A stretch of 64,000 nucleotides of DNA from positions 62,001 to 126,000 of the forward strand of contig FOLJ01000004.1 in assembly GCA_900112325.1 (NCBI GenBank), given 5' to 3'. This DNA comes from Micromonospora sediminimaris (lineage in GTDB: Bacteria; Actinomycetota; Actinomycetes; Mycobacteriales; Micromonosporaceae). This document shows positions 1-64,000 of the stretch, in pieces; position 1 is the stretch's first letter; each line of letters starts with the position of its first letter. The notes under the pieces were generated by a model, which was not told where the DNA came from, made no database searches, and saw only the letters and a list, made by a program, of their open reading frames with translations. The position numbers and the translations under genes are program-made.

Positions 1-1875
1 CACTACCTGGTGCCGGAGATCGCCCCGGACACCGTCTTCACGGCCAACCCGGCGAAGGCGCTGGACGAGTACGCCGAGGCTCGCGACCTGGGTGTCACCA
101 CCCGACCGGTGTTCGTCGGCCCGGCCACGTTCCTGCTGCTGGCCAAGGGAGACGATCCGTTCGCCCGGCTCGACGACCTGGTCCGGACGTACGCCCGGAT
201 TCTCGCCGCCCTGGCGGACGCGGGTGTCGACTGGGTGCAACTGGACGAACCCGCCTACGCCGCCGACCGCAGCCCCGCCGAGATCGATGCCCTCCGTCGC
301 GCCTACACCCGACTCGGTGAACTCGCACACCGACCGCAGATCTTCGTGGCGACCTACTTCGGTGACCTCGGGGATGCGCTTCCGGCCCTGCTGGACACCC
401 CGGTCGAAGCCGTCGGCGTGGACCTGGTCGCCGGACCGGGCAACCTGCACCGGCTCGCCGCCGCCGGCCCGCTGGGCGGCAGGACCATCGTCGCCGGCCT
501 GGTCGACGGCCGCAACATCTGGCGTACCGACCTGCGGGCCGCCGTGACGGCCGGCGCGACGGTCGCCGGGCTCGCCGATCACGTCGCCGTCTCCTCGTCC
601 TGCTCGCTGCTGCACGTGCCGGTCGACGTGTCCGCGGAGACGCACCTCGACCCCCGGTTGTCCGCGCGGTTGGCGTTCGCCCGGCAGAAGGTCGACGAGA
701 TCGTCGTGCTCGGCCGTGCGCTGCGCGACGGCACCACCGCGCTACCGGCGCCACTGCCGCCCACCCCGGCGGCCTGGCGTCACGACGACGTGCGCGGCCG
801 CCTGGCCGCGTTGCGTCCCACCGACCGGCAGCGCGGTGAATACCGCAACCGGGCCGCCCGCCAGCAGGAACGACTGGGCCTGCCGGAGCTGCCGACCACC
901 ACGATCGGGTCGTTTCCGCAGACCGCCGAACTGCGCAGGGCCCGCGCCGCGCACCGGGCCGGCAGCCTTGACGACGCCGGCTACGTGGCGCGGATGCGCG
1001 CGGAGGTGGCGCAGGTCATCCGGTTGCAGGAACAGCTGGGTCTGGACGTGCTCGTGCACGGGGAACCGGAACGCAACGACATGGTGCAGTACTTCGGCGA
1101 GCAGCTCGACGGTTTCGCCGCCACGCAGCACGGCTGGGTGCAGTCGTACGGCTCCCGCTGCGTACGCCCACCGATCATCTACGGTGACGTGTCCCGCAAG
1201 GCACCGATGACCGTCGAGTGGTCCACCTACGCGCAGTCGCTCACCAGCAAACCGGTCAAGGGCATGCTCACCGGCCCGGTCACCATCCTGGCCTGGTCGT
1301 TCGTCCGTACCGACCAGCCCCTCGCGGACACCGCCGACCAGGTCGCGCTGGCGCTGCGCGACGAGTGCCGCGACCTGGAGTCCGCCGGCATCCGGGTCAT
1401 CCAGGTCGACGAACCGGCACTACGCGAGACGCTGCCGCTGCGCAAGGCCGACCAGAAGGCGTACCTGGACTGGGCCGTCGGAGCGTTTCGGCTGGCCACC
1501 GGCGGTGTCGCCGACGACACCCAGATCCACACCCACCTGTGCTACTCGGAGTTCGGCGAGGTGATCCACGCCATCGACGCCCTCGACGCCGACGTCACAA
1601 GCATCGAGGCATCGCGGTCCAAGATGGAGGTGCTCGACGATCTGGCCGCGATCGGCTACGGCCGGGGTGTCGGACCCGGGGTGTGGGACATCCATTCCCC
1701 CCGGGTGCCGCCGCGCGACGAGGTGATCGAGGCACTGCGCCGGGCGGTCGCGGCCGTGCCGGCCCGCCGGTTGTGGGTCAATCCGGACTGCGGCCTCAAG
1801 ACGCGCGGCTATCCGGAGGTCGAGGCGTCCCTGCGGCACCTGGTCGACGCCGCCGCCGAGGTACGCGGGAGCTGA
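1..1875 (+). CDS. metE: Cobalamin-independent methionine synthase MetE, 5' end outside window
   Basis: Transfers the methyl group of 5-methyltetrahydropteroyl-triglutamate to homocysteine, the last step of methionine synthesis, in the cytosol. The reading frame is open from base 1 (first residues HYLVPEI, a conserved stretch about 110 residues into the family), so the N-terminus lies upstream. All four zinc ligands of the C-terminal barrel are visible: His and Cys of the HTHLC motif (codons at 1534 and 1540), Glu of SIEAS (1606) and Cys of NPDCGLK (1789). The 624 visible residues plus roughly 110-140 missing ones match the usual length of about 750. A strong hairpin follows at once, so the gene probably ends its transcript here. 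Confidence 0.97.
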
Positions 1876-1881
1876 CCGCAC

Positions 1882-1922
1882 CGAGCCGGGCGGTAAACGA
1901 TCACAAGTGACCGCCCGGCTCG
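1882..1922 (+). terminator. Strong hairpin terminator after metE
   Basis: A perfect 13-bp inverted repeat (arms 1882-1894 and 1910-1922, 15-base loop) begins 7 bases after the metE stop. There is no long T tract, as is usual for actinobacterial terminators. Confidence 0.8.
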
Positions 1923-2053
1923 TGGTCGGCAAGCCAGTCGCTCAAGGTGCTGCCCGGCTCCATCACCTGCTCGGCCTGACCACCGCTGGCGGTGGCGTTC
2001 GTGCTGTTGGTTTCTTACGATTGGCCATCGTCCCATTCAGGGAGATGGATGCC

Positions 2054-2896
2054 ATGGGTGACCGGATCTTGGCAGGCAGGACCGTCGTGATCACCGGGGC
2101 CAGCGCGGGTATCGGCGCCGAGGCTGCCCGTCGGTTGGCGTGCCTGGGCGCGTCCGTGGTGGTGGTGGGCCGGTCGCCCGAGAAGACCGCAGCCGTCGCG
2201 CGCCAGGTGGGCGGCGAGCCGCTGGTGGCCGACTTCACCCGGCTGTCGGACGTACGCCGGCTCGCCGACACCCTCCTGGTTCGCTACCCCTGTATCGACG
2301 TGCTGGCCAACAATGCCGGCGTCGTGCTGACCAGGCGGAGCCGTACCGAGGACGGTCATGATGTGATGTTCCAGGTCAACTACCTGGCCCCGTTTCTGCT
2401 CACCAATCTCCTGTTGGACCGGTTGACCACCGCCGGGCGGGCGCGCGTCATCACCACCTCCAGCAATGGCCACCGGTTCGGCAGCATCGATCTCGACGAT
2501 CTCGAAGGTGCCGGCAAACGGTCCGAGCTGCTGCGGTACGGGATGACGAAGCTGCAGAACATCCTGTTCACCCGCGAGTTGGCCCGGCGTACCCGGGGCA
2601 GCGGGCTGACCGCGATGGCGTTCCACCCGGGGGTGATCGCCGCCACCGACATCAACCGGGAAGCCCCGCTGGTCGCGGCGCTGGTCCGGTACCGGCTGCT
2701 GGGTGGTCTGTCCACTCTCGCCGAGGGCGCCGAGCCGCTGGTTCACCTGGCCACGATGCCTGATCCGGAGGCGGTGAACGGCGGCTACTTCCACCGCCTC
2801 CGACCGAACGGGCCGGTCCACCGGCAGGCCACGGACGACAAGTTGGCCACCCGCCTGTGGGAGCGAACGACCGAGCTGCTCGGTACGCCGGTGTGA
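2054..2896 (+). CDS. Short-chain dehydrogenase/reductase
   Basis: NAD(P)-dependent oxidoreductase of the classical SDR fold, 280 residues from the chosen start. It shows the TGASAGIG cofactor motif near the N-terminus, the NNAG motif, the active-site Ser in ITTSSNG and the Tyr/Lys pair in YGMTK. The order and spacing resemble the retinol dehydrogenase/WWOX-like branch, which often acts on lipophilic alcohols or ketones. The substrate cannot be told. The open frame begins at 1907, but a GGGAG ribosome site at 2040-2044 is well spaced only for the ATG at 2054; the ATG at 2045 abuts the site. Monocistronic, between the metE terminator and a convergent MarR gene. Confidence 0.9.
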   Translation: MGDRILAGRTVVITGASAGIGAEAARRLACLGASVVVVGRSPEKTAAVARQVGGEPLVADFTRLSDVRRLADTLLVRYPCIDVLANNAGVVLTRRSRTEDGHDVMFQVNYLAPFLLTNLLLDRLTTAGRARVITTSSNGHRFGSIDLDDLEGAGKRSELLRYGMTKLQNILFTRELARRTRGSGLTAMAFHPGVIAATDINREAPLVAALVRYRLLGGLSTLAEGAEPLVHLATMPDPEAVNGGYFHRLRPNGPVHRQATDDKLATRLWERTTELLGTPV

Positions 2897-2899
2897 CGA

Positions 2900-3079
2900 A
2901 CCGCCCTCGATCTCAGCATCGTCAACGAACTGGATGTCGTCGAGCAGGATCCGGCTACCGCGGACAGGTACGGCGAGTACTTCCGCTCGCTGTTCGCTGC
3001 CTGGGCTCCGATCGCTTCCCCCGGGGTCAGCGGCGAGGCGCGGCGACTCCTCGGTGTCGCTGCGCCTCAGTCGGGCTGA
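2900..3079 (+). pseudogene. Possible remnant of a coding sequence
   Basis: This stretch between the SDR stop and the convergent MarR gene is open in one frame, ends with TGA at 3077-3079 and encodes a normal-looking helical segment (for example VNELDVVEQDPATADRYGEY). There is no start codon or ribosome site in front, and it overlaps the 3' end of the MarR gene by about 13 bases. It may be the C-terminal end of a lost gene. I do not recognise the family, and a chance open frame in GC-rich DNA is a real alternative. Confidence 0.25.
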
Positions 3080-3534
3080 CTCTCCAGGTGGGCACGGACG
3101 CGATCGGAGATGCTGGCGAGCATGTCGAGTTCTTCCTGACTGAGTGCGTCGATGAACAGCCGGCGGACATGTTCGACATGCAGGGGTGACGCGTCCTCGA
3201 TCGCCTTGCAGCCGGCTGGGGTGGCCGCGATGAACGCTCCGCGTCCGTCGTCGGGGCATTCCTCCTTGGCCACCAGTCCGCGCTCGGCCATTCGCCGTAC
3301 TTGGTGTGACATGCGGCTTTTTTCCCACTCCACCTGCTTTGCCAGATCCGTCAGGCGCATCCGTCCGCCGCTGGTCTCGGTGAGTTTGACCAACACGATG
3401 TAGTCGGCGGCGGACATGCCGGAGTCGGCCTGGATTCGGCGGGCGAGCCGTCCGATGAGCTTCTCCTGCATGCGAATGAAACTGTCCCAGGCGACCTGCT
3501 GTTGCGAGGTGAGCCAGCGGGGCGTTGGGTCCAT
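3067..3534 (-). CDS. MarR-family transcriptional regulator
   Basis: 155-residue winged-helix regulator. The central part has the MarR DNA-binding region (GRMRLTDLAKQVEWEKSRMSHQV.., then the wing with the conserved DGRG turn in CPDDGRGAF), flanked by N- and C-terminal dimerisation helices. MarR proteins usually repress a divergent operon until a small phenolic or oxidant ligand binds. Here the divergent genes encode a GNAT protein and an Fe-S protein, and two copies of a likely operator lie on their promoter (3623-3667). The ligand is unknown. Confidence 0.92.
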   Translation of the reverse strand: MDPTPRWLTSQQQVAWDSFIRMQEKLIGRLARRIQADSGMSAADYIVLVKLTETSGGRMRLTDLAKQVEWEKSRMSHQVRRMAERGLVAKEECPDDGRGAFIAATPAGCKAIEDASPLHVEHVRRLFIDALSQEELDMLASISDRVRAHLESQPD

Positions 3535-3622
3535 GCGGGGAGCGTAACGACAACGTCGACGGCATGTGGCTGCCGGACTTCCTGCGCGGATTCGATCAAG
3601 GATGGGCGAGCCCGGGGGGCTG

Positions 3623-3667
3623 GTTGACGCATCAACTATCGGTGGCTAGTCTGGGTGACACATCAAC
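3623..3667 (+). promoter_or_regulatory. Promoter with two candidate MarR operator sites
   Basis: A -35 box TTGACG (3624-3629) and a -10 box TAGTCT (3647-3652) are 17 bases apart, pointing to the GNAT gene at 3759. The inverted repeat GTTGACGCATCAAC (3623-3636) covers the -35 box. A variant, GTGACACATCAAC (3655-3667), lies at the expected transcription start, 31 bases or three helical turns away. This is a typical repressor layout; the divergent MarR protein is the natural candidate. Confidence 0.6.
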
Positions 3668-3758
3668 CAACCGGGGTGGGGCGTCGTGCGCGTGGCCGCG
3701 TACCCGGCTCATGACGGGCATCGGGTTTCGATGCGCAGCACGGCGAGCTGGAGGACAC

Positions 3759-4067
3759 ATGGTAGTGAATGTGAGCGATGCCCCCGAGGCCAATCGGTAC
3801 GAGGCTCGGGTCGAGGGAGAATCGACGGTCGCGGGTTTCGCGCAGTACATCCGCACTGCGGAACTCGTGGCGTTCGTGCACACCGAGGTCTCGCCGGCGT
3901 ACGAGGGCAGGGGAGTGGGCGCGGCGCTGGCCCGCGCCGGCCTCGACGCGGCCCGTGCCGCGAATCTGCTGGTCCTGCCCACCTGTCCGTTCTTCGCGGG
4001 CTGGATCGCCCGGCACCCCGAGTATCAGGACCTGGTGTACCAGTCCCGCAGCAGGGTCAGCGACTGA
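3759..4067 (+). CDS. Small GNAT-family N-acetyltransferase (YjdJ-like)
   Basis: 102-residue protein of the short GNAT group (COG2388). It has the core acetyl-CoA-binding loop VSPAYEGRGVGAALARAGLD, followed by a strand and the PTCPFFAGWIARHPEYQDL ending typical of this family. Members acetylate small molecules or protein N-termini, but most have no known substrate. The start is set by a GGAGG site at 3750-3754; the open frame extends upstream to 3525 but that part contains the promoter. The Fe-S protein gene follows 31 bases later, so the two are likely co-transcribed. Confidence 0.88.
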   Translation: MVVNVSDAPEANRYEARVEGESTVAGFAQYIRTAELVAFVHTEVSPAYEGRGVGAALARAGLDAARAANLLVLPTCPFFAGWIARHPEYQDLVYQSRSRVSD

Positions 4068-4098
4068 ACAGCCGGGTAGGGCAGCGACGGAGGTCGGA

Positions 4099-4521
4099 AT
4101 GAGCAGCGAAACGGCGACGAAGGCGTACGAGGGCCGGTCGATCACCGTGACCTTCGAGGCCCGACGTTGCCTGCACGCCGCCGAGTGCGTACGCGGCCTG
4201 CCGGCGGTCTTCGACCCGGGTCAGCGCCCGTGGATCCGGCCCGACGGCGCCGAGGCTGAGCGCCTGGCCGAGGTGGTGCGGCGGTGTCCCTCCGGAGCGT
4301 TGCGGTACGAATTCGCAGACGGTGGTGCGGAGGCCCCGGACCGGCCGACGCAGATCAGGCGCGACGCCACCGGACAGTTGATCGTGCGCGGTGAGTTGAG
4401 AGTGGACACGCCCCAGGGCGTGCGCGCGGAGACCAGGGCGGTCCTGTGCGGGTGCGGGCGGAGCCAACGGCAGCCGTACTGCGATCACGGCGGGCCCTGC
4501 GGGCAGAGCCGGATGGGCTGA
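4099..4521 (+). CDS. Two-domain Fe-S protein: Fer4_19-type plus CDGSH-like
   Basis: 140 residues with two predicted iron-sulfur modules. The N-terminal half has Cys24, Cys30 and Cys63 in the pattern RRCLHAAEC...RRCPSGAL of the divergent mono-cluster family (Fer4_19). The C-terminal half has CGCGRSQRQPYCDH, like the CDGSH [2Fe-2S] motif with Cys117, Cys119 and Cys128. In standard CDGSH proteins the fourth ligand His comes four residues after the last Cys; here the His is two residues after it (His130), so coordination may differ. Likely a cytosolic electron-transfer or redox-sensing protein. ATG at 4099 has an AGG-rich ribosome site at 4089-4093. Confidence 0.85.
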   Translation: MSSETATKAYEGRSITVTFEARRCLHAAECVRGLPAVFDPGQRPWIRPDGAEAERLAEVVRRCPSGALRYEFADGGAEAPDRPTQIRRDATGQLIVRGELRVDTPQGVRAETRAVLCGCGRSQRQPYCDHGGPCGQSRMG

Positions 4522-4535
4522 CTCGACACCCGCGC

Positions 4536-5339
4536 TCAGATTCCGAAGCCGCCGGTGCCGGCGAGGCCGGTGCCGCCGGCTCGCCGTGGTTTCTCGTGCT
4601 GCTGAAGCCGGTACTGCCAATTCCCGGCGAACCGGTGCCACCACACCTCGAATCCGTCTTCCCCGAGCAACTCCACGGCCTTCGCCACGGCATCGGGCTC
4701 CCACCGGAACGCGGTGATCCCCTTCTGCCGACTGATGGCCGAGATGAGCTCTTCGGCGGTCGACCCGCCCGAGGTGGCCGCGTGCACAAGAGCGATGTCG
4801 CCCCTGCGTACGTACCTCCAGAGCGGCTTGCCGATGATCGCCGCGATGGCTCTCTCCCGTGTCGCGATCGGGGCATACACCTCGTCGACCAATCGCGAGG
4901 CGGCCTCCCGCACCGGCGCGTAGGCGTTGTCGGCGGCGTCGAGTGCCGCGCGGTGCCGGGACCGGGCACGCTCGGCGGCGGCCTTGCGTCGGAACCACGG
5001 CGGGTGATCCCGGGCCGCGTGCCGGTCGCGCTCGGCGGCCTGAATCGCGGTCAGGTAGCTCTCCGCCGCGACCCGCCACTGCGCGGCCGTCGCCGGGTCG
5101 AGGTCCACCGACACGAACTGCCAGTCCCGCTCGGCGGGGCGTAGGTCGAACCGGTCGGCCAGATCGCGGTCGATGAAATAGCGGTGCCGGGACTCGTCAT
5201 CGACCCACACCACGGTCAACACCGCGACCGGCTCGTCGTCCCAGCGGATAGCCGTCTTCCTGCCCTCCCGGTGGACGATCATGTCGCCGCGTGGCAGCGG
5301 AAGCCGGAAACGGTAGAGGATGACCCGGGTCGTCGCCAT
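4536..5339 (-). CDS. Conserved hypothetical protein
   Basis: 267-residue soluble protein I do not recognise. No signal peptide or membrane segment. The middle (about residues 95-150) is rich in Ala, Arg and Glu and probably forms long helices. The tail is Gly-rich (GGTGLAGTGGFGI). The open frame continues upstream to 5456, but that extension is Arg-rich, covers a strong palindrome at 5374-5402 and looks non-coding; the ATG at 5339 begins a sensible beta-strand (TTRVILYRFRLPLP). Convergent with the Fe-S protein gene 14 bases away. Confidence 0.72.
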   Translation of the reverse strand: MATTRVILYRFRLPLPRGDMIVHREGRKTAIRWDDEPVAVLTVVWVDDESRHRYFIDRDLADRFDLRPAERDWQFVSVDLDPATAAQWRVAAESYLTAIQAAERDRHAARDHPPWFRRKAAAERARSRHRAALDAADNAYAPVREAASRLVDEVYAPIATRERAIAAIIGKPLWRYVRRGDIALVHAATSGGSTAEELISAISRQKGITAFRWEPDAVAKAVELLGEDGFEVWWHRFAGNWQYRLQQHEKPRRAGGTGLAGTGGFGI

Positions 5340-5373
5340 CGTCTCATTGTGCGCCGCGTCAGCCACGAACGAG

Positions 5374-5402
5374 CGTCGACGCGGGGCCCCTCCGCGTCGA
5401 CG
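5374..5402. repeat. Perfect 11-bp inverted repeat in a divergent intergenic region
   Basis: Arms CGTCGACGCGG (5374-5384) and CCGCGTCGACG (5392-5402) with a 7-base loop lie 35 bases upstream of the hypothetical gene start at 5339. It cannot be a simple terminator for either neighbour, because both are transcribed away from it. Operator or leader hairpin are the options. Confidence 0.6.
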
Positions 5403-5467
5403 GCGCACCGTTGCGTCCACCCTGACGCGGCACTGAGGCCGCCGTGAGGCCGGCACGGATCGTGGGT

Positions 5468-5514
5468 TACCTGCCGCGTCGCCCCGTCGGGGCGTAATCG
5501 TCTCGCGGCAGGTA
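5468..5514 (+). promoter_or_regulatory. Nested hairpin in the leader of a secreted-protein gene
   Basis: Outer arms TACCTGCCGCG (5468-5478) and CGCGGCAGGTA (5504-5514) are a perfect 11-bp match and enclose an inner hairpin GCCCCG-T-CGGGGC (5481-5493). The structure ends only 6 bases before the ribosome site of the gene starting at 5531. It could be a leader RNA fold or an operator; the sequence alone does not decide. Confidence 0.5.
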
Positions 5515-5530
5515 CGAAGTGGAGTGCACG

Positions 5531-6397
5531 ATGCGTACTCGATCCAGGCTCGCCCGGCTCGCGGGTGCCGCGGGCCTGCTGCTGGCCAGCACGGCCGTGG
5601 CCGTCGCCACCGGCGCGGGGCCGGCGCAGGCGACAGTGGTGAACGTCAGCGTGGCGGGCGCCTTCCCCAATCAGTCCGCCGTGGCCACCTGTCCGGCCGG
5701 CGAGTTTCTCGCCGGTGGCGGCGGCTCGGTGGACGGTGGTGGCGGCGACGTCACGTTGACCGACATCATTCCGAACCTGGCCACCCAGTCGGTGACGGTC
5801 TGGGCGCACACCAACCCGGGCGGTGTGGCGGGGGCGTACACCCTCGTGGCGCAGGCGATCTGCGTGCCGGGCGCGCCCCCGGCCAACTACCAGCGCGTCA
5901 CCTCGGCGAGTGGCAGCAACGTCGACCCGATCAAGAACCAGGTGGCCGCCTGCCCGGCCGGCACCGACCTGCTCGGGCTCGGCGCGGAGCTGCGCACCGC
6001 CAACGGGGAAGCGTTCTACCAGCGGATCGAGCCGAACGCGGCGCTCACCGCCGGGGTGGTCACCGCAGGCGCGGCCGGCGGGTTCGCCGGGCCGTGGGAA
6101 CTCGTCGGGTACGCCATCTGCGCCACCCTGCCGGCGAACCTCACCGGCACGCTGGTCAGCCTGACCGGGGCGGCCAACAGCGTCAGCCCCAAGGGTCAGG
6201 TGTCCGCGGGTTGCCCGGCCGGCGCGCTCGCCACCGGCGTCGGCGCCACGGTCGCCGCCACCGCCACCGGAAACGTCCTGCTCACCCGGTCGATGGCGAA
6301 CGTCGCCCAGAACAACGCCCAGGCGATCGCCGTCGAGGACGGGGTCTACCTGCCCCCGTGGGACCTGGAGAGCCACGTCATCTGCTGGGGCCCGTAG
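5531..6397 (+). CDS. Secreted protein with Cys-containing repeats, paralogue 1
   Basis: 288 residues with a clear Sec signal peptide: basic start MRTRSRLARLAG, hydrophobic core and cleavage after AQA near residue 34. The mature part repeats a unit of about 85-90 residues three times, each opening with a Cys motif (TCPAGEFLAGGGG, ACPAGTDLLGLGAEL, GCPAGALATGVGA) and closing with another Cys (AICVPG, AICATL, VICWGP), suggesting one disulfide per unit. Function unknown; such exported beta-rich proteins are common in actinomycetes. ATG at 5531 is chosen over the GTG at 5519 because a GGAG site (5521-5524) fits it. Confidence 0.85.
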   Translation: MRTRSRLARLAGAAGLLLASTAVAVATGAGPAQATVVNVSVAGAFPNQSAVATCPAGEFLAGGGGSVDGGGGDVTLTDIIPNLATQSVTVWAHTNPGGVAGAYTLVAQAICVPGAPPANYQRVTSASGSNVDPIKNQVAACPAGTDLLGLGAELRTANGEAFYQRIEPNAALTAGVVTAGAAGGFAGPWELVGYAICATLPANLTGTLVSLTGAANSVSPKGQVSAGCPAGALATGVGATVAATATGNVLLTRSMANVAQNNAQAIAVEDGVYLPPWDLESHVICWGP

Positions 6398-6429
6398 CAG
6401 CTCGTGGGCCCGTACCGTCAGCGGGCGCA

Positions 6430-6463
6430 GCGCCTGGTCACGTCGGTCGGCGTGACCAGGCGC
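6430..6463 (+). terminator. Hairpin terminator between the two secreted-protein genes
   Basis: A perfect 13-bp inverted repeat (arms 6430-6442 and 6451-6463, loop of 8) lies 33 bases after the first gene's stop, with a short GCTTT run following. It probably separates the two paralogues into independent transcripts. Confidence 0.75.
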
Positions 6464-6583
6464 GGGCGCTTTCCGGAGCCTGCCGTGCGCCACCATGACG
6501 CCACCGTGACGGGCCCCGCCGATGATTCCGGGCAGCGCCGCGCGAACCGTTCGCGGCAGCGTCAGCAGGAAAGGACAGTGGTC

Positions 6584-7564
6584 ATGAGCAGGGGCACGAC
6601 ACTCGGCACAAGCAATCGGTCGCGGTGCGCTGTCGCGGCGGCCGCAGCGGTCGTCGCGGTCGCCGCGACCCTCGTCCTACCCGGGGCGGCGCACGCCGCG
6701 TACCGGCATCGGGCGGAGAGCGGCTATGACACCACGTCGCCCAAGAGCGTGACCGCGACGTGCGGGGCGGACGAGGTGCTGATCGGCGCCGGTGGCCGGA
6801 TCAGGAACGGCAACGGGGGAGTCCGCCTGGCCGCGATCGTGCCGGGCGCGACCTCGGTCGAGGTACGCGGCGAGGCGTACCCGGACCACGCGGAACCGTG
6901 GTCGGTGATCGCCGCCGCCATCTGCGAGTCCGACGACGGCACGGCGCGGGTCGTCGAGGTATCCCCGGCCGGTTCGCAAACCGCGAGTTGCCCCGCCGAC
7001 CTGGTGCTCAGCGGCACCGGGTTTGACCTGCCCGCCGGGGTGCCGCTGGCCGGACTGGTCCCCGACGCCGACGGCGCGAGCGTGACCGTTCGCACGGCCT
7101 TCCACCGGATCGGCGCCAGCCCGGTCGCCTACGCGGTCTGTGTGGAAGGCAGCCGTGCCTCGTGGGAGGACAGCGGAGTGTTTCGCTACAAGCGGTTCGC
7201 CACGACCAGCCCGGTCGGTACGTCCTCGCCGCGGACCGTGACCGTGCAGCGCGAGTGGGAGTGGGAATTCCCGTCCATGTCCGGTGTCGGCGGTGAGATC
7301 ACCGTGCTGCCCAGCCTCTCCAACCCGTTCCCGGCCCCCGCATCCGACATCTTCATCGACGCGATGATGCCCAACGACGACGGGACCCGGGTGACCGTCG
7401 CGGCGGTCCAGCGGGCCGGCACCGATACGGGCCGGTCCGTCCGCGGCGGCACACCTGCCGGGCCGTCGGCCGCGGACGACGAGCTGCGAACGGTTCCCCG
7501 GTACCTGACCGATGATCCGAAGTGGATGGTCACGGGGTACAGCACCGACCACGACATCTACTGA
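6584..7564 (+). CDS. Secreted protein with Cys-containing repeats, paralogue 2
   Basis: 326 residues with a signal peptide (hydrophobic AVAAAAAVVAVAATLVL, cleavage after AHA near residue 38). The mature part opens with the same unit as its upstream neighbour: TCGADEVLIGAGGRI ... AICES, then SCPADLVLSGTGFDL ... AVCVEG, so two of the three Cys units are kept. The third is replaced by a longer Trp/Glu-containing region (REWEWEFPSMSGVGGEI). The pair looks like a tandem duplication that has diverged. An AGGAAAGGA ribosome site at 6568-6576 sets the ATG at 6584; a short CGCGAA-CCG-TTCGCG hairpin (6541-6555) sits just before it. Confidence 0.82.
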   Translation: MSRGTTLGTSNRSRCAVAAAAAVVAVAATLVLPGAAHAAYRHRAESGYDTTSPKSVTATCGADEVLIGAGGRIRNGNGGVRLAAIVPGATSVEVRGEAYPDHAEPWSVIAAAICESDDGTARVVEVSPAGSQTASCPADLVLSGTGFDLPAGVPLAGLVPDADGASVTVRTAFHRIGASPVAYAVCVEGSRASWEDSGVFRYKRFATTSPVGTSSPRTVTVQREWEWEFPSMSGVGGEITVLPSLSNPFPAPASDIFIDAMMPNDDGTRVTVAAVQRAGTDTGRSVRGGTPAGPSAADDELRTVPRYLTDDPKWMVTGYSTDHDIY

Positions 7565-7587
7565 GCGCCGAATGCCGTGCCGGCGCT
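7564..7587. terminator. Short bidirectional hairpin between convergent genes
   Basis: Arms AGCGCCG (7564-7570) and CGGCGCT (7581-7587) flank a 10-base loop, starting at the stop codon of the secreted-protein gene and ending 10 bases before the stop of the convergent regulator gene. Confidence 0.45.
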
Positions 7588-7597
7588 GCCCGAACCT

Positions 7598-10500
7598 TCA
7601 CCGTGGTCGGGGCACGACCGTCGCCGACGGCCGTACCCCGACCCGTGGCGTCAGGATGATCTCGTCCGGCGGCCGTACTCCGATCGCGCGCATCGCCGCG
7701 CGGTAGCGGGTGAACGCCCGCCGTGCCTCGCCGTGCTGTCCGCCCGCCACGAGGGTGCGCACCAGCATCCGGTGGGCCGGCTCGTCGTACGGATCCTTCT
7801 CCAGCAGGCGGAGCAGGCAGTCCACGGCGGCGTCGCTGTTTCCCGCCGACCGGTGCGCGTCGGCCAGCATCCGCAGCGCCGCGACGTACGCGGCCCGCGC
7901 CTGCTCGCGCAGCGCCGAGGCCCAGTCGGCGTACGGCTCGTCGGAGAACACGTCCGCCCGGTAGTCCCGCACGGCCGCCGTGAGGATGGTGCGTGCTTCC
8001 GCCTGGGCACCCCGATCGAGCAACCGACGACCGTGGGTCACCGCACCGAGGAACTCCATCACGTCGACCCGCAGGTGGGTGACGTCCAGCGCGACGCTTG
8101 CCGCGTCGGTCACCAGGTAGTGGTCCGAGGCGAAGACCCGGTCCGGGTCGAGCACCCCGCGCACGATCGACAGCAACACCGACAGTCGGTGCCCGGTCCT
8201 GCTCGGATCGTCGTCAGGCCAGAGCAGTTCGCACAGCTCGCCCCGGGGCACCGGCCGGCCCCGGCGCACCACCAGGATCCGCAGCAGGTCCCGCGCCCGC
8301 CGCGACTGCCAGGCCGACGGCGGCACCGCAGCCCCGGCCACCCGTACCTCGAACCGGCCGAGGGCGCGGACCAGGACGCCGACGCGACCCACGCCATTTG
8401 ACGGTTGGCCGTCGGCTGGCTGGTCCGGCGGCGTCTCCTCCTGGTCGATCGAGCCGCCCCCGGCGGCGAGGCGCTCGGTGGCCAGCAGCGCGGCGAACCG
8501 ATCGTCGGCCGTGGCGCCCGGCAGCCGGCTCAACGCCAGCGCGGTACGGGCCGCGTCGCCGACCGCCGATGCGTCGGCCCAGATCGCGTACGCCTCGCGC
8601 AGGGCGGCGCGGGCCCGACCCGGGTCGATCTCCGCGACGGCCCGCAGCTCCAGCGCCCGGGCCAGGCCGGCCCGCAACCCACCGGACCGGGCCAGGTCTA
8701 GCGCCTCGCCGGCCAACCGTGCGGTGTGCGCGGCGTAGCCGCCGGCCAGCGCCACCCAGCCCTGCGCGAGCAGTGCCGGAACCCGAAGGTCGTCACTGGC
8801 CAGCCGGGTTGCCTCGGCGGCGTGCCGGGCCGCCGCCGCCGTGTCGTCGGGCAGTAGCACCCGGGCCAGCCCGGCGTGCGCCCGCACCGCCAGCTTCCGG
8901 CTGTCACTGTCATCGGCCAACCGGACCGCTTCGACGAACGCGGCCCGGGCCTGTTCCCGCCAGCCGCGCATCAGATACAGCTCGGCCAGACCCAGGTACG
9001 TGTCGGCGCAGCGGCGCGAGCCCATCCGCTGATGGCAGGCGAGCACCTGGGCGTACCGCGCCGCCGCGTCGTCGTACCGGCCGAGCATCGCCAGCATGTC
9101 GGCCTCGGTCCCGGCGGCCATCGCGTACAGGTTGGCGTGGCCGGCAGCCTCGGCGTGCCCGGCCGCCTGTTGGGCGGCGGCCAGCGCTGCCGGATAGCGG
9201 GCCTGCTCGACGAGGTGGTAGCTCTGGTTGACCAGGATCCGGGCCAGCAGCACCAGGTCGCCGGTGCGTTCGGCGATGCCCAGCGCCAGCCGGTAGTGCT
9301 CCTCGCCGCCGACCTGGTCACCGGTGAGTCCGAGGCAGAGGGCGAGGCTGACGTGTGCGGTGGCCAGCGCACTGTCCCGGCCGGTCTCGGCCGCGCGGCG
9401 GTAGGCCCGCCAGGCGTGTTCCACCCCGGCCGCCGCGTCACCGCTGCGAGCGGTGGCCGCCGCCGTCCACGCCAGCAGCATCGCCTGATCGGTGGGGCAA
9501 CCCGGGGCCTCGTCGCCCCGGGCGAAGTCGGCCAGGGCCCGGGGCTGGTCGCCGCGCAGGTAGTGGATCAAGCCCATCCGCCAGGCGATGCCCGGCTCCC
9601 ACCTCGGCTCGGCTGCCGCCACCTCCTGATACGCGCGGGCCGCCGCGGCCACGTCGCCAGCGGTACGCAACGCGTCGCCGGCGAGCAGCCGTAGCCTGCG
9701 GGTGCGCAGCGGCGCCGGCAGGGTGGTGACCAGTTCGGCTATCGCGCCGGGCCGGCCGGCCGCGATCATCCGGTCGCCGTGCTCGTCGAGCACCGCGGCC
9801 AGCGCCGCATCGTCGCCGCCGAGCCGGAAGGTGAATGCGGCGGCGCGGGCCGGGCCATGGTCGCGGTACCAGGTCGCCGCCCGCAGCAGCGTCCCGCGCG
9901 TCACCGGCGGCCGGTCGTGGCCGGCGACTGCGGCGATCACCGGTACCACCCGGGGCCCGGTGTCGGGATCGGTGCCGACCCTGGTCAGTAGCCCGGTGCG
10001 CAGCAGTCGGCCGAGCTGCGGCCCGGCCGCCGGGTGTCCGGTGACCGCGCAGACGCCCGCCGTCACCGGCGCGAGGTCGGCCACCTCGTGCAGCAGCCGC
10101 CGGACGTCCTCCGGCAGCGGGCCGAGCACCTCCTCGGCCAGGTAACGCGTCACCAGACCGCCGGGCTCGGTCACCGCCGGCAGGAGCGGCCCGGCGGGTA
10201 CGCCCTCGGCGACCAGGGTCTCGGCGACCAGCCGGACCAGCGCGGGCCACCCTGCGGTGATCTCGTGCACGCGCTGCGCCAGGGCGGGGGCGGTCAGCCC
10301 GTACTCGGTGTGCAGCACCTCGTCGACCTGATCGGTGGTCAGGCTCAGCTCGGCCGGGCGGAGCTGCGCGGGCACCATCCGGGTCAACCACGACGACGCG
10401 GCACAGCCCACCGGCCATCGCGACGACAGGGCCAGCCGTACGCCGTCCGGCAGGCCGGCGATCGCGTGCAGCAAAGCCTGCTCGGTCCGTTCCGACATGG

Positions 10501-10798
10501 CGGGCAGTCCGTCGAGGACGAGCTGCGTCGCGCCGGTGGCCAGCTCCGCCAGCTCGCCGCGGAGCAACGCATCGACGTCGCACTCCCGTTGCCACCGGAC
10601 GGTCGGGCCGGGGAACAGCCGGCGCAGCGCGGTGGTCTTGCCGTAGCCGGCGGCTGCCACCACCAGCCACAGCTTGCCGCGCTGCTGTTCCAGCATGGCG
10701 GCAGCTTGTCCCGCCGGGTGCGCCTCGGCAAGGCGATTCCCGCTATCCCGACAGCAACACCGTCCAAAGGGCCCACGCCGTCGCGGTGTCATCGACAT
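7598..10798 (-). CDS. Large SARP-type regulator: ATPase, TPR and C-terminal BTAD domains
   Basis: 1066-residue regulator. The N-terminus is a STAND-type ATPase with Walker A AAAGYGKTTAL (about residues 48-58) and Walker B-like QLVLDGLP (about 92-99). The middle (about 380-780) is TPR-like helical repeat. The C-terminus has an OmpR-type winged helix (LGRFEVRVAG... WQSRRARDLLRILVVRRG.. ELLWPD) followed by a BTAD domain (VALDVTHLRVDVMEFL...). The order is inverted relative to AfsR, where the winged helix is N-terminal; it resembles MalT-like ATPases that have taken a SARP output module. SARPs usually activate antibiotic or specialised-metabolite genes. The start is the first ATG at 10798; a GTG further upstream or the ATG near 10696 are possible. 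The type II thioesterase gene lies 45 bases upstream on the same strand. Confidence 0.88.
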   Translation of the reverse strand: MSMTPRRRGPFGRCCCRDSGNRLAEAHPAGQAAAMLEQQRGKLWLVVAAAGYGKTTALRRLFPGPTVRWQRECDVDALLRGELAELATGATQLVLDGLPAMSERTEQALLHAIAGLPDGVRLALSSRWPVGCAASSWLTRMVPAQLRPAELSLTTDQVDEVLHTEYGLTAPALAQRVHEITAGWPALVRLVAETLVAEGVPAGPLLPAVTEPGGLVTRYLAEEVLGPLPEDVRRLLHEVADLAPVTAGVCAVTGHPAAGPQLGRLLRTGLLTRVGTDPDTGPRVVPVIAAVAGHDRPPVTRGTLLRAATWYRDHGPARAAAFTFRLGGDDAALAAVLDEHGDRMIAAGRPGAIAELVTTLPAPLRTRRLRLLAGDALRTAGDVAAAARAYQEVAAAEPRWEPGIAWRMGLIHYLRGDQPRALADFARGDEAPGCPTDQAMLLAWTAAATARSGDAAAGVEHAWRAYRRAAETGRDSALATAHVSLALCLGLTGDQVGGEEHYRLALGIAERTGDLVLLARILVNQSYHLVEQARYPAALAAAQQAAGHAEAAGHANLYAMAAGTEADMLAMLGRYDDAAARYAQVLACHQRMGSRRCADTYLGLAELYLMRGWREQARAAFVEAVRLADDSDSRKLAVRAHAGLARVLLPDDTAAAARHAAEATRLASDDLRVPALLAQGWVALAGGYAAHTARLAGEALDLARSGGLRAGLARALELRAVAEIDPGRARAALREAYAIWADASAVGDAARTALALSRLPGATADDRFAALLATERLAAGGGSIDQEETPPDQPADGQPSNGVGRVGVLVRALGRFEVRVAGAAVPPSAWQSRRARDLLRILVVRRGRPVPRGELCELLWPDDDPSRTGHRLSVLLSIVRGVLDPDRVFASDHYLVTDAASVALDVTHLRVDVMEFLGAVTHGRRLLDRGAQAEARTILTAAVRDYRADVFSDEPYADWASALREQARAAYVAALRMLADAHRSAGNSDAAVDCLLRLLEKDPYDEPAHRMLVRTLVAGGQHGEARRAFTRYRAAMRAIGVRPPDEIILTPRVGVRPSATVVPRPR

Positions 10799-10843
10799 GC
10801 CCCGGGAGGATCGTCGGTGGCGTCCTCCGTTTCGATCGCGAGG

Positions 10844-11608
10844 TCACAGTGCCGTTTCGTTGACCGGAGCGACCCGGCCGGCTGGGTCCGGCGGTAGCTG
10901 CGACAGCAGACCGGACGACATCAGATCCGCGACTGCCTCGACGTGGTCCAGGATGAAGAAGTGTCCACCTGGGAACACGTGTTGCGCGAAGGCGCCATGG
11001 GTGACCTCGGCCCACGCCATGGCTGAACCTACCGGCACCGCCGGATCCTCCGCGCCGTTGAGCACGGTCACCGGGCAGTGGAGCAGCCGACCCCGGTGGT
11101 ACCGGTACGCGGACAGGACACGGTAGTCGGCCCGGATCACCTCTAACGCGAGCGCGCGCATCGCCGCGTCGTCGAAGATCCGGCGGTCCGTGCCACCGAG
11201 GGCGCAGATGTGCTCGATCAACTGTGTGTCGTCCAGCAGGTGCTGTCCGCCCTTGGGCGGCGCCGACGGGTCACCCCGCCCCGACAGGTAGAGCGCCACA
11301 GGTTCTCGCCCTTCCGCCGCCAGGATGCGGGCGGTCTCCAGGGCGACGAGGGAACCCAGGCTGTGACCGAGAAGCACGACCGGACCGTCGACACAGGCCA
11401 GGATCGCCGCCGCCGTGTTCGCCGCAAGCTCGCCGATCGAGCGGGCGTAAGGCTCCTGGATCCGGTGCGCCCGCCCCGGATACTGGACGACCATCGTCGC
11501 CAGCCACGACGGGTACGCCCGGACGAGCTTGAGGTAGGCGGCGGCTGATCCGCCCGCGTGCGGGCAGATGACCAGGCTCGCCCGGGGATCCGCGGCAGCG
11601 GGTGTCAT
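10844..11608 (-). CDS. Type II thioesterase (alpha/beta hydrolase)
   Basis: About 254 residues. It removes aberrant acyl groups from carrier proteins of polyketide or non-ribosomal peptide synthases. The alpha/beta-hydrolase features are clear: oxyanion region CPHAGGSAAAYLKL, nucleophile GHSLGSL, an acidic residue in NGAEDPAVP and the catalytic His in PGGHFFI. The ATG at 11608 overlaps the stop of a 45-residue ORF as ATGA. The family N-terminal signature SPWLxxF appears as SPWLVK just upstream in the same frame, so a TTG start at 11653 is an alternative (269 residues). No carrier-protein synthase lies in the window; the SARP gene downstream may be co-transcribed. Confidence 0.9.
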   Translation of the reverse strand: MTPAAADPRASLVICPHAGGSAAAYLKLVRAYPSWLATMVVQYPGRAHRIQEPYARSIGELAANTAAAILACVDGPVVLLGHSLGSLVALETARILAAEGREPVALYLSGRGDPSAPPKGGQHLLDDTQLIEHICALGGTDRRIFDDAAMRALALEVIRADYRVLSAYRYHRGRLLHCPVTVLNGAEDPAVPVGSAMAWAEVTHGAFAQHVFPGGHFFILDHVEAVADLMSSGLLSQLPPDPAGRVAPVNETAL

Positions 11609-11742
11609 CTTGACCAGCCACGGTGACGCGGGCCGGCCGAGGTGTGGTTGCAAGATTCTTTCACCGTTGGTCGAGGAGAGAGCCGGTCGTCGGCCGAGGT
11701 GTCCGCCTGCCCGGTCAGTCCCTGAAGACTGCTGCTTGGCAT
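11605..11742 (-). CDS. 45-residue ORF coupled to the thioesterase gene
   Basis: A short frame with ATG at 11742, preceded at good spacing by AGGAG (11747-11751), ends in TGA overlapping the thioesterase ATG (ATGA at 11605-11608). The peptide starts MPSSSLQGLTGQADTSADD, is hydrophilic and contains one Cys. It could be a translated leader that couples thioesterase synthesis, a small protein, or a chance frame. The in-frame SPWLVK signature of the other frame argues that the thioesterase itself may begin inside this region, which would weaken the coupling idea. Confidence 0.4.
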   Translation of the reverse strand: MPSSSLQGLTGQADTSADDRLSPRPTVKESCNHTSAGPRHRGWSR

Positions 11743-11874
11743 TCAAGCTCCTGGGATGTCTTTCGGCACATCCGCTGGCAACGATCGACGATTCGCAGTG
11801 CATCGGCAGTGTAGGCGATCCGGTGTGGATCTGTCTCTCCGCATCGACTGTGTCACGCCGGGTGTGCGGGGTTG

Positions 11875-11911
11875 CCGGCGGTGCGGCGGTCGGGCGGGAA
11901 GTCACCGCCGG
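11875..11911 (-). terminator. Candidate terminator of the nitrite reductase operon
   Basis: Arms CCGGCGGT (11875-11882) and ACCGCCGG (11904-11911), a perfect 8-bp match with a 21-base loop, lie 20 bases past the stop of the last gene of the minus-strand operon. Confidence 0.45.
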
Positions 11912-11931
11912 ATGCCAGCATGATCGTCGGT

Positions 11932-12693
11932 TCAGCTCGTGGTGGCGATCAGCACGAGGATGCTGGCGAGGATCTCGATGAGGCCGACGTGTTTCGGGGT
12001 GAGCCGGCGTCGGGGTAGGACGGCGGCGCGGACGAGGAGAAGCAGGAACACGCCGAGCAGGGGGAGACTCAGCCAGGCGGCCAGGACGACCGCGGCGATG
12101 TGATAGCCGACCGAGGCTCGGTGGTAGGTGGTGTTGCCGCGTTCGCGGATCATCGTCTTGACGTACAGCACGGTGCCGGTGAAGTAGGCGGCGACGGCGA
12201 GGAACGCGGTGACGACCGTGTCGAGAGGCTGACCGGCGGCGGTGGCGACGACGAAGACCATGAGGCAGCTCTGCGCGACGGAGGCGATGTCGTTGCCGAG
12301 GGCACGTTCGGCCCGCCGTCGCGCGTGCACGACGTTGACGGCCAGCAGGGCGGTGTAGGCGGGGGCGTACCAGAGCAGTTCCGGGCGGAGCAGCAGGACG
12401 AGGCCGCCCAGCAGTGCGGTCGGGATGCCGTAGGTCCACAGCTGGGCGCGTACCCGGCCGGGCCGGCGCGTCTTGACGGCTTGCAGCAGGTAGTAGCTGA
12501 GCAGGTAGCCGGTGAGCCAGGCACCGAGCAGGGGCAGGTGCGGCCAGTGAAGTCCGACGGTGAGGACCGCGGCGAGCCACGGTACGAGCAGCATCGCCCA
12601 GGCACCGTGCTGAGGCGGAACGAACTGTCGGAGCCTGCGGGGCCGCGGCCGGACGGCGGTGGACCTGGCGGTGCGGCGTACGGGAGTGGTCAT
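11932..12693 (-). CDS. YwiC-like polytopic membrane protein
   Basis: About 253 residues with roughly seven membrane helices (for example AWAMLLVPWLAAVLTVGL, TALLGGLVLLLRPELLWY, YHIAAVVLAAWLSLPLL) and the family's N-terminal signature RRFVPPQHGAWAML, here RQFVPPQHGAWAM. YwiC-like proteins recur beside respiratory nitrate/nitrite genes in Gram-positive bacteria; their role is not known. It is the last gene of the nitrite reductase operon. ATG at 12693 is given; a GTG at 12705 overlapping the nirK stop (GTGA, with GAGGT before it) is an equally good start. Confidence 0.85.
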   Translation of the reverse strand: MTTPVRRTARSTAVRPRPRRLRQFVPPQHGAWAMLLVPWLAAVLTVGLHWPHLPLLGAWLTGYLLSYYLLQAVKTRRPGRVRAQLWTYGIPTALLGGLVLLLRPELLWYAPAYTALLAVNVVHARRRAERALGNDIASVAQSCLMVFVVATAAGQPLDTVVTAFLAVAAYFTGTVLYVKTMIRERGNTTYHRASVGYHIAAVVLAAWLSLPLLGVFLLLLVRAAVLPRRRLTPKHVGLIEILASILVLIATTS

Positions 12694-12701
12694 GGGCCTG
12701 G

Positions 12702-14069
12702 TCACCGCACCTCGATCACGCCGCGGGCGCCGCGTTCGGCGTCGACCATGGCATGGGTGACGAAGGGAAACCGTCCCGGTTCGGGCAGGACGGTCTCGAC
12801 GAAGCCGCCGGCGGCGGGCGCGAGGTCCAGCACCTGGGCCGCCCCGGGGTCGTCCGGCCGCAGTCGCCAGCCGCCCTCGGCGTAGACGGTGTCGAACTGG
12901 GCGCCGACGACGTGGAAGGCGCTGGAGCGGTTCGGGCCGGCGTTGAGCAGCCAGATGCGGATCCGGTCGCCGGCCCCGGCGGTCAACGGCCGGTGCGCGT
13001 ACTGGGAGACGTAGCCGTTGAAGACCACCGCGTCCGGTCGTTCGGCCTGCATCTTGGCCAGGTCGCCGGGTTCGCTGTCGGGGCCGAGATGGAACTCGGA
13101 CTGCACGAGCACGTATTCGTGGTCGACGGCGGGCAGGTCGGGTGGGTCGATGATGACCGCGCCGTACATGCCGTTGCCGATGTGGTGCAGCATCGGCATC
13201 GTCGAGCAGTGGTACATCCAGATGCCGGCCTTGGTGGCGGTGAACCGGTAGGTGAGCCGCTCGCCAGGGTCGATCGGCCGCATGGGTCGGTCGGGGGCGA
13301 GGGCACCGGCGTGGAAGTCGACGCCGTGGTCGATGGTGCCGTCGTTGATGAGGGTGACGTCGAAGGTGTCGCCGACGCGACCGCGCAGCACCGGCCCGGG
13401 CGACGTTCCGTTGAACGTCCACAGTTGCTGCCGGACGCCGGGTGCGACCTCCCGCACGACCTCCCGCACGCGCAGTTCGACGTGGTGGATCCGGCCGGTC
13501 GGGACGGGCGGGGCGGTGGCGTCGTGGGCGGTGAAGCCGGCCGTGGGCTCCGCCATCGCGTCGATGACCGGTGCGGGAGCCGGCTCCGTGGTCGGTGCGG
13601 CGTGCCCGGTGTGGCTGTCGGTCCCGGTCGATGTCGCCGTGGTGGTGATGGTCAGGGTCATGCCGGCCCGGCGGTGCCCGGGCAGCGAGCACCATCCCTC
13701 GACGGTGGCGCCGATGATGCCGGCATCCAGGCGGGTGGTGCCGTTGCGGGCGAGGATGGCGGTCTTGGCGCCGGTCGCCAGGACGAGATCGTGGCGGCGT
13801 TGGTCGTTGTTGGTCAGTTCGATGACCAGCCGGTCCCCGGCGGGAACGGTGATGCGGTCGGGTTGGAAACGCATGCCGTCGGCGGTGACGGCCACGGTGG
13901 TGGTCCGCCCGGTGGGGGTCACGCCGGCCGCCGCAGCGGTGTTGGTGGCTGGTGCGGTGGCGCGTTCGGCGGCCACGCCGACCAGGACGGCCAGCAGGAC
14001 CAGAGCGAGCCCGACCGCCACGCCGCCGAGCGGGCGCGCCGGTGGGGGTGTGGCGACAGGTGGTGTCAC
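12702..14069 (-). CDS. nirK: Copper nitrite reductase with an extra N-terminal cupredoxin domain
   Basis: 455 residues; reduces nitrite to nitric oxide outside the membrane. Order: one membrane anchor (about 14-36), a cupredoxin domain (about 55-145) with type 1 copper ligands His (QRRHDLV) and CSLPGHRRAGM, a linker, then the two NirK cupredoxin domains (about 190-455). NirK ligands are all visible: DHGVDFHAG, MYHCSTMPMLHHIGNGMYG, FHVVGAQFD and THAMVDAE. The extra cupredoxin may pass electrons to the NirK core. GTG at 14069 has a GGAG site 7 bases upstream and overlaps the preceding gene. Product NO fits the two hemerythrins and the Cys-containing regulator nearby. Confidence 0.92.
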   Translation of the reverse strand: MTPPVATPPPARPLGGVAVGLALVLLAVLVGVAAERATAPATNTAAAAGVTPTGRTTTVAVTADGMRFQPDRITVPAGDRLVIELTNNDQRRHDLVLATGAKTAILARNGTTRLDAGIIGATVEGWCSLPGHRRAGMTLTITTTATSTGTDSHTGHAAPTTEPAPAPVIDAMAEPTAGFTAHDATAPPVPTGRIHHVELRVREVVREVAPGVRQQLWTFNGTSPGPVLRGRVGDTFDVTLINDGTIDHGVDFHAGALAPDRPMRPIDPGERLTYRFTATKAGIWMYHCSTMPMLHHIGNGMYGAVIIDPPDLPAVDHEYVLVQSEFHLGPDSEPGDLAKMQAERPDAVVFNGYVSQYAHRPLTAGAGDRIRIWLLNAGPNRSSAFHVVGAQFDTVYAEGGWRLRPDDPGAAQVLDLAPAAGGFVETVLPEPGRFPFVTHAMVDAERGARGVIEVR

Positions 14070-15307
14070 GGTTGTCTCCGGGAGGCGAGCAAAACGTGCA
14101 CAGCGGGCACGAGGAACTGCAGCAGGGCGGCGAGCAGGAGCAGCGAGGTGGTGATCCGTACGTAGGGGGGTACCGCCAGGACGAAGACGGCCAGGGCGGC
14201 GTTGGTCGTGGCGACGCGCTGCGGCCAGTGACGGTCGAGCCGTTCGGTGCGCTCGCGTACCAGGGCCGGTCCGCCACCGAGCGCCACGGGCAGCAGGTAC
14301 GCCAGGGCACCGAGGATTACCTGGCCGACGAAGCCGATGAGGAACGGCACGAGCACGGCGGAAAAGCGGTCCGCCGCCACGGCCGGGTCGGACGCGGACA
14401 GCAGTGTCCAGGCGTCGACGCCGAGCGCGACGACCAGCCAACCGGCGGCGGCCGTGATGGACCAACTCGGGAATGAGGCCGGGGTCTTGCGCCGGGCGGC
14501 CTGTGCGGCCGGCACCGCGGTGAGCAGGACGGCCGTGGCGGTCAGCGCCAGCCCACCGACGGCCAGCAGCGGCCACCAGGCCAACACGCCGGTGCTGACA
14601 GCCGTGAGTCCGGCGACCGCGACCGGCAACCCTCGCCGGGCCGCGGTGGCGGCACCGTCGGCCATGCGGGTACGCAGCACTGTCGGCCACAGGGTGAGCA
14701 GGGTGCCCAGCACGGTCAACGTTACCCAGCCCAGCAGGTTGACGTGCGCGTGGAACAACAGCAGTCGCGACCGGCTGACGTCGTCGACGACGAGCATCCA
14801 GGCGCCGACCGGGATCCCGACCAGCAGGGCGCCGGTGGCGGCCAGGTAGTGGTGCACCGTGACGGCGAAGCGGGCGGGCAGCGCCGCGCGCAGCCGCGCG
14901 ACCAGCCACACCAGGTGTGCCGCGACCGCGGCGAACACCATGCCGGCGCCGACGACGCCGATCCACGGCTGGTCGACGACACCGCTGGCGAGCACCCCGG
15001 CCACGCCGAGGTTGAGCACGGTGAGCCGGATGCCGTCGCCGTGGCGGCTGGCCGGTGGTGGGCAGCGCAGCACGGCGCTGGTGAAGTGGGCGCTCCAGAT
15101 CACGATGGCGTTGGTGGCGACACCGAGCAGCAGCAGGTGCATGCCGAGCCACCGCCAGGCCGGCAGGACCGGGTGGGTGAGCGCGACGGCGACGAGTGCG
15201 ACCAGGTACGCCAGGGGCAGCATGCCGACGCGGCGGTGCCAGGTCGCGCGGCCGGTGGGGCCGCTGCCGCTGGGCGGAGCCTGATCGCCGGCCACGATGG
15301 TGCTCAC
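14066..15307 (-). CDS. Polytopic membrane protein of the nitrite reductase operon (HAHxNLLGW type)
   Basis: 413 residues with about ten to twelve membrane helices. Conserved His-containing helices are visible: IWSAHFTSAVLRC, TVHHYLAATGALLVG and LFHAHVNLLGWVTLTVLGT. As I recall, this membrane domain is fused N-terminally to copper nitrite reductase in some actinobacteria; here the two are separate genes overlapping by 4 bases. The His residues suggest heme or copper binding and a role in delivering electrons or metal to NirK (inference). GTG start overlaps the upstream stop as GTGA. Confidence 0.78.
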   Translation of the reverse strand: MSTIVAGDQAPPSGSGPTGRATWHRRVGMLPLAYLVALVAVALTHPVLPAWRWLGMHLLLLGVATNAIVIWSAHFTSAVLRCPPPASRHGDGIRLTVLNLGVAGVLASGVVDQPWIGVVGAGMVFAAVAAHLVWLVARLRAALPARFAVTVHHYLAATGALLVGIPVGAWMLVVDDVSRSRLLLFHAHVNLLGWVTLTVLGTLLTLWPTVLRTRMADGAATAARRGLPVAVAGLTAVSTGVLAWWPLLAVGGLALTATAVLLTAVPAAQAARRKTPASFPSWSITAAAGWLVVALGVDAWTLLSASDPAVAADRFSAVLVPFLIGFVGQVILGALAYLLPVALGGGPALVRERTERLDRHWPQRVATTNAALAVFVLAVPPYVRITTSLLLLAALLQFLVPAVHVLLASRRQP

Positions 15308-16446
15308 GACACACCCGCCGGGATGCGGTGCCGGACCGGCGTCGGCGTCGGCGTCGGAGACAACCTTCCGTGTCGTAGTGACAGGGTGACGGCGCAGCCG
15401 GCGAAGCCGAGCACGGCGGCCACGTTGGCGACTCCGGCCCAGCGCCACACCTGCGCCATGCCGGCGGCGTCGCCGAGGCCGACGCGTACCAGCAGCGAGG
15501 CGTGCAGCACGGCGAGGGGCGGATAGAGCACCCGGTGGTACGGCAGGGGCCGGCGCAGCACCGCGGGCAGGATCACCGGCGCGTGTACGAAGATCATGGA
15601 CATGACGAAGCCGAGGAAGACCGCGTGCAGCGTGGCGTCGTACCGGGGGCCGTCGGTCGCCGGTCCGGCACCGGCCCACAGCACGCCGGCCAGGGCCAGC
15701 CACCCGTAACCGGACAGCAGACCCACGGCGACGTAACGGGGGAGGGCCCGCGCCCGGACGGTGTGGCGGGCGACGTCGAAGACGGCGAGCCAGGCCGTGA
15801 CGGCGAGGACGCCCGCACCCAGCAGATGGGGGCCGGTCATCGGCCACAGCGTGGTCGCCGTGGCGCCGGCCAGTAGGGCGGCCAGCGCGGTGAGGAACCA
15901 CCGCTCGGCGTACGGGTGGTGCAGTGCGGCGTGCGCCAGCTCAAGGCGTTCGCCGGCGATGGTGGCCACGACGAAGGTGGCCAGCCACGGCACGGTCTCG
16001 GCGACCGGGTAGCCGGCCAGCCACAGCAGTGTGGCCGCGTACCAGGCGAACGCGCCGGTGGTCTGGGCGAGCAGAGCGGCGCTGGGTTGGCGGCGCCACA
16101 GCGCCCGGTAGATCCCGAGCAGGACCACCGACGCGGACATGAGCAGCGCCTTGCCGGCCAGGCTCGGTCCGGTGGCGACCAGCGCGAGACCGCCGAGCCC
16201 GGAACAGGTGGGGGCGAGCAGCGCCCAGCGCGCGCCGAGTGCGACCGCGCGTTCCAGCGCGATCAGCGTGCCGACGAAACCGAGGACCATCAGCGGTCCA
16301 TGCACCTGGTCCACCGCGACCGGCGGGGTGGGAACCGGCGTGCCGAGCAGCTGCAGGCCCGCGTACAGGCCGGACAGCAGCGCGACGGCGGCGGTGGCGA
16401 GGGCGGGTAGCCGCCACCGGACGGGCATCGAGGCGGGGAGGCTCAC
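15304..16446 (-). CDS. Polytopic membrane protein, NnrS-like
   Basis: 380 residues with about twelve membrane helices. Features such as VDQVHGPLMVLGFVGTLIALERAVAL, RLELAHAAL and MIFVHAPVILPAVL resemble NnrS-type heme-copper membrane proteins linked to nitrogen-oxide metabolism and NO tolerance. The similarity is my reading, not a search result. The GTG at 16446 is chosen because it starts 6 bases after the regulator's stop; an ATG at 16494 overlapping the regulator by 43 bases is possible. Confidence 0.7.
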   Translation of the reverse strand: MSLPASMPVRWRLPALATAAVALLSGLYAGLQLLGTPVPTPPVAVDQVHGPLMVLGFVGTLIALERAVALGARWALLAPTCSGLGGLALVATGPSLAGKALLMSASVVLLGIYRALWRRQPSAALLAQTTGAFAWYAATLLWLAGYPVAETVPWLATFVVATIAGERLELAHAALHHPYAERWFLTALAALLAGATATTLWPMTGPHLLGAGVLAVTAWLAVFDVARHTVRARALPRYVAVGLLSGYGWLALAGVLWAGAGPATDGPRYDATLHAVFLGFVMSMIFVHAPVILPAVLRRPLPYHRVLYPPLAVLHASLLVRVGLGDAAGMAQVWRWAGVANVAAVLGFAGCAVTLSLRHGRLSPTPTPTPVRHRIPAGVS

Positions 16447-16451
16447 GACCG

Positions 16452-17153
16452 TTACCCGGCCGTTCGCCTCGTCGTGGGCAGTCTCACGACGCATGCCGCG
16501 GGGGCGCCGAAGGGTTCCAGCACCACCGGTGTGTCCGGCGCGTCGTCGTGCCGCAGGGCTCCCCGGACGACGCCGAGGTGCAGGCCGCACATCGCGTCGG
16601 GGTTCTGGCCCACCAGTTCCAGGAACGGGCAGGTCAGCAGGTGCACTTCCGTTCCGGCACCGTCGTCGGTGGTGGGCTGGCGTCGCGGGCTGAAACCCAG
16701 GCCGTTCAGGACCGCCAGGACGGTGTCCACCGGGTCGTCGCCAGGCGGTGCCGCGGCGGCCAACTGTCGGCCCCAGTCCTGGCCCACCTGGGCTGCGGTG
16801 GCCTTGACGTCGCCGCCGCTGCGGGACAGGTGTCCCAGCAGGGCAGCCGCCAGGTCCCGGTAGGTGGCCGGGGCGGGATCGGCCGCCGCCGCCCGGTACC
16901 GCCACGCCGGACGACCCGGCAGGCCGCCGCTGGCGCGGGCCTTGACCAGAAGCCCGGCCTTGGTGAGCCGGTCCAGGTGGGCGCGGGTGGTGGACAGGTG
17001 CTGCCCGGTGCGGGCGGCCACCTCGGCGGCGGTGACACCGCCCTCGGCGGCCCGTACCAGCCGCAGGATCGACACCCGGCTGGTCGAACCCAGAGCACGG
17101 TGACGAGGAGTGTCGATCGTCTCCCCGCTGGGGCCTTTACGCGGAGTTTCCAC
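16452..17153 (-). CDS. ArsR/SufR-like HTH regulator with C-terminal cysteines
   Basis: 233 residues. The N-terminal winged helix (about 15-90: ALGSTSRVSILRLVRAAEGGVTAAEVAARTG) is followed by a sensor domain with Cys175, Cys189 (C-x13-C) and Cys221. This is the layout of the COG2345/SufR group, where C-terminal cysteines hold an Fe-S cluster that loses DNA binding on oxidation or nitrosylation. It heads the nitrite reductase operon and is divergent from a hemerythrin gene, so sensing NO or redox state of this pathway is a reasonable inference. Palindromic DNA at 17162-17182 is the likely operator. Confidence 0.85.
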   Translation of the reverse strand: METPRKGPSGETIDTPRHRALGSTSRVSILRLVRAAEGGVTAAEVAARTGQHLSTTRAHLDRLTKAGLLVKARASGGLPGRPAWRYRAAAADPAPATYRDLAAALLGHLSRSGGDVKATAAQVGQDWGRQLAAAAPPGDDPVDTVLAVLNGLGFSPRRQPTTDDGAGTEVHLLTCPFLELVGQNPDAMCGLHLGVVRGALRHDDAPDTPVVLEPFGAPAACVVRLPTTRRTAG

Positions 17154-17161
17154 GATGCATA

Positions 17162-17182
17162 ACGTTACAACGTCAAACGACG
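17162..17182. promoter_or_regulatory. Candidate operator between divergent nir regulator and hemerythrin genes
   Basis: ACGTT-AC-AACGT (17162-17173) is a perfect inverted repeat; a second, CGTC-AAAC-GACG (17171-17182), overlaps it. The sites lie 9-30 bases upstream of the regulator start and 22-42 bases upstream of the hemerythrin ATG, in the only AT-rich patch nearby. Confidence 0.5.
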
Positions 17183-17203
17183 TAGAAACCCTCGGAGGGT
17201 CTC

Positions 17204-18016
17204 ATGTCACAGCTGGATCGTGTCGCCGACGAGCGGGCCGCGCGTGCGGTGGTCCGTCACCACAGCGAGCTGTCCGCAGCGCTGACCAACCACGTGACGC
17301 GCCTGGTCGATGCCGTCGATGCCGGTGTCACCGAGCAGGTGTGGTTGCGCCGCGACGAGTTGGTGGCCTGGTTGCACGGCGAGCTGCTGCCGCACGCGTA
17401 CGCCGAGGAGGCGGGCCTGTATCCGGCCGCTGCCGAGCTACCGGCGGGTGAGCTGCTGGTGCAGGGGATGCTCGGCGAGCATCGCGCCATCACGGCGCTG
17501 GTCACCGAGCTGACGGCGACCGCCTCCCCGACGACGGCGGCGGCGACGGCCCGCGCGTTGCAGGCGGTGTTTGCCACTCACCTGGCCAAGGAGAACGACC
17601 TGGTCGTGCCGCTGCTGGTTGACGCCGAAGCGGTGTCGCTGGCCGAGCTGCTCGACGGCATGCACGACATCGTCGGCGCCGAGACCGGCTCCTCGGCGGG
17701 TGGCTGCGGCGGCGGTCGTGGCGGCTGCGGCTGCGGCGGCGATGCCGCCAGCGCGGAGGTGGATGCTCCGCTGCTGAGCATCGATCCCCGGCTCGACGTG
17801 CGGGATCTGCCTCACGGGGAGCGCCACGCCCGAGTTCTCGCCGCCATCGACGCCCTGCCCGCCGATGCGGCGCTGGTTCTGGTCGCCCCGCACGCGCCCC
17901 GGCCCCTGCTGACCGAGATCGAGTCCCACTTCGCCGGGCAGGTGACCGCCGAGTGGTTGCAGGACGGTCCGGACGTCTGGCAGATCCGCCTGCACCGGTT
18001 GTCCGTCGCGGCCTGA
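17204..18016 (+). CDS. Hemerythrin-like plus DUF2249 protein with a Gly/Cys linker
   Basis: 270 residues. The N-terminal part (about 1-150) has hemerythrin-type metal ligands (RHHSELS, LPHAYAEEAGLYP, GEHRAIT, THLAKENDLVVP). A linker GGCGGGRGGCGCGG (about 167-180) holds three cysteines. The C-terminal part (about 190-268: LDVRDLPHGERHARVLAAIDAL...) is a DUF2249/SirA-like fold. Such proteins bind O2 or NO at a di-iron site and occur beside denitrification genes. The ATG follows GGAGG (17195-17199). Divergent from the nir regulator. Confidence 0.87.
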   Translation: MSQLDRVADERAARAVVRHHSELSAALTNHVTRLVDAVDAGVTEQVWLRRDELVAWLHGELLPHAYAEEAGLYPAAAELPAGELLVQGMLGEHRAITALVTELTATASPTTAAATARALQAVFATHLAKENDLVVPLLVDAEAVSLAELLDGMHDIVGAETGSSAGGCGGGRGGCGCGGDAASAEVDAPLLSIDPRLDVRDLPHGERHARVLAAIDALPADAALVLVAPHAPRPLLTEIESHFAGQVTAEWLQDGPDVWQIRLHRLSVAA

Positions 18017-18064
18017 GCGTGTCGACGGCCGACGTCGGGGTGGGGCACTGTACCGCCCCGGCAC

Positions 18065-18078
18065 GGGCCCAACGGCCC
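18065..18078 (+). promoter_or_regulatory. DosR/DevR-like box upstream of hemerythrin gene
   Basis: GGGCC-CAAC-GGCCC is a 5+4+5 inverted repeat 66 bases before the hemerythrin ATG. It shares the GGGNC-N4-GGCCC form with a second site before narG (18699-18712) and resembles the half-sites bound by the hypoxia/NO regulator DosR (DevR). Confidence 0.4.
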
Positions 18079-18143
18079 TACTCTCCCGAGTTTCTACCGG
18101 GGCAAGCTGGATGTATCACCACATCACCGTCAGGAGATCGATC

Positions 18144-18569
18144 ATGTGCAACTACTGCGGTTGCCGGGAGTTTCCGCTGATCGGTCAACTGAGCGCCGAG
18201 CACGAGGCGATCGCAAACGCTGCGGGGCGACTCCGGACGGCGATCACCTCCGGTGGGACTGACGCCGTCGCCCTCCTCGACGAGCTGCTCGCACTGCTGA
18301 TGCCGCACACCGACATCGAGGAGCGCGGTCTGTTCGTCGAGCTGCGCGCCGAGGGCAGTCTCACCGAAGCCGTGGACCGGTTGTGCGACGAGCACGACGA
18401 CATCCACGGCGTTCTCGGTGCCCTCGACCGCAAGGCACCGGACTGGCCGACGGTGCTGGCCGCCCTGGACCGGCTGCGTCGGCACATCGACAACGAGGAG
18501 CACGGCCTGTTTCCGGCCGCGGTCATCGCCCTGCCGATTCCGGCGTGGGACCGCGTCACAGGCAGGTAG
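18144..18569 (+). CDS. Hemerythrin domain protein
   Basis: 141 residues forming a single hemerythrin four-helix bundle: ligands in LSAEHEAIANAA, LMPHTDIEERGLF, LCDEHDDIHGVLG and LRRHIDNEEHGLFPAAV give the His/HxxxE/His/HxxxE pattern of a di-iron site. The N-terminus MCNYCGCREFPLIG has three Cys and may bind an additional metal. Probable role: O2 or NO binding or sensing next to nitrate reductase. AGGAG at 18132-18136 sets the ATG at 18144; a longer open frame upstream is not used. Confidence 0.88.
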   Translation: MCNYCGCREFPLIGQLSAEHEAIANAAGRLRTAITSGGTDAVALLDELLALLMPHTDIEERGLFVELRAEGSLTEAVDRLCDEHDDIHGVLGALDRKAPDWPTVLAALDRLRRHIDNEEHGLFPAAVIALPIPAWDRVTGR

Positions 18570-18698
18570 CCGAGCGGTGGAAGACGACATGGTCGGATTG
18601 GTGACGCCGCCCACCACCAAGCTGCGACCGTCGAAGGTGGACGATTCTCGCCACTCGCCGTGCGTCGGTGCGGCGAATCCGGTCGACCCTGCCGCATC

Positions 18699-18712
18699 GG
18701 GACCTTTGGCCC
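18699..18712 (+). promoter_or_regulatory. DosR/DevR-like box upstream of narG
   Basis: GGGACCTTTGGCCC lies 115 bases before the narG ATG, in the 257-base gap between the hemerythrin gene and narG. The GGGAC-N4-GGCCC form matches the core of DosR (DevR) boxes, which drive hypoxia-induced nitrate reduction genes in mycobacteria. I see no other strong element in this gap. Confidence 0.45.
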
Positions 18713-18826
18713 GGGCGGCGGACGCCGACATCACGATGTGATGGGCCGCGGTCCAGGTTCGGGGTTGCGGCGAGGCAGCAGAGGCACGAACGTGGGATCA
18801 AGGTCACGACCGAGGGAATGAGGCGC

Positions 18827-21800
18827 ATGGCGGGCACTGGGGAGCATGCGAGCCGGGCACTGTTGGCAGTCGGAGGGCTGGTCCGCCGGGCGGAGGTGTC
18901 GCCGGACGGCCGAGCCCTGTATCAGATCGGCGGTCGTGAAGCGGACGCGTTCTACCGCGACCGCTGGTCGTACGACAAGGTGGTGCGCTCCACCCACGGC
19001 GTCAACTGCACCGGCTCGTGTTCCTGGAAGGTGTACGTCAAGGACGGCATCATCACCTGGGAGCAACAGCAGGTCGACTATCCCAGCGTGGGGCCGGACC
19101 GGCCGGAGTACGAGCCGCGTGGCTGCCCGCGCGGCGCCGCGTTCTCCTGGTACACGTACTCGCCGACCCGGGTGCGTTATCCGTACGCGCGCGGTGTGCT
19201 GGTGGAGATGTACCGCGAGGCCAAGCAGCGGCTCGGTGACCCGGTCGCGGCGTGGGCCGACATCCAGGGTGACCCCGAGCGGCGCCGCCGGTACCAGCGG
19301 GCCCGCGGCAAGGGCGGCCTGGTCCGGGTCACCTGGGACGAGGCCCAGGAGATGATCGCCGCCGCGCACGTGCACACGATCAAGCGGTACGGCCCGGACC
19401 GGGTCGCCGGTTTCTCGCCGATCCCGGCCATGTCGATGGTGTCCCACGCGACCGGCGCGCGGTTCCTGTCGCTGCTCGGCGGTTCCATGCTGTCGTTCTA
19501 CGACTGGTACGCCGACCTGCCGGTCGCCTCGCCGCAGGTGTTCGGCGACCAGACCGACGTGCCCGAGTCCGGCGACTGGTGGGACGCCTCCTACTTCGTC
19601 ATGTGGGGCTCCAACGTCCCGGTCACCCGTACGCCGGACGCCCACTGGATGGCCGAGGCCCGCTACCGCGGCCAGAAGGTGATCGTGGTCAGCCCGGACT
19701 TCGCCGACAACGTCAAGTTCGCCGACGAGTGGATGCCCGCCCAGCCGGGCACCGACGGCGCGCTGGCCATGGCGATGGGCCACGTGATGCTCAAGGAGTT
19801 CTTCGTCGACCGGCGCACCCCCCGCTTCGTCGACTACGTCCGCACCTTCACCGACCTGCCGTTCCTCATCACGCTCGAACAGGCCGCCGACGGGTCGTAC
19901 CGGCCGGGGAAGTTCCTCACCTCGGCCGACCTCGGCGGGCAGGGCACGGAGGACGCGTTCAAGCCGGTGCTGTGGGACTCGGTGACCGACGAGGTCGCGG
20001 TGCCGCGCGGCTCGCTGGGGCACCGCTGGCAGGAGCAGGCCGGCCAGTGGAATCTCGACCTGGGTGACCTGCAACCTGCGTTGACCTGCCTGGGGGCGGG
20101 CGACGCGGTGGAGGTGGCGCTGCCGCGCTTCGACACCGACACGCCACAGGTGCTGCGTCGCGGCGTGCCCACCCGCACGGTGGCGGGCAAGCTCGTCACA
20201 AGCGTCTACGACCTCCTGCTGGCGCAGTACGGGGTGGCCCGTGACGGTCTGCCGGGGCAGTGGCCGGCCGGCTACGACGACGCCGAGGTGCCGTACACCC
20301 CGGCGTGGCAGGAGCCGATCACCGGTGTGCCGGCGGCGCAGGTGGCCCGGGTGGCGCGGGAGTTCGCCGACAACGCCGAGCGTTCCGGCGGCCGGTCGAT
20401 GATCCTGCTCGGTGCGGGCACGAACCACTGGTTCCACTCGGACACCACCTACCGGGCGATCCTCGCGCTGGTGACGCTCACCGGCTGCCAGGGGGTGAAC
20501 GGTGGTGGTTGGGCGCACTACGTGGGGCAGGAGAAGTGCCGCCCGGTGACCGGCTGGGCCAACCTGGCGTTCGGGCTGGACTGGGTGCGCCCGCCGCGGC
20601 AGATGATCGGTACCGCCTTCTGGTACGTCCACACCGACCAGTGGCGTTACGACACCTACTCCGCCGACACGGTGTCCTCGCCGACCGGCACCGGCCTGTT
20701 CGACGGCAAGCACACGATGGACCTGTTGGCCCAGTCGGCGCGGCTGGGTTGGATGCCGTCGATGCCGACGTTCGACCGCAGCCCGCTCGACCTGGCCGAC
20801 GAGGCGTTGGCCGCGCAACCCGACGACCCGGCCGGGTACGTCGCGAGGTCCCTGCACGAGGGGCGGCTCAAGTTCGCCTGCACCGATCCGGACGCGCCGC
20901 AGAACTGGCCGCGGGTGCTGACGGTGTGGCGGGCGAACCTGCTCGGCTCCTCGGCGAAGGGCAACGAGTACTTCCTGCGCCACCTGCTCGGCACCGACTC
21001 CAACCTGCGCGCCTCCGAGGCCGAGCCGGGCCTGCGGCCGCAGGACGTGGTCTGGCCGGACGAGGCGCCGGAGGGGAAACTGGACCTGCTGCTGAGCCTG
21101 GACTTCCGGATGACGTCCACGACGCTCTTCTCCGACGTGGTCCTGCCGGCGGCGACCTGGTACGAGAAGCACGACCTCAACAGCACCGACATGCACCCGT
21201 TCGTGCACGCGTTCACCCCGGCGATCAACCCGCCCTGGCAGACCCGTACCGACTTCGACGCCTTCCACGGCATCGCCCGCGCCTTCTCCGCCATGGCCGG
21301 TCCCCACCTGGGCGTACGCAAGGACATCGTGGCGGCGCCGCTGCTGCACGACACCCCGGACGCCATGGCCACCCCGCACGGGGTGGTGCGGGACTGGGCC
21401 CGTACCGGTGAGATGCCGGTGCCCGGCCGCAGCATGCCGAAGCTCGTGGTCGTCGAACGCGACTACGCCGCCGTCGCCGACAAGCTCGCCGCCCTGGGTC
21501 CGCTGCTGGACACGCTCGGCACCACCGGCAAGGGCGTGCACACCGACGTGACACCGGAGATCGAGTACCTGCGTCGCAAGAACGGCACGGTGCGCGGCGG
21601 TGTCGCCGACGGTCGTCCGTCGCTGGCCCGGGACGTGCACGCGTGCGAGGCGATCCTCGCGTTGTCCGGCACTACGAACGGCCGGGTGGCCACGGCCGGA
21701 TTCCACGACGTGGAGAAGCGCACCGGCGTGGTGTTGGCCGACCTGGCCGCCGAGCACGAGGGCAAGCAGATCACCTTTGCCGACACCCAGTCGCGGCCGG

Positions 21801-22492
21801 TGCCGGTGATCACCAGCCCGGAGTGGTCCGGCAGTGAGCACGGCGGTCGGCGGTACTCGCCGTTCACCATCAACACCGAGCGGCGCAAGCCGTGGCACAC
21901 GCTCACCGGCCGGCAGCACTTCTTCCTCGACCACGACTGGATGCACGAGGCCGGTGAGTCCCTGCCGATCTTCCGGCCGCCGCTGGACATGCACCGGCTG
22001 TTCGGCGAGCCGCGGCTCGGCCCGCACGGCGAACTGGAGATCACCCTGCGGTACCTGACCCCGCACTCGAAGTGGTCCATCCACTCCGAGTACCAAGACA
22101 ACCTGCTCATGCTGACGCTGTCGCGGGGCGGTCCGACGATGTGGATGAGCGAGGCCGACGCGGCGAAGATCGGCGTACGCGACAACGACTGGATCGAGGC
22201 GGTCAACCGCAACGGTGTGGTCGTCTGCCGCGCCGTGGTGACGCACAAGATGCCCGAGGGCACGGTGTACATGTACCACGCCCAGGAGCGGGTCATCGAC
22301 GTGCCGAAGACCGAGCGGACCGGTCGCCGCGGGGGCATTCACAACTCGCTGACCCGACTGCTTGTCAAACCCACCCACCTGATCGGCGGGTACGCCCAGC
22401 TGTCGTTCGCGTTCAACTACCTCGGTCCCACCGGCAACCAGCGCGACGAGGTCACCGTGATCCGCCGCCGTTCCCAGGAGGTGCAGTACTGA
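18827..22492 (+). CDS. narG: Respiratory nitrate reductase alpha subunit NarG
   Basis: 1221 residues, the molybdenum catalytic subunit reducing nitrate to nitrite on the cytoplasmic face with quinol electrons. The N-terminal Fe-S site is intact with His57, Cys61, Cys65 and Cys100 (THGVNCTGSC ... RGCPRG). The Mo-cofactor region includes FYDWYADLP, WGSNVPVTRTPDAH and PGTDGALAMAMGH. Length matches family norms (about 1230). ATG at 18827 is preceded by a GAGGG site (18812-18816); the ATG at 18818 in frame is too close to it. First gene of narGHJI; the stop shares its last base with the narH start. Confidence 0.97.
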   Translation: MAGTGEHASRALLAVGGLVRRAEVSPDGRALYQIGGREADAFYRDRWSYDKVVRSTHGVNCTGSCSWKVYVKDGIITWEQQQVDYPSVGPDRPEYEPRGCPRGAAFSWYTYSPTRVRYPYARGVLVEMYREAKQRLGDPVAAWADIQGDPERRRRYQRARGKGGLVRVTWDEAQEMIAAAHVHTIKRYGPDRVAGFSPIPAMSMVSHATGARFLSLLGGSMLSFYDWYADLPVASPQVFGDQTDVPESGDWWDASYFVMWGSNVPVTRTPDAHWMAEARYRGQKVIVVSPDFADNVKFADEWMPAQPGTDGALAMAMGHVMLKEFFVDRRTPRFVDYVRTFTDLPFLITLEQAADGSYRPGKFLTSADLGGQGTEDAFKPVLWDSVTDEVAVPRGSLGHRWQEQAGQWNLDLGDLQPALTCLGAGDAVEVALPRFDTDTPQVLRRGVPTRTVAGKLVTSVYDLLLAQYGVARDGLPGQWPAGYDDAEVPYTPAWQEPITGVPAAQVARVAREFADNAERSGGRSMILLGAGTNHWFHSDTTYRAILALVTLTGCQGVNGGGWAHYVGQEKCRPVTGWANLAFGLDWVRPPRQMIGTAFWYVHTDQWRYDTYSADTVSSPTGTGLFDGKHTMDLLAQSARLGWMPSMPTFDRSPLDLADEALAAQPDDPAGYVARSLHEGRLKFACTDPDAPQNWPRVLTVWRANLLGSSAKGNEYFLRHLLGTDSNLRASEAEPGLRPQDVVWPDEAPEGKLDLLLSLDFRMTSTTLFSDVVLPAATWYEKHDLNSTDMHPFVHAFTPAINPPWQTRTDFDAFHGIARAFSAMAGPHLGVRKDIVAAPLLHDTPDAMATPHGVVRDWARTGEMPVPGRSMPKLVVVERDYAAVADKLAALGPLLDTLGTTGKGVHTDVTPEIEYLRRKNGTVRGGVADGRPSLARDVHACEAILALSGTTNGRVATAGFHDVEKRTGVVLADLAAEHEGKQITFADTQSRPVPVITSPEWSGSEHGGRRYSPFTINTERRKPWHTLTGRQHFFLDHDWMHEAGESLPIFRPPLDMHRLFGEPRLGPHGELEITLRYLTPHSKWSIHSEYQDNLLMLTLSRGGPTMWMSEADAAKIGVRDNDWIEAVNRNGVVVCRAVVTHKMPEGTVYMYHAQERVIDVPKTERTGRRGGIHNSLTRLLVKPTHLIGGYAQLSFAFNYLGPTGNQRDEVTVIRRRSQEVQY

Positions 22493-24222
22493 TGCGGGTG
22501 ATGGCGCAGATGGCGATGGTGATGAACCTCGACAAGTGCATCGGCTGCCACACCTGCTCGGTGACGTGCAAGCAGGCGTGGACGAACCGGTCGGGGGTGG
22601 AGTACGTCTGGTTCAACAACGTCGAGTCCCGGCCCGGGCAGGGCTATCCGCGTACCTACGAGGATCAGCAGCAGTGGCAGGGCGGGTGGGTGCGGACCCG
22701 CTCCGGGCGGCTCAAGCCCCGATCCGGCGGCCGGGTGAAGAAGCTGTTCAGCATCTTCGCCAACCCGAAGCTGCCGTCGATGCAGGACTACTACGAGCCC
22801 TGGACCTACGACTACGAGCACCTGCTGACCGCGCCGGCCGGCGGCGACATCCCGGTGGCCCGACCGAAGTCGCTGTTGACCGGCGCGGACACGAAGATCA
22901 GGTGGAGTGCGAACTGGGACGACTCCCTCGCGGGCGGCAACGAGATCGCCGCAGGTGACCCGGTGCTGCGGCAGGTGTCCGACCGGGTCCGCGAAGAGTA
23001 CGAGAACGCCTTCCTGTTCTTCCTGCCGCGCATCTGCGAGCACTGCCTCAACCCGTCCTGCGCCGCGTCCTGCCCGTCCGGGGCGATCTACAAACGCAGC
23101 GAGGACGGCATCGTCCTGGTCGACCAGGACCGGTGCCGGGGCTGGCGGATGTGCGTCACCGGCTGCCCCTACAAGAAGGTGTACTTCAACCACCGCACCG
23201 GCAAGGCGGAGAAGTGCACGTTCTGCTTCCCGCGTATCGAGATCGGCCAGCCCACCATCTGCTCCGAGACGTGCGTGGGGCGGCTGCGCTACCTCGGCCT
23301 GATGCTCTACGACGCCGATGCCGTGGCGGCCGCCGCAGCGGTCAAGGACGAACACGACCTGTACGCCGCCCAACGCTCGGTCTTCCTCGACCCGCACGAC
23401 CCCGCCGTCGTGGCCGCCGCCCGGCAGGCGGACATCCCCGACGACTGGATCGAGGCGGCGCAACGATCCCCGATCTGGGATCTGATCATGCGCTACGAGG
23501 TGGCCCTGCCACTGCACCCGGAGTACCGGACCATGCCGATGGTCTGGTACATCCCGCCGCTGTCCCCGGTCGTCGACGTGCTGCGCGACACCGGCCACGA
23601 CGGCGAGGACATGGGTAACCTGTTCGGCGCCGTCGACGCGCTGCGCATCCCGCTGGAGTACCTGGCCGGGCTGTTCACCGCCGGCGACACCGCCCCGGTG
23701 CGGGCGGTGCTCAACCGCCTCGCCGCCATGCGCGCCTACCAGCGCCGGATCAACCTCGGGGAGCCGCGCGACGAGTCCATCGCCGCCGCCGTCGGCATGA
23801 CCGGTGCGCAGATGGACGACATGTACCGTCTGCTGGCCATCGCCAAGTACGACGAGCGTTACGTCATTCCGGCCGCCCACGCCGAGGACGCGCACCGTCT
23901 GGAACAGCTCGGCACCGAGTGCAGCCTCGACTACGAGGGTGGGCCCGGGATGGGTGGCGGTGGCCCGTACGGGCAAGGCCCCTTCGGTGAGTCGTCCGGC
24001 ACCCCCGCGCCGATCCAGGTCGAGACCTTCCACATGCTGCGGGAACGCCAGACCTCGGACAGCTTCACCGACCCGGGCGACGAACCGCGCCGGGTCAACC
24101 TGCTCAACTGGGACGGCAAGGGGCGGCCCGCCGGTCTCTTCCCGCCCCGCCGGGACACGTCGACCGGTGGCGCGGGCATCGACGAGCCCGGTGTGATCGA
24201 CACCGACGGGAGCGCACGATGA
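22492..24222 (+). CDS. narH: Respiratory nitrate reductase beta subunit NarH
   Basis: 576 residues carrying the four Fe-S clusters that pass electrons from NarI to NarG. Ferredoxin-type motifs are visible in order: CIGCHTCSVTCKQAW, CEHCLNPSCAASCPSGAI, CRGWRMCVTGCPYKKVYF (Trp replaces a Cys, giving the [3Fe-4S] cluster) and CTFCFPRIEIGQPTICSETC. The C-terminus is longer and Gly-rich (GGPGMGGGGPYGQGPFGE), as in actinobacterial NarH. AGGAGG at 22475-22480 precedes the ATG, which overlaps the narG stop by one base. Confidence 0.97.
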   Translation: MRVMAQMAMVMNLDKCIGCHTCSVTCKQAWTNRSGVEYVWFNNVESRPGQGYPRTYEDQQQWQGGWVRTRSGRLKPRSGGRVKKLFSIFANPKLPSMQDYYEPWTYDYEHLLTAPAGGDIPVARPKSLLTGADTKIRWSANWDDSLAGGNEIAAGDPVLRQVSDRVREEYENAFLFFLPRICEHCLNPSCAASCPSGAIYKRSEDGIVLVDQDRCRGWRMCVTGCPYKKVYFNHRTGKAEKCTFCFPRIEIGQPTICSETCVGRLRYLGLMLYDADAVAAAAAVKDEHDLYAAQRSVFLDPHDPAVVAAARQADIPDDWIEAAQRSPIWDLIMRYEVALPLHPEYRTMPMVWYIPPLSPVVDVLRDTGHDGEDMGNLFGAVDALRIPLEYLAGLFTAGDTAPVRAVLNRLAAMRAYQRRINLGEPRDESIAAAVGMTGAQMDDMYRLLAIAKYDERYVIPAAHAEDAHRLEQLGTECSLDYEGGPGMGGGGPYGQGPFGESSGTPAPIQVETFHMLRERQTSDSFTDPGDEPRRVNLLNWDGKGRPAGLFPPRRDTSTGGAGIDEPGVIDTDGSAR

Positions 24223-24842
24223 CCACCACACCCCTCTGGCGGGCCGCCGCGGCCCGGGCCGCCTCGCTGCTGTTGCGCTATCCCGAAACCGACACCCTCG
24301 ACGTGCTGCCGACGCTGCTCGCGGCCCTCGACGAACTGCCCGACACCGTGGCCCGGCACCTGCGTCCGGTAGCCGTGCACCGCCGCGACGGTGACCCCAC
24401 CCGGCTCGCCGCGGAGTATGTGGAACTGTTCGACTTCCGCCGCCGGTGCGCGCTGCACCTGACCTACTACACCTGCGGCGACACCCGCAAGCGCGGTGAG
24501 GCCCTGGTGGGATTCACCGCCGCCTACAAGGCTGCGGGCGTGGAGGTGATCGACGGCGAACTGCCCGACTACCTGCCCGCGGTGCTCGATCTGGCCGCCG
24601 TCGACGGCGCAGGGTGGCGGCTGCTGCGTGACAACCGGGTCGGCCTGGACCTGCTCACCGAGTCGCTGGCCAGGGAGAAGTCGGTCTACCGGCATGCGGT
24701 GGAGGCGGTGCGCGCGGTGCTGCCCGCCGCCGGACCGGCGGAGGTGAGAGCCGCCGCCCAGCTCGCCCGCACGGGCCCGCCCACCGAACAGGTGGGCCTC
24801 GAACCGTTCGGACTCGTCGACACCACCGGAGGTCGCCGGTGA
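24219..24842 (+). CDS. narJ: Nitrate reductase assembly chaperone NarJ
   Basis: 207 residues of the NarJ/TorD helical chaperone family. It binds apo-NarG and allows insertion of the molybdenum cofactor before membrane docking. Recognisable features are AASLLLRYPETDTLDVLPTL, YVELFDFRRRCALHLTYYTCGDTRKRG and ELPDYLPAVLDLAA. Overlaps narH by 4 bases (ATGA) and narI by 4 bases (GTGA), so the operon is translationally coupled. Confidence 0.95.
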   Translation: MTTTPLWRAAAARAASLLLRYPETDTLDVLPTLLAALDELPDTVARHLRPVAVHRRDGDPTRLAAEYVELFDFRRRCALHLTYYTCGDTRKRGEALVGFTAAYKAAGVEVIDGELPDYLPAVLDLAAVDGAGWRLLRDNRVGLDLLTESLAREKSVYRHAVEAVRAVLPAAGPAEVRAAAQLARTGPPTEQVGLEPFGLVDTTGGRR

Positions 24843-25600
24843 ACGTCCTGCTGTGGGTGGTCTACCCCTACCTCGCCATCGCGATCATGGTGGGTGGGTT
24901 GATCTGGCGTTACCGCTACGACAAGTTCGGCTGGACGACCCGCTCATCGCAGCTGTACGAGTCGGCGGTGCTGCGCTGGGGCAGCCCGATGTTCCACTTC
25001 GGCATCCTGATGGTCCTGATCGGGCACGTCGGCGGGCTGCTGGTGCCCAAGTCGTGGACCGAGGCCGTCGGCATCACCGAGCACACCTATCACCTGATGG
25101 CCGTGTTCATCGGCACCGTCGCCGGCTTCTGCACGCTGATCGGCATGGCGATCCTCATCGCCCGCCGCCGCCTCACCGGGCCGGTCTTCGCCGCCACCAC
25201 CAAGAACGACAAGGCGATGTACGCCGTGCTCGCCGCCGTCATCGTGATCGGCCTGTGGTCCACCCTGCGGGCCAACGTGGTCGGCGACGGCTACGACTAC
25301 CGCGAGACCATCTCGCCCTGGTTCCGGTCGCTGTTCTACCTCAGCCCGGATCCGGAGATCATGGCCGGCGTCCCGGTCGGTTTCCAGATCCACATCGTCT
25401 CGGCGTTCGCGCTGTTCGCGTTCTGGCCGTTCACCCGGCTCGTGCACGCCTTCAGCGCACCGGTCGGTTACCTCACCCGCCCCTACGTGCCCTACCGCAG
25501 CCGCGACACCCGACCCGGCCTACGGCCGGCGCGTCCCGGATGGGAAGGGCCGCCCACGGCACCGAGCGCGCAGCACAAACCCCGCCGCACCCGCCGCTGA
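24839..25600 (+). CDS. narI: Respiratory nitrate reductase gamma subunit NarI
   Basis: 253 residues with five membrane helices and two b-type hemes; oxidises quinol and anchors NarGH. Heme-binding histidines fall in FHFGILMVLIGHVGG and in QIHIVSAFALF ... TRLVHAFSAP. The C-terminal 30 residues are basic and probably cytoplasmic. GTG start overlaps the narJ stop. narK follows after 40 bases. Confidence 0.96.
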   Translation: MNVLLWVVYPYLAIAIMVGGLIWRYRYDKFGWTTRSSQLYESAVLRWGSPMFHFGILMVLIGHVGGLLVPKSWTEAVGITEHTYHLMAVFIGTVAGFCTLIGMAILIARRRLTGPVFAATTKNDKAMYAVLAAVIVIGLWSTLRANVVGDGYDYRETISPWFRSLFYLSPDPEIMAGVPVGFQIHIVSAFALFAFWPFTRLVHAFSAPVGYLTRPYVPYRSRDTRPGLRPARPGWEGPPTAPSAQHKPRRTRR

Positions 25601-25640
25601 CGCGCTCACCGCCGTCGACCGACCTGCTACGAGGTACGAG

Positions 25641-26900
25641 ATGACCACAACCGGCAAAGCGTCGAGCGCGAACTCGGCCGGTGCCGTGCCACGTCCCGGC
25701 GCGACGCGCAACCTGGTGGTCGCCACCATCGGCTTCACCGTCAACTTCTGGGCCTGGGCGCTGCTCGGCCCGCTCGGCCCGGGCGTCAAGGAGCGCCTCG
25801 GGCTCAGCTTCGCTGCCCAGTCGCTGCTGGTCGCGGTGCCGGTGATCGTCGGCTCGCTGGGCCGTGTCCCGGTCGGCGCGCTCACCGACCGGTACGGCGC
25901 GCGCATCATGTTTCCCCTGCTCAGCCTCGCCACCATCGTGCCGGTGCTGACCCTGACCGTCGTGGACAGCTACCCGGCGCTGATCGCCACGGGTTTCTTC
26001 CTCGGCCTGGGCGGTACGACCTTCGCCATCGGCGTGCCGCTGATCTCCGGCTGGTACCCACCCGCCCGAAAAGGGTTCGCGCTCGGCGTGTTCGGCATCG
26101 GCACCGGTGGTACCGCCATCGCCAATTTCACCACCGTGCGCCTTGCCGACACCTACGGCGAGAACACGCCCTTCCTGCTGGTGGCGGCCATTCTTGCTGG
26201 CTATGCCGTGCTGGCGTTCCTGCTGCTGCGCGATCCACCCGGCCGTACCGCTCCGGCCGGGTCCGCGCTCGCCCGCACCGCCGAGGTCAGCCGGCTGACC
26301 GTCACCTGGCAGCTGTGCTTCCTGTACGCGGTCGGCTTCGGCGGGTTCGTCGCCTTCAGCGTCTACCTGCCCGCGTACCTGCGCACCGCCTACGAGTTGA
26401 GCGCCAACGACGCGGCGCTGCGAACCGCCGGCTTCGTCGTCCTGGCCGTGGCCGCCCGCCCAGTCGGCGGCTGGCTTTCCGACCGTCTCCACCCGGTGCC
26501 GGTACTCGTATGGTGCTTCGGCGGCACGGCCGTGTTCGCCATCGTTCAGGCGTTCCAGCCGCCCCTGATGCCGGTCGCCACGATCGCTCTCCTCGCCATG
26601 GCGGCTCTGTTGGGTGCCGCCAGCGGTGCCGTCTTCGCCCTCGTCGGCAGGGTCGCCCCGGCCGACAAGGTCGGCACGGTGACCGGCGTGGTCGGGGCGG
26701 CGGGCGGCCTGGGCGGGTTCGTCCCGCCGCTGATCATGGGCTGGGTGTACGGCATCGAAGGCTCGTACACCATCGGTTTGATGCTGCTGTCCGACGTCGC
26801 CCTCGCCGCCGCCGTCTACACCGCCGTCAAGATGAGCCGGGTCGACAAGAAATCAAACCTCGTAGCGGACACAGCGCCCCGCCGGAGCCTCCAAGCCTGA
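25641..26900 (+). CDS. narK: Nitrate/nitrite MFS transporter NarK
   Basis: 419 residues with twelve predicted helices. NarK/NasA-type signatures are visible: TVNFWAWALLGPLGPGVKERLGLS in helix 1, GRVPVGALTDRYGARIMFP in the loop after helix 3 and the Gly-rich nitrate signatures FFLGLGGTTFAIGVPLISGWYPP and GAASGAVFALVGRVAP. It imports nitrate and/or exports nitrite. ATG at 25641 follows a GAGG-type site (25631-25635). Likely read through from narGHJI. Confidence 0.93.
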   Translation: MTTTGKASSANSAGAVPRPGATRNLVVATIGFTVNFWAWALLGPLGPGVKERLGLSFAAQSLLVAVPVIVGSLGRVPVGALTDRYGARIMFPLLSLATIVPVLTLTVVDSYPALIATGFFLGLGGTTFAIGVPLISGWYPPARKGFALGVFGIGTGGTAIANFTTVRLADTYGENTPFLLVAAILAGYAVLAFLLLRDPPGRTAPAGSALARTAEVSRLTVTWQLCFLYAVGFGGFVAFSVYLPAYLRTAYELSANDAALRTAGFVVLAVAARPVGGWLSDRLHPVPVLVWCFGGTAVFAIVQAFQPPLMPVATIALLAMAALLGAASGAVFALVGRVAPADKVGTVTGVVGAAGGLGGFVPPLIMGWVYGIEGSYTIGLMLLSDVALAAAVYTAVKMSRVDKKSNLVADTAPRRSLQA

Positions 26901-26934
26901 TCTGATGACAGATATCGACCAGCAGAGGGAGATC

Positions 26935-27267
26935 ATGCAGAAGTCGTCGCTGACCGACCTGACCGACCAGCTGCTGACCGCGGCGCGGGGCGCGTCCAGC
27001 GGGCGTAGCGCCCAGACCGTGCACGGCGGCCACACCAAGACATTGCGGCAAACCGTCATCGCCCTCGTCGCCGGTCAACGGCTGGACGAACACGAGAACC
27101 CGGGAGAGGCGACCGTGCACGTGCTGCACGGCCTCGTCCGACTCGCCACCGACACGGCCAGCTGCGACGGCACCGGCGGCGACCTGTTGCTGGTCCCCGA
27201 CGCCCGGCACAGTCTCGAGGCGCTGCAGGACTCCGTGGTGCTGCTGACCGTCGCCAAGAAAATGTGA
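26935..27267 (+). CDS. Small cupin protein at the end of the nar operon
   Basis: 110 residues with a single cupin barrel (TLRQTVIALVAGQRLDEHENPGEATVHVLHGLVRL.. GDLLLVPDARHSLEAL). Metal-type residues His, Glu and His are present (DEHENP, HVLHG, ARHSLEAL). Role unknown; small cupins close to nar genes may bind metal or sense a ligand. ATG at 26935 has a GAGGGA site (26925-26930); an ATG at 26905 without a good site would add 10 residues. It starts 34 bases after narK, so probably the last operon gene. Confidence 0.8.
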   Translation: MQKSSLTDLTDQLLTAARGASSGRSAQTVHGGHTKTLRQTVIALVAGQRLDEHENPGEATVHVLHGLVRLATDTASCDGTGGDLLLVPDARHSLEALQDSVVLLTVAKKM

Positions 27268-27290
27268 CACGGCGCGGGGGCGGATCCGTG

Positions 27291-27309
27291 CCATGCGCTG
27301 ACGGCATGG
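27291..27309 (+). terminator. Short hairpin after the nar operon
   Basis: CCATGC (27291-27296) and GCATGG (27304-27309) form a 6-bp stem with a 7-base loop, 24 bases past the cupin stop. Weak, but the only stem in the gap. Confidence 0.35.
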
Positions 27310-27365
27310 ATTACCCAACCAAGTTGCAGTGGTGCTCATAGCTGGGCCCGTACAGACTCACTTCC

Positions 27366-27821
27366 GTGGACAGCGTCCGAAGAGGTGATCAGGTGCGGGT
27401 GGCGAAGGCTGACCAGGCGATGGCCTGGAATGGTCCGGAGGGGGCCCACTGGGCCGAGCACCATGATCGGCGGGAGGACCTCGACGATGCGTTGCTCGAC
27501 CGCCTGTTCCGGTTGGCCGACATCGGCCCCACCGACGTGGTGCTCGACATCGGGTGCGGCACGGGGCGCACCACCCGGAGAGCGGCACGACAATGTGCCC
27601 GGGGTCGGGCGGCCGGAGTCGACCGGTCCGCGCCGATGCTCGACCGGGCCCGGGCCGAAGCGGTCCGGGAGGGGCTGACGAACGCCCGGTTCCACCAGGG
27701 CGATGCGCCGGTGTACCCATTCCCCCGCGGCCGGCACGACGTGGTGATCAGCAGGTACGACCTCGGGGCCGGTGTCCGCCTCAGCGGTAGGCACTGGGTC
27801 GTCACGGCGAGGTGGCAATGA
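27366..27821 (+). pseudogene. Truncated class I methyltransferase
   Basis: 151 codons that begin as a SAM-dependent methyltransferase (AMAWNGPEGAHWAEHHD.., motif I VVLDIGCGTGRTT, DRSAPMLDRARAEA, PFPRGRHDVVISRYDLG). After the motif IV region (about residue 130) the sequence loses the family and stops at 27821; the usual C-terminal 100-130 residues are missing. The stop overlaps the next gene's ATG as ATGA, so the broken end now lies flush with that gene. A GTG at 27393 with GAGG before it is an alternative start. Without its C-terminal half it is probably inactive. Confidence 0.7.
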
Positions 27822-28918
27822 CCGGCCACGGGGTGGCCGTCGTGATCGGCGGTTACGGCGCAGTGGGTCGGGTGGTGGCCACCATACTGGCCCGAGATCC
27901 GGCGAACGAGGTAGTCGTCGCTGGTCGTGATCTCGCCCGCGCCGAGGCCCTGGCCCGGACCGGCCCGGGCGGGCTGACCCCGCGCCGGTTCGACCTCGAC
28001 GACCCGCGGGGTCTCGACGGGGTGTTGGCCGACGCCGCCGTGGTGGTCATGTGTGTGGAGCATCGCAACGAGGCGGTGGCGCGCGCATGCCTGGACCGTG
28101 GCATTGCCGTCGTCGACATCAGCGCGTCAGCCGACGTGCTGGCCAGCATCGAACGGCTCGATGCCACCGCGAAGCGGACCGGGACGGCCGCCGTGCTCAG
28201 CGTCGGGCTGGCACCCGGGCTGACAAACGTGCTGGCGCGACGCTGCACCGAACGCCTGCCGTCCGCGACCTCCGTCGACGTGACGATCCTGCTGGGTACG
28301 GCGGGTGACCACGGGCCCGACTCGGTCCGCTGGACGGTGGCGGGACTGACGGCTCCGCCCGACCGGACTCGACGGCCGGGACGGGCCCGGGTGGACCTGC
28401 CCGGGTTCGGTGTACGCACCGCGTACCCGTTTCCCTTCTCGGATCAGTACACGTTGACCCGCACGCTCGGCGTCCCGGTGACCACTCGTCTCTGTTTCGA
28501 CTCCGGTGCGGTGACGGCGGCGTTGTTCGGGCTGCGTGGGGTCGGTGCCTTCCGGCTGGCGGATCGGCTGGGCGGGGCTCGCCTGCTGACCGGTGCGTCG
28601 AGCCGACTGCGGCTCGGCGGGGACCGGTTCGTGGTGCACGCTTCGGCCACCGACAGGGGCGGGAGGCAGGTGTGGTCGGCGGTGACGGGCCGTCAGGAGG
28701 GTCATGCGACAGGCGTGGTGGCAGCGGAGATCGCCATCGGCCTGATGGGTCGCCGCTATCCGCCCGGGGTGCATCACATCGACCAGATCGTCGACGCGGG
28801 TGAGTTCCTGAAGACGATGCAGCGGCACGACCTGGCGGTGCACGAGCACCCGCTGCCGTTCCCGGCCGAGCCGTCGGCAGGCCGGTTGCCAGTTGTTCCC
28901 GAGGGAGGTGAGAAGTGA
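27818..28918 (+). CDS. Saccharopine dehydrogenase-like NAD(P)-binding oxidoreductase
   Basis: 366 residues. The N-terminal Rossmann domain has VVIGGYGAVGRVVATIL and GRDLARAEALA, followed by AAVVVMCVEHRNEAVARACLDRG and VDISASADVL, typical of the saccharopine dehydrogenase/trans-acting enoyl reductase family. The C-terminal half is the family's substrate-binding domain. The reaction is unknown. ATG at 27818 has a GAGG site 5 bases upstream, inside the end of the truncated methyltransferase. The stop overlaps the next gene's start. Confidence 0.87.
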   Translation: MTGHGVAVVIGGYGAVGRVVATILARDPANEVVVAGRDLARAEALARTGPGGLTPRRFDLDDPRGLDGVLADAAVVVMCVEHRNEAVARACLDRGIAVVDISASADVLASIERLDATAKRTGTAAVLSVGLAPGLTNVLARRCTERLPSATSVDVTILLGTAGDHGPDSVRWTVAGLTAPPDRTRRPGRARVDLPGFGVRTAYPFPFSDQYTLTRTLGVPVTTRLCFDSGAVTAALFGLRGVGAFRLADRLGGARLLTGASSRLRLGGDRFVVHASATDRGGRQVWSAVTGRQEGHATGVVAAEIAIGLMGRRYPPGVHHIDQIVDAGEFLKTMQRHDLAVHEHPLPFPAEPSAGRLPVVPEGGEK

Positions 28919-29406
28919 TGCAACGAATGCCAGCCGGTCGGCTCCGAGCCGCCATCACCTGGACCACCGTGCTCTTTCTCGTGACGTTCGTCCACCACGT
29001 GTACGGGGGTCTCCGGTTCGACAGCCCACAGCGGACCATCCTGGCCGGGGTGTTCAGCGCCGTCTTCGCCGTCACGTATCTGGCATATCGGCTCGGATCG
29101 ACGATGCGGTGGGCTCGCGCGATCTTCTGGTCCCTGGTCTACGCCTTCTGGGTGGCGGCGGTCGGCCTTTTCGAGGGTGGGTTCAATCACGCCCTGTTCG
29201 TCGTGCTGCGGCTGCTGGACGCTCAGACCCTCATCAACGACCTCTATCCCGTTGACGGCGATGCGCGCATCTCGGACGACGTGTTGTTCCAGGGCACCGG
29301 GGTGCTGACCCTGGTCACCGCGGTGGTGCTGGCGGTGGCGCCCGCCTGGTCCCGGAAGCCGCCGACTGCCGTCACGCCTCGACGGGCTGCCGGCAGATTG
29401 CCGTGA
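28915..29406 (+). CDS. Small integral membrane protein
   Basis: 163 residues with four predicted membrane helices (AAITWTTVLFLVTFVHHVYGG, TILAGVFSAVFAVTYLAY, AIFWSLVYAFWVAAVGLFEGG, VLTLVTAVVLAVAPAW). I do not recognise a named family. A GGAGG site at 28904-28908 serves the GTG at 28915 or the ATG at 28918, both in frame. Coupled to the oxidoreductase gene upstream; the last 35 bases overlap the convergent LysR gene. Confidence 0.75.
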   Translation: MMQRMPAGRLRAAITWTTVLFLVTFVHHVYGGLRFDSPQRTILAGVFSAVFAVTYLAYRLGSTMRWARAIFWSLVYAFWVAAVGLFEGGFNHALFVVLRLLDAQTLINDLYPVDGDARISDDVLFQGTGVLTLVTAVVLAVAPAWSRKPPTAVTPRRAAGRLP

Positions 29407-30325
29407 GGATCTCGATCATCGCGGTCGCCGCCGGCGACCGGAACGGCGGGGCGGCCGCTGCGGCATACAACCGGCGGGTCGGCAGGACCGGAACGGTGGG
29501 GCGCAGGACGATGTCCGGCCGTAGCGCGGCCTGGGTCAGCGTCGGCACGAGCATGACACCGGCCCGCGCGGCGACCAGGGCCTGCTTGCCGTTCCAGTCG
29601 TCGCAGAAGAAGGCGATCTGCGGGGGACCGCCCAACGCCTCGGCGATCGGCGGGATCGGACCGAGGCAGTCCGGATAGGCGCCCTCGATCCACCGCTCGT
29701 CCTTCAGTTTCCGCAACGGCACTCGATTGCGCTGCGCCAACGGATGATCGGCCGGCAGGGCGACGTGTAGCCGTTCGTCGCAGAGCGGCACCAGGTCGAG
29801 ACCGTCCAGCGCTTCGTCGGTGACTCGCGACGCGGACGGGTCGTACTTCGCGCTGGCCGGGTCGACGAACAACTGCCACGAGGTCAGCAGGGCCACGTCG
29901 ATCCGGCCGTCCCTGATGGCCGCCAGCGGCCCCGCCTCGTCCGGTCGGACAAGGTTCACCGCGACGCCCGGATGGGACTCGGCGAAGCACCGAATGGCTT
30001 CCGGAGTCAGCCGGGCGTTGGCGCTCGGGAAGGCCGACACGTTGAGCTGCCCGCCGGTCAGGCTGGTGAAGGCGCGCAACCGGGCTTCCAGGGCGTCGGT
30101 CCGCACCAGGATGTCGCGGGCCAGCTCGACGGCGGTCTGCCCGGCCTGGGTGAGCCGTACGCCGCGCGGAAGCCGACGGAACAACGGCACGCCGACGCGC
30201 CGTTCCAATCCGCTGATCTGCCGGGATACGGCTGGTTGTGTCATGGACAGCGCCTCGGCCGCGGCGGAGAACGAACCCCGGCTGGCGACCTCCAGGAGCA
30301 CCCGCAAGGTCCAGGGGTCAATCAT
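29372..30325 (-). CDS. LysR-family transcriptional regulator
   Basis: 317 residues. The N-terminal winged helix is canonical (LRVLLEVASRGSFSAAAEALSMTQPAVSRQISGLERRVGVPLFRR), followed by the periplasmic-binding-protein-like effector domain (GQLNVSAFPSANARLTPEAIRCFAESHPGV). LysR proteins usually control a divergent gene; here the divergent genes are the ThuA/Gfo pair beginning 232 bases away. The effector is unknown. Confidence 0.94.
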   Translation of the reverse strand: MIDPWTLRVLLEVASRGSFSAAAEALSMTQPAVSRQISGLERRVGVPLFRRLPRGVRLTQAGQTAVELARDILVRTDALEARLRAFTSLTGGQLNVSAFPSANARLTPEAIRCFAESHPGVAVNLVRPDEAGPLAAIRDGRIDVALLTSWQLFVDPASAKYDPSASRVTDEALDGLDLVPLCDERLHVALPADHPLAQRNRVPLRKLKDERWIEGAYPDCLGPIPPIAEALGGPPQIAFFCDDWNGKQALVAARAGVMLVPTLTQAALRPDIVLRPTVPVLPTRRLYAAAAAPPFRSPAATAMIEILTAICRQPVEA

Positions 30326-30556
30326 GCATGCAGCTTATATCCGTGGTTTCCGCCGAGACCGTACGCTGTGCGTTGTCAGCGACCGGAACTGGCGACCGGA
30401 GGCCCCGCACCGACCATTACTCCTGCGCATGGCAGGCGGGCCCGGCGCCTCGGGTGAGGGGCTGAGCCAGGGGGACGTCCCGGGTACGGTTAGGCCCTGT
30501 GTCGAGTCCCTGGCCGACGCACGGCGGGCCCAGGCGGGACCGGGGGAGGAGTGGGT

Positions 30557-31267
30557 GTGACGCAGCGGAGAGCCCTTGTGGTCCGAGGCGGGTGGGAGGG
30601 CCACCGGCCGGTCGAGGCGACAGAGTTGTTCATCCCGTTCCTCGAACGCAGCGGATACGCGGTACGGGTGGAGGGGTCGACGGAGGTCTACACCGACGCC
30701 GCCGAACTGGCCGACACCGACCTCATCGTGCAGTGCATGACGATGTCGCAGATCACCGCGGAGCAGGTGGCGGGTCTGGCTGCGGCGGTCGTCGCCGGTA
30801 CGGGTTTCACCGGCTGGCACGGTGGCATCGTCGATTCGTTCCGCGCCTCGTCGGATTACCTGCACCTGGTGGGCGGCCAGTTCGCCACCCATCCGGGCGT
30901 CCAGCCGTGCGACCGCAGCGGCGGAGAGGCAGACAACTTCCTGCCTCACTCGGTCACCATCACCGATCTCGGCCGGGAGCATCCGATCACCGCCGGGATC
31001 GAGAACTTCGACCTGGTCACCGAACAGTACTGGGTCCTGCACGACGACCTGATCGACGTCCTGGCCACCACCACCCACCCGACCCGGGAGTGGCACCCGT
31101 GGCACCGGCCGGTCACCTCACCGGCGATCTGGACCCGACACTGGGGTGCCGGGCGGATCGTGGTGACGACTCCGGGGCACAGCCTCGACGTGCTGGAGCA
31201 TCCGAGTGTCCGTACCGTCATCGAGAGGGGAATGGTGTGGGCGACCCGCACGGCGTCGGCGTCGTAG
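30557..31267 (+). CDS. ThuA-like domain protein
   Basis: 236 residues of the ThuA (trehalose utilisation) fold, related to class I glutamine amidotransferases: ALVVRGGWEGHRPVEATELFIPFLERSGYAVRVEGS, TGWHGGIVDSF, GGQFATHPG and TREWHPWHRPVTSPAIWTRHWGAGRIVVTTPGH. Usually found with sugar oxidoreductases; believed to act in disaccharide metabolism. A strong GGAGGA site (30545-30550) directly abuts the GTG at 30551, so the GTG at 30557 is the better start. Overlaps the next gene by 31 bases. Confidence 0.88.
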   Translation: MTQRRALVVRGGWEGHRPVEATELFIPFLERSGYAVRVEGSTEVYTDAAELADTDLIVQCMTMSQITAEQVAGLAAAVVAGTGFTGWHGGIVDSFRASSDYLHLVGGQFATHPGVQPCDRSGGEADNFLPHSVTITDLGREHPITAGIENFDLVTEQYWVLHDDLIDVLATTTHPTREWHPWHRPVTSPAIWTRHWGAGRIVVTTPGHSLDVLEHPSVRTVIERGMVWATRTASAS

Positions 31268-32355
31268 GTCTCGGGTTCATCTCCCGCGCGTACCTGAACA
31301 CGCTGGCCGACCATCCGACCGTGCGCGTCGTCGCGGTGGCCGACCTGGACCCGGCCCGGGCCGACGCGGCCGCCGCCACGATTCCCGGCGCCGAGGCGGT
31401 CAGTGTCGAGCGACTGCTCCACCACCCCGACGTGGAAACGGTGCTCAACCTGACCATCCCGGCGGCGCACGCCGAGATCTCGAACGCGGCGATCGACGCC
31501 GGCCGGCACGTCTACGTCGAGAAGCCGCTCACCGTCACGCTCCCGGAGGGCCGGTCGCTCATGAACCGGGCGGCGTCGGCCGGCGTCCGCGTCGGATGCG
31601 CGCCGGACACCGTTCTGGGCACCGGTACGCAGACCGCCCGCGCGGCGATCGACGGTGGGCTGATCGGCCGCCCGTTCTCCGCATCGGCCGTCATGGTCAC
31701 TCCGGGACACGAGCGCTGGCACCCCAACCCCGACTTCTACTACGCCCCGGGCGGCGGCCCACTCATGGACATGGGGCCGTACTACATCTCCGCGCTGGTC
31801 CACCTGCTCGGGCCGGTCCGGGCGGTGATCGGAGCGGCCAGCCGCCTGCGTGACAGCCGGGTCATCGGCTCGGGCCCCCGGCTCGGGCAGCGGATCCCGG
31901 TCGAGGTGCCGACCCACGTGAGCGGTGTGCTGGAACACGAGAGTGGTGCCCTGAGCACGCTCACGACCACCTTCGACGGTGTCGCGACGACGGCCGTGCC
32001 GATCGAGGTGCAGGGGGAGGAGGGCACCCTCGCCGTACCCGATCCGAACAACTTCGACGGCGAGGTCCGCCACCTCGCGCTCGACGGCCCTGAATGGCGC
32101 ACAGTCGAACCGCGGGCCGGGTACGTCGCCGCCGCCCGGGGGGTCGGCCTGATCGACCTGGTCCGGGCCGACGATACGCGTCCGCCACGGGCCAGCGGCG
32201 AGGTCGGGCTGCACGTACTCGACATCATGACCAGCCTGCTCCGGTCGGCCGCGGAGGGCCGGCGGATCGAGCTGACCACGGCGGTCCAACGCCCCGCACC
32301 CGTCCCGCTCACCCCGGTCGAGGACTGGCTCTCCGCTGTCGTATCCGAAGGCTGA
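31237..32355 (+). CDS. Gfo/Idh/MocA-family oxidoreductase
   Basis: 372 residues. N-terminal Rossmann fold with GVVGLGFISRAYLNTLADHP and the conserved EKPLTVTLPEGR (catalytic Lys region), then the C-terminal beta-sheet domain with HPNPDFYYAPGGGPLMDMGPYYISALVHLLG. Acts on a sugar or inositol derivative with NAD(P). GTG at 31237 follows AGGGG (31226-31230) and lies inside the end of the ThuA gene, so the two form one unit for sugar oxidation. Confidence 0.92.
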   Translation: MGDPHGVGVVGLGFISRAYLNTLADHPTVRVVAVADLDPARADAAAATIPGAEAVSVERLLHHPDVETVLNLTIPAAHAEISNAAIDAGRHVYVEKPLTVTLPEGRSLMNRAASAGVRVGCAPDTVLGTGTQTARAAIDGGLIGRPFSASAVMVTPGHERWHPNPDFYYAPGGGPLMDMGPYYISALVHLLGPVRAVIGAASRLRDSRVIGSGPRLGQRIPVEVPTHVSGVLEHESGALSTLTTTFDGVATTAVPIEVQGEEGTLAVPDPNNFDGEVRHLALDGPEWRTVEPRAGYVAAARGVGLIDLVRADDTRPPRASGEVGLHVLDIMTSLLRSAAEGRRIELTTAVQRPAPVPLTPVEDWLSAVVSEG

Positions 32356-32393
32356 GCAAATCCTCGGCACGCGGATCGCCGTCTTCGCTGGGC

Positions 32394-32565
32394 TCAGGCG
32401 GCCCCGCCGTTGGCGTAGACGATCTGGCCGTTGACCCAGCGCCCGGGACCGGCCAGGAAGGACATCACCTCCTCGGCGTCCTCGGGTGCCGAGGCGCGCT
32501 CACTGGGGTTCATGCGCGCCATGCGCTGCACGGTCTCCTCGCCCTGCAGGAGCAGCGTCGTTACT
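32394..32565 (-). pseudogene. C-terminal remnant of a short-chain dehydrogenase
   Basis: On the minus strand the frame ending in TGA at 32394 encodes a perfect SDR C-terminus: EETVQRMARMNPSERASAPE, then EVMSFLAGPGRWVNGQIVYA and NGGAA. Homology stops at about 32565, with no Rossmann fold or active site upstream. It is a decayed fragment of about 57 codons in the 469-base gap between the Gfo and PadR genes. The rest of that gap (32566-32796) shows nothing I recognise. Confidence 0.65.
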
Positions 32566-32796
32566 CTGCGTGCTGATTGGCGCTCTGTGCTCGTGATGTG
32601 GCGGATCGACGCGGCGTCGTCACGGTGGTCGCCGAATCGGGATCAGCCTGGCCCGGGCAACTGCTCCGTCGCGTCGGTAGAAGTCCCTGATGTTCTCGGC
32701 CGGTCGGCGCGGAGTCTCGGCGTACACCTGCGAGTGCAGAGGTAGAACAGCCGCTCAGGTTGGTAGCGGCTGGGTCCGTACGCCCGCCGCGCGGAT

Positions 32797-32825
32797 TTGA
32801 CAACCCTATAGCTAACGGCTATCTA
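32797..32825 (+). promoter_or_regulatory. Promoter and operator of the PadR-ABC operon
   Basis: TTGACA (32797-32802) and TATCTA (32820-32825) are 17 bases apart. Between them lies the inverted repeat ATAGC-TAACG-GCTAT (32808-32812/32818-32822), a common form of PadR operator. The -10 box overlaps the first ATG of the PadR frame. Confidence 0.6.
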
Positions 32826-33397
32826 TGAGCGGTCCGGAACGAAGGGATGTGCCTGGGGTGCAGGACGTGGTGCTGGCCATGCTGGCAAAGGAGCCAGCGC
32901 ACGGGTACGAACTGCGCGGCCGGATGCGTGACGCACTCGGCCCGCTGGGCGACGCGATGAACGCTGGGCAGGTCTACGTGACGCTGGCCCGGCTGGGCAA
33001 GGCCGGACTGGTGACCTCGGAGCGGGCCGACGGCCTGCCGGACCGGCCCGACCGCCGGGTCTACGCGCTGACCCCGGCCGGACAGCAACGGGTCGCCGGT
33101 TGGCTGGCCGAGGTGAGCTGGCCGAAGCCGGACCTTACGGAGTTCCATTTGAAGCTGGTGACCGCCGCGGCTGGCCGGCTGGCCGATCCCGTGGCACTTG
33201 TCGACGCACAGCGGCGCGAGGTACTGCGCCGGCTGCGCGATACGCAGCTCGCCGCATTGGACAGGTCGGTGGATCCGGTCGCCGGGGTGCTGCTGGAGGG
33301 TGTGGTGCTACGGCTGCGGGCCGACCTGGAGTGGCTCGAGGCATGCGAGCGAATGTGGACCGATCGTGATCGGACGGCGCGGGAGGCGGAGGCGTGA
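32825..33397 (+). CDS. PadR-family regulator
   Basis: About 190 residues or slightly fewer. N-terminal PadR winged helix (VVLAMLAKEPAHGYELRGRMRDALGPLGDAMNAGQVYVTLARLGKAGLV ... RRVYALTPAGQQRV in pieces) and a C-terminal helical dimerisation part. PadR repressors commonly control the ABC exporter genes that follow and respond to its substrate. The first ATG (32825) coincides with the -10 box, so translation more likely begins at a GTG at 32849 or 32858. Overlaps the ABC gene as GTGA. Confidence 0.9.
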   Translation: MSGPERRDVPGVQDVVLAMLAKEPAHGYELRGRMRDALGPLGDAMNAGQVYVTLARLGKAGLVTSERADGLPDRPDRRVYALTPAGQQRVAGWLAEVSWPKPDLTEFHLKLVTAAAGRLADPVALVDAQRREVLRRLRDTQLAALDRSVDPVAGVLLEGVVLRLRADLEWLEACERMWTDRDRTAREAEA

Positions 33398-34119
33398 CCG
33401 GTTCGATGGCGTTGCGGGCACGTGGGCTGACGAAACGGTACGGCTCGAACAACACACTCGTACGGGCGGTCGACGAGGTCGACCTGGACGTGCCCGCCGG
33501 GCAGACGTTGGCGGTGATGGGCCCGAGCGGCTGCGGCAAGTCCACGCTGCTGCACCTACTCGGCGGGCTGCAACGCCCGACCTGTGGGCAGGTGTGGCTG
33601 GCCGGGAACCGGATCGACACGCTGACTGAACGGGCGCTGGCCCGGCTGCGGCGGGACCGCATCGGCTTCGTCTTCCAGTCGTTCCACCTCATGGACGAGC
33701 TCACCGCGGTCGAGAACGTCGAGCTGGCGGCGCTACTGGCCGGCCGCTCACCGGGGCGGGCCCGCAGGCGGGCGATGTACCTGCTGGACCGGGTCGGGTT
33801 GGCCGACCGTGCCGCCCACCTGCCCTCGGCGCTCTCCGGCGGGCAGCGCCAGCGGGTTGCGATCGCCCGCGCCTTGAGTAACGAGCCACTGGTCGTACTC
33901 GCCGACGAACCCACCGGCAATCTGGACAGTGCGGCCACCCTGGAGGTGCTGCGGCTGTTCGAGGAGTTGCACACCGCCGGGCAGACCCTCGTGGTGGTCA
34001 CCCACGACGCCCGCATCGCCGCTGTCTCCGACCGGGTGATCTCGATGCGTGACGGGGCGTTCGCCGACGACAACCGCTTCGCCGCCCCCATCGGGAACGT
34101 CTACGGCTGGCGGCGCTGA
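33394..34119 (+). CDS. ABC transporter ATP-binding protein (MacB/LolD type)
   Basis: 241 residues with Walker A GPSGCGKSTLL, Q-loop VFQSFHLMDEL, signature LSGGQRQRVAIARAL, Walker B LVVLADEPTGNLD and the switch His in VVVTHDARIAA. This is the ATPase class paired with FtsX-like permeases. GTG start is coupled to the PadR stop; the permease begins 1 base after its stop. Likely substrate: a lipid or antimicrobial peptide, unknown. Confidence 0.95.
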   Translation: MTGSMALRARGLTKRYGSNNTLVRAVDEVDLDVPAGQTLAVMGPSGCGKSTLLHLLGGLQRPTCGQVWLAGNRIDTLTERALARLRRDRIGFVFQSFHLMDELTAVENVELAALLAGRSPGRARRRAMYLLDRVGLADRAAHLPSALSGGQRQRVAIARALSNEPLVVLADEPTGNLDSAATLEVLRLFEELHTAGQTLVVVTHDARIAAVSDRVISMRDGAFADDNRFAAPIGNVYGWRR

Positions 34120-34120
34120 C

Positions 34121-35884
34121 ATGTCCGGCCGCCTTCTGCTCGTCTGCCGGCTGCTGATTCGGGACCTGCGCCGCCGTCGGACCGAGACCCTTCTGCTCCT
34201 GGTCGCCATCACCGCCGCCACCGCCACGCTGACCCTCGGCCTCAACCTCAACGAGATCGCCGACCGGCCGTACCAGCAGACCCGGGCCGCCACCGCCGGA
34301 CCGGACGTGATCATGACACCCCTGGCCACCGGTCAGGCCGCGTTGGACGAACTCGCACCACTGCCGAACGCGGCCGGCGTCGCCGATCACAGCGGTCCCT
34401 TCCCGATCGCCTACCTGACCATGACGGCCGCCGGCATCTCCGCCCACGCCGTCGTCGAGGGCCGGGACATCGCACCGGACTCGATCAACCGGCCGGCGAT
34501 GACCGACGGCACCTGGGTACGCCCGGGCGGCGTGGTCGTCGAGAGCGCCTTCGCTGACGCCCTCGGCATCCGCGTCGGCGACACCGTCGACATCGAAGGC
34601 CATCCGCTACGCGTGACCGGAACCGCGGTCACCGCCGCGAGACCGACGTATCCGTACGCCGGGTGGCACTACTCCGGCAGCGTCCTGATCGAGCGCGGCG
34701 GCCTGGTCTGGGTCGAGCGCGGCGACATCGCCACGCTTGCGGGCGGTGAGCCGCTGTCGTACACCCTGAACCTCAAACTCACCGACCCGGCGGACAGCGC
34801 CAGCTACGGCGTTGGCCCACACGTGGCCACCTGGCAGTGGATCGGCGAGCTCAACGGCCGGCTGTACCAGGACGCGCAGATGGCGCTGCTCGTCGGTAGC
34901 TGGCTGCTCAGCGGCCTCGCGCTGGCCGGAGTCGCCGGCATCGTCGCGGGCCGGATCATCGGCCAGCGACGCCGGGTGGGGCTGCTCAAGGCCGTCGGTG
35001 CCGGACCGGCCGTGATCGCCGCCGTCCATCTTGCCGAGTACCTCGTCATCGGGCTCACCGCCGGCGCGACGGGCGTGGCCGTGGGCTGGTCCGCCGCACC
35101 CGTGCTGATCCGCCCCAGCGTCGGACTCATCGGCTCGGTCAACGCCCAGCCGCCCGCGCTGCGTACGGTGGTCGCAGCCACGGTCCTCGCCCTCGCGATC
35201 GCCGTGGCGGCCACCCTGGTACCGGTGATACGCGCCGCCACCACCAGCACCGTCCACGCACTGTCCGACGCCGCGACGCCACCGCAGCGCCGGCAATGGC
35301 GGATCTGGCTGTCGCGGCAGTTGCCCACCGCCCTGCTGATCGGGGTGCGGATCAACGCCCGCCGGCCGCGCCGGGCCCGGCTGGTCACCGTGAACGCCCT
35401 GATCACCACGACCGCACTCGTCGCCGTACTCGTGATCCGCACCCGGGTGGAGCACTTCGACCTCGGCTACACGGAGCTCGCCAACCCCCGCAGCGAGCGA
35501 ATGGACCAGGCCCTGCTCGTCGTCATCGTCGTGCTCTGCATCCTTGCGCTCATCAACGCCGTCGTGAGCACCTGGACCGCGGTCCTCGACGCCCGGCAGC
35601 CACTGGCCGTCGCGCGGACGCTCGGTGCCACGCCCGCGCAGGCCGGCCTGGGCCTGGCGGTAGCGCAACTGCTGCCCGCCGTACCCGGCGTCGTGGCGGG
35701 GATCCCGTCCGGCCTCGGGCTCCTCACGTTCGTCAGCCGTGCCGAGATCCAGTACCCGCCCACTGCCTGGCTGCTCGCCACGGCACTCGGAGTCCTACTC
35801 GCCATCGCCGCGCTCACCGCCATCCCCGCAATGCTCGCCACCCGGCCCTCGGTCGTGGACACGCTCCGGTCCGCACCGAGCTGA
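34121..35884 (+). CDS. FtsX-like ABC transporter permease
   Basis: 587 residues. First helix near residues 20-40 (TETLLLLVAITAATATLTLGL), a large extracytoplasmic domain (about 45-250), then two FtsX cores: helices around 265-385 (LLVGSWLLSGLALAGVAGIVAGR) with the coupling motif RRRVGLLKAVGAGPA, and a C-terminal set (LLVVIVVLCILALINAVVSTW, ARTLGATPAQAGLGL). Works as a homodimer with the ATPase upstream. Confidence 0.93.
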   Translation: MSGRLLLVCRLLIRDLRRRRTETLLLLVAITAATATLTLGLNLNEIADRPYQQTRAATAGPDVIMTPLATGQAALDELAPLPNAAGVADHSGPFPIAYLTMTAAGISAHAVVEGRDIAPDSINRPAMTDGTWVRPGGVVVESAFADALGIRVGDTVDIEGHPLRVTGTAVTAARPTYPYAGWHYSGSVLIERGGLVWVERGDIATLAGGEPLSYTLNLKLTDPADSASYGVGPHVATWQWIGELNGRLYQDAQMALLVGSWLLSGLALAGVAGIVAGRIIGQRRRVGLLKAVGAGPAVIAAVHLAEYLVIGLTAGATGVAVGWSAAPVLIRPSVGLIGSVNAQPPALRTVVAATVLALAIAVAATLVPVIRAATTSTVHALSDAATPPQRRQWRIWLSRQLPTALLIGVRINARRPRRARLVTVNALITTTALVAVLVIRTRVEHFDLGYTELANPRSERMDQALLVVIVVLCILALINAVVSTWTAVLDARQPLAVARTLGATPAQAGLGLAVAQLLPAVPGVVAGIPSGLGLLTFVSRAEIQYPPTAWLLATALGVLLAIAALTAIPAMLATRPSVVDTLRSAPS

Positions 35885-35975
35885 CCGCCGTCACCTGCAC
35901 CACGACACGTCCTTGAAACGACTCGCACGGCAACGGCCGGATAACCGCGATGCGGAGGTTCGCGCTGCGGCTGGG

Positions 35976-36854
35976 TTACTGGGCGGGCGTGGTGATGAGT
36001 TCGTCGGTGACCCACTGGGCGACGTTGGCGGGGTAGGGCGCGGGCAGTCCGAGGACGATGTGCGGGAAGCCGGCGTCGATCGCTCTGCCGATTGCCTCCC
36101 GGGTGATGCTGGGCTGGTCGTAGGAGACCGGTAGGACGATCGATCGGGTGATCGAGGCGGGGTCGCGCCCGATCTCGGTGCAGTAGCGGTCCAGCAGTGC
36201 GCTGCGGCGGGCGGCGTCGTCGATGTCGCCGCCGGGGATGTTCCACAGGTCGGCGTGCTCGGCCGCCACCCGCAGCACGGCGGCCGAGCGTCCGCCGACG
36301 AGGATCGGTGGATGGGGGCGCTGGACGGGTTTGGGGTTGCAGAATGCCCCGGTGAGCTGGTGGTAGGTCCCGTCGAAGTCGAACGGGTCGGCCTCGGTCC
36401 ACAGACGCCGAATGACGGTGCACGCCTCGGCGAGGCTGCCCACCGCGTGTGCCGCGTCGTGGAAGGGCAGGCCGTGTGCTTCATATTCGCGCCGGGCCAG
36501 GGGGTGGCTGGGTCGTGAACCCGCGCCGATACCGAAGTCGAGCCGTCCGTCGGCGACGATGTCCACGGTCGCGGCGATCTTGGCCAGCATCGCGGGCGGG
36601 CGGATGCGGTTGCTGGTCACGAGCAGGCCGAGGCGCAGTCGTCGGGTCTGTGCGGCGAGGGCCGAGAGCAGGGTCCAGCCTTCGTAGGTCGGCCCGTTCG
36701 GGTCGCCGCCGATCGGCATGAGGTGATCGAACAGCCACGCGTGCTCGATTTCCGGGATGGTGTCTGCCTCGCGCCAGACCCGCAGGACGTCGTGGTAGTC
36801 GACCTGTGACGGGGCGGTCATGATCCCGAACCGAGGCAGGGGTGTATGCGGCAT
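35976..36854 (-). CDS. LLM-class flavin-dependent oxidoreductase
   Basis: 292 residues of the luciferase-like TIM barrel family; the actinobacterial members of this branch mostly use coenzyme F420. Motifs: PRFGIMTAPSQVDYHDVLRVWREAD, AWLFDHLMPIGGD, RLRLGLLVTSNRIRPPAMLAK, DFGIGAGSRPSHPLARREYEAHG and PPILVGGRSAAVLRVAAEHAD. The substrate is unknown. The ATG at 36854 has AAAGGA upstream. Separated by a strong terminator from the aldo/keto reductase gene upstream on the same strand. Confidence 0.9.
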   Translation of the reverse strand: MPHTPLPRFGIMTAPSQVDYHDVLRVWREADTIPEIEHAWLFDHLMPIGGDPNGPTYEGWTLLSALAAQTRRLRLGLLVTSNRIRPPAMLAKIAATVDIVADGRLDFGIGAGSRPSHPLARREYEAHGLPFHDAAHAVGSLAEACTVIRRLWTEADPFDFDGTYHQLTGAFCNPKPVQRPHPPILVGGRSAAVLRVAAEHADLWNIPGGDIDDAARRSALLDRYCTEIGRDPASITRSIVLPVSYDQPSITREAIGRAIDAGFPHIVLGLPAPYPANVAQWVTDELITTPAQ

Positions 36855-36889
36855 GGGTCCGTCGTCCTTTCTGAAGGGCCACCCTGCGG

Positions 36890-36927
36890 CGCACCGGGCA
36901 GCAGGGGTACGCCTGCTGCTCGGTGCG
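36890..36927 (-). terminator. Strong hairpin after the aldo/keto reductase gene
   Basis: Arms of 16 bases (36890-36905 and 36912-36927) pair with one G-T wobble around a 6-base loop, 20 bases past the reductase stop and 36 bases before the LLM gene start. Confidence 0.75.
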
Positions 36928-36946
36928 TGCCTGACGTGACGAGCGA

Positions 36947-37966
36947 TCAGCGACGTCGCCGCGCCGGGTCGAGCAGGGCGGGCGGTGTGTCGTTCTTCTC
37001 GTGTGCGGCGAGGTCGACGCCGGGACCGACGATCGCGTCGATCGCGTCGAGCACGTCGGCGGAGAGCACGGTGTCCGCGGCGGCGAGTTGGGCGTGCAGG
37101 TGGTCCATCGTGCGGGGGCCGATGATCGCGCTGGTCACGGCGGGGTGTGCGGTGACGAATCCGAGCGCGAGCTGGATCATGCTGAGGCCGGCCTCGTCGG
37201 CAACCGTGGCGAGCTGCTCGACGGCGTCGAGCTTGGCGCGGTTGGCGGGGATGCTGATGTCGTAGCGCTGCTGCATGAAGCCCGAGCGGTTGGTGCTGAT
37301 TTCCTGGCCGGCACGGATCGCACCAGACAGCCATCCCGACGCCAGTGGGCTCCAGGCGAGCACACCCATGCCGTACTCCTCGGTCACCGGCAGCACGTGG
37401 GTCTCGACCCCACGCTGCAGGATCGAATAGTTGGGCTGTTCGGTGACATACCGGCCCAGATGGTTCTCCCGGGCGGCCCACTGCGCCTGAACGATGCGGT
37501 AGGCGGGGAAGGTCGACGAGCCGAAGTACCGGATCTTTCCCGCCCGCTGGAGATCGGTAAGCACTGACAGCGTCTCCTCGTCGCTGGTGCTCGGGTCCCA
37601 CCTGTGGATCTGATAAAGATCCACGTGGTCGGCGCCGAGGCGGCGCAGGCTGTTGTCCAACGCGGTGACCAACCACCGGCGTGAACTGCCCCGATGGTTG
37701 CGCTCGTCGCCCATCGGCAAGCTCGCCTTGGTGGCCAGCACGACGTCGTCGCGGCGACCGGCGATGGCCTTGCCGATCATCTCCTCGGACTGGCCGCCGC
37801 TGTACACGTCAGCGGTGTCGATGAGGTTGATCCCCGCATCGAGGGCCGCATCGACGATGGCGGTCGCTTCCTCCTGCGTGGTGTTGCCGATCTTCCCAAA
37901 GTTCATCGCGCCGAGCACGAGGCTGCTGACCTGCACACCGGTGCGGCCCAAAGTGCGGTACTGCAT
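36947..37966 (-). CDS. Aldo/keto reductase
   Basis: 339 residues, TIM-barrel NADPH oxidoreductase. Catalytic tetrad residues are visible: Asp and Tyr in NLIDTADVYSGGQSEE, Lys in VVLATKASLP and His in LYQIHRWDPST. The NADPH-binding region SAIIGPRTMDHL is near the C-terminus. AAAGGAG precedes the ATG. Divergent from a TetR gene with twin palindromes between, so probably under its control. Confidence 0.94.
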   Translation of the reverse strand: MQYRTLGRTGVQVSSLVLGAMNFGKIGNTTQEEATAIVDAALDAGINLIDTADVYSGGQSEEMIGKAIAGRRDDVVLATKASLPMGDERNHRGSSRRWLVTALDNSLRRLGADHVDLYQIHRWDPSTSDEETLSVLTDLQRAGKIRYFGSSTFPAYRIVQAQWAARENHLGRYVTEQPNYSILQRGVETHVLPVTEEYGMGVLAWSPLASGWLSGAIRAGQEISTNRSGFMQQRYDISIPANRAKLDAVEQLATVADEAGLSMIQLALGFVTAHPAVTSAIIGPRTMDHLHAQLAAADTVLSADVLDAIDAIVGPGVDLAAHEKNDTPPALLDPARRRR

Positions 37967-38046
37967 GACTTGTCTCCTTTGCGACGTGAGGTGGTTTGCG
38001 AAGCGCGGCTTGGGTCTTGGCTCGCCGGTTCAGTATGCTGACTGAG

Positions 38047-38088
38047 CGGAACCGTGTTCCGGTATCAAACATACGGAACGTGGTTCCG
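38047..38088. promoter_or_regulatory. Twin TetR operator palindromes
   Basis: CGGAAC-CGT-GTTCCG (38047-38061) and CGGAAC-GTG-GTTCCG (38074-38088) are two perfect 6+3+6 inverted repeats with centres 27 bases apart, between the divergent aldo/keto reductase and TetR genes. Confidence 0.75.
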
Positions 38089-38120
38089 GATGGCAAGTCA
38101 CGTGGCGGAGGTAACGCGCA

Positions 38121-38708
38121 GTGGTCAGCACCGACAGCGGATCAGGGTCGTCAGCCAGGCGAAAGCGTGCGGACGCCCGACGTAACGAGGAGACACTGCT
38201 GGACGCCGCCGCCGCGGCCTTCGTCGCCTCCGGCGTCGATGTGCCCGTGCGCGACATCGCCGCCAGGGCCGGCGTGGGCATCGGCACGATCTACCGCCAT
38301 TTTCCGACGCGGGCCGATCTCATCGTCGCGGTCTACCGGCACCAGGTCGAGGCATGCGCTGAGGCCGGTCCGGCACTGCTGGCGAGCAGCAGTACACCGC
38401 ATGCCGCCCTGGTGCGTTGGATCGACCTCTTCGTCGACTTCCTGGTCACCAAGCACGGCCTTGCCGAGGCGTTGCAGTCCGACGATGCCGCCTTCGAGAC
38501 TCTGCACGCCTATTTCATCGACCGCCTCGTCCCCGTGTGTGCCCAACTCCTCGACGCAGCTGCCGCGGCGGGCGAGATCCGCCCCGACATGGATGCCTAC
38601 GAACTGCTGCGTGGCGTCGGCAATCTCTGTATCGGCGCGGATGACAATCCCCGCTACGACGCGCGTCGCCTGGTCGGACTCCTCACCGAAGGACTGCGCC
38701 TCCGCTAG
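38121..38708 (+). CDS. TetR-family transcriptional regulator
   Basis: 195 residues. The N-terminal helix-turn-helix is canonical (RRNEETLLDAAAAAFVASGVDVPVRDIAARAGVGIGTIYRHFPTRADL in pieces), with a C-terminal ligand pocket of helices. GTG at 38121 follows GGAGGT (38107-38112). The twin palindrome just upstream is its likely binding site, giving autoregulation and control of the divergent aldo/keto reductase. Confidence 0.95.
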   Translation: MVSTDSGSGSSARRKRADARRNEETLLDAAAAAFVASGVDVPVRDIAARAGVGIGTIYRHFPTRADLIVAVYRHQVEACAEAGPALLASSSTPHAALVRWIDLFVDFLVTKHGLAEALQSDDAAFETLHAYFIDRLVPVCAQLLDAAAAAGEIRPDMDAYELLRGVGNLCIGADDNPRYDARRLVGLLTEGLRLR

Positions 38709-38800
38709 GCAGTCGGCTGCGATCTCCGCCTTCCGCGCCGGTCCTGGGGCCGGCGGTAGATTCGCCGCCACAACGGCGGTCGACGGAAGGGCAATCGGGA

Positions 38801-39460
38801 ATGGACGGCAGGACCGAGGAGCTGCGACACGCGCACGACGTGCTGTCGGAGTGGTACGCGAAGAACGTGGCCGGGGCGCTTGAGCGGATGCCGATCGAGC
38901 GGGCGATGCTCGACCTGTTCGCCGAGCTGACCCTGGCGGTGGGGCCGGAGGTCGCGGATGTGGGTTGCGGCACCGGGCGACTTCTGCCGTACCTCGCCGA
39001 CCGGGGTCTGTCGCCGCGCGGGGTGGACCTCTCGCCGGGAATGATCGAGGTGGCGCGGCGGGACAACCCGGGCTTCGCGTACGAGGTCGCCGACCTGCGC
39101 GAGCTGCCGTTCGAGGATGCGTCGCTGGCCGGGGTGGTGTGCTGGTTCTCGTTGATCTACCTTCCGCCCGAGGCCCGGGCTCACGCGTTCGCCGAACTCG
39201 CCCGGGTCGTGCGGCCGGGCGGCTACCTGGTGGCGGCCTTCAAGCACGGCGACGGCACCGCGCACCGTAACGGTCCCGGCAGCCGCATCGCCAGCTTCGG
39301 CATCGACTTCGATCGCTACTGGCTTTCGGCCCGGGAGATGGTGGACCGCTTCGCCGCCGCCGGGCTCGCGCTGGTTTTTCAGGGCAGCACTCCGTTCGAG
39401 AATGGCGAGCCACCGTACGGCTACCTGCTGGTCCGCAAGACCGACGCGGCGACCGCGTAG
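38801..39460 (+). CDS. Class I SAM-dependent methyltransferase
   Basis: 219 residues. Motif I VADVGCGTGRLLPYLADRG, acidic loop GVDLSPGMIEVARRDNPG, motif II-like DLRELPFEDASLAGVVCWFSLIYL and post-motif ARVVRPGGYLVAAF are all present. A small-molecule methyltransferase; substrate unknown. Complete, in contrast to the truncated one at 27366. Confidence 0.92.
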   Translation: MDGRTEELRHAHDVLSEWYAKNVAGALERMPIERAMLDLFAELTLAVGPEVADVGCGTGRLLPYLADRGLSPRGVDLSPGMIEVARRDNPGFAYEVADLRELPFEDASLAGVVCWFSLIYLPPEARAHAFAELARVVRPGGYLVAAFKHGDGTAHRNGPGSRIASFGIDFDRYWLSAREMVDRFAAAGLALVFQGSTPFENGEPPYGYLLVRKTDAATA

Positions 39461-39471
39461 CCGTACTCCTG

Positions 39472-39505
39472 CCGCAGCGCGAATTCCCTGACCGGACCGC
39501 TGCGG
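39472..39505. terminator. Hairpin between convergent methyltransferase and XRE genes
   Basis: CCGCAGCG (39472-39479) and CGCTGCGG (39498-39505) pair perfectly with an 18-base loop in the 68-base convergent gap. Confidence 0.45.
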
Positions 39506-39528
39506 GCCGTGGCCGGACCGGAGGCACG

Positions 39529-40296
39529 TTACCCGGTGAAGTAGGAGGCGCTCTCCGCGTCTGCCGGGTAGTAGGACTCGATCGCGATCTCGTCGATGGT
39601 GATGTCCATCGGGGTGCCGAACGTGGTGATGGTCGAGAACAGTCGCAGTTCCCGCCCGTCGATGTTGAGGATCATCGGGATCACGACGTCGGCGTCGATC
39701 CGTTGACCTGGCGCCTCGTCGGGCCCGGGCGCCAGGAGTTCCTCGTAGAGCGCGGTGAGGTCAGGGTCGGGAGCGGTGGCGAGTTGGCGCGAGATCCGGC
39801 TGCGGAACACCGCGCGTACGTCGGCCAGGTTGACGACCAGGCGGGCGAGCCCGCGTGGGTGCAGTCCCAGCCGTACCAGGTTGACCGGTGGCCGCAGCAG
39901 GTCGGGAGCCACCTGTGCGAAGAACGGTTCGACGGCGCGGTTGGTCATCACGATGTTCCATCGGCGGTCGAAGACCACCGCTGGATAGGGCTCGTGCGCG
40001 CGCAGCACCCGGCGGATCGCGTCGTGGGCAGCCGTCAGTGCGTCGTCGTCGAGTGGACGCTCGGTGTAGCGGGGTGCGAAGCCACCGGCGAGCAGGAGCC
40101 GATTGCGATCGCGTAGCGGCACATGGAGTTGAGCGGCGAGCCGGAGGATCATGTCGGCGCTCGGTTTGGATCTGCCCGTCTCGACCAGGCTGACGTGCCG
40201 GGCCGAGACGTCCGTGGCGATGGCGAGATCGAGTTGGCTGAGCCCCCGGCGGTGTCGCCACTGTCGTAGGAGTTCCCCGACCGTGTACACGGTCAT
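39529..40296 (-). CDS. XRE-family regulator with MmyB-like ligand domain
   Basis: 255 residues. N-terminal HTH_XRE (LLRQWRHRRGLSQLDLAIATDVSARHVSLVETGRSKPS) and a C-terminal MmyB-like PAS-type domain (YPAVVFDRRWNIVMTNRAVEPFF, VNLVRLGLHPRGLARLVVNLADV), known in a family member to bind fatty acid. Frequently divergent from a small oxidoreductase or SnoaL-like gene, as here. A 17-bp palindrome lies 30-46 bases upstream of its start. Confidence 0.92.
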   Translation of the reverse strand: MTVYTVGELLRQWRHRRGLSQLDLAIATDVSARHVSLVETGRSKPSADMILRLAAQLHVPLRDRNRLLLAGGFAPRYTERPLDDDALTAAHDAIRRVLRAHEPYPAVVFDRRWNIVMTNRAVEPFFAQVAPDLLRPPVNLVRLGLHPRGLARLVVNLADVRAVFRSRISRQLATAPDPDLTALYEELLAPGPDEAPGQRIDADVVIPMILNIDGRELRLFSTITTFGTPMDITIDEIAIESYYPADAESASYFTG

Positions 40297-40325
40297 GGAG
40301 CGTACTCATCGAGGAGCCGGGCGCC

Positions 40326-40342
40326 ATGACATCCGATGTCAT
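40326..40342. promoter_or_regulatory. Candidate operator of the XRE regulator
   Basis: ATGACATC-C-GATGTCAT is a perfect 8+1+8 palindrome located in the 81-base gap between the divergent XRE and SnoaL-like genes. Confidence 0.6.
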
Positions 40343-40377
40343 CGACAGGCGTCGCGGGTGCGGGAAACACTGCGTCC

Positions 40378-40767
40378 ATGACCACGGAGAACAAGACGAT
40401 CGTCCAACGGGCGCTGGCAGGGCTGATCGAGACAGGTGACGTCGACGCGCTCGCCCAACTGCTGAAAGACGACTTCGTGCACCACCGGCCGGGTTCGATC
40501 ACATCGACCAAGAGGGAGTGGCTCGCCGCCGTCCGCGCCGCGCTGGTGCCGCTCGCCGATATGCGGGTCGAGACTCATCAGGTGCTGGCCGACGGCGATC
40601 ACGTCGTGGTGTACTCGCGACGCTGGCTTCCGGACACCGGGTCGGAGATCGCGGTCGTCGACATCTGGCGGATCGACGACGGGCTGATCGCCGAAGGGTG
40701 GGAGATCATCGAGCCGGTCGCTCAGGTTGCCGCGAATCTGGCGTGGTGGGAACCGGCCCAGTGCTGA
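40378..40767 (+). CDS. SnoaL/NTF2-like protein
   Basis: 129 residues of the SnoaL-like polyketide cyclase/NTF2 cone fold: TIVQRALAGLIETGDVDALAQLLKDDFVHHRPG, VETHQVLADGDHVVVYSRRWLPDTG and VVDIWRIDDGLIAEGWEIIEPV. Members are small hydrolases, isomerases or unknown. Divergent from the XRE regulator with a palindrome between. The second ATG in frame (40378) is chosen; the upstream part covers the operator. Confidence 0.87.
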   Translation: MTTENKTIVQRALAGLIETGDVDALAQLLKDDFVHHRPGSITSTKREWLAAVRAALVPLADMRVETHQVLADGDHVVVYSRRWLPDTGSEIAVVDIWRIDDGLIAEGWEIIEPVAQVAANLAWWEPAQC

Positions 40768-40865
40768 CCGCAACCGACGAGCCGGGCTACGAAATGGTCG
40801 AGGCCGCCATCAGTCGCGCGGCGCCGTCCTGACCGAGGGCAAGTGATCGAAGGGGAGGAATCTCC

Positions 40866-41312
40866 ATGAACGTCGCTGCCATCGTCGGCGGAGGGCTGGC
40901 GCTGTTCATCGCGGTGGCTGCGCTCGTCCACCTGGGCCGTCGGCGCGCCACACCGTACGCCCTCGGCCGGTCGTTACGACTGCTCGCGCTCGGGGTGACG
41001 CTGGGGCTCGCCGTCGCCATGCTGCCCGCCACCGTGTCGGACAGCGGCGCCGCCACGGGTTATCTGCTGGGGGTGCCGACGGTCGTGGCCCTGCTGCCGC
41101 TCGGCGCAGAGCTGGCGGGCCGCTTGGTCGGTGTCGCGACGACGCTGGCGGCGATCGTGATGCTGGCCTGGGGGCTGCTTCTCGGTCTCGGTGACGGCGT
41201 CTACTTCGTGATTCCGGCCCTGATCCTCGGTGCGGCCGCAGTCGCATCGATCACGCCACGGCGCGGGATACCGGCCTCCGACTACCGGAACCGCCCCCGG
41301 ACACGGTCGTGA
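40866..41312 (+). CDS. Small membrane protein
   Basis: 148 residues with four predicted helices (VGGGLALFIAVAALVHLG, LLALGVTLGLAVAMLPA, LLGVPTVVALLPLGAELAG, LVGVATTLAAIVMLAWGLLLGLG). Family not recognised. ATG follows GGGGAGGAATCTCC (ribosome site about 40853-40858). Its stop lies 17 bases before the MFS gene's likely start, so the two may be co-transcribed. Confidence 0.78.
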   Translation: MNVAAIVGGGLALFIAVAALVHLGRRRATPYALGRSLRLLALGVTLGLAVAMLPATVSDSGAATGYLLGVPTVVALLPLGAELAGRLVGVATTLAAIVMLAWGLLLGLGDGVYFVIPALILGAAAVASITPRRGIPASDYRNRPRTRS

Positions 41313-41328
41313 AGGGCCACCGGAGGCG

Positions 41329-42537
41329 GTGACAGCCGCATCGCCACGGGCGATCGGGGCACTGATCGCGCTCTCGACCTCGGCGTTCTGTTACGTCGCC
41401 ATGGAGACGCTGCCGATCGGGATCCTGTCGCTCATCGCCGCCGATCTGAATGTGTCGGTGTCCCACACCGGCCTGCTCGTCACCGGGTACGCGGTCACCG
41501 TCGCGATCGTCTCCGTTCCGCTGACGTACCTCACCCAGCGGGTGGCGCGTCGTCGCCTGCTGACCGTCCTGCTGGGCGTACTGGTCATCGCCACGCTGGT
41601 CTCGGCCGCCGCCCGCGACTACCAGATGCTGCTCTGGGCGCGCGTGGTCGTAGCGCTCACCCAGGCGCTGTTCTGGGCGGTGGTGGCGCCCGCCGCCGCA
41701 GGCATGTTCCCGCTCCGGGTACGTGGAAAGGTCACCGCTGTCGTGTTCGCCGGGGCCTCCCTCGGCCCGATGCTCGGCGTGCCGGCCGGTACCTGGCTCG
41801 GACAGCAGCTCGGATGGCGTGCGGCGTTTCTGGCCCTGGCTGGTCTGGCGCTGGCCGCGTTCGTGGCGATCGTGACGCTGATGCCGTCGACGCCGATGAT
41901 GGCCACCCATGCGTTCACCGGCACCAGCCCGGACACCCGCCGCTACGCCACCGTGGTGCTCGCCACCGCGTTGTCGGTGGGCGGGTTGTTCACGGCGTTC
42001 ACCTACACGGCTGTGTTCCTGACCGACGTCACCGGGTTCGCTCCCGCGGCCGTCGGCCTTCTTCTCCTCGTCCGAGGGCTCGCGGACTTCGCCGGCATCA
42101 GCGTCGGCGGAATCGCGAGCGACCGCAACCAGCGCGCGGCGATGCTGATGCCGGTGCTGCTGCTCGCGGTCGCCCTGCTCGGGATGTTCGTCCTCGCCGA
42201 TTCGACACCCGCGACCGGAGTGCTGCTGGCCCTGACCGGGTTCGCCATGGGTGCGCTCACGCCGGCGCTGCAGAACCGGGTACTCGAAGTGGCGCCGGGA
42301 CGTTCCGACCTGGCGGCGGCGGGAAACTCCGCCGCCTTCAACGTCGGCATCGCCGGAGGATCCCTGCTCGGTGCCCTCCTCCTGCCCGGGTACGGCGTGC
42401 GCAGCACGGCCCTGGTCGGCGGTCTGCTGGCCGTCGCTGCGCTCGCCGTCCTGTTGGCCGAGCCATTGATCGCCAACGGCGGCCGGTCGAGCGGTGCCAC
42501 AAACTATCCGCCGACGGCTCGCATGAGTCGCGGCTGA
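41329..42537 (+). CDS. MFS efflux transporter (DHA1 type)
   Basis: About 402 residues with twelve helices. The loop 2-3 motif is reduced (VPLTYLTQRVARRRLL), motif C-like GASLGPMLGVPAGTWLG is present in helix 5, and the C-terminal half has DFAGISVGGIASDRN. Resembles arabinose/drug exporters of the AraJ/Cmx group. The GTG at 41329 has GGAGG only two bases away, so the exact start is uncertain. Confidence 0.88.
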   Translation: MTAASPRAIGALIALSTSAFCYVAMETLPIGILSLIAADLNVSVSHTGLLVTGYAVTVAIVSVPLTYLTQRVARRRLLTVLLGVLVIATLVSAAARDYQMLLWARVVVALTQALFWAVVAPAAAGMFPLRVRGKVTAVVFAGASLGPMLGVPAGTWLGQQLGWRAAFLALAGLALAAFVAIVTLMPSTPMMATHAFTGTSPDTRRYATVVLATALSVGGLFTAFTYTAVFLTDVTGFAPAAVGLLLLVRGLADFAGISVGGIASDRNQRAAMLMPVLLLAVALLGMFVLADSTPATGVLLALTGFAMGALTPALQNRVLEVAPGRSDLAAAGNSAAFNVGIAGGSLLGALLLPGYGVRSTALVGGLLAVAALAVLLAEPLIANGGRSSGATNYPPTARMSRG

Positions 42538-42563
42538 CCGCTGAGGCGACCCGCTGACGCTGT

Positions 42564-43085
42564 TCAGTCGGGCAGTTCGGGAATCGCGCCGGCAGTGACC
42601 AGCCCGGCGAGCGTGAGGGGTTGGTCGCCGTCGCTGTGCCCGAGGACGAGGGCGAGCTGCCTCTCCGGTGCCTCGTGGGGTGCCCAGACGCGCAGGTCGC
42701 CGTAGAGATCCTGACGAAGCAGCGCGTCGTAGACCGCCGGACGGTCCGCCTGCGGGTTCCGCAGGAGGTAATCGACGCTACGCACGCGGTGCGGTCCCCA
42801 CTGCTCGTCCAACGCTCGGGTCAGCGTGGCCAGATGCCGGTCGCCGGCCTCCAACTGCTCGGTCCACTCGGGGTCGCGCAGGCCGGTGAGATCCGGTCCC
42901 TCCCACAGCGGCAGGAGCACGAAGCCGGCGGCGCGGGTGGCCACCCATTCGCCGGTGTGCGGGTCGGATTCGATCGAGGTGGGGCTGCCGGCGGACGGTA
43001 TCGGTCCGGTCAGGAGCGCCGTGACGGCCCCGAGGGCCCGGGACACATCGAAGTCAAGGCCACGTACGACGGTCACCGTGCCCAT
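42564..43085 (-). CDS. Conserved hypothetical protein
   Basis: 173-residue soluble protein, mixed alpha/beta, with RSVDYLLRNPQADRPAVYDALLRQDLYGDLRVWAP as its most ordered stretch. No family recognised, no signal or membrane segment. The ATG at 43085 is taken; the open frame runs further upstream through Arg-rich sequence that looks non-coding. Lies directly downstream of the ArsR gene on the same strand (65-base gap), so perhaps co-transcribed. Confidence 0.65.
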   Translation of the reverse strand: MGTVTVVRGLDFDVSRALGAVTALLTGPIPSAGSPTSIESDPHTGEWVATRAAGFVLLPLWEGPDLTGLRDPEWTEQLEAGDRHLATLTRALDEQWGPHRVRSVDYLLRNPQADRPAVYDALLRQDLYGDLRVWAPHEAPERQLALVLGHSDGDQPLTLAGLVTAGAIPELPD

Positions 43086-43150
43086 CTTGCCGCACGTTGC
43101 CGAATTGCCCGGAGGGACCGGCAGCTCCGCGTCGCCAACCGCTGCCGCGA

Positions 43151-43510
43151 CTACGGCGTACGGCGTTCGAGGTCGCTCTTGAGGGTGGCCAGCATGCCCA
43201 CCGCGGCGCTGGCGTAGTCGCCGATCCACCGGTCGTGGATGTGCTTGATCGGTAGCGGGTCGAGATGGTTCCACCGCTCGCGTCCCTTGCGCTGGGCGAT
43301 GACCAGCCCGGCCGCCTCCAGCACCCGCAGGTGCTGCATCACCGTGCATCGGTCCAGGTGCGGGAACCGTTCGCAGAGGTCGCCGGTGGTCCGGGCCTGG
43401 TTCTTGAGCGCGTCGAGGAGCTGCCGCCGGGTCGACGACGCCAGCGCCTTGAAAACCCGGTCCTCGTCGACCTGTTCCGGGCTGACGCGCTCGCCACGAC
43501 GACTCGACAT
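43151..43510 (-). CDS. ArsR-family regulator
   Basis: 119-residue winged helix: DRVFKALASSTRRQLLDALKNQARTTGDLCERFPHLDRCTVMQHLRVLEAAGLV in pieces. ArsR members of this branch usually repress the adjacent SRPBCC gene. Start codon lies inside a 28-bp palindrome shared with the divergent gene, leaving no room for a ribosome site, so its mRNA is probably leaderless. Confidence 0.92.
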   Translation of the reverse strand: MSSRRGERVSPEQVDEDRVFKALASSTRRQLLDALKNQARTTGDLCERFPHLDRCTVMQHLRVLEAAGLVIAQRKGRERWNHLDPLPIKHIHDRWIGDYASAAVGMLATLKSDLERRTP

Positions 43511-43532
43511 GTTATAAAGCTATAACATGTCG
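43505..43532. promoter_or_regulatory. 28-bp palindrome carrying both start codons of a divergent gene pair
   Basis: CGACATGTTATA (43505-43516) and TATAACATGTCG (43521-43532) are perfect 12-bp arms around AAGC. Each arm contains the ATG of one gene. TATAAA (43513-43518) and, on the other strand, TATAGC (43524-43519) are at the right distance to be -10 boxes for leaderless transcripts in both directions. Confidence 0.8.
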
Positions 43533-44033
43533 ACGACGCGAGAGAGGGCCGCCATGGACCTGCGATTCAAGATCGCCGGGCGGATCAGCCGTCCGGTTCA
43601 CGAGGTGTTCGAGGCGGTGGCCGATCCCGACCAGCTCTCCCGGTACTTCACCACCGGTGGCGCGAAGGGCCGGTTGGTCACCGGCGCCACCGTCACCTGG
43701 GATTTCGCCGACTTCCCCGGCGCCTTCCCGGTCGAGGTGGTCGAGGTGGAACAGGACCGGCGGATCGTGCTGCGGTGGGAGGCGGCGGATGGCGCCCAGT
43801 CCACAAGCGACGCAGCGGTCACCGGCGCGTCCTACTTCACCACCGTCACCATGGAGTTCGAGTCACTCGGCGACGATCGGACCCTGGTCACCATCGCCGA
43901 GCAGGGGTGGCGGCCCACCTCCGAGGGTCAGGCGGCCTCGTACGGCAACTGCCAGGGCTGGACCCAGATGCTCTGCTGTATGAAGGCGTGGCTGGAACAC
44001 GGCATCAACCTGCGTGAAGGCTTTTTCGCCTGA
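43527..44033 (+). CDS. SRPBCC/AHSA1-domain protein
   Basis: 168 residues of the START/AHSA1 lipid-binding fold: RISRPVHEVFEAVADPDQLSRYFTTGG, VTWDFADFPGAFPVEVVEVE and the C-terminal helix GWTQMLCCMKAWLEHGINLREG. Such genes are the usual partners of ArsR regulators. ATG at 43527 has no ribosome site; a second in-frame ATG lies at 43554. Confidence 0.9.
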   Translation: MSTTRERAAMDLRFKIAGRISRPVHEVFEAVADPDQLSRYFTTGGAKGRLVTGATVTWDFADFPGAFPVEVVEVEQDRRIVLRWEAADGAQSTSDAAVTGASYFTTVTMEFESLGDDRTLVTIAEQGWRPTSEGQAASYGNCQGWTQMLCCMKAWLEHGINLREGFFA

Positions 44034-44048
44034 CCCGTCCCGGGTCGG

Positions 44049-45302
44049 TCAGCCGTGCGACGCGTGGTGCTCGGAGACGGCGCGTCCCATCCGGGTCACC
44101 GCCTCGGTCAGGATCTCCGGCGACGTGGCGAAGTTGAGGCGTACGAAGCCAGCGCCGCCGGTGCCGAAGACGTGCCCGGAGCTGAGGGCGACCCGTGCAC
44201 GGTCGATGAACAGCCGTGCCGGCCCGGCGATATCGGTCACCACGCCCGGCTCGTCGCCGACCGGGCCGGTGTCGATGCGGAGCGCGGTGCAGTCCAACCA
44301 GGCGAGGTAGGTGCCCTCGGGGCGGTGGTACCGGAGAGTCGGCGCATGCCGGGCCAGCAACACCCCCAGCAGCTCGCGGTTGTGGTCGAGACCGGCCAGC
44401 AGGCGGTCCAGCCACTCGCCGCCGTCGCGAAAGGCGGCGGTGTGCGCGATGACGCCGAGGTGGCTCGGCCCGTGGCCGACCTCCTCCGGCATCCGCCGCA
44501 GGTCGGCGACCGCGTGCGGGCCGGCCACCACCAGCGCCGACTTCAGCCCGGCCAGGTTCCACGCCTTGGAGGCGGACAGCACGGTGAACGCGTCCTCGGC
44601 GCCGGGCACCGTGAGGTACGGCGTGAACCGCGCCCCGGGCAGCACCAGCGGAGCGTGGATCTCGTCGGAGACCACCCGTACCCCGTACCGGCCGGCAAGG
44701 TCGGCGACCGCTTCGAGTTCGTCCCGGCGGTGCACCACACCCGTCGGGTTGTGCGGGTTGCACAGCAGGAACACCGCTCGGCGGCCGTCCGCACGGGCCC
44801 GGCGGAACGCCTCGCCCAGCGCCGACACGTCCATCCGCTGGTCCGCACCGAGCGGCGCCTCGATCACCCGCCGGTCGGCGTGGCTGACGAAGGCGTAGAA
44901 CGGCGGGTAGACCGGTGCGCAGACCACGACCGCGTCGCCGGGAGCGGTCAGCAGTCGGAGCACCTCGACGATGCCGAGCATCACGTCCGGGACCAGGGCG
45001 GTGCGGTCGACCGCCAGATCGGACCAGCCCCACCGGTGGGCTGCGAAGTCGGCGAGCGCCTCGGCGTACCCCGTGCCGTAGGCGTATCCGGTGTCACCAC
45101 GCCCGACCGCGTCGTGCAGCGCCTCGGCGACCGGCGCGGCCAACGGCACGTCCATCTCGGCCACCCAGAGGGGCAGCACGTCATCGGCGTACTGGCGCCA
45201 CTTGACGCTGGTACGTCGTCGCAGCTCGGCCAGGGACAGCTGGGTCAGCGGATTCGCCATCGGCACGGGCGATCGAGCCTCGCGGGCCACCGGGCTGGCC
45301 AT
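44049..45302 (-). CDS. PatB/MalY-type cystathionine beta-lyase (PLP aminotransferase fold)
   Basis: 417 residues, fold type I. Cleaves C-S bonds, e.g. cystathionine to homocysteine. Visible: [17 protein letters not shown] near the N-terminus, [34 protein letters not shown] (Asp binding the pyridine N) and [17 protein letters not shown] with the Schiff-base Lys. AGGAG lies 6 bases before the ATG at 45302. Convergent with the SRPBCC gene, 15 bases apart. Confidence 0.94.
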
Positions 45303-45421
45303 GCCGGGCTCCTATCGAAGTGGTCGTCCTCTGGGGAGGGCCTAGATCACCATCGTATCCAGAACAGGTCCAGTCTCGACGTATGGACGGCGGTTGCCGG
45401 CTGCTGCCAGGCTGTGCGGCC

Positions 45422-45970
45422 ATGGACAGTCTCGCTGCGCAGCTACCGGCACTACTCGGCGTGCTGGTCGGCACCATCGGCACGATCGTCGCCACCTCGC
45501 TGGCAGACCGGTCGCGGTGGCGACGCAACCAGACGGTGCGCTGGGACGAGCGCCGGCTCGACGCGTACGTCGAGTTCGCCCGGGCGTTGAAGGAGACACA
45601 CACCATCGCCAGCCGACTGACCGGCGGTTACGTCGACCGGGACACGGCGCTCGCCGCGCTCGCGGAGGCAGATTTCCGGCACACCCTGGCCTGGGAGAAC
45701 GTGCTGCTGCTCGGCGACGCGCCGACGGTGACGGCGGCGCGGGCCTGGCGGGACAGCGTCTGGGAGGTCGAGCGGCTGGCGCGCGACGGGCAGGCCGACG
45801 CCGACCGGCCCATGTTGCTGCACCGGGCCAACGAGGCACGCGACGCGTTCTACCATGCCGCCCGTGGTGGGCTCGGGGTCGGCGGCGGGTCGGTGGCGCA
45901 GGCCGAACTGCTGGTGAGCAGGCTCAACCTCCGAACCGACCCGCAACCCGCAGCGCCCGCGGAGCGGTGA
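45422..45970 (+). CDS. Hypothetical protein with one N-terminal membrane anchor
   Basis: 182 residues. Helix 5-27 (AAQLPALLGVLVGTIGTIVAT) is a likely membrane anchor, followed by a helical cytoplasmic domain (RRLDAYVEFARALKETHTIASRL.., TAARAWRDSVWEVERLARDGQ). Common in actinomycetes as unannotated protein; function unknown. ATG at 45422 is chosen because the upstream extension has no coding character. Confidence 0.75.
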   Translation: MDSLAAQLPALLGVLVGTIGTIVATSLADRSRWRRNQTVRWDERRLDAYVEFARALKETHTIASRLTGGYVDRDTALAALAEADFRHTLAWENVLLLGDAPTVTAARAWRDSVWEVERLARDGQADADRPMLLHRANEARDAFYHAARGGLGVGGGSVAQAELLVSRLNLRTDPQPAAPAER

Positions 45971-45979
45971 CCGACCGGC

Positions 45980-46765
45980 TCAGGCGGGGTGGGCGGGCTG
46001 GTCGAGGATGGCGCTGAACCGCTGCTCGGCCAGGTCGAGTTGGTCCAGGATGTGTTGCTTCACCGGCTCGGACAGGGGCGTGTCGGCGCGGGTGACGAGG
46101 TCGCGGTACACCGGCACCAGGGGGCGGTACTTGCGGGCCGACGACTCGACCTTCGGGCCGACAGAATGGATCACCCCGACGCCGTTGTCCGTGAAGTCGG
46201 AGACCTTGATGACCCGCGCCCACGGTTCCCGTTCGAGACTGGCCGCGACATGCTCCCGGTACTGCTCGTACCGGTCCCGACCGGGCTCCCACGGCGGGTT
46301 GGTCACCGCCGCGACCAGCCGCGCCACCCGCGCCCCGAACCGCTCGGCGAGCACCGCCAACGCCGCGTCGGTCGGATCCCCAACGTCGTCCCCACCGACG
46401 CCCAGCCTCCCGCCGCTGTTCGGCTCCCCGCCGCTCCTGGGATCCCCGGCGTCGACCAGCTCGGCCGGATGGTCCTCGACCGCGTCGTGCAGCAGACCGG
46501 CGACGATCACGTCGACGTCGCGCACCTGGTAGTGGTGCAGCATCCGGATCGCCACCCGGAGCAGATGATTGACGTACGGCTCCCGGGACCGCCGATCATC
46601 GCGATGGAGCCACCCGGCCAGCTCCAACGCCTCGTCGAGCCGGCCACGCTCCTCGTCGCCGAACCCCTCGATCTCCAGCCGGAACCGCTCCCGCAGCCCG
46701 GCCTCGCCGTGCATCTCGGTGATCGCGTGCATCGGCATGGTGGCCAGATGCGGCGGCAAGTCCAT
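45980..46765 (-). CDS. HD-domain hydrolase, RelA/SpoT-like
   Basis: 261 residues. HD motif HLLRVAIRMLHHYQVRDVDVIVAGLLHDAVEDHPAEL with the metal-binding HD pair, plus downstream VIKVSDFTDNG, as in the (p)ppGpp hydrolase half of RelA/SpoT (no synthetase domain). May hydrolyse a nucleotide alarmone; not provable here. ATG at 46765 has AAGGGA upstream. It diverges from pglW 84 bases away and marks the left edge of the defence locus. Confidence 0.85.
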   Translation of the reverse strand: MDLPPHLATMPMHAITEMHGEAGLRERFRLEIEGFGDEERGRLDEALELAGWLHRDDRRSREPYVNHLLRVAIRMLHHYQVRDVDVIVAGLLHDAVEDHPAELVDAGDPRSGGEPNSGGRLGVGGDDVGDPTDAALAVLAERFGARVARLVAAVTNPPWEPGRDRYEQYREHVAASLEREPWARVIKVSDFTDNGVGVIHSVGPKVESSARKYRPLVPVYRDLVTRADTPLSEPVKQHILDQLDLAEQRFSAILDQPAHPA

Positions 46766-46836
46766 CCGTCCCTTATATCGGATCACCCCCACCTTTCGGT
46801 GGACCGGCGACGCCCGCCGCTGTCGCCCGCTGAGCA

Positions 46837-46842
46837 TAGGAT
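46837..46842 (+). promoter_or_regulatory. -10 box of pglW, probably leaderless
   Basis: TAGGAT ends 6 bases before the pglW ATG, and no ribosome site is present. The same layout precedes pglX (TAGAGT at 58344-58349). Confidence 0.5.
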
Positions 46843-46848
46843 CTGCCC

Positions 46849-49800
46849 ATGCAGGAGGGCCGGTGGACGACGATCACCCCGTCGCAGTTCACGCACGAGC
46901 GGGAGGCACTGGCCTACGTCCAGACGCTGCTCCCCGACACCGAGCCCTACCGCGCCTGGTCGAACTTCACCTTCACCGCACAGACCGGGCATCCGTACGA
47001 GGTCGATCTGCTCGTCGCCGCCCCCGGCGGCCTCTATCTCGTCGAGATCAAGAGCTGGTCCGGGCGGCTGACCTCCAGCGGTTCGAACTGGCTGCTGCAC
47101 GGCCCCAACGGCACCCGCACCTTCGACAACCCGTTGCATCTGGCCGATGCGAAGGCCAAGAAGCTCAAGTCGCTGCTCCAGGTCGCCGCAAGCCGCCGCC
47201 GGGGCCAGCCGGTGCGGATTCCGTTCGTCCAGGCGGCGGTCTTCCTGTCCAAGCCGGGGCTGACGATTGAGCTGTCGGAGCATCACCTGCACGGCGTCTA
47301 CGGCCCCGAGCCCGTTGCGGGCCGTGACGGCAAGCTGGATCCGATCACTTCGCTGCTGTTGCGGCAGCCGGACGACGAGCGGCGAAGGGTCACCCGGGAG
47401 GTGTCGGCGGCTCTGCCGGATCTGCTCGCGGATGTCGGCATCGCGCGTAGCCGGAGGCACTACCAGGTCGGCGCGTGGGAGCTGGAGACCCGGCCCTTCG
47501 ACGTCGGGCCGACCTGGCAGGATCACCGGGCCCGGCACCGTGACCTGGAGCGGGAGCACCGCCGGGTACGGATCTACCTGGTCGAACGCAACGCCGCCCA
47601 GGCCACGCGGGCCAGCATCGAACGGGCCGCCCGGCGCGAGATGTCGGTGCTGCACGGCATCAGCCACCCCGGCATCGTCCAGGCCGACTCGATGGAGCAG
47701 CACGAGGCCGGGCCGGCGCTGATCTTCCGCCATGACCCACGGACGATCCGTCTCGACCATTACATGTCGCAGTACGGCGAACGCCTCGACGTGCTCACCC
47801 GACTCGCCATGATCCGCCAGCTCGCCGAGACAGTGGCGTACGCGCACCGCCGTAAGCTGCACCATCGCGCCCTGTCCGCCCGCAGCGTGTTGGCCGCTCC
47901 CGGACCACGGCGGCGCGGCGGCAGCGAGGACGAGGCGTGGCTGACGCCCCGACTGCTGGTGAGTGACTGGCAGGCGGCCACCCGCGGCACCGACACCAGC
48001 GGCAGCGGCAGCGGCGAGCCGATCACCCCCTCCTCACACGCCACAGACCACATCGAGCGTTCGGCGGAGGCGTATCTCGCACCCGAGCTGAGCGCGCCGA
48101 ACCCGGACGCGGTCGCGATGGACGTCTTCGGCCTCGGCGCGTTGGCGTACCTGATCCTCACCGGGCAACCTCCGGCGGCCAAGCGCCCCGAGCTGCTCAC
48201 CCGGCTCGCCCGCGACAACGGGCTGCGTGCGGCATCGATCGCCGACGCGATCAGCACCTTCGCCGACGAGATGATCCAGGCGGCGACGGCCCCGGTGCCC
48301 ATCCAGCGACTCACCACGGTCGCCGAGTTCGTCGAGATGCTCCAGGAGGTCGAGGACGAGCTGACCGCCCCGCCACCCACCTCGACCCACCCGCCCGAAT
48401 CGGCACCGGAGCAGGTCGATCCGCTGGAGGCGCGCGGTGGTGACCTGGTCGGCGAGTGGAAGATCGTCCGTAGCCTCGGCACCGGCTCGACCTGCCGGGC
48501 GTTCCTGGCCTTCAACGAGCGCACCCGCCGCAACGAGGTGCTCAAGGTGGCCCTCTCCGACGAGAAGGCAGCCCGCCTGGCCCACGAGGCCCGGGTGCTC
48601 GGCCCGCTCACCGACTCCCGGGTGATCCGCCTGGCCCGGCCGGAGCCACTGCAACTCGGCACCCGCACCGTCGTGGTGCTGGAGCACGCCGGCGACCACA
48701 CCCTGGCCCGGAAGCTGCGTGACGACGGCCGGCTCACCATCGACGAGCTGGAAACCTACAGCGACTACCTGTTCGGCGCCCTGGACTACCTGGAGGGCGA
48801 GGGCGTCTACCACCGCGACATCAAGCCGGACAACATCGCCATCCGCATCCGCCCAAACCGCACCCGCCAACTGGTGCTCTTCGACTTCTCCCTGGCCGGC
48901 GTCTCGGTCAAGGAACTCGCCGCCGGCACCCCGCGCTACCTCGACCCCTTCCTCGGCACCGCCGCCCGGCAGGTCTACGACAAGCACGCAGAGTGGTACG
49001 CCCTGGGTGTCACGCTGCACGAGATGGCCTCTGGCGAACTGCCGCTGTGGGGTGACGGCGGCACCGAGCCGCAGCTCACCGAGGGACCGCCGGTGCTGGC
49101 CGCGGAGGCGTTCGACGCGGCGATCCGCGACGGCCTGGTGGAGTTCTTCCAGCGGGCCCTGCACCGCGACCATCGTCGCCGGTTCACTTCGCTCAAGGAG
49201 ATGCGTGACGCCTGGCAGCAGGTGTTCCGCCGCTCCGACGCGAGTGCCCCGGTCGGTAGCGAGCATCCGGAGATCGAGGCCGAGGAGCCCGACGAGAAGG
49301 CCGCCGAGAAGGCTCGCGACGAGGCCGCCGCCAAGGCCACCCGCGCCACCTCGCTGGAGGCCGCCGGGCTCACCCCACGGGCGGTGTCCGCCGCGCACCG
49401 GGTGGAGGCCACCACCGTCGGTGAGCTGCTCGCCGTCGGTAACAACACCTTCGCCACGCTGCCCGGTCTTGGCGCCCGGACACGCAGGGAGTTGCAGCGC
49501 CGGGTGAAGCAGTGGCGCACTCGACTGGGGGAGCGGGAAACCATCCCCACCTCAGCCGCCGCCCGCAAGGCTGCCACCGCCGAGGTCGCCACCGAGACGA
49601 CAAACGCCGGCGGCGACACCGATCTGGTACGCGTCGGTCTCGACGCCATCGCCGCGCTGCTCGTGCCGGCCAAGAACGGCCGCAACGCCGCCGAGGTCGA
49701 AGCCACCCGGCTGCTGTTGAATCTGCCCGACGCCACCGGCACGCTGCCCGGACTGCCGCTGTGGCCGCAGCAGCCACAGGTCGCCGCCGCTGTCGGCGTC

Positions 49801-51291
49801 ACGTCCGGCCGGATCGCCCAGATCCTCGGCAAGCAGCGCAAGCGCTGGCAGGGCATGCCGGTGGTGGGCAGCGTGCGTACCCAGATCATCGAGCTGCTGC
49901 GCGACGGTGGACGGGTGATGGGGGTCGCCGAGTTGGCCGAGGCCCTGCTCATCAGCCGCGGGTCGGTGCGTACCGGAGACGACCTGCGGCTCACGGTGGC
50001 GGTCGCCGCCGTACGGGCGGCCGTCGAGGTCGACGCCATCGAGGAGGAGCCGCGCCTGCTGCTGCGGCGGCACGCTCGCGGCGACATCGACGGCAAACCG
50101 AATCCGCGTGGCGACCGGCTGCTCGTGGCGCTTGAAGCGGGCGAGGACGACGGTCCGGACGCCCCAGCCGCGCCAGCGCTGCTCGACTACGCCGACGCGC
50201 TCGGCAAGGCCGCCGACGAACTCGCGGCCAGCGAGGTGCTGCCCAGCGCGGCGACGGTGCTGCGTACCCTCGCGGCCGTAACCCCGCCCGGCGGTGCTGC
50301 CGACGCTGTCGACGACCGGCGACGCGTGGTGCTCGCCGCCGTGGCCTCGGACCAGGCCGCCGCGACCGCCCGGCTGGAGCTGTATCCGCGCAACCTCGAC
50401 CCGGTCCGCGCGCTGCGGCTCGCCCAGGCCGGCGTGGTGCCGCCGGTGACCACGCCCGAGGGGCGGCGCGGCCTCACCCCGGAGCACGTCATCCAGCGGG
50501 TGGCCGCCCGTTTCCCCGAGCTGACGGCCCCGCTGCCGTCCCACCCGAAGCTCGACAAGCTGCTGGCCGAGGCCGGTTTCGAGCTGCGCTGGGATCGCGA
50601 CCGGTACCTTCCCCCACCACCGCGCGCCGGCTCGTCCTCAATGTCGATCGTCCAGCGTCGCCCGTCGGCCACGAACGCGCCGAGCCGGTGGGAGGCCGAT
50701 TCACCGGAACTTGCTGCGGCGGTGCGGGCCGAGGAACGGCTGACCGGTGCCAGGTCCGCCGGGGGTTTCCGCGCGCTTACCGTACGCCTCAACCGCTACA
50801 CCCTGGCCCGCGAGGAACTGACCCGACGCTTCGACGCCCGGCCGGTCAACGTGGCGGCGGTGTTCCTGCGTGAGCTACGCGGTCTGGTCGACGCCCGCCC
50901 GAAGCCCACCTGGGAGACGGTGCTGGGCGCGGACATCGCCGAACCGGGCTCCCGGGCAGCCATCAAGCTCGGCGAGTACGTCGAGCAGGCTTGGCAGCTG
51001 GCGATGCCCTCGTTGCGGGCGCACCTGCGCGTCGACGCCGGGCCGGTGCTGCTGCACGACGCGGCGGTGCTGGCGCGGTACCGGGCGATGGGGCGACTCC
51101 ATGAGCTGGCCGAAGCCGCACGCAGCGGGGAGGGCGATGTCTGGTTGCTCTGCCCGATGGACGACCCCGGGGTGCTGCCCAAGCTGGACGGTGCGGTGGT
51201 CCCCGTTGCCGACAGCGAGTGGATTCCTCTGCCAGACGCATGGACCACAAATGCCCACCGCGGTAGGCACATCGGCGCCGCGACCCCATAA
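46849..51291 (+). CDS. pglW: BREX-2 (Pgl) serine/threonine kinase PglW
   Basis: 1480 residues. Order: NERD nuclease-like domain (about 15-130, Asp53 and Glu66-x-Lys68 in VDLLV...VEIKSW); a kinase-like domain (about 215-480) whose catalytic loop reads HHRALSARS and DFG reads SDWQ, so probably inactive; a second, intact kinase (about 535-820) with Lys566, HRDIKPDN at 655-662 and DFS at 679; a helix-hairpin-helix segment like the RNA polymerase alpha C-terminus (about 840-895); then a long helical tail. In the phage growth limitation system PglW is an essential kinase. The next Pgl gene, pglX, is displaced 7 kb downstream. Confidence 0.9.
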   Translation: MQEGRWTTITPSQFTHEREALAYVQTLLPDTEPYRAWSNFTFTAQTGHPYEVDLLVAAPGGLYLVEIKSWSGRLTSSGSNWLLHGPNGTRTFDNPLHLADAKAKKLKSLLQVAASRRRGQPVRIPFVQAAVFLSKPGLTIELSEHHLHGVYGPEPVAGRDGKLDPITSLLLRQPDDERRRVTREVSAALPDLLADVGIARSRRHYQVGAWELETRPFDVGPTWQDHRARHRDLEREHRRVRIYLVERNAAQATRASIERAARREMSVLHGISHPGIVQADSMEQHEAGPALIFRHDPRTIRLDHYMSQYGERLDVLTRLAMIRQLAETVAYAHRRKLHHRALSARSVLAAPGPRRRGGSEDEAWLTPRLLVSDWQAATRGTDTSGSGSGEPITPSSHATDHIERSAEAYLAPELSAPNPDAVAMDVFGLGALAYLILTGQPPAAKRPELLTRLARDNGLRAASIADAISTFADEMIQAATAPVPIQRLTTVAEFVEMLQEVEDELTAPPPTSTHPPESAPEQVDPLEARGGDLVGEWKIVRSLGTGSTCRAFLAFNERTRRNEVLKVALSDEKAARLAHEARVLGPLTDSRVIRLARPEPLQLGTRTVVVLEHAGDHTLARKLRDDGRLTIDELETYSDYLFGALDYLEGEGVYHRDIKPDNIAIRIRPNRTRQLVLFDFSLAGVSVKELAAGTPRYLDPFLGTAARQVYDKHAEWYALGVTLHEMASGELPLWGDGGTEPQLTEGPPVLAAEAFDAAIRDGLVEFFQRALHRDHRRRFTSLKEMRDAWQQVFRRSDASAPVGSEHPEIEAEEPDEKAAEKARDEAAAKATRATSLEAAGLTPRAVSAAHRVEATTVGELLAVGNNTFATLPGLGARTRRELQRRVKQWRTRLGERETIPTSAAARKAATAEVATETTNAGGDTDLVRVGLDAIAALLVPAKNGRNAAEVEATRLLLNLPDATGTLPGLPLWPQQPQVAAAVGVTSGRIAQILGKQRKRWQGMPVVGSVRTQIIELLRDGGRVMGVAELAEALLISRGSVRTGDDLRLTVAVAAVRAAVEVDAIEEEPRLLLRRHARGDIDGKPNPRGDRLLVALEAGEDDGPDAPAAPALLDYADALGKAADELAASEVLPSAATVLRTLAAVTPPGGAADAVDDRRRVVLAAVASDQAAATARLELYPRNLDPVRALRLAQAGVVPPVTTPEGRRGLTPEHVIQRVAARFPELTAPLPSHPKLDKLLAEAGFELRWDRDRYLPPPPRAGSSSMSIVQRRPSATNAPSRWEADSPELAAAVRAEERLTGARSAGGFRALTVRLNRYTLAREELTRRFDARPVNVAAVFLRELRGLVDARPKPTWETVLGADIAEPGSRAAIKLGEYVEQAWQLAMPSLRAHLRVDAGPVLLHDAAVLARYRAMGRLHELAEAARSGEGDVWLLCPMDDPGVLPKLDGAVVPVADSEWIPLPDAWTTNAHRGRHIGAATP

Positions 51292-51460
51292 CTGCAGAAC
51301 TCGGCTCGACTCCTGTCAGATATGGGACTCATTCCGTGGCGTGGATCCTGTGTGATACTACGTCGCGCAAGACGATCAGCCTTCACGTAGCAACCTTCTG
51401 ACGGCAGTGAATCTGCGCCGGCCCAGGCGTGTCCTTCTACCGAGCCGAAGTTGTGATCAT

Positions 51461-52756
51461 ATGAATTGGCGGGACCAGATCCTGGACCCGGACTCGTTGG
51501 ATCTCGACGCCTTCGTCAGGGCCACGTACAGTTTCGCCGTTCCCGCCGGTGCCGATGTCCGTCAGGCCGCAGTCCAGATGCTCCGAATACTCACCCAACG
51601 CTCGCAGCGGCTCGGGCTCCGGTATTCCTCTTATGATCCACAGTTCACCGGAGCGGTCATTCACGTGGGGCCGGTTTCCACCTGGACAGACGTGACCCTG
51701 GCGCTGCCGCTCGTGCACGCCGCCCCGAGCGAGGGGTTGTCTCACCTGTTCCAGTTGTTGACAAGTGCGGCCGAGTACAGCTACGCCGACGGGGTGTGGC
51801 TCCAGCGGGTGGATCTTCCCAGGCCCTTCCTCACCGCACTTCCGGGGCCACAACTGGGTATCGATGGCATTCGTTCGATGCTCGGTGTGCGACGGCGTCC
51901 GCTGCTGGCGTTGGAGACCGGGTGCCGGATCGAGACGCTCGACCAGTCCGTGCTCGACCAGTACCGAAAGGTGCTCGTCGCCGGGGCGGACCTCCTGGTC
52001 GACGACATGCTGCTGGGTGATCCTCCGTCGCCTACGCTGGCCCTCCAGTACAGGCTGCCACACCTGGTCGCGGTCTGTCGCCGCGCGGCAGAGGAGAGTG
52101 GCCGGCAGAAGGCGTACATAACCTGTCTCGCAGGGACGCCGAGCCAGATCATGCGTAAGGCCGAGTGGGCGGCGACGAATGGCGCCAAAGGGTTCGTCGT
52201 AAACGGGTTCAGCCAAGGGCTGGGCACGCTGGAGGATCTCAGCTCACACCGATTCGGGGCGTGCCTGATCGCCACCAACATGGGCTCTGGCATGGTGTCG
52301 CGCCCGTCGACCGGCGGAGTACACCGGGTCGGTGTGGATGAGCAGGTCATTTCCAAGCTCAGCCGGTTGGCTGGGGCGGACGCGGTGCACACCGGCACCA
52401 CCGGTGCCGAGTGCTTCGACATCAACTGGAGCGATGCGGTCAGAGCCCTCGCCCAGCCACTACAACTGCCCGGCAAACGGATCCCGGGGGCGTTCCGGGT
52501 GGCCGAAGGCGATCTACAGATGATCAATATCTGGCCGAACATCCGAGAGCTGGGTCACGACACCATCTTCGAGATCCATTCCGCGATCCTCGGTGACTCC
52601 GACGTCCGGTCCCGTACCCGCCGGTTCCTGGAGCTGATGGAGGGGTTGGCGGACGCCACCGACAACGCGTCCGCACTGACTGTGTACCGCGCGCTGGCGG
52701 GCCGGGACGTGAAACTCCGAGCCGAACTCGACAAGGTCGATCTGGAGCACTGGTGA
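51461..52756 (+). CDS. Divergent RuBisCO-like protein lacking the catalytic lysines
   Basis: 431 residues. The RuBisCO large-subunit layout is clear: N-terminal VRATYSFAVPAG, then LPRPFLTALPGPQLGIDGIRSMLGV.RRPLLAL, the barrel strand AGADLLVDDMLLGDPPSP, TPSQIMRKAEWAATNGAKGFVVNGF and LSRLAGADAVHTGTTG. Aligned by spacing (spinach numbering), Lys175 is Gly154, Lys201 (carbamylated) is Val180, Glu204 is Met183 and Lys334 is Glu317; only the Asp203 equivalent (Asp182) remains. Carboxylase or enolase chemistry of the known kinds is therefore unlikely. The ATG at 51461 is chosen; a GTG at 51407 would add 18 basic residues. The stop overlaps the next start (GTGA). Confidence 0.8.
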   Translation: MNWRDQILDPDSLDLDAFVRATYSFAVPAGADVRQAAVQMLRILTQRSQRLGLRYSSYDPQFTGAVIHVGPVSTWTDVTLALPLVHAAPSEGLSHLFQLLTSAAEYSYADGVWLQRVDLPRPFLTALPGPQLGIDGIRSMLGVRRRPLLALETGCRIETLDQSVLDQYRKVLVAGADLLVDDMLLGDPPSPTLALQYRLPHLVAVCRRAAEESGRQKAYITCLAGTPSQIMRKAEWAATNGAKGFVVNGFSQGLGTLEDLSSHRFGACLIATNMGSGMVSRPSTGGVHRVGVDEQVISKLSRLAGADAVHTGTTGAECFDINWSDAVRALAQPLQLPGKRIPGAFRVAEGDLQMINIWPNIRELGHDTIFEIHSAILGDSDVRSRTRRFLELMEGLADATDNASALTVYRALAGRDVKLRAELDKVDLEHW

Positions 52757-53175
52757 CGATCTCGAATCTGCTGACGAGCCTGCTCGATCAGGATCCCGGC
52801 CTCGCCGAGCCGATCAAGGATGGCACTGCGCTCGCAGCCAGCCTCGCGGCCGTCTCGGTGGCGATCTTCATCGTGCTGCCCACGTTCCACGGCATCATCC
52901 GGATGCGGGGTGCGCCTGGATTTTCCGAGTACGCCGCTGCCCGACGGGTGCTGCGTGGGCTGCACGCTCTGGCGTTCGCCAGCGCACTCTTCTCGGCCGC
53001 TGTCGTGGTCGGGATCGTGGGTCGACACTTCCCCTGCCGGCTGGTGCTCTACGCCCAGGAAGGCTTGACGGTCGTCGCCACCCTGCTCTTCTTCGTGGCG
53101 ATCTACGTGGTGTGGCGCTCCTCGGTGCACACCTTCGCCGAAGAGTATGCCGGGCGCGGCCGGAGCGACCGATGA
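52753..53175 (+). CDS. Small membrane protein of the RuBisCO-like operon
   Basis: 140 residues with three predicted helices (LAASLAAVSVAIFIVLPTFHGII, LHALAFASALFSAAVVVGIVG, LTVVATLLFFVAIYVVW) and a short basic tail. Family not recognised. GTG start overlaps the RuBisCO-like stop by 4 bases, and its own stop overlaps the next start, so the three products are made in step. Confidence 0.78.
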   Translation: MTISNLLTSLLDQDPGLAEPIKDGTALAASLAAVSVAIFIVLPTFHGIIRMRGAPGFSEYAAARRVLRGLHALAFASALFSAAVVVGIVGRHFPCRLVLYAQEGLTVVATLLFFVAIYVVWRSSVHTFAEEYAGRGRSDR

Positions 53176-54410
53176 CCGAGCCGCAGGGGCGGTACGCAGC
53201 CGGAATGCACCGCAGTATCCCGGCGTTGGAGGCGCTCCTGGCGGCCCGACGTGGGGTGCTACGGGTGCGTTACTCCCATCAGCCCAACGCGCTCGCCAGC
53301 CTCGCGGTCCTTTCCGCGTGTGCCGCGGCGGCGCTGACCGGCCTCCGCCGCCAAGATCCGGTGAAGTGCCTGGTGACCTGGATGTCCGTCGACTACGACG
53401 GGGCGGACGACGAACAACTGCTGCGGGTACGGTTGCCCCGCTGCCGCCCCGGCCTCAGCACCCGGATGTCGCCAGTGCTGAACCGGCGTCGGATGGGCAA
53501 ACGGCTTGCGGCGAGCATTCCGGCCGGGGCGATGAGGTTCCGCTTGGCCGAGGTGGAGCAGGAGGCCGTCCATAGCGCGCTCGCGCTGCGGCACCATCTG
53601 GCCAGGCAAGGTTGGGCGGTGACCGGCCGGCGCACGTGTCGCAGCAGGGTCGCCGAGGGGTTCGCGGCGTTGCGGCATCTACTCGGTAGCCGGGCTCGGC
53701 TGCCCGACGCCCTTGCCGAACACAACGCGTGGATGATTCGGCAGATCTTCGGGGTTGACGTGTCGGTGGCGAGTGGCGTTGAGACGCTGCTCAACCAGGC
53801 GCAGGCACGCCAGCGGATGCTGAGCTTCATCGCACTGGCCCGCCCCGACCTCGTGCGGGAAGGCATCTGGCGGGTCTGTTCGAGATGCCACGTCCGCACC
53901 CGCGTGCGGTGCCGCTTCGAGGCGTCGGGTGCGGAGATCGACGCCGCCGAGTGCGCCGGATGCGGGCAGGCGACGGCGGGAGCCGCGCTCGACCTGTCAG
54001 CGGTCGTCGATTCGAGCGCCGGCCCGTGCCCCGAATTCATCGTCCCGGTGCGACTGGACGATCTGCTGGAACGACTTGTGGAGCCCGACTTCGGGCTGGC
54101 TGCCCATTATCCAGGCTCCGTACCGCATCTGACGGGTTCGCGGTCGATTCTGGTGGCGCTGCTGAAAAGTGAGCTGCGTGGTTATCCGGAGCCACCGCCG
54201 GACTGGTGTCCGACGCACTTGGATCTGGCCGCCCTCACCGATATGCTCCTGCCGGGCCCGATTCCGGAGCGCTCCGCGAACAGCGCCGGCATGACGGCTT
54301 CTCAGGTGCTTTACCGGTCATCGGCACTGGTGGCCTGGAGTGTGCTCGCTGGTTTTACCAGGCCAGCCGGGGTTGATCATTCGACGCAAAGAGCAGGGAG
54401 TGTCAGGTGA
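53172..54410 (+). CDS. Unrecognised zinc-ribbon protein of the RuBisCO-like operon
   Basis: 412 residues, no family recognised. A treble of features: VLRVRYSHQPN (His36-Asn39) after a predicted strand near the N-terminus, reminiscent of HIGH-like nucleotide-binding turns or of BshC-type enzymes; a CxxC...CxxC zinc ribbon (Cys236, Cys239, Cys261, Cys264); and PHLTGSRSILVALLKSEL in the C-terminal third. Basic middle region (RRRMGKRLAAS). An ATP-dependent ligase-like enzyme is one guess, held weakly. ATG and stop both overlap neighbours by 4 bases. Confidence 0.75.
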   Translation: MTEPQGRYAAGMHRSIPALEALLAARRGVLRVRYSHQPNALASLAVLSACAAAALTGLRRQDPVKCLVTWMSVDYDGADDEQLLRVRLPRCRPGLSTRMSPVLNRRRMGKRLAASIPAGAMRFRLAEVEQEAVHSALALRHHLARQGWAVTGRRTCRSRVAEGFAALRHLLGSRARLPDALAEHNAWMIRQIFGVDVSVASGVETLLNQAQARQRMLSFIALARPDLVREGIWRVCSRCHVRTRVRCRFEASGAEIDAAECAGCGQATAGAALDLSAVVDSSAGPCPEFIVPVRLDDLLERLVEPDFGLAAHYPGSVPHLTGSRSILVALLKSELRGYPEPPPDWCPTHLDLAALTDMLLPGPIPERSANSAGMTASQVLYRSSALVAWSVLAGFTRPAGVDHSTQRAGSVR

Positions 54411-54919
54411 CCGATGACGGGCTGGTCCAGCGGGCTGTGAAACTGTTGCGGAGCAACCGATACTTCACCCTCGCGACCTGCGCGGACGGCGTGCCATGGG
54501 CAGCTCCGATCAACTACGTCCTCGGGCCGGGACCGGTCTTGCATTTCTATTCCACGCCGACCGCTCGGCACTCGCGTCACATCGCGGCGATGCCGACCGT
54601 CGCCGGTGCGGTGTTCGACTCCACGGCGGTCGGCGACGACGTGGACGGCATGCAGTTCGTGGCCCGGTGCGCCGAGGTGACCGCGTCAGAGTTGGCGGAC
54701 GTGTCCGAGCACTATTTCAGGACGAACTTCACCGATCCCGAGGAACGGGACTGGTGGTATCGCCCGCCGGAGGCGTTCCATGGCGACGGCACGTGGCGCT
54801 TCTATCGCCTCGACCTGACCGAGGTCTACCTGATCGATCTCGAAGCCTTTGTGGAAACCCAGGTCGACACCCGGGTTCAGGTCGACCTCGACCGTCTGCG
54901 GCGGTCGCTGGGAGCCTGA
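54407..54919 (+). CDS. Pyridoxamine 5'-phosphate oxidase-family flavoprotein
   Basis: 170 residues with an FMN-binding split barrel: RYFTLATCADGVPWAAPINYVLGPGPVLHFYSTPTARHSRHIA is the classic start. The family binds FMN, F420 or heme and includes reductases and oxidases; the specific reaction is unknown. GTG at 54407 overlaps the upstream stop and has GGGAG about 8 bases before it. Fourth gene of the coupled set. Confidence 0.88.
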   Translation: MTDDGLVQRAVKLLRSNRYFTLATCADGVPWAAPINYVLGPGPVLHFYSTPTARHSRHIAAMPTVAGAVFDSTAVGDDVDGMQFVARCAEVTASELADVSEHYFRTNFTDPEERDWWYRPPEAFHGDGTWRFYRLDLTEVYLIDLEAFVETQVDTRVQVDLDRLRRSLGA

Positions 54920-54945
54920 GCCGCCCTGATCGAGTGGAGGTGCGG

Positions 54946-55431
54946 ATGTACGGCATCGATCTCTCGGATCGGCGTCGATCCTCGTCCGTCGCAGCAGTGC
55001 AGTGCCGGACCCAACCCTGGGTGGAGGATCCGGCGACGGGCGGCAGTTTCATGCTGCTGCACGTCGACCGGCTGTCGGGGCTCTGGGTGGTGCGTAGCCG
55101 ATTCGCTGCGGGGACGGTGGTGCCGCAACATCTGCACAGCGGGTCGGTCAGCGCGGTGACCCTTGCCGGCCAGTGGGGCTATCCGGAACTCGACGTCCGG
55201 TGCGGGGTCGGCGACTATCTGGTGGAGGAAGCGGGGACGGTGCATTCCCTGGCCGTGCACGGGACAGAACCAGCGGACGTCATCTTCTCCATCCTCGGCT
55301 CCATCACGTACTTCCATCCGGACGGCACCGTCGATCGGATCGAGGATTGGCGCAGCGTGCTGGACGACTACGAAGCGGGTTGCGCCGAGCAACGACGGCG
55401 CCCGAAGGTCATCGGCTCCAGCCTTGACTGA
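54946..55431 (+). CDS. Cupin of the dihydroxyacetophenone dioxygenase type
   Basis: 161 residues, single cupin: FMLLHVDRLSGLWVVRSRFAAGTVVPQHLHSGSVSAVTLAG and GDYLVEEAGTVHSLAVHG. Metal ligands His-x-His (QHLHSG), Glu and His (TVHSL) are present. Relatives cleave C-C bonds of small ketones with O2 at a mononuclear iron. Starts 27 bases after the PPOX gene behind GGAGG (54936-54940), so likely the fifth gene of the operon. Confidence 0.83.
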   Translation: MYGIDLSDRRRSSSVAAVQCRTQPWVEDPATGGSFMLLHVDRLSGLWVVRSRFAAGTVVPQHLHSGSVSAVTLAGQWGYPELDVRCGVGDYLVEEAGTVHSLAVHGTEPADVIFSILGSITYFHPDGTVDRIEDWRSVLDDYEAGCAEQRRRPKVIGSSLD

Positions 55432-55461
55432 TCTCCTGACGCGGGTCGCCGTGCACCCGAC

Positions 55462-56031
55462 CTAGGTTGTCGGTTGCGCGGCGGCGAATCGCTGCCCGGT
55501 GATCTGTAGGAGAGGGTTCCGGCGATTGACGTCCAGGACGAGGTCCTGGGAAAAGCAGGTGCTGTCCGCCCATGCCGATCTCACCCGCGTCACCAGCACG
55601 TCGTGGTCACCCAGGTCGTCAAGCACCTTCAGGACATCGCAGAGCAGCACGGCGATGCAGTTGGCGACGCCAGCTGGATAGTCGGGCTCGGTCAACAACG
55701 GAGTGAGCCCGGCTGCGGAGAACTTGTCCGATTGCGGTGGCAGCGGGCGGCCGGTGTAGCGGTGACCGGCCACCATCACCGCCGGCACCTGGTCACTGGT
55801 GGCGAGGCTGATGCTCAGCCGCCGGTGCCGAAGGATGTTGTCGCGGGTTTCCCATTCCGGCCACAGCGCCACCGTCACCAGAGTCGGACTTGAGCTGATC
55901 GCGGTGACATTTGTCGCGGCACAGAGATGGGGCGTGCCGTCGCAACGCGTCGAACCGATGAAGTAGACCGGTCGGGGCCCGAGCAACCGGTGGCAGGAAT
56001 CCAGCAGTGCGGGGTGAAGTCGGCGCAACAT
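55462..56031 (-). CDS. Flavin reductase-like protein
   Basis: 189 residues of the flavin reductase split barrel: PRPVYFIGSTRCDGTPHLCAATNVTAISSSPTLVTVALWPEWETRDNILRHRRLSISLATSDQVPA in pieces. Family members supply reduced flavin to partner oxygenases or act as flavin-dependent reductases. Opposite strand to the RuBisCO-like operon and convergent with the cupin gene (30-base gap); divergent from the GNAT gene. Confidence 0.87.
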   Translation of the reverse strand: MLRRLHPALLDSCHRLLGPRPVYFIGSTRCDGTPHLCAATNVTAISSSPTLVTVALWPEWETRDNILRHRRLSISLATSDQVPAVMVAGHRYTGRPLPPQSDKFSAAGLTPLLTEPDYPAGVANCIAVLLCDVLKVLDDLGDHDVLVTRVRSAWADSTCFSQDLVLDVNRRNPLLQITGQRFAAAQPTT

Positions 56032-56128
56032 CTCCGCAGACTACGTACCGGTGCACGGCGGTCCGGTATGCGACTCAGGATCGCGCCACCGGGCATAGAA
56101 TAATGACGCCCATCACAGTCGAGTTGGG

Positions 56129-57127
56129 GTGACCGGCATGGACGTGCTGGATGCGATCGTCGAGCAGCACCGGCGTCGGTCCAGGCTGGACGAGCGGTTA
56201 CCAAGCCTCGACCGGGCGAAGGTGGCCGCCCTGCTGGCGTCGGCCGCAACGCCGACGACGTCGGCCGTCCGCGCCATTTGTGACGCGGACGGGGTGATCG
56301 CGCTGGCGTGGCCGGCGGTCGAGCACTACGACCCGGACAGCGACAAACTCGCCTACTACGAGCGTGACACCGGCACCACTTTCGGATTGACCATCCGGCA
56401 GACCGGTGGCCCGTGCCTTGCCGCGCTCAACGCCCTGCTGACGCAGATCGAGCAGGACTGGCGGGCGGCCGGGGCGACCGGGGCCAATCTGGTCTGGCCA
56501 TGTCGCGAGATGAGCATTGACCAGCCTCTTGCGGCGCACGGCTTCGCCAAGGACGCCTGCATCGCCGTCAAGCCGATGGCGGAGCCGCGCCCGGCGGCCA
56601 CCGGCCGCAGGCGATCGCTGAGCGCCCGGCTCGCGGTGCCCGACGATGAGCCGATGCTGCTCCGCCTCCAAGAGGCTGTTCTCGCAGCGCACATACCGGA
56701 CAGCCCGTTCGCTCGACGGGTCCCGGCGGTCCGCGCCCGCTTTCATGATCGGCTGGCAGAGATGTGGGCCGGCCGGACACCGGCCGATGGGGCACCGCTC
56801 GTGGTGGTGGCGGAGGACCAGGGGCAGATCGTCGGCATGTCGGAGTGTTTCGTCAGACGGCACGACATCGCACTGGACATGCTGCTGCCGGATGGCTTAT
56901 ACGGCTACGTGAACACCTTCGGTGTGCTGCCGGAGCGGCGGGGCGGCGGGGCGGGCCGCTTCCTCGCCGACGCCGTCGAACGTGCACTGTCCCACTTTGA
57001 CGTACGCGGCATCTACCTCTACTACAGCTACTACAACACAGCAGCGATGGCGTTCTGGTCGAAGGTGGGCTATTCGCCGCTGTGGCGTACCTACCAGTGT
57101 CGTCGACTGATCCCTTCCGCGAGATGA
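56129..57127 (+). CDS. Tandem GNAT acetyltransferase
   Basis: About 330 residues. The N-terminal half (1-155) is a degraded GNAT-like domain; the C-terminal half (about 165-325) is a normal one, with VVVAEDQGQIVGMSECFVRR, YVNTFGVLPERRGGGAGRFLADAVERAL (acetyl-CoA loop) and YSYYNTAAMAFWSKVGYSPLW. Architecture resembles mycothiol synthase-like double GNATs, though it is not MshD by any signature I can see. GTG at 56129 or ATG at 56138. Probably part of the RuBisCO-like island by position only. Confidence 0.82.
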   Translation: MTGMDVLDAIVEQHRRRSRLDERLPSLDRAKVAALLASAATPTTSAVRAICDADGVIALAWPAVEHYDPDSDKLAYYERDTGTTFGLTIRQTGGPCLAALNALLTQIEQDWRAAGATGANLVWPCREMSIDQPLAAHGFAKDACIAVKPMAEPRPAATGRRRSLSARLAVPDDEPMLLRLQEAVLAAHIPDSPFARRVPAVRARFHDRLAEMWAGRTPADGAPLVVVAEDQGQIVGMSECFVRRHDIALDMLLPDGLYGYVNTFGVLPERRGGGAGRFLADAVERALSHFDVRGIYLYYSYYNTAAMAFWSKVGYSPLWRTYQCRRLIPSAR

Positions 57128-57140
57128 GGCACGACGCCAC

Positions 57141-57455
57141 TCAGTGACAACCCGGTGCGGCGAGGCCGCGGCTGCGGACGCCGGTCACAGCCCTGGTCCT
57201 GTCCTGGGCGGCCGGTCCAGGCGGGGGCAGGTTGACCGGCGGCCGAAGGCCGGCGAGTCGGACGTAGAGCTCGCGTTTGGCGGTGGCGTTGCCGCGCCGG
57301 TCGATGACGTACCCGGTCAACCAGATCCAGCCGTCGTAGGCGTGCCGGTCGCTGACCGAGACGACCCGCAGGGTCAGTGCCCGACCTCCCGCGAACTGCA
57401 CCGAGGCGCGACCGTCGATCCGGAGCAGGTCGCCGGGGGTCGGGCGGGCGGTCAC
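57141..57455 (-). CDS. Conserved hypothetical small protein
   Basis: 104 residues of beta-rich sequence (GDLLRIDGRASVQFAGGRALTLRVVSVSDRHAYDGWIWLTGYVID in pieces), common in Micromonosporaceae beside DivIVA-like and GntR-like genes; function unknown. GTG start overlaps the DivIVA-domain gene stop (GTGA). Confidence 0.72.
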   Translation of the reverse strand: MTARPTPGDLLRIDGRASVQFAGGRALTLRVVSVSDRHAYDGWIWLTGYVIDRRGNATAKRELYVRLAGLRPPVNLPPPGPAAQDRTRAVTGVRSRGLAAPGCH

Positions 57456-57730
57456 CAGCGGCCCTGGTTCGGTGGTCGGCAGTGCCGGGCGTGCATGGAC
57501 TGCCAGTCGCGCAGGGCCCGCTTGAGCCTCTCGTTCTCCTGGGCGACCGTACGGAACTGCCGGTGCAGGTCGGCCAGCTCGTCGGCGACCGTGGCCTGGA
57601 ACTCGCGTACCTGATCAGCGTCGACCCCACGGCGGCGCGGGGCGAACGTGCGGGTGCGTACCTCGTGCGGGGTCAACCGGATCGGGTGACCGGTCCCGTA
57701 GGGCTGGCCACCTCGATACACCTGGGCCAC
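57452..57730 (-). CDS. Small DivIVA-domain protein
   Basis: 92 residues. PIRLTPHEVRTRTFAPRRRGVDADQVREFQATVADELADLHRQF is the DivIVA N-terminal membrane-binding and coiled-coil start; a short coiled coil follows (ENERLKRALRDWQ). Lacks the long C-terminus of cell-pole DivIVA/Wag31. GTG at 57730 has AAAGGA 6-7 bases upstream. Confidence 0.83.
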   Translation of the reverse strand: MAQVYRGGQPYGTGHPIRLTPHEVRTRTFAPRRRGVDADQVREFQATVADELADLHRQFRTVAQENERLKRALRDWQSMHARHCRPPNQGRW

Positions 57731-58044
57731 GACGGTCCTTTCCGGGGCAGGCGGGAGCGCGGAGGGTCGGTGCGGTGGTGCGTGGAAGGGCGGGCCGTGC
57801 GTGGCCGGCGTCCGCACGGCCCGCCCGCTCGGCCGCCGCAGCCCCATTCGGCGGTACGACGACAGAGCAGCTCACTGGGTCGGGACGGGCACGCACACCC
57901 GCCCCGACCAGGGGGATGAGCCGAACTCGTTGCCACGCGAGGACCGGCTCGGCATCAACATAACCAGGGAACATAGGGAAGTCAAAGGACATTGTGTAGG
58001 TGTTTGAGTTGTGATCGAATTCGGGTTGCCACGCGAGGAGTGCC
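57731..58044. other. Divergent intergenic region, 314 bases
   Basis: Separates the DivIVA-domain and GntR-like genes. The left two-thirds has no recognisable gene. The right third is unusually AT-rich (57955-58020) and includes two AACATA copies 13 bases apart (57957, 57970), suitable for a promoter of the GntR-like gene. It also holds a duplicated leader sequence (57929-58039). Confidence 0.6.
57929..58039 (+). repeat. 15-bp direct repeat pair at the GntR-like gene leader
   Basis: GTTGCCACGCGAGGA occurs at 57929-57943 and 58025-58039, 96 bases apart, with similar flanks (CGAACTCG and CGAATTCGG). The second copy contains the GntR-like gene's ribosome site; the first is followed by no start codon. 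Confidence 0.7.
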
Positions 58045-58284
58045 ATGCCCGAATCAGCCGAGTACCTCCGCATTGCCGCAGACGTGATCGCCGACGTCAG
58101 GTCCGGCAAGCTCAAACCGGGCGATCGGCTGCCGTCGCTCGCGCAGACCCGTGCCGACTACGGCGTCAGCTACGGCACCGTGCAGATGGCCTACGTCCGA
58201 CTCGAAGCCCTGCGGGTGATCCGGCGGCAGCAGGGCAAGGGTGTCTTCGTGACCGATCCGAAGACCTGGATGCGGGAGCCGTAG
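58045..58284 (+). CDS. Stand-alone GntR-type DNA-binding domain
   Basis: 79 residues comprising only the GntR winged helix: YLRIAADVIADVRSGKLKPGDRLPSLAQTRADYGVSYGTVQMAYVRLEALRVI. No effector domain, as in many small actinobacterial regulators of mobile or Pgl-adjacent regions. GAGGAG (58035-58040) sets the ATG. pglX begins 71 bases downstream with its own promoter. Confidence 0.87.
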   Translation: MPESAEYLRIAADVIADVRSGKLKPGDRLPSLAQTRADYGVSYGTVQMAYVRLEALRVIRRQQGKGVFVTDPKTWMREP

Positions 58285-58343
58285 GTAGCGGCTCGGCGAC
58301 GGAAACGGCCCTTACGGGTGCCCCGTCCCGTGAGCGGGACGAC

Positions 58344-58349
58344 TAGAGT
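58344..58349 (+). promoter_or_regulatory. -10 box of pglX, probably leaderless
   Basis: TAGAGT ends 6 bases before the GTG start of pglX; no ribosome site lies between. Spacing is identical to that at pglW. Confidence 0.5.
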
Positions 58350-58355
58350 CGTCGC

Positions 58356-61300
58356 GTGGTCGACCGGAAGCTGCTCTTGTCGGACTTGCAGAAGCAGGTC
58401 AAGAACCTGGAGAAGGACCTGCGGGAGCAGGCCGAGACGGTCGAGGAGGTGCGCTCCCGGCTGCGTGGCGAATACGACCACGCGTTCAAGGTCGGGCGTA
58501 CCGCCGCCACCTGGACAGCCTGGCGCGACGAGCGAGTCACGCAGGTCGCGGTCGCCTGGGTGCTCGGCACCGTCTTCGTCCGCTTCTGCGAGGACAACGG
58601 CCTGCTGCCCGACCCCTACCTCGCCGGGCCGGGGGACCGCCTGGTGCTGGCCGAGGAAGCCGAGGCCCAGTTCTTCCGCGACCGGCCGGAGGAAACCCTG
58701 CGCGGCTGGATGGAACAGGGCTTCGACGCCATCGCCAGCACCCAGGCCGGCAAGTCGCTCTTCGACAAGCGGCACAACCCGCTCTACCAGATCCCGCTCT
58801 CCCACGACGAGGCGAAGAACCTGATCGCCTTCTGGCGTCGACGCGGCGAAGCAGGCACCCTGCTGCACGACTTCACCGACCCGGAGTGGGACACCCGCTT
58901 CCTCGGCGACCTCTACCAGGACCTCTCCGAAGCCGCCCGCAAGACGTACGCCCTGCTCCAGACGCCGGAGTTCGTCGAGGAGTTCATCCTCGACCTGACG
59001 CTCACCCCGGCGATCGAAGAGTTCGGCCACGACGTGGTCAAGATGATCGATCCCACCTGCGGCTCCGGCCACTTCGTCCTCGGCGCGTTCCACCGGCTGC
59101 TGAAGGAGTGGGAGCAACACGCCCCCAACCGAGACCCCCACGAGCGGGTACGCCTCGCCCTCGACGCCGTCCACGGCGTAGACATCAACCCCTTCGCCGT
59201 AGCCATCGCCCGCTTCCGCCTCCTGGCAGCCGCCCTCCGCGCCAGCAACCTTAAAACCCTTGCTGACTCGGCTGGCTACACCTTCCCGATGCACCTCGCC
59301 GTCGGCGACTCGCTGCTCAAGCGCCGCCAGGACACACTGCCCGGCATCGATGCGGAGGCGGACGCGATGGTGGAGTTCACCTACGCGACCGAGAATTTAC
59401 GCGAACATCCCGGCATACTCAGCCCCGGCACCTACCACGTCGTGGTGGGCAACCCGCCCTACATCACCGTCAAGGACAAGGTTCTCAACGACGCCTACCG
59501 CGAGATGTACCCGGCCTGCTCAGGCAAGTACGCCCTATCAGTGCCCTTCGCGCAGCGCTTCTTCCAGCTGGCCAAGCCCGGCGACGGCGATGGCAAGGGT
59601 GCCGGGCACGTCGGCCAAATCACCGCCAACTCGTTTATGAAGCGCGAGTTCGGCAAAAAGATGATCTCGAAACTGTTCGCGGTCGAGGTCAACCTGACCC
59701 ACGTCATCGATACCTCGGGTGCCTACATCCCCGGCCACGGCACCCCGACTGTCATACTGATCGGCCGAAACGCCAACCGTGGCCGCGCTGGCACGATCCG
59801 CACGGTGATGGGTATTCGTGGTGAGCCAAGCACGCCTGTTGATCCGAGCCGAGGTGTGGTGTGGCAGGCCATCGTGTCACAGATTAACCGGCCTGGTTTG
59901 CAGACCGAGTGGATTAGCACCGCCGATACATCCCGGGCAAACCTTGCTTCTCACCCTTGGAGTCTATCGGGAGGCGGTGCAGACGAGGTCATGAATCTAC
60001 TGGCTGCGGCACCGAGTTCACTCTCGCAAGCAGGTGCTGACATCGGAATGACGACTCTAACTCTGGAGGACGAGGCGTTTCTGGTGCCGAAGGATGCTGT
60101 CCGGCGGCTGGGAGTCGGCGTCGACGTCACGCCATTGATAAATGGCGACGAGGTGCGAGATTACCTCTTGGCGGCGCCTTTCTCAACCGTGATGCCATAT
60201 GAGATTGACGGGTCTCAGCGAGGACTTCTTCCTGCAACCCTTCGTTATCTATGGAACATGCGCACGAACCTAGCGCGGCGGCTCTATTTCGGAAAGGTGC
60301 CGAGCGAGCGAGGACTTCGTTGGTATGACCTCGGGATGTACTTCGCCGGGCGACATCGGACGCCGTTGTCGATTACGTTTGCGTTTGTGGCGACGCACAA
60401 CCATTTTGTGCTGGATCGGGGCGGGAAGGTTTTCAAGCAGTCGGCACCGGTGATCAAATTGGGAGAGGGGGCGTCGGAGGACGAACACCTGCGGCTGCTC
60501 GGGGTGCTCAACAGTTCGACCGCCTGCTTCTGGCTCAAGCAGGTCAGCCACAACAAGGGCAGCACCGTCGATTCCCGAGGAGCTAGGCAGACGACGATCC
60601 CCTGGGAGGACTTCTACGAGTTCACAGGTACCAAGTTGCAGGAGTTTCCGCTGCCTTCGGCGTACCCGTTGGAACTTGCTCGGGAGATTGATGGGCTGGC
60701 GCAGCGGCTTGCCACGGTGAGTCCGGCGGCGGTGGCGGGGTCTGGGGTGCCGACGCGGGAGCGGCTGGATGCCGCCGCCTACGAGTGGCACGCCACCCGG
60801 GGGCAGATGATCTGCTTGCAGGAGGAGTTGGACTGGCAGGTCTACTCGCTCTACGGGCTGCTGGACGAGGACCTGACCGCGCCGGAGAGCGTCCGGCCGC
60901 CGATGCTGTCGCTGGGGCAGCGGGCGTTCGAGATCGTCCTCGCGCGGAAGATGCGTGACGAGGGGCTGGAGACGCAGTGGTTCGCGCGGCACGGCTCAAC
61001 ACCGATCAATGAGCTGCCGGCGGGCTGGTCGGACGAGTACAAGGCGATCGTGCAGCGGCGGATCGAGCTGATCGAGGGCAACCGCAACATCGGGCTGATC
61101 GAGCGGCCGGAATGCAAACGGCGGTGGGCCACCGAGGGCTGGGACAAGATGCAGGCCAAGGCGCTGCGGGACTGGCTGCTGGACCGGTGCGAGACGCGGG
61201 AGCTGTGGTATCACCACGTCGACGGCCTGGAGCAGCCGCGTCCGCTGACAACCGCCCAGCTCGCCGACGAGCTGCGTCGCGACCCCGACGTGCTCGCTGT

Positions 61301-61943
61301 CGCCGAGTTGTACGCGCCCGGTCAGGATCTCGGCAAGGTGATCGCCGACCTGGTCGCCGACGAGCACGTGCCGCACCTGGCGGCGCTGCGCTACAAGGAC
61401 TCCGGCCTGAGCAAGCGCGCCGACTGGGAGCAGGTGTGGGACCTGCAACGGGCCGAGGACGCGCTGCCCGACGAGGCGGCGAAGCGGGAGTTCCGCAAGC
61501 AGATCCCGGTGCCGCCGAAGTACACCTCGGCGGACTTCGCCAAGGCCAGCTACTGGAAGCATCGGGGCAAGCTCGACGTGCCCAAGGAACGTTTCGTGTC
61601 GTACCCGGCGGCCAGCCGCGACGGTGACCCGTCGCTGCTGGTCGGCTGGGCCGGCTGGGACCACCGCGAGCAGGCCCAGGCCCTCGCCACCCTGATCGTC
61701 GCCCGCGAGCAGGAGGACGGCTGGGCCACCGACCGGCTGCTTCCGCTGGTGGCGGGGCTGCGCGAGATCCTCCCCTGGGTACGCCAGTGGCACGGCGAGT
61801 TCGACGCGGAGTGGGGTTCTTCGCCGGCCGACATCTACGCCGGCTTCCTCGCCGAGACGACCAACCGCCTCCACCTCACCGACGAGGCGCTGACGTCGTG
61901 GCGCCCACCCAAGACCACCCGAGGCCGCAAGGCCAAGGTATGA
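58356..61943 (+). CDS. pglX: BREX-2 adenine-specific DNA methyltransferase PglX
   Basis: 1195 residues; methylates adenine in a non-palindromic site to mark DNA in BREX/Pgl. N-terminal coiled coil (about 5-35: [20 protein letters not shown]), then a class I N6-adenine methyltransferase with motif [17 protein letters not shown] (about 229) and motif IV NPPY (about 366). The target-recognition part (about residues 500-780, bases 59880-60700) is clearly less GC-rich than both flanks, as if exchanged. The stop overlaps the next gene (ATGA). Confidence 0.94.
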
Positions 61944-63136
61944 CGAGGGAAAACAACCAGGCCGACTGGTGGAGCACGGCGGACGTCAACGAGCTGACGG
62001 GTCTGCTGGCCGGGCGGATGCGCTCCAGGCTATGGCAGCACACCGAACCCGGTGAGTTGGCCGCATGGGTGTTCGACCCCCCGGAGCCGGCCTCGCTGCT
62101 GTCGGCACCGGCCCTCCTCGATGGTCACTGGCGCGACGGACTAGACGAGCGGCAGCAGTTGTCCTGGGCGCTCGCTGGGTGGGTTCTGCGGACGGCCGTA
62201 CCGGAGGTGCGGGCAACGGCGGGCACTCACTGGCTGCTGTCCCACGTCCGGGAGGCGGGCCTGCGACGGCTGCGCTTGACGGTCGGTCCCGTGGCTTTCC
62301 TGCGGCTCAATGAACACGGTGACGAGGTGCGACTCAGGCTTGCCCTGGCACCCCTGCATGCCGCATTGCAGGCCGGTGCCCTGAGCGATGAGGAGTGGGA
62401 AGATCGGGGCATCGCGCTCCCGGAGGACACCACCAGGACGTACGAAGAGGAAAAGATCCTGGTCCGTTGCCCCGACGTGGAGACCACGCTCTGGCTGCTG
62501 AAGCAGTCGCCCGTCATGGTGGCCGCCCGGATGCTTGCCGCTCGGCTGTCGACCATGGGCTTTCCTTTTCATGAGGACTATCGTCCGGAGGTCGCGGCGC
62601 GGGCGTGGGTAGCCGCCGAGGATCTGCTCACCCGGGAGGTCACTGCGCCCGCTGCGGGCCGAGGCCCACTCGGCTTCGATCGGCCGTACCGCGCATCGGC
62701 TGTAGCTGCCGCTCTGCCCACCCAACGGTCGTTCGACGCGGACGCCTATCGCGCAGGGGTGAGCGAACACGACCGACTGTGCCGGGCGGTGATCGACCAT
62801 TTGGAAAAGGGCGGCACGCAGGTGGGGACCGGGCTGCACGCCGTGCCCGTGGACCTGGCCTGGCGCACCGACAACGGACGACAGGTCATCGCCGAGGTGA
62901 AGAGCGTCCTGGACGGGAACGAGATCGAGCAGCTGCGGCTCGGCCTCGGCCAGATCCTCGAATATCGTCACCGTCTGGCAGCGTTGAATGTCCCGGTCAC
63001 GGCGGTGCTTGTCGTTTCCCGACTTCCTGATCCGATCTGGCGGGGCATCTGCGCCGACAGCCGCGTCACGCTTGTCGCCATGGACTGTCCATCGTGGCCG
63101 GTGGAAATGGCAGCAGTCGCCGCCGCAGCGCAGTAG
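61940..63136 (+). CDS. pglX-coupled protein with PD-(D/E)XK nuclease-like C-terminus
   Basis: 398 residues. The N-terminal 250 residues are helical and unrecognised. The C-terminal part has VPVDLAWRTDNGRQVIAEVK followed by IEQLRLGLGQILEYRHRL: Asp305, Glu319-x-Lys321 and a Gln...Tyr helix, the pattern of PD-(D/E)XK nucleases such as VRR-NUC/NERD relatives. Translation is coupled to pglX (ATGA), which argues for a shared role, perhaps as an effector. Not a standard named BREX-2 component to my knowledge. Confidence 0.78.
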   Translation: MTRENNQADWWSTADVNELTGLLAGRMRSRLWQHTEPGELAAWVFDPPEPASLLSAPALLDGHWRDGLDERQQLSWALAGWVLRTAVPEVRATAGTHWLLSHVREAGLRRLRLTVGPVAFLRLNEHGDEVRLRLALAPLHAALQAGALSDEEWEDRGIALPEDTTRTYEEEKILVRCPDVETTLWLLKQSPVMVAARMLAARLSTMGFPFHEDYRPEVAARAWVAAEDLLTREVTAPAAGRGPLGFDRPYRASAVAAALPTQRSFDADAYRAGVSEHDRLCRAVIDHLEKGGTQVGTGLHAVPVDLAWRTDNGRQVIAEVKSVLDGNEIEQLRLGLGQILEYRHRLAALNVPVTAVLVVSRLPDPIWRGICADSRVTLVAMDCPSWPVEMAAVAAAAQ

Positions 63137-63148
63137 CCCGTCGGGGCT
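63135..63148 (+). terminator. Terminator after the pglX pair
   Basis: AGCCC-GTCG-GGGCT followed by TTAT overlaps the stop codon of the coupled gene; a short stem with a T-rich tail. Confidence 0.5.
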
Positions 63149-63270
63149 TTATCCGCGTTGGGCGTCAGGTATCAACTGGTTGTCGGGTAGCCGACGATAT
63201 CGACGTGCGGGCATGAAACCTGTCGGAGTACACGGCAAGACTGGAGTTCGCTCGACTCAGGAGGCCCCTC

Positions 63271-64000
63271 ATGCCGTACGTCAGGTCGCATGTCAGGAAG
63301 AACGGCGCACGGGTGCGGGCGCACTATCGCCGACGCCGTCCCGGTGCTGCCCGTCGCCGGCCTGCGGCCCGCCGGGCTGCCGGCCGCAGGAGCGCGGGCA
63401 GTGGCGGGCGCTACTTCCTGTGGGGCCTACCTGCCGTGGTGCTGGTCGCCATCGTCGTGGAATTTGTCCAGCGGCACCCGTACTGGGCGGCGTTTCTGGT
63501 GATCCTCCTCCTCGCGGCGGGCACTGCGGCGGCTGTCGCGGTGTCGCGGCATCGGGCCCGCGAGCGGGTCGAACAGGCCGAGCGGGACCGGACGATCGCC
63601 GTCACCGATGCGATGAGTGGAGCCGAGTTCGAGCAGTGGTTCGCTCGGATTCTCGAAGCCTCAGGGTTTCGAGATGTTCAGGTCCGTGGGGGCTCCGGTG
63701 ACAGAGGAGCGGACATCACGGCACGCGCTTCCGACGGGAGGCGGGTGGTGGTGCAGTGTAAGCGGCACAGCCTCAACCACCGGGTCGGTAGTGCCGCGAT
63801 TCAGCGCTTCGCGGGCACCTGTCGAGAGATTCACCAAGGCGAGATTTGCATGATCGTGACCAATGGATTCTTCACCGCAGGCGACGGGGTTCAGTTGGCC
63901 GGTCAACTCGGCATCACGCTGGTTGACCGGCGTGTCCTGGAGAAGTGGGCCTGGGCCGGAGCGCCGCCCACGGGTGTGATTCCACCCGGACCTATGGCCG
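63271..64000 (+). CDS. Membrane-anchored Mrr-type restriction endonuclease, 3' end outside window
   Basis: 243 codons visible, still open at the window end. A basic N-terminus (MPYVRSHVRKNGARVRAHYR, about 1-48) is followed by two membrane helices (about 50-66 and 72-92), a short charged helix and a Mrr_cat domain: SGAEFEQWFARILEASGF, GGSGDRGADI (Asp148) and VVVQCKRHS (Gln162-Cys-Lys164), the D...QxK variant of the family. Mrr-type enzymes cut modified DNA. AGGAGG (63259-63264) precedes the ATG. Position beside pglX suggests a defence role. Confidence 0.85.
   Translation, partial: MPYVRSHVRKNGARVRAHYRRRRPGAARRRPAARRAAGRRSAGSGGRYFLWGLPAVVLVAIVVEFVQRHPYWAAFLVILLLAAGTAAAVAVSRHRARERVEQAERDRTIAVTDAMSGAEFEQWFARILEASGFRDVQVRGGSGDRGADITARASDGRRVVVQCKRHSLNHRVGSAAIQRFAGTCREIHQGEICMIVTNGFFTAGDGVQLAGQLGITLVDRRVLEKWAWAGAPPTGVIPPGPMA

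Follow-up and report, generated by a model that had tools for sequence, protein, structure and literature searches.

A rare gene set around a RuBisCO-like protein without RuBisCO catalytic residues in the pglW-pglX exchange slot of a BREX-2 locus

Why do genes of metabolic appearance, headed by one for a RuBisCO-like protein (RLP), lie inside a BREX-2 (Pgl) locus, and do they form a unit? The locus is part of a 64,000 nt stretch of DNA (the window) that covers positions 62001-126000 of its contig, in a genome of 6.4 Mb in 33 contigs. The BREX-2 set is complete, with strong PADLOC matches for PglW, PglX, PglY, PglZ, BrxD and BrxHI. A NERD nuclease-kinase is encoded by pglW (46849-51291, + strand; PADLOC PglW 1590 bits), the BREX-2 methyltransferase by pglX (58356-61943, + strand; PADLOC PglX 1763 bits). 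The first-pass annotation had placed seven genes between the two. All seven are real according to gene calls and profile matches, but two small minus-strand genes and a GntR regulator ahead of pglX had been missed.

The RLP (51461-52756, + strand, 431 aa) comes first. It is followed on the same strand by a small membrane protein of 140 aa (52753-53175) with three hydrophobic stretches in the hydropathy profile and a weak match in Mucilaginibacter. The third gene (53172-54410, + strand) codes for an orphan protein of 412 aa, here termed ZnR, which carries a CxxC...CxxC zinc ribbon and an N-terminal HQPN...DYD motif. It matches no family and has a homologue in Mucilaginibacter. Next are a PPOX-class split-barrel flavoprotein of a rare subfamily (54407-54919, + strand; PF01243, 36 bits) and a cupin related to 2,4'-dihydroxyacetophenone dioxygenase (DAD; 54946-55431, + strand; Cupin_7, 49 bits; PDB 3ebr, 3cjx, 5bpx and 4p9g). 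A flavin reductase-like protein (55462-56031, - strand; PF01613, 67.6 bits; PDB 1eje) and a double GNAT acetyltransferase (56129-57127, + strand) complete the group. In the latter PF00583 (46 bits) covers the C-terminal domain, while the N-terminal half is read as a putative GNAT from its length and sequence.

As the first-pass annotation stated, the first four genes overlap by 4 bp at each of the three junctions (RLP/membrane protein/ZnR/PPOX). The cupin starts 26 bp past the end of PPOX. Since the flavin reductase lies on the minus strand, at most five genes can share one operon. With the GNAT following after a gap, RLP, membrane protein, ZnR, PPOX and cupin represent a probable operon and the last two genes neighbours that may or may not belong to the functional unit. 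The GC content of the seven genes (65-68%) is below that of the window (70%) and of pglW (72%). As pglX also has only 66%, this is a weak hint of import.

A match to pglX (E ≤ 1e-100) is present in 44 of 160 genomes of the genus. We compared 16 sister loci with a closely related pglX, as well as more distant ones. As far as the contigs reach, the 16 loci show the same order of pglW, variable cargo, two small minus-strand genes, GntR and pglX. In the window the two small genes are one without family assignment (57141-57455) and a DivIVA-like one (57452-57730; DivIVA, 30 bits), followed by the GntR-family regulator (58045-58284, + strand; PF00392, 57 bits), which is conserved in sister species. 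The small gene pair is kept near pglX in all 16 loci despite changing adjacent cargo. In 14 of 14 loci with both ends readable, DNA similarity (blastn) ends after position 51261, just ahead of the relatives' pglW stop, and restarts at ~57220-57247 in the 3' end of the first small gene. The codons after 51261 are replaced, such that the PglW tail of sister species (e.g. SAVTA-stop) is swapped for other residues. Blastn and the junction sequences thus delimit an exchangeable cargo slot at about 51262-57240, with pglW as its left and the two small genes as its right border.

Between these conserved borders the cargo of the 14 sister loci differs from species to species. Recurring cargo comprises an ADP-ribosylglycohydrolase (7 loci), one uncharacterised family (7), AbiEi-like/DUF559 (4), DUF6998-like (4) and Shedu SduA (3) genes. 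The pglW-pglX interval is an exchange slot, rich in defence-type genes but not confined to them. Conserved borders combined with differing cargo mark the RLP set as one exchangeable cargo of this slot. Separation of pglW and pglX had initially been taken as unusual; in this genus variable cargo routinely separates them, so that there is nothing anomalous about an insertion as such. The slot resembles known defence-gene exchange slots or hotspots in its conserved border genes, sharp similarity breaks and species-specific, in large part defence-like cargo. It differs from them here in that the RLP cargo looks metabolic. The mapped interval offers a definite place to seek cargo exchanged through the BREX-2 loci of the genus, including several cargo families without known function.

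The RLP set lies within a complete BREX-2 locus, but in sister species other cargo takes its place. A BREX-2 component should be steadily associated with pglWXYZ, brxD and brxHI. Of the 160 genomes a single one has the RLP; none of the remaining 159 carries it, although 43 of these match pglX, which speaks against the RLP as a component of BREX-2.

To find the RLP elsewhere, 84,980 species were scanned. Exact 8-residue patterns gave no match, as they were too strict. The three RLP motifs were then widened by pseudo-alignment, whereby the additional rows were artificial variants of the window RLP that served as search patterns only, and every match had to be confirmed in a tblastn comparison with the true RLP of the window. 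Each species is represented by one genome in the collections, and relatives whose motifs diverge would escape the scan. The loosened scan yielded one relative, in Mucilaginibacter psychrotolerans (Bacteroidota; contig NZ_SOZE01000017.1, locus L078). There, ZnR (8131-9462), PPOX (9473-9964), RLP (9974-11326) and the membrane protein (11323-11676) are encoded on the same strand, followed, again on this strand, by an FAD oxidoreductase (11677-13101). The order differs from that in the window, but the genes are contiguous with ends nearly touching or overlapping. Comparison with the window proteins gives 62 bits for ZnR, 119 for PPOX, 181 for RLP and 27.7 for the membrane protein, with best scores of shuffled sequences of 23, 18, 24 and 21 (membrane protein 20.8), respectively. 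Identity is 22% for ZnR and 37% for PPOX. The membrane protein pairing is the weakest of the four and rests partly on position.

Homologues of PglW and PglX are absent from the 21 kb around the Mucilaginibacter module, and the genes adjoining it do not have the appearance of defence genes. The contiguous recurrence at such a site indicates that the core of four genes is real and does not depend on BREX. The accompanying redox gene varies (cupin in the window, FAD oxidoreductase in Mucilaginibacter), and neither cupin nor flavin reductase nor GNAT has been seen with the core elsewhere. Thus the claim of a real functional unit is supported for the first four genes, which recur together across phyla; the recurrent unit comprises these four. 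The first-pass annotation had also suggested looking for joint recurrence of RLP, membrane protein and ZnR, and had considered the defence link lost if the set co-occurred but never near BREX. The three proteins do recur together; in the sole relative, PglW and PglX are both missing from the 21 kb around the set, so by this reasoning the link between module and BREX function is not borne out.

Beside the Mucilaginibacter module, after the FAD oxidoreductase, follows an integrase (13365-14642, - strand; PHROG integrase, 1.9e-20). A stretch at ~7955-8000 resembles, by eye, one half of a tRNA-Met (3' half, - strand); ARAGORN calls no tRNA in the locus and the sequence is single-copy in the genome. 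No direct-repeat att pair was found around the module. We read it as a putative mobile island. The closest RLPs of the window's own phylum lack the module partner genes, and 137 other Bacteroidota gave generic RLP/RuBisCO matches only. Further ZnR relatives were found neither in plasmids, phages and IMG/VR nor in ~300 genomes of the order, ~300 of the family and 141 of the Mucilaginibacter family. Weak ZnR matches in two genomes (G850 and G1042) were rejected as a P450 region and a Cys-rich helical protein.

RuBisCO-fold proteins have few known reactions. Both module RLPs belong to the superfamily according to PF00016 (46.7 bits for the window, 67.6 bits for Mucilaginibacter; cut-off 30.1) and PDB matches down to 4e-18. 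We aligned the two with 43 other RuBisCO/RLP sequences from fetched loci. The position of the carbamylated lysine (K201) is valine in both (V180 in the window RLP), compared to lysine in 42 and valine in one of the 43 others. The E204-equivalent is M183 in the window RLP and leucine in Mucilaginibacter. In the loop-6 (Lys334) column both show glutamate followed by cysteine, where most others have lysine or arginine. The phosphate loop, mostly SGG or GGG in the others, reads EGD (E349-G-D351 in the window). The metal-ligand aspartates D181 and D182 are kept in both, and the motifs TNMGSG, GADAVHTGT and VAEGDL are common to them. A lysine equivalent to K175 (VKP) is present in the Mucilaginibacter RLP and absent from that of the window.

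A RuBisCO carboxylase (forms I-III) was dismissed for both proteins, as the carbamylated Lys201, which with Asp203 and Glu204 provides the Mg ligands, is lost along with E204, and the loop-6 Lys334 and the SGG/GGG phosphate-binding loops are missing too. MtnW and OiaX are the nearest named NCBIfam matches, but the window RLP scores only 80.6 and 64.5 bits with two MtnW models and 55.9 bits with OiaX against equivalog cut-offs of 409, 513.6 and 700, and these identities were rejected as well. With the type IV RLPs (the DK-MTP-1P enolase MtnW, OiaX, and the Chlorobaculum and Rhodopseudomonas RLPs) the module RLPs share the superfamily sequence, with ~280-390 residues alignable, and the DD aspartates, and likewise no carboxylase activity is expected. 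They differ from these in replacing the carbamylated lysine, E204, the loop-6 lysine and SGG, alike in both members. As both have lost the carbamylated lysine and changed SGG to EGD, they are neither RuBisCO nor canonical RLPs. In the tree the RLP sits on a very long branch (4.7) that is not firmly placed. A site that has been rewritten in the same way in both proteins and is otherwise conserved speaks, as far as sequence can tell, for an active enzyme with a new reaction and against decay. Such rewriting of the metal and phosphate sites in members from two phyla is a pointer to new chemistry, which the dedicated partner genes make testable. Another RLP of the same phylum as the window (L038, genome G784) also lacks the carbamylated lysine (VDP motif); the fetched stretch around it holds no module partner genes.

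The partner proteins give fewer clues. ZnR and the membrane protein have no match above cut-off in Pfam, NCBIfam, PHROGs or PADLOC, and AlphaFold models of ZnR, alone and as a pair, reach a mean pLDDT of about 35. By eye the ZnR motif HQPN...[DE]YD lines up with GQQxGL...EDHD of BshC, the bacillithiol cysteine-adding enzyme. This likeness is a lead only: ZnR differs by its zinc ribbon, hhalign gives a probability of ≤3% and HMMER scores fall below those of shuffles, so that ZnR as a BshC-like ligase was rejected. For PPOX, only two plasmid records match. The stronger is pSNEVa of Serratia nevei, where a homologue with 36% identity over 162 residues lies between SAM methyltransferase and NRPS genes. 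This small cluster (L079, NZ_CP149941.1:9076-27546) consists of SAM methyltransferase, PPOX and NRPS genes and is flanked by transposase genes; unlike the window locus, it holds no homologue of RLP, ZnR or the membrane protein within 18 kb. In 246 sampled genomes of the phylum PPOX gave weak matches only, besides the window, and a match in Embleya was discarded as generic and without the module. A DAD-type cupin dioxygenase would have a three-His metal site; in the alignment with 3ebr the cupin keeps HxH plus a downstream His, a candidate for such a site.

In the reading that we favour, and which we consider about evenly poised between right and wrong, the core of RLP, membrane protein, ZnR and PPOX is a biosynthetic module for a small molecule, which has moved horizontally and occupies the BREX-2 cargo slot here. 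The RLP would catalyse a metal-assisted enolisation, retro-aldol reaction or decarboxylation without a carbamate, using D181/D182, and E349-G-D351 would suit a substrate lacking the usual phosphate. PPOX would supply a flavin redox step. ZnR, possibly an activating enzyme similar to class-I synthetases (HUP/BshC-like), would join or activate a building block, and the membrane protein would anchor or export. The changeable redox gene might finish the product, with flavin reductase and GNAT as local genes for tailoring or self-protection. Several observations speak for such a pathway, i.e. four contiguous genes in two phyla with tight overlaps in both loci, RLP active-site changes common to both with D181/D182 and long motifs kept, an enzymatic gene content, a PPOX homologue within an NRPS cluster and a slot that takes in assorted cargo. 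It is weakened by the number of loci, which is two, by the Serratia cluster having PPOX alone in common, by the HUP/BshC likeness of ZnR lacking statistical support and by the many defence genes among the other slot cargoes.

These other occupants of the slot, among them Shedu SduA in three loci, AbiEi-like/DUF559 in four and other conflict-type genes, would fit a new antiphage module inside a complete BREX-2 locus. During infection its enzymes would act on a cellular metabolite, changing or depleting it, or would produce a defensive compound, and the membrane protein would serve as sensor or effector. The sporadic spread over two phyla and the Mucilaginibacter integrase suit defence cargo as well as metabolic cargo. 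However, the core has no nuclease, NTPase, protease or toxin domain, RLP, ZnR and membrane protein gave no match in the PADLOC scan, and the Mucilaginibacter copy stands without PglW/PglX in 21 kb and among neighbours that are not defence-like. We judge an antiphage module to be rather unlikely. The first-pass annotation had left the choice between a metabolite-making pathway and an accessory defence module; the former is now better supported, and a defence role, to which only the location points, is possible.

A catabolic or detoxification pathway, in which a carbon source or toxic compound is broken down by the RLP together with the flavin enzymes and the cupin dioxygenase, would recall the layout of methionine salvage with an RLP enolase followed by a cupin dioxygenase. 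The nearest named relatives MtnW and OiaX do act in salvage or catabolism, and DAD, to which the cupin comes closest, cleaves ring ketones. Yet both RLPs have lost the residues that serve phosphorylated substrates, the cupin is outside the recurrent core, ZnR has no catabolic counterpart, and no catabolic transporter, kinase or dehydrogenase adjoins, which makes this explanation improbable. That the seven genes are unrelated cargo gathered by chance appears most improbable of all. In its favour, cupin, flavin reductase and GNAT have not been seen with the core elsewhere, the flavin reductase runs on the opposite strand and the slot takes up cargo of mixed kinds. But four genes that are contiguous in a second phylum as well, and whose ends touch or overlap in either genome, refute chance accumulation for the core.

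A search of the open literature on RLPs with BREX, biosynthetic gene clusters and natural products returned no such module in the sources available, in agreement with the first-pass annotation, which knew of no described system of this composition. Neither RuBisCO nor cupin appears in the main text of a 2026 survey of BREX neighbourhoods (PMC12839542). Effects of natural products on phage are an established topic according to PMC12360287, hence a chemical defence role for the module is possible. Overall, the four-gene set around an RLP without RuBisCO catalytic residues is rare and previously undescribed, and forms a real travelling unit with the probable role of making or modifying a small molecule. 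More far-reaching, and in our estimation unlikely, is the idea of a carbamate-free RuBisCO-fold enzyme class without the classical phosphate loop at the core of a mobile four-gene pathway, whose undescribed metabolite is used in or traded through antiphage loci.

Further features of the BREX-2 loci lie outside the slot. Between the GntR gene and pglX (58285-58355 in the window) there is a second cargo slot, with extra genes in L048, L049, L051, L054, L057 and L059 and none in the window; XRE-IrrE plus PIN pairs occupy it in L049, L054 and L059. Downstream of pglX lie the genes for PglY, PglZ, BrxD and BrxHI. A gene of 398 aa (61940-63136, + strand), which matches XisH below threshold only, overlaps pglX by 4 bp and is seen in several sister loci. 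Between pglX and pglY of the same genome sits a 729-aa protein (L061:1189-3378) that ends in an EAL domain (PF00563, 80.5 bits) and whose N-terminal half has no family assignment.
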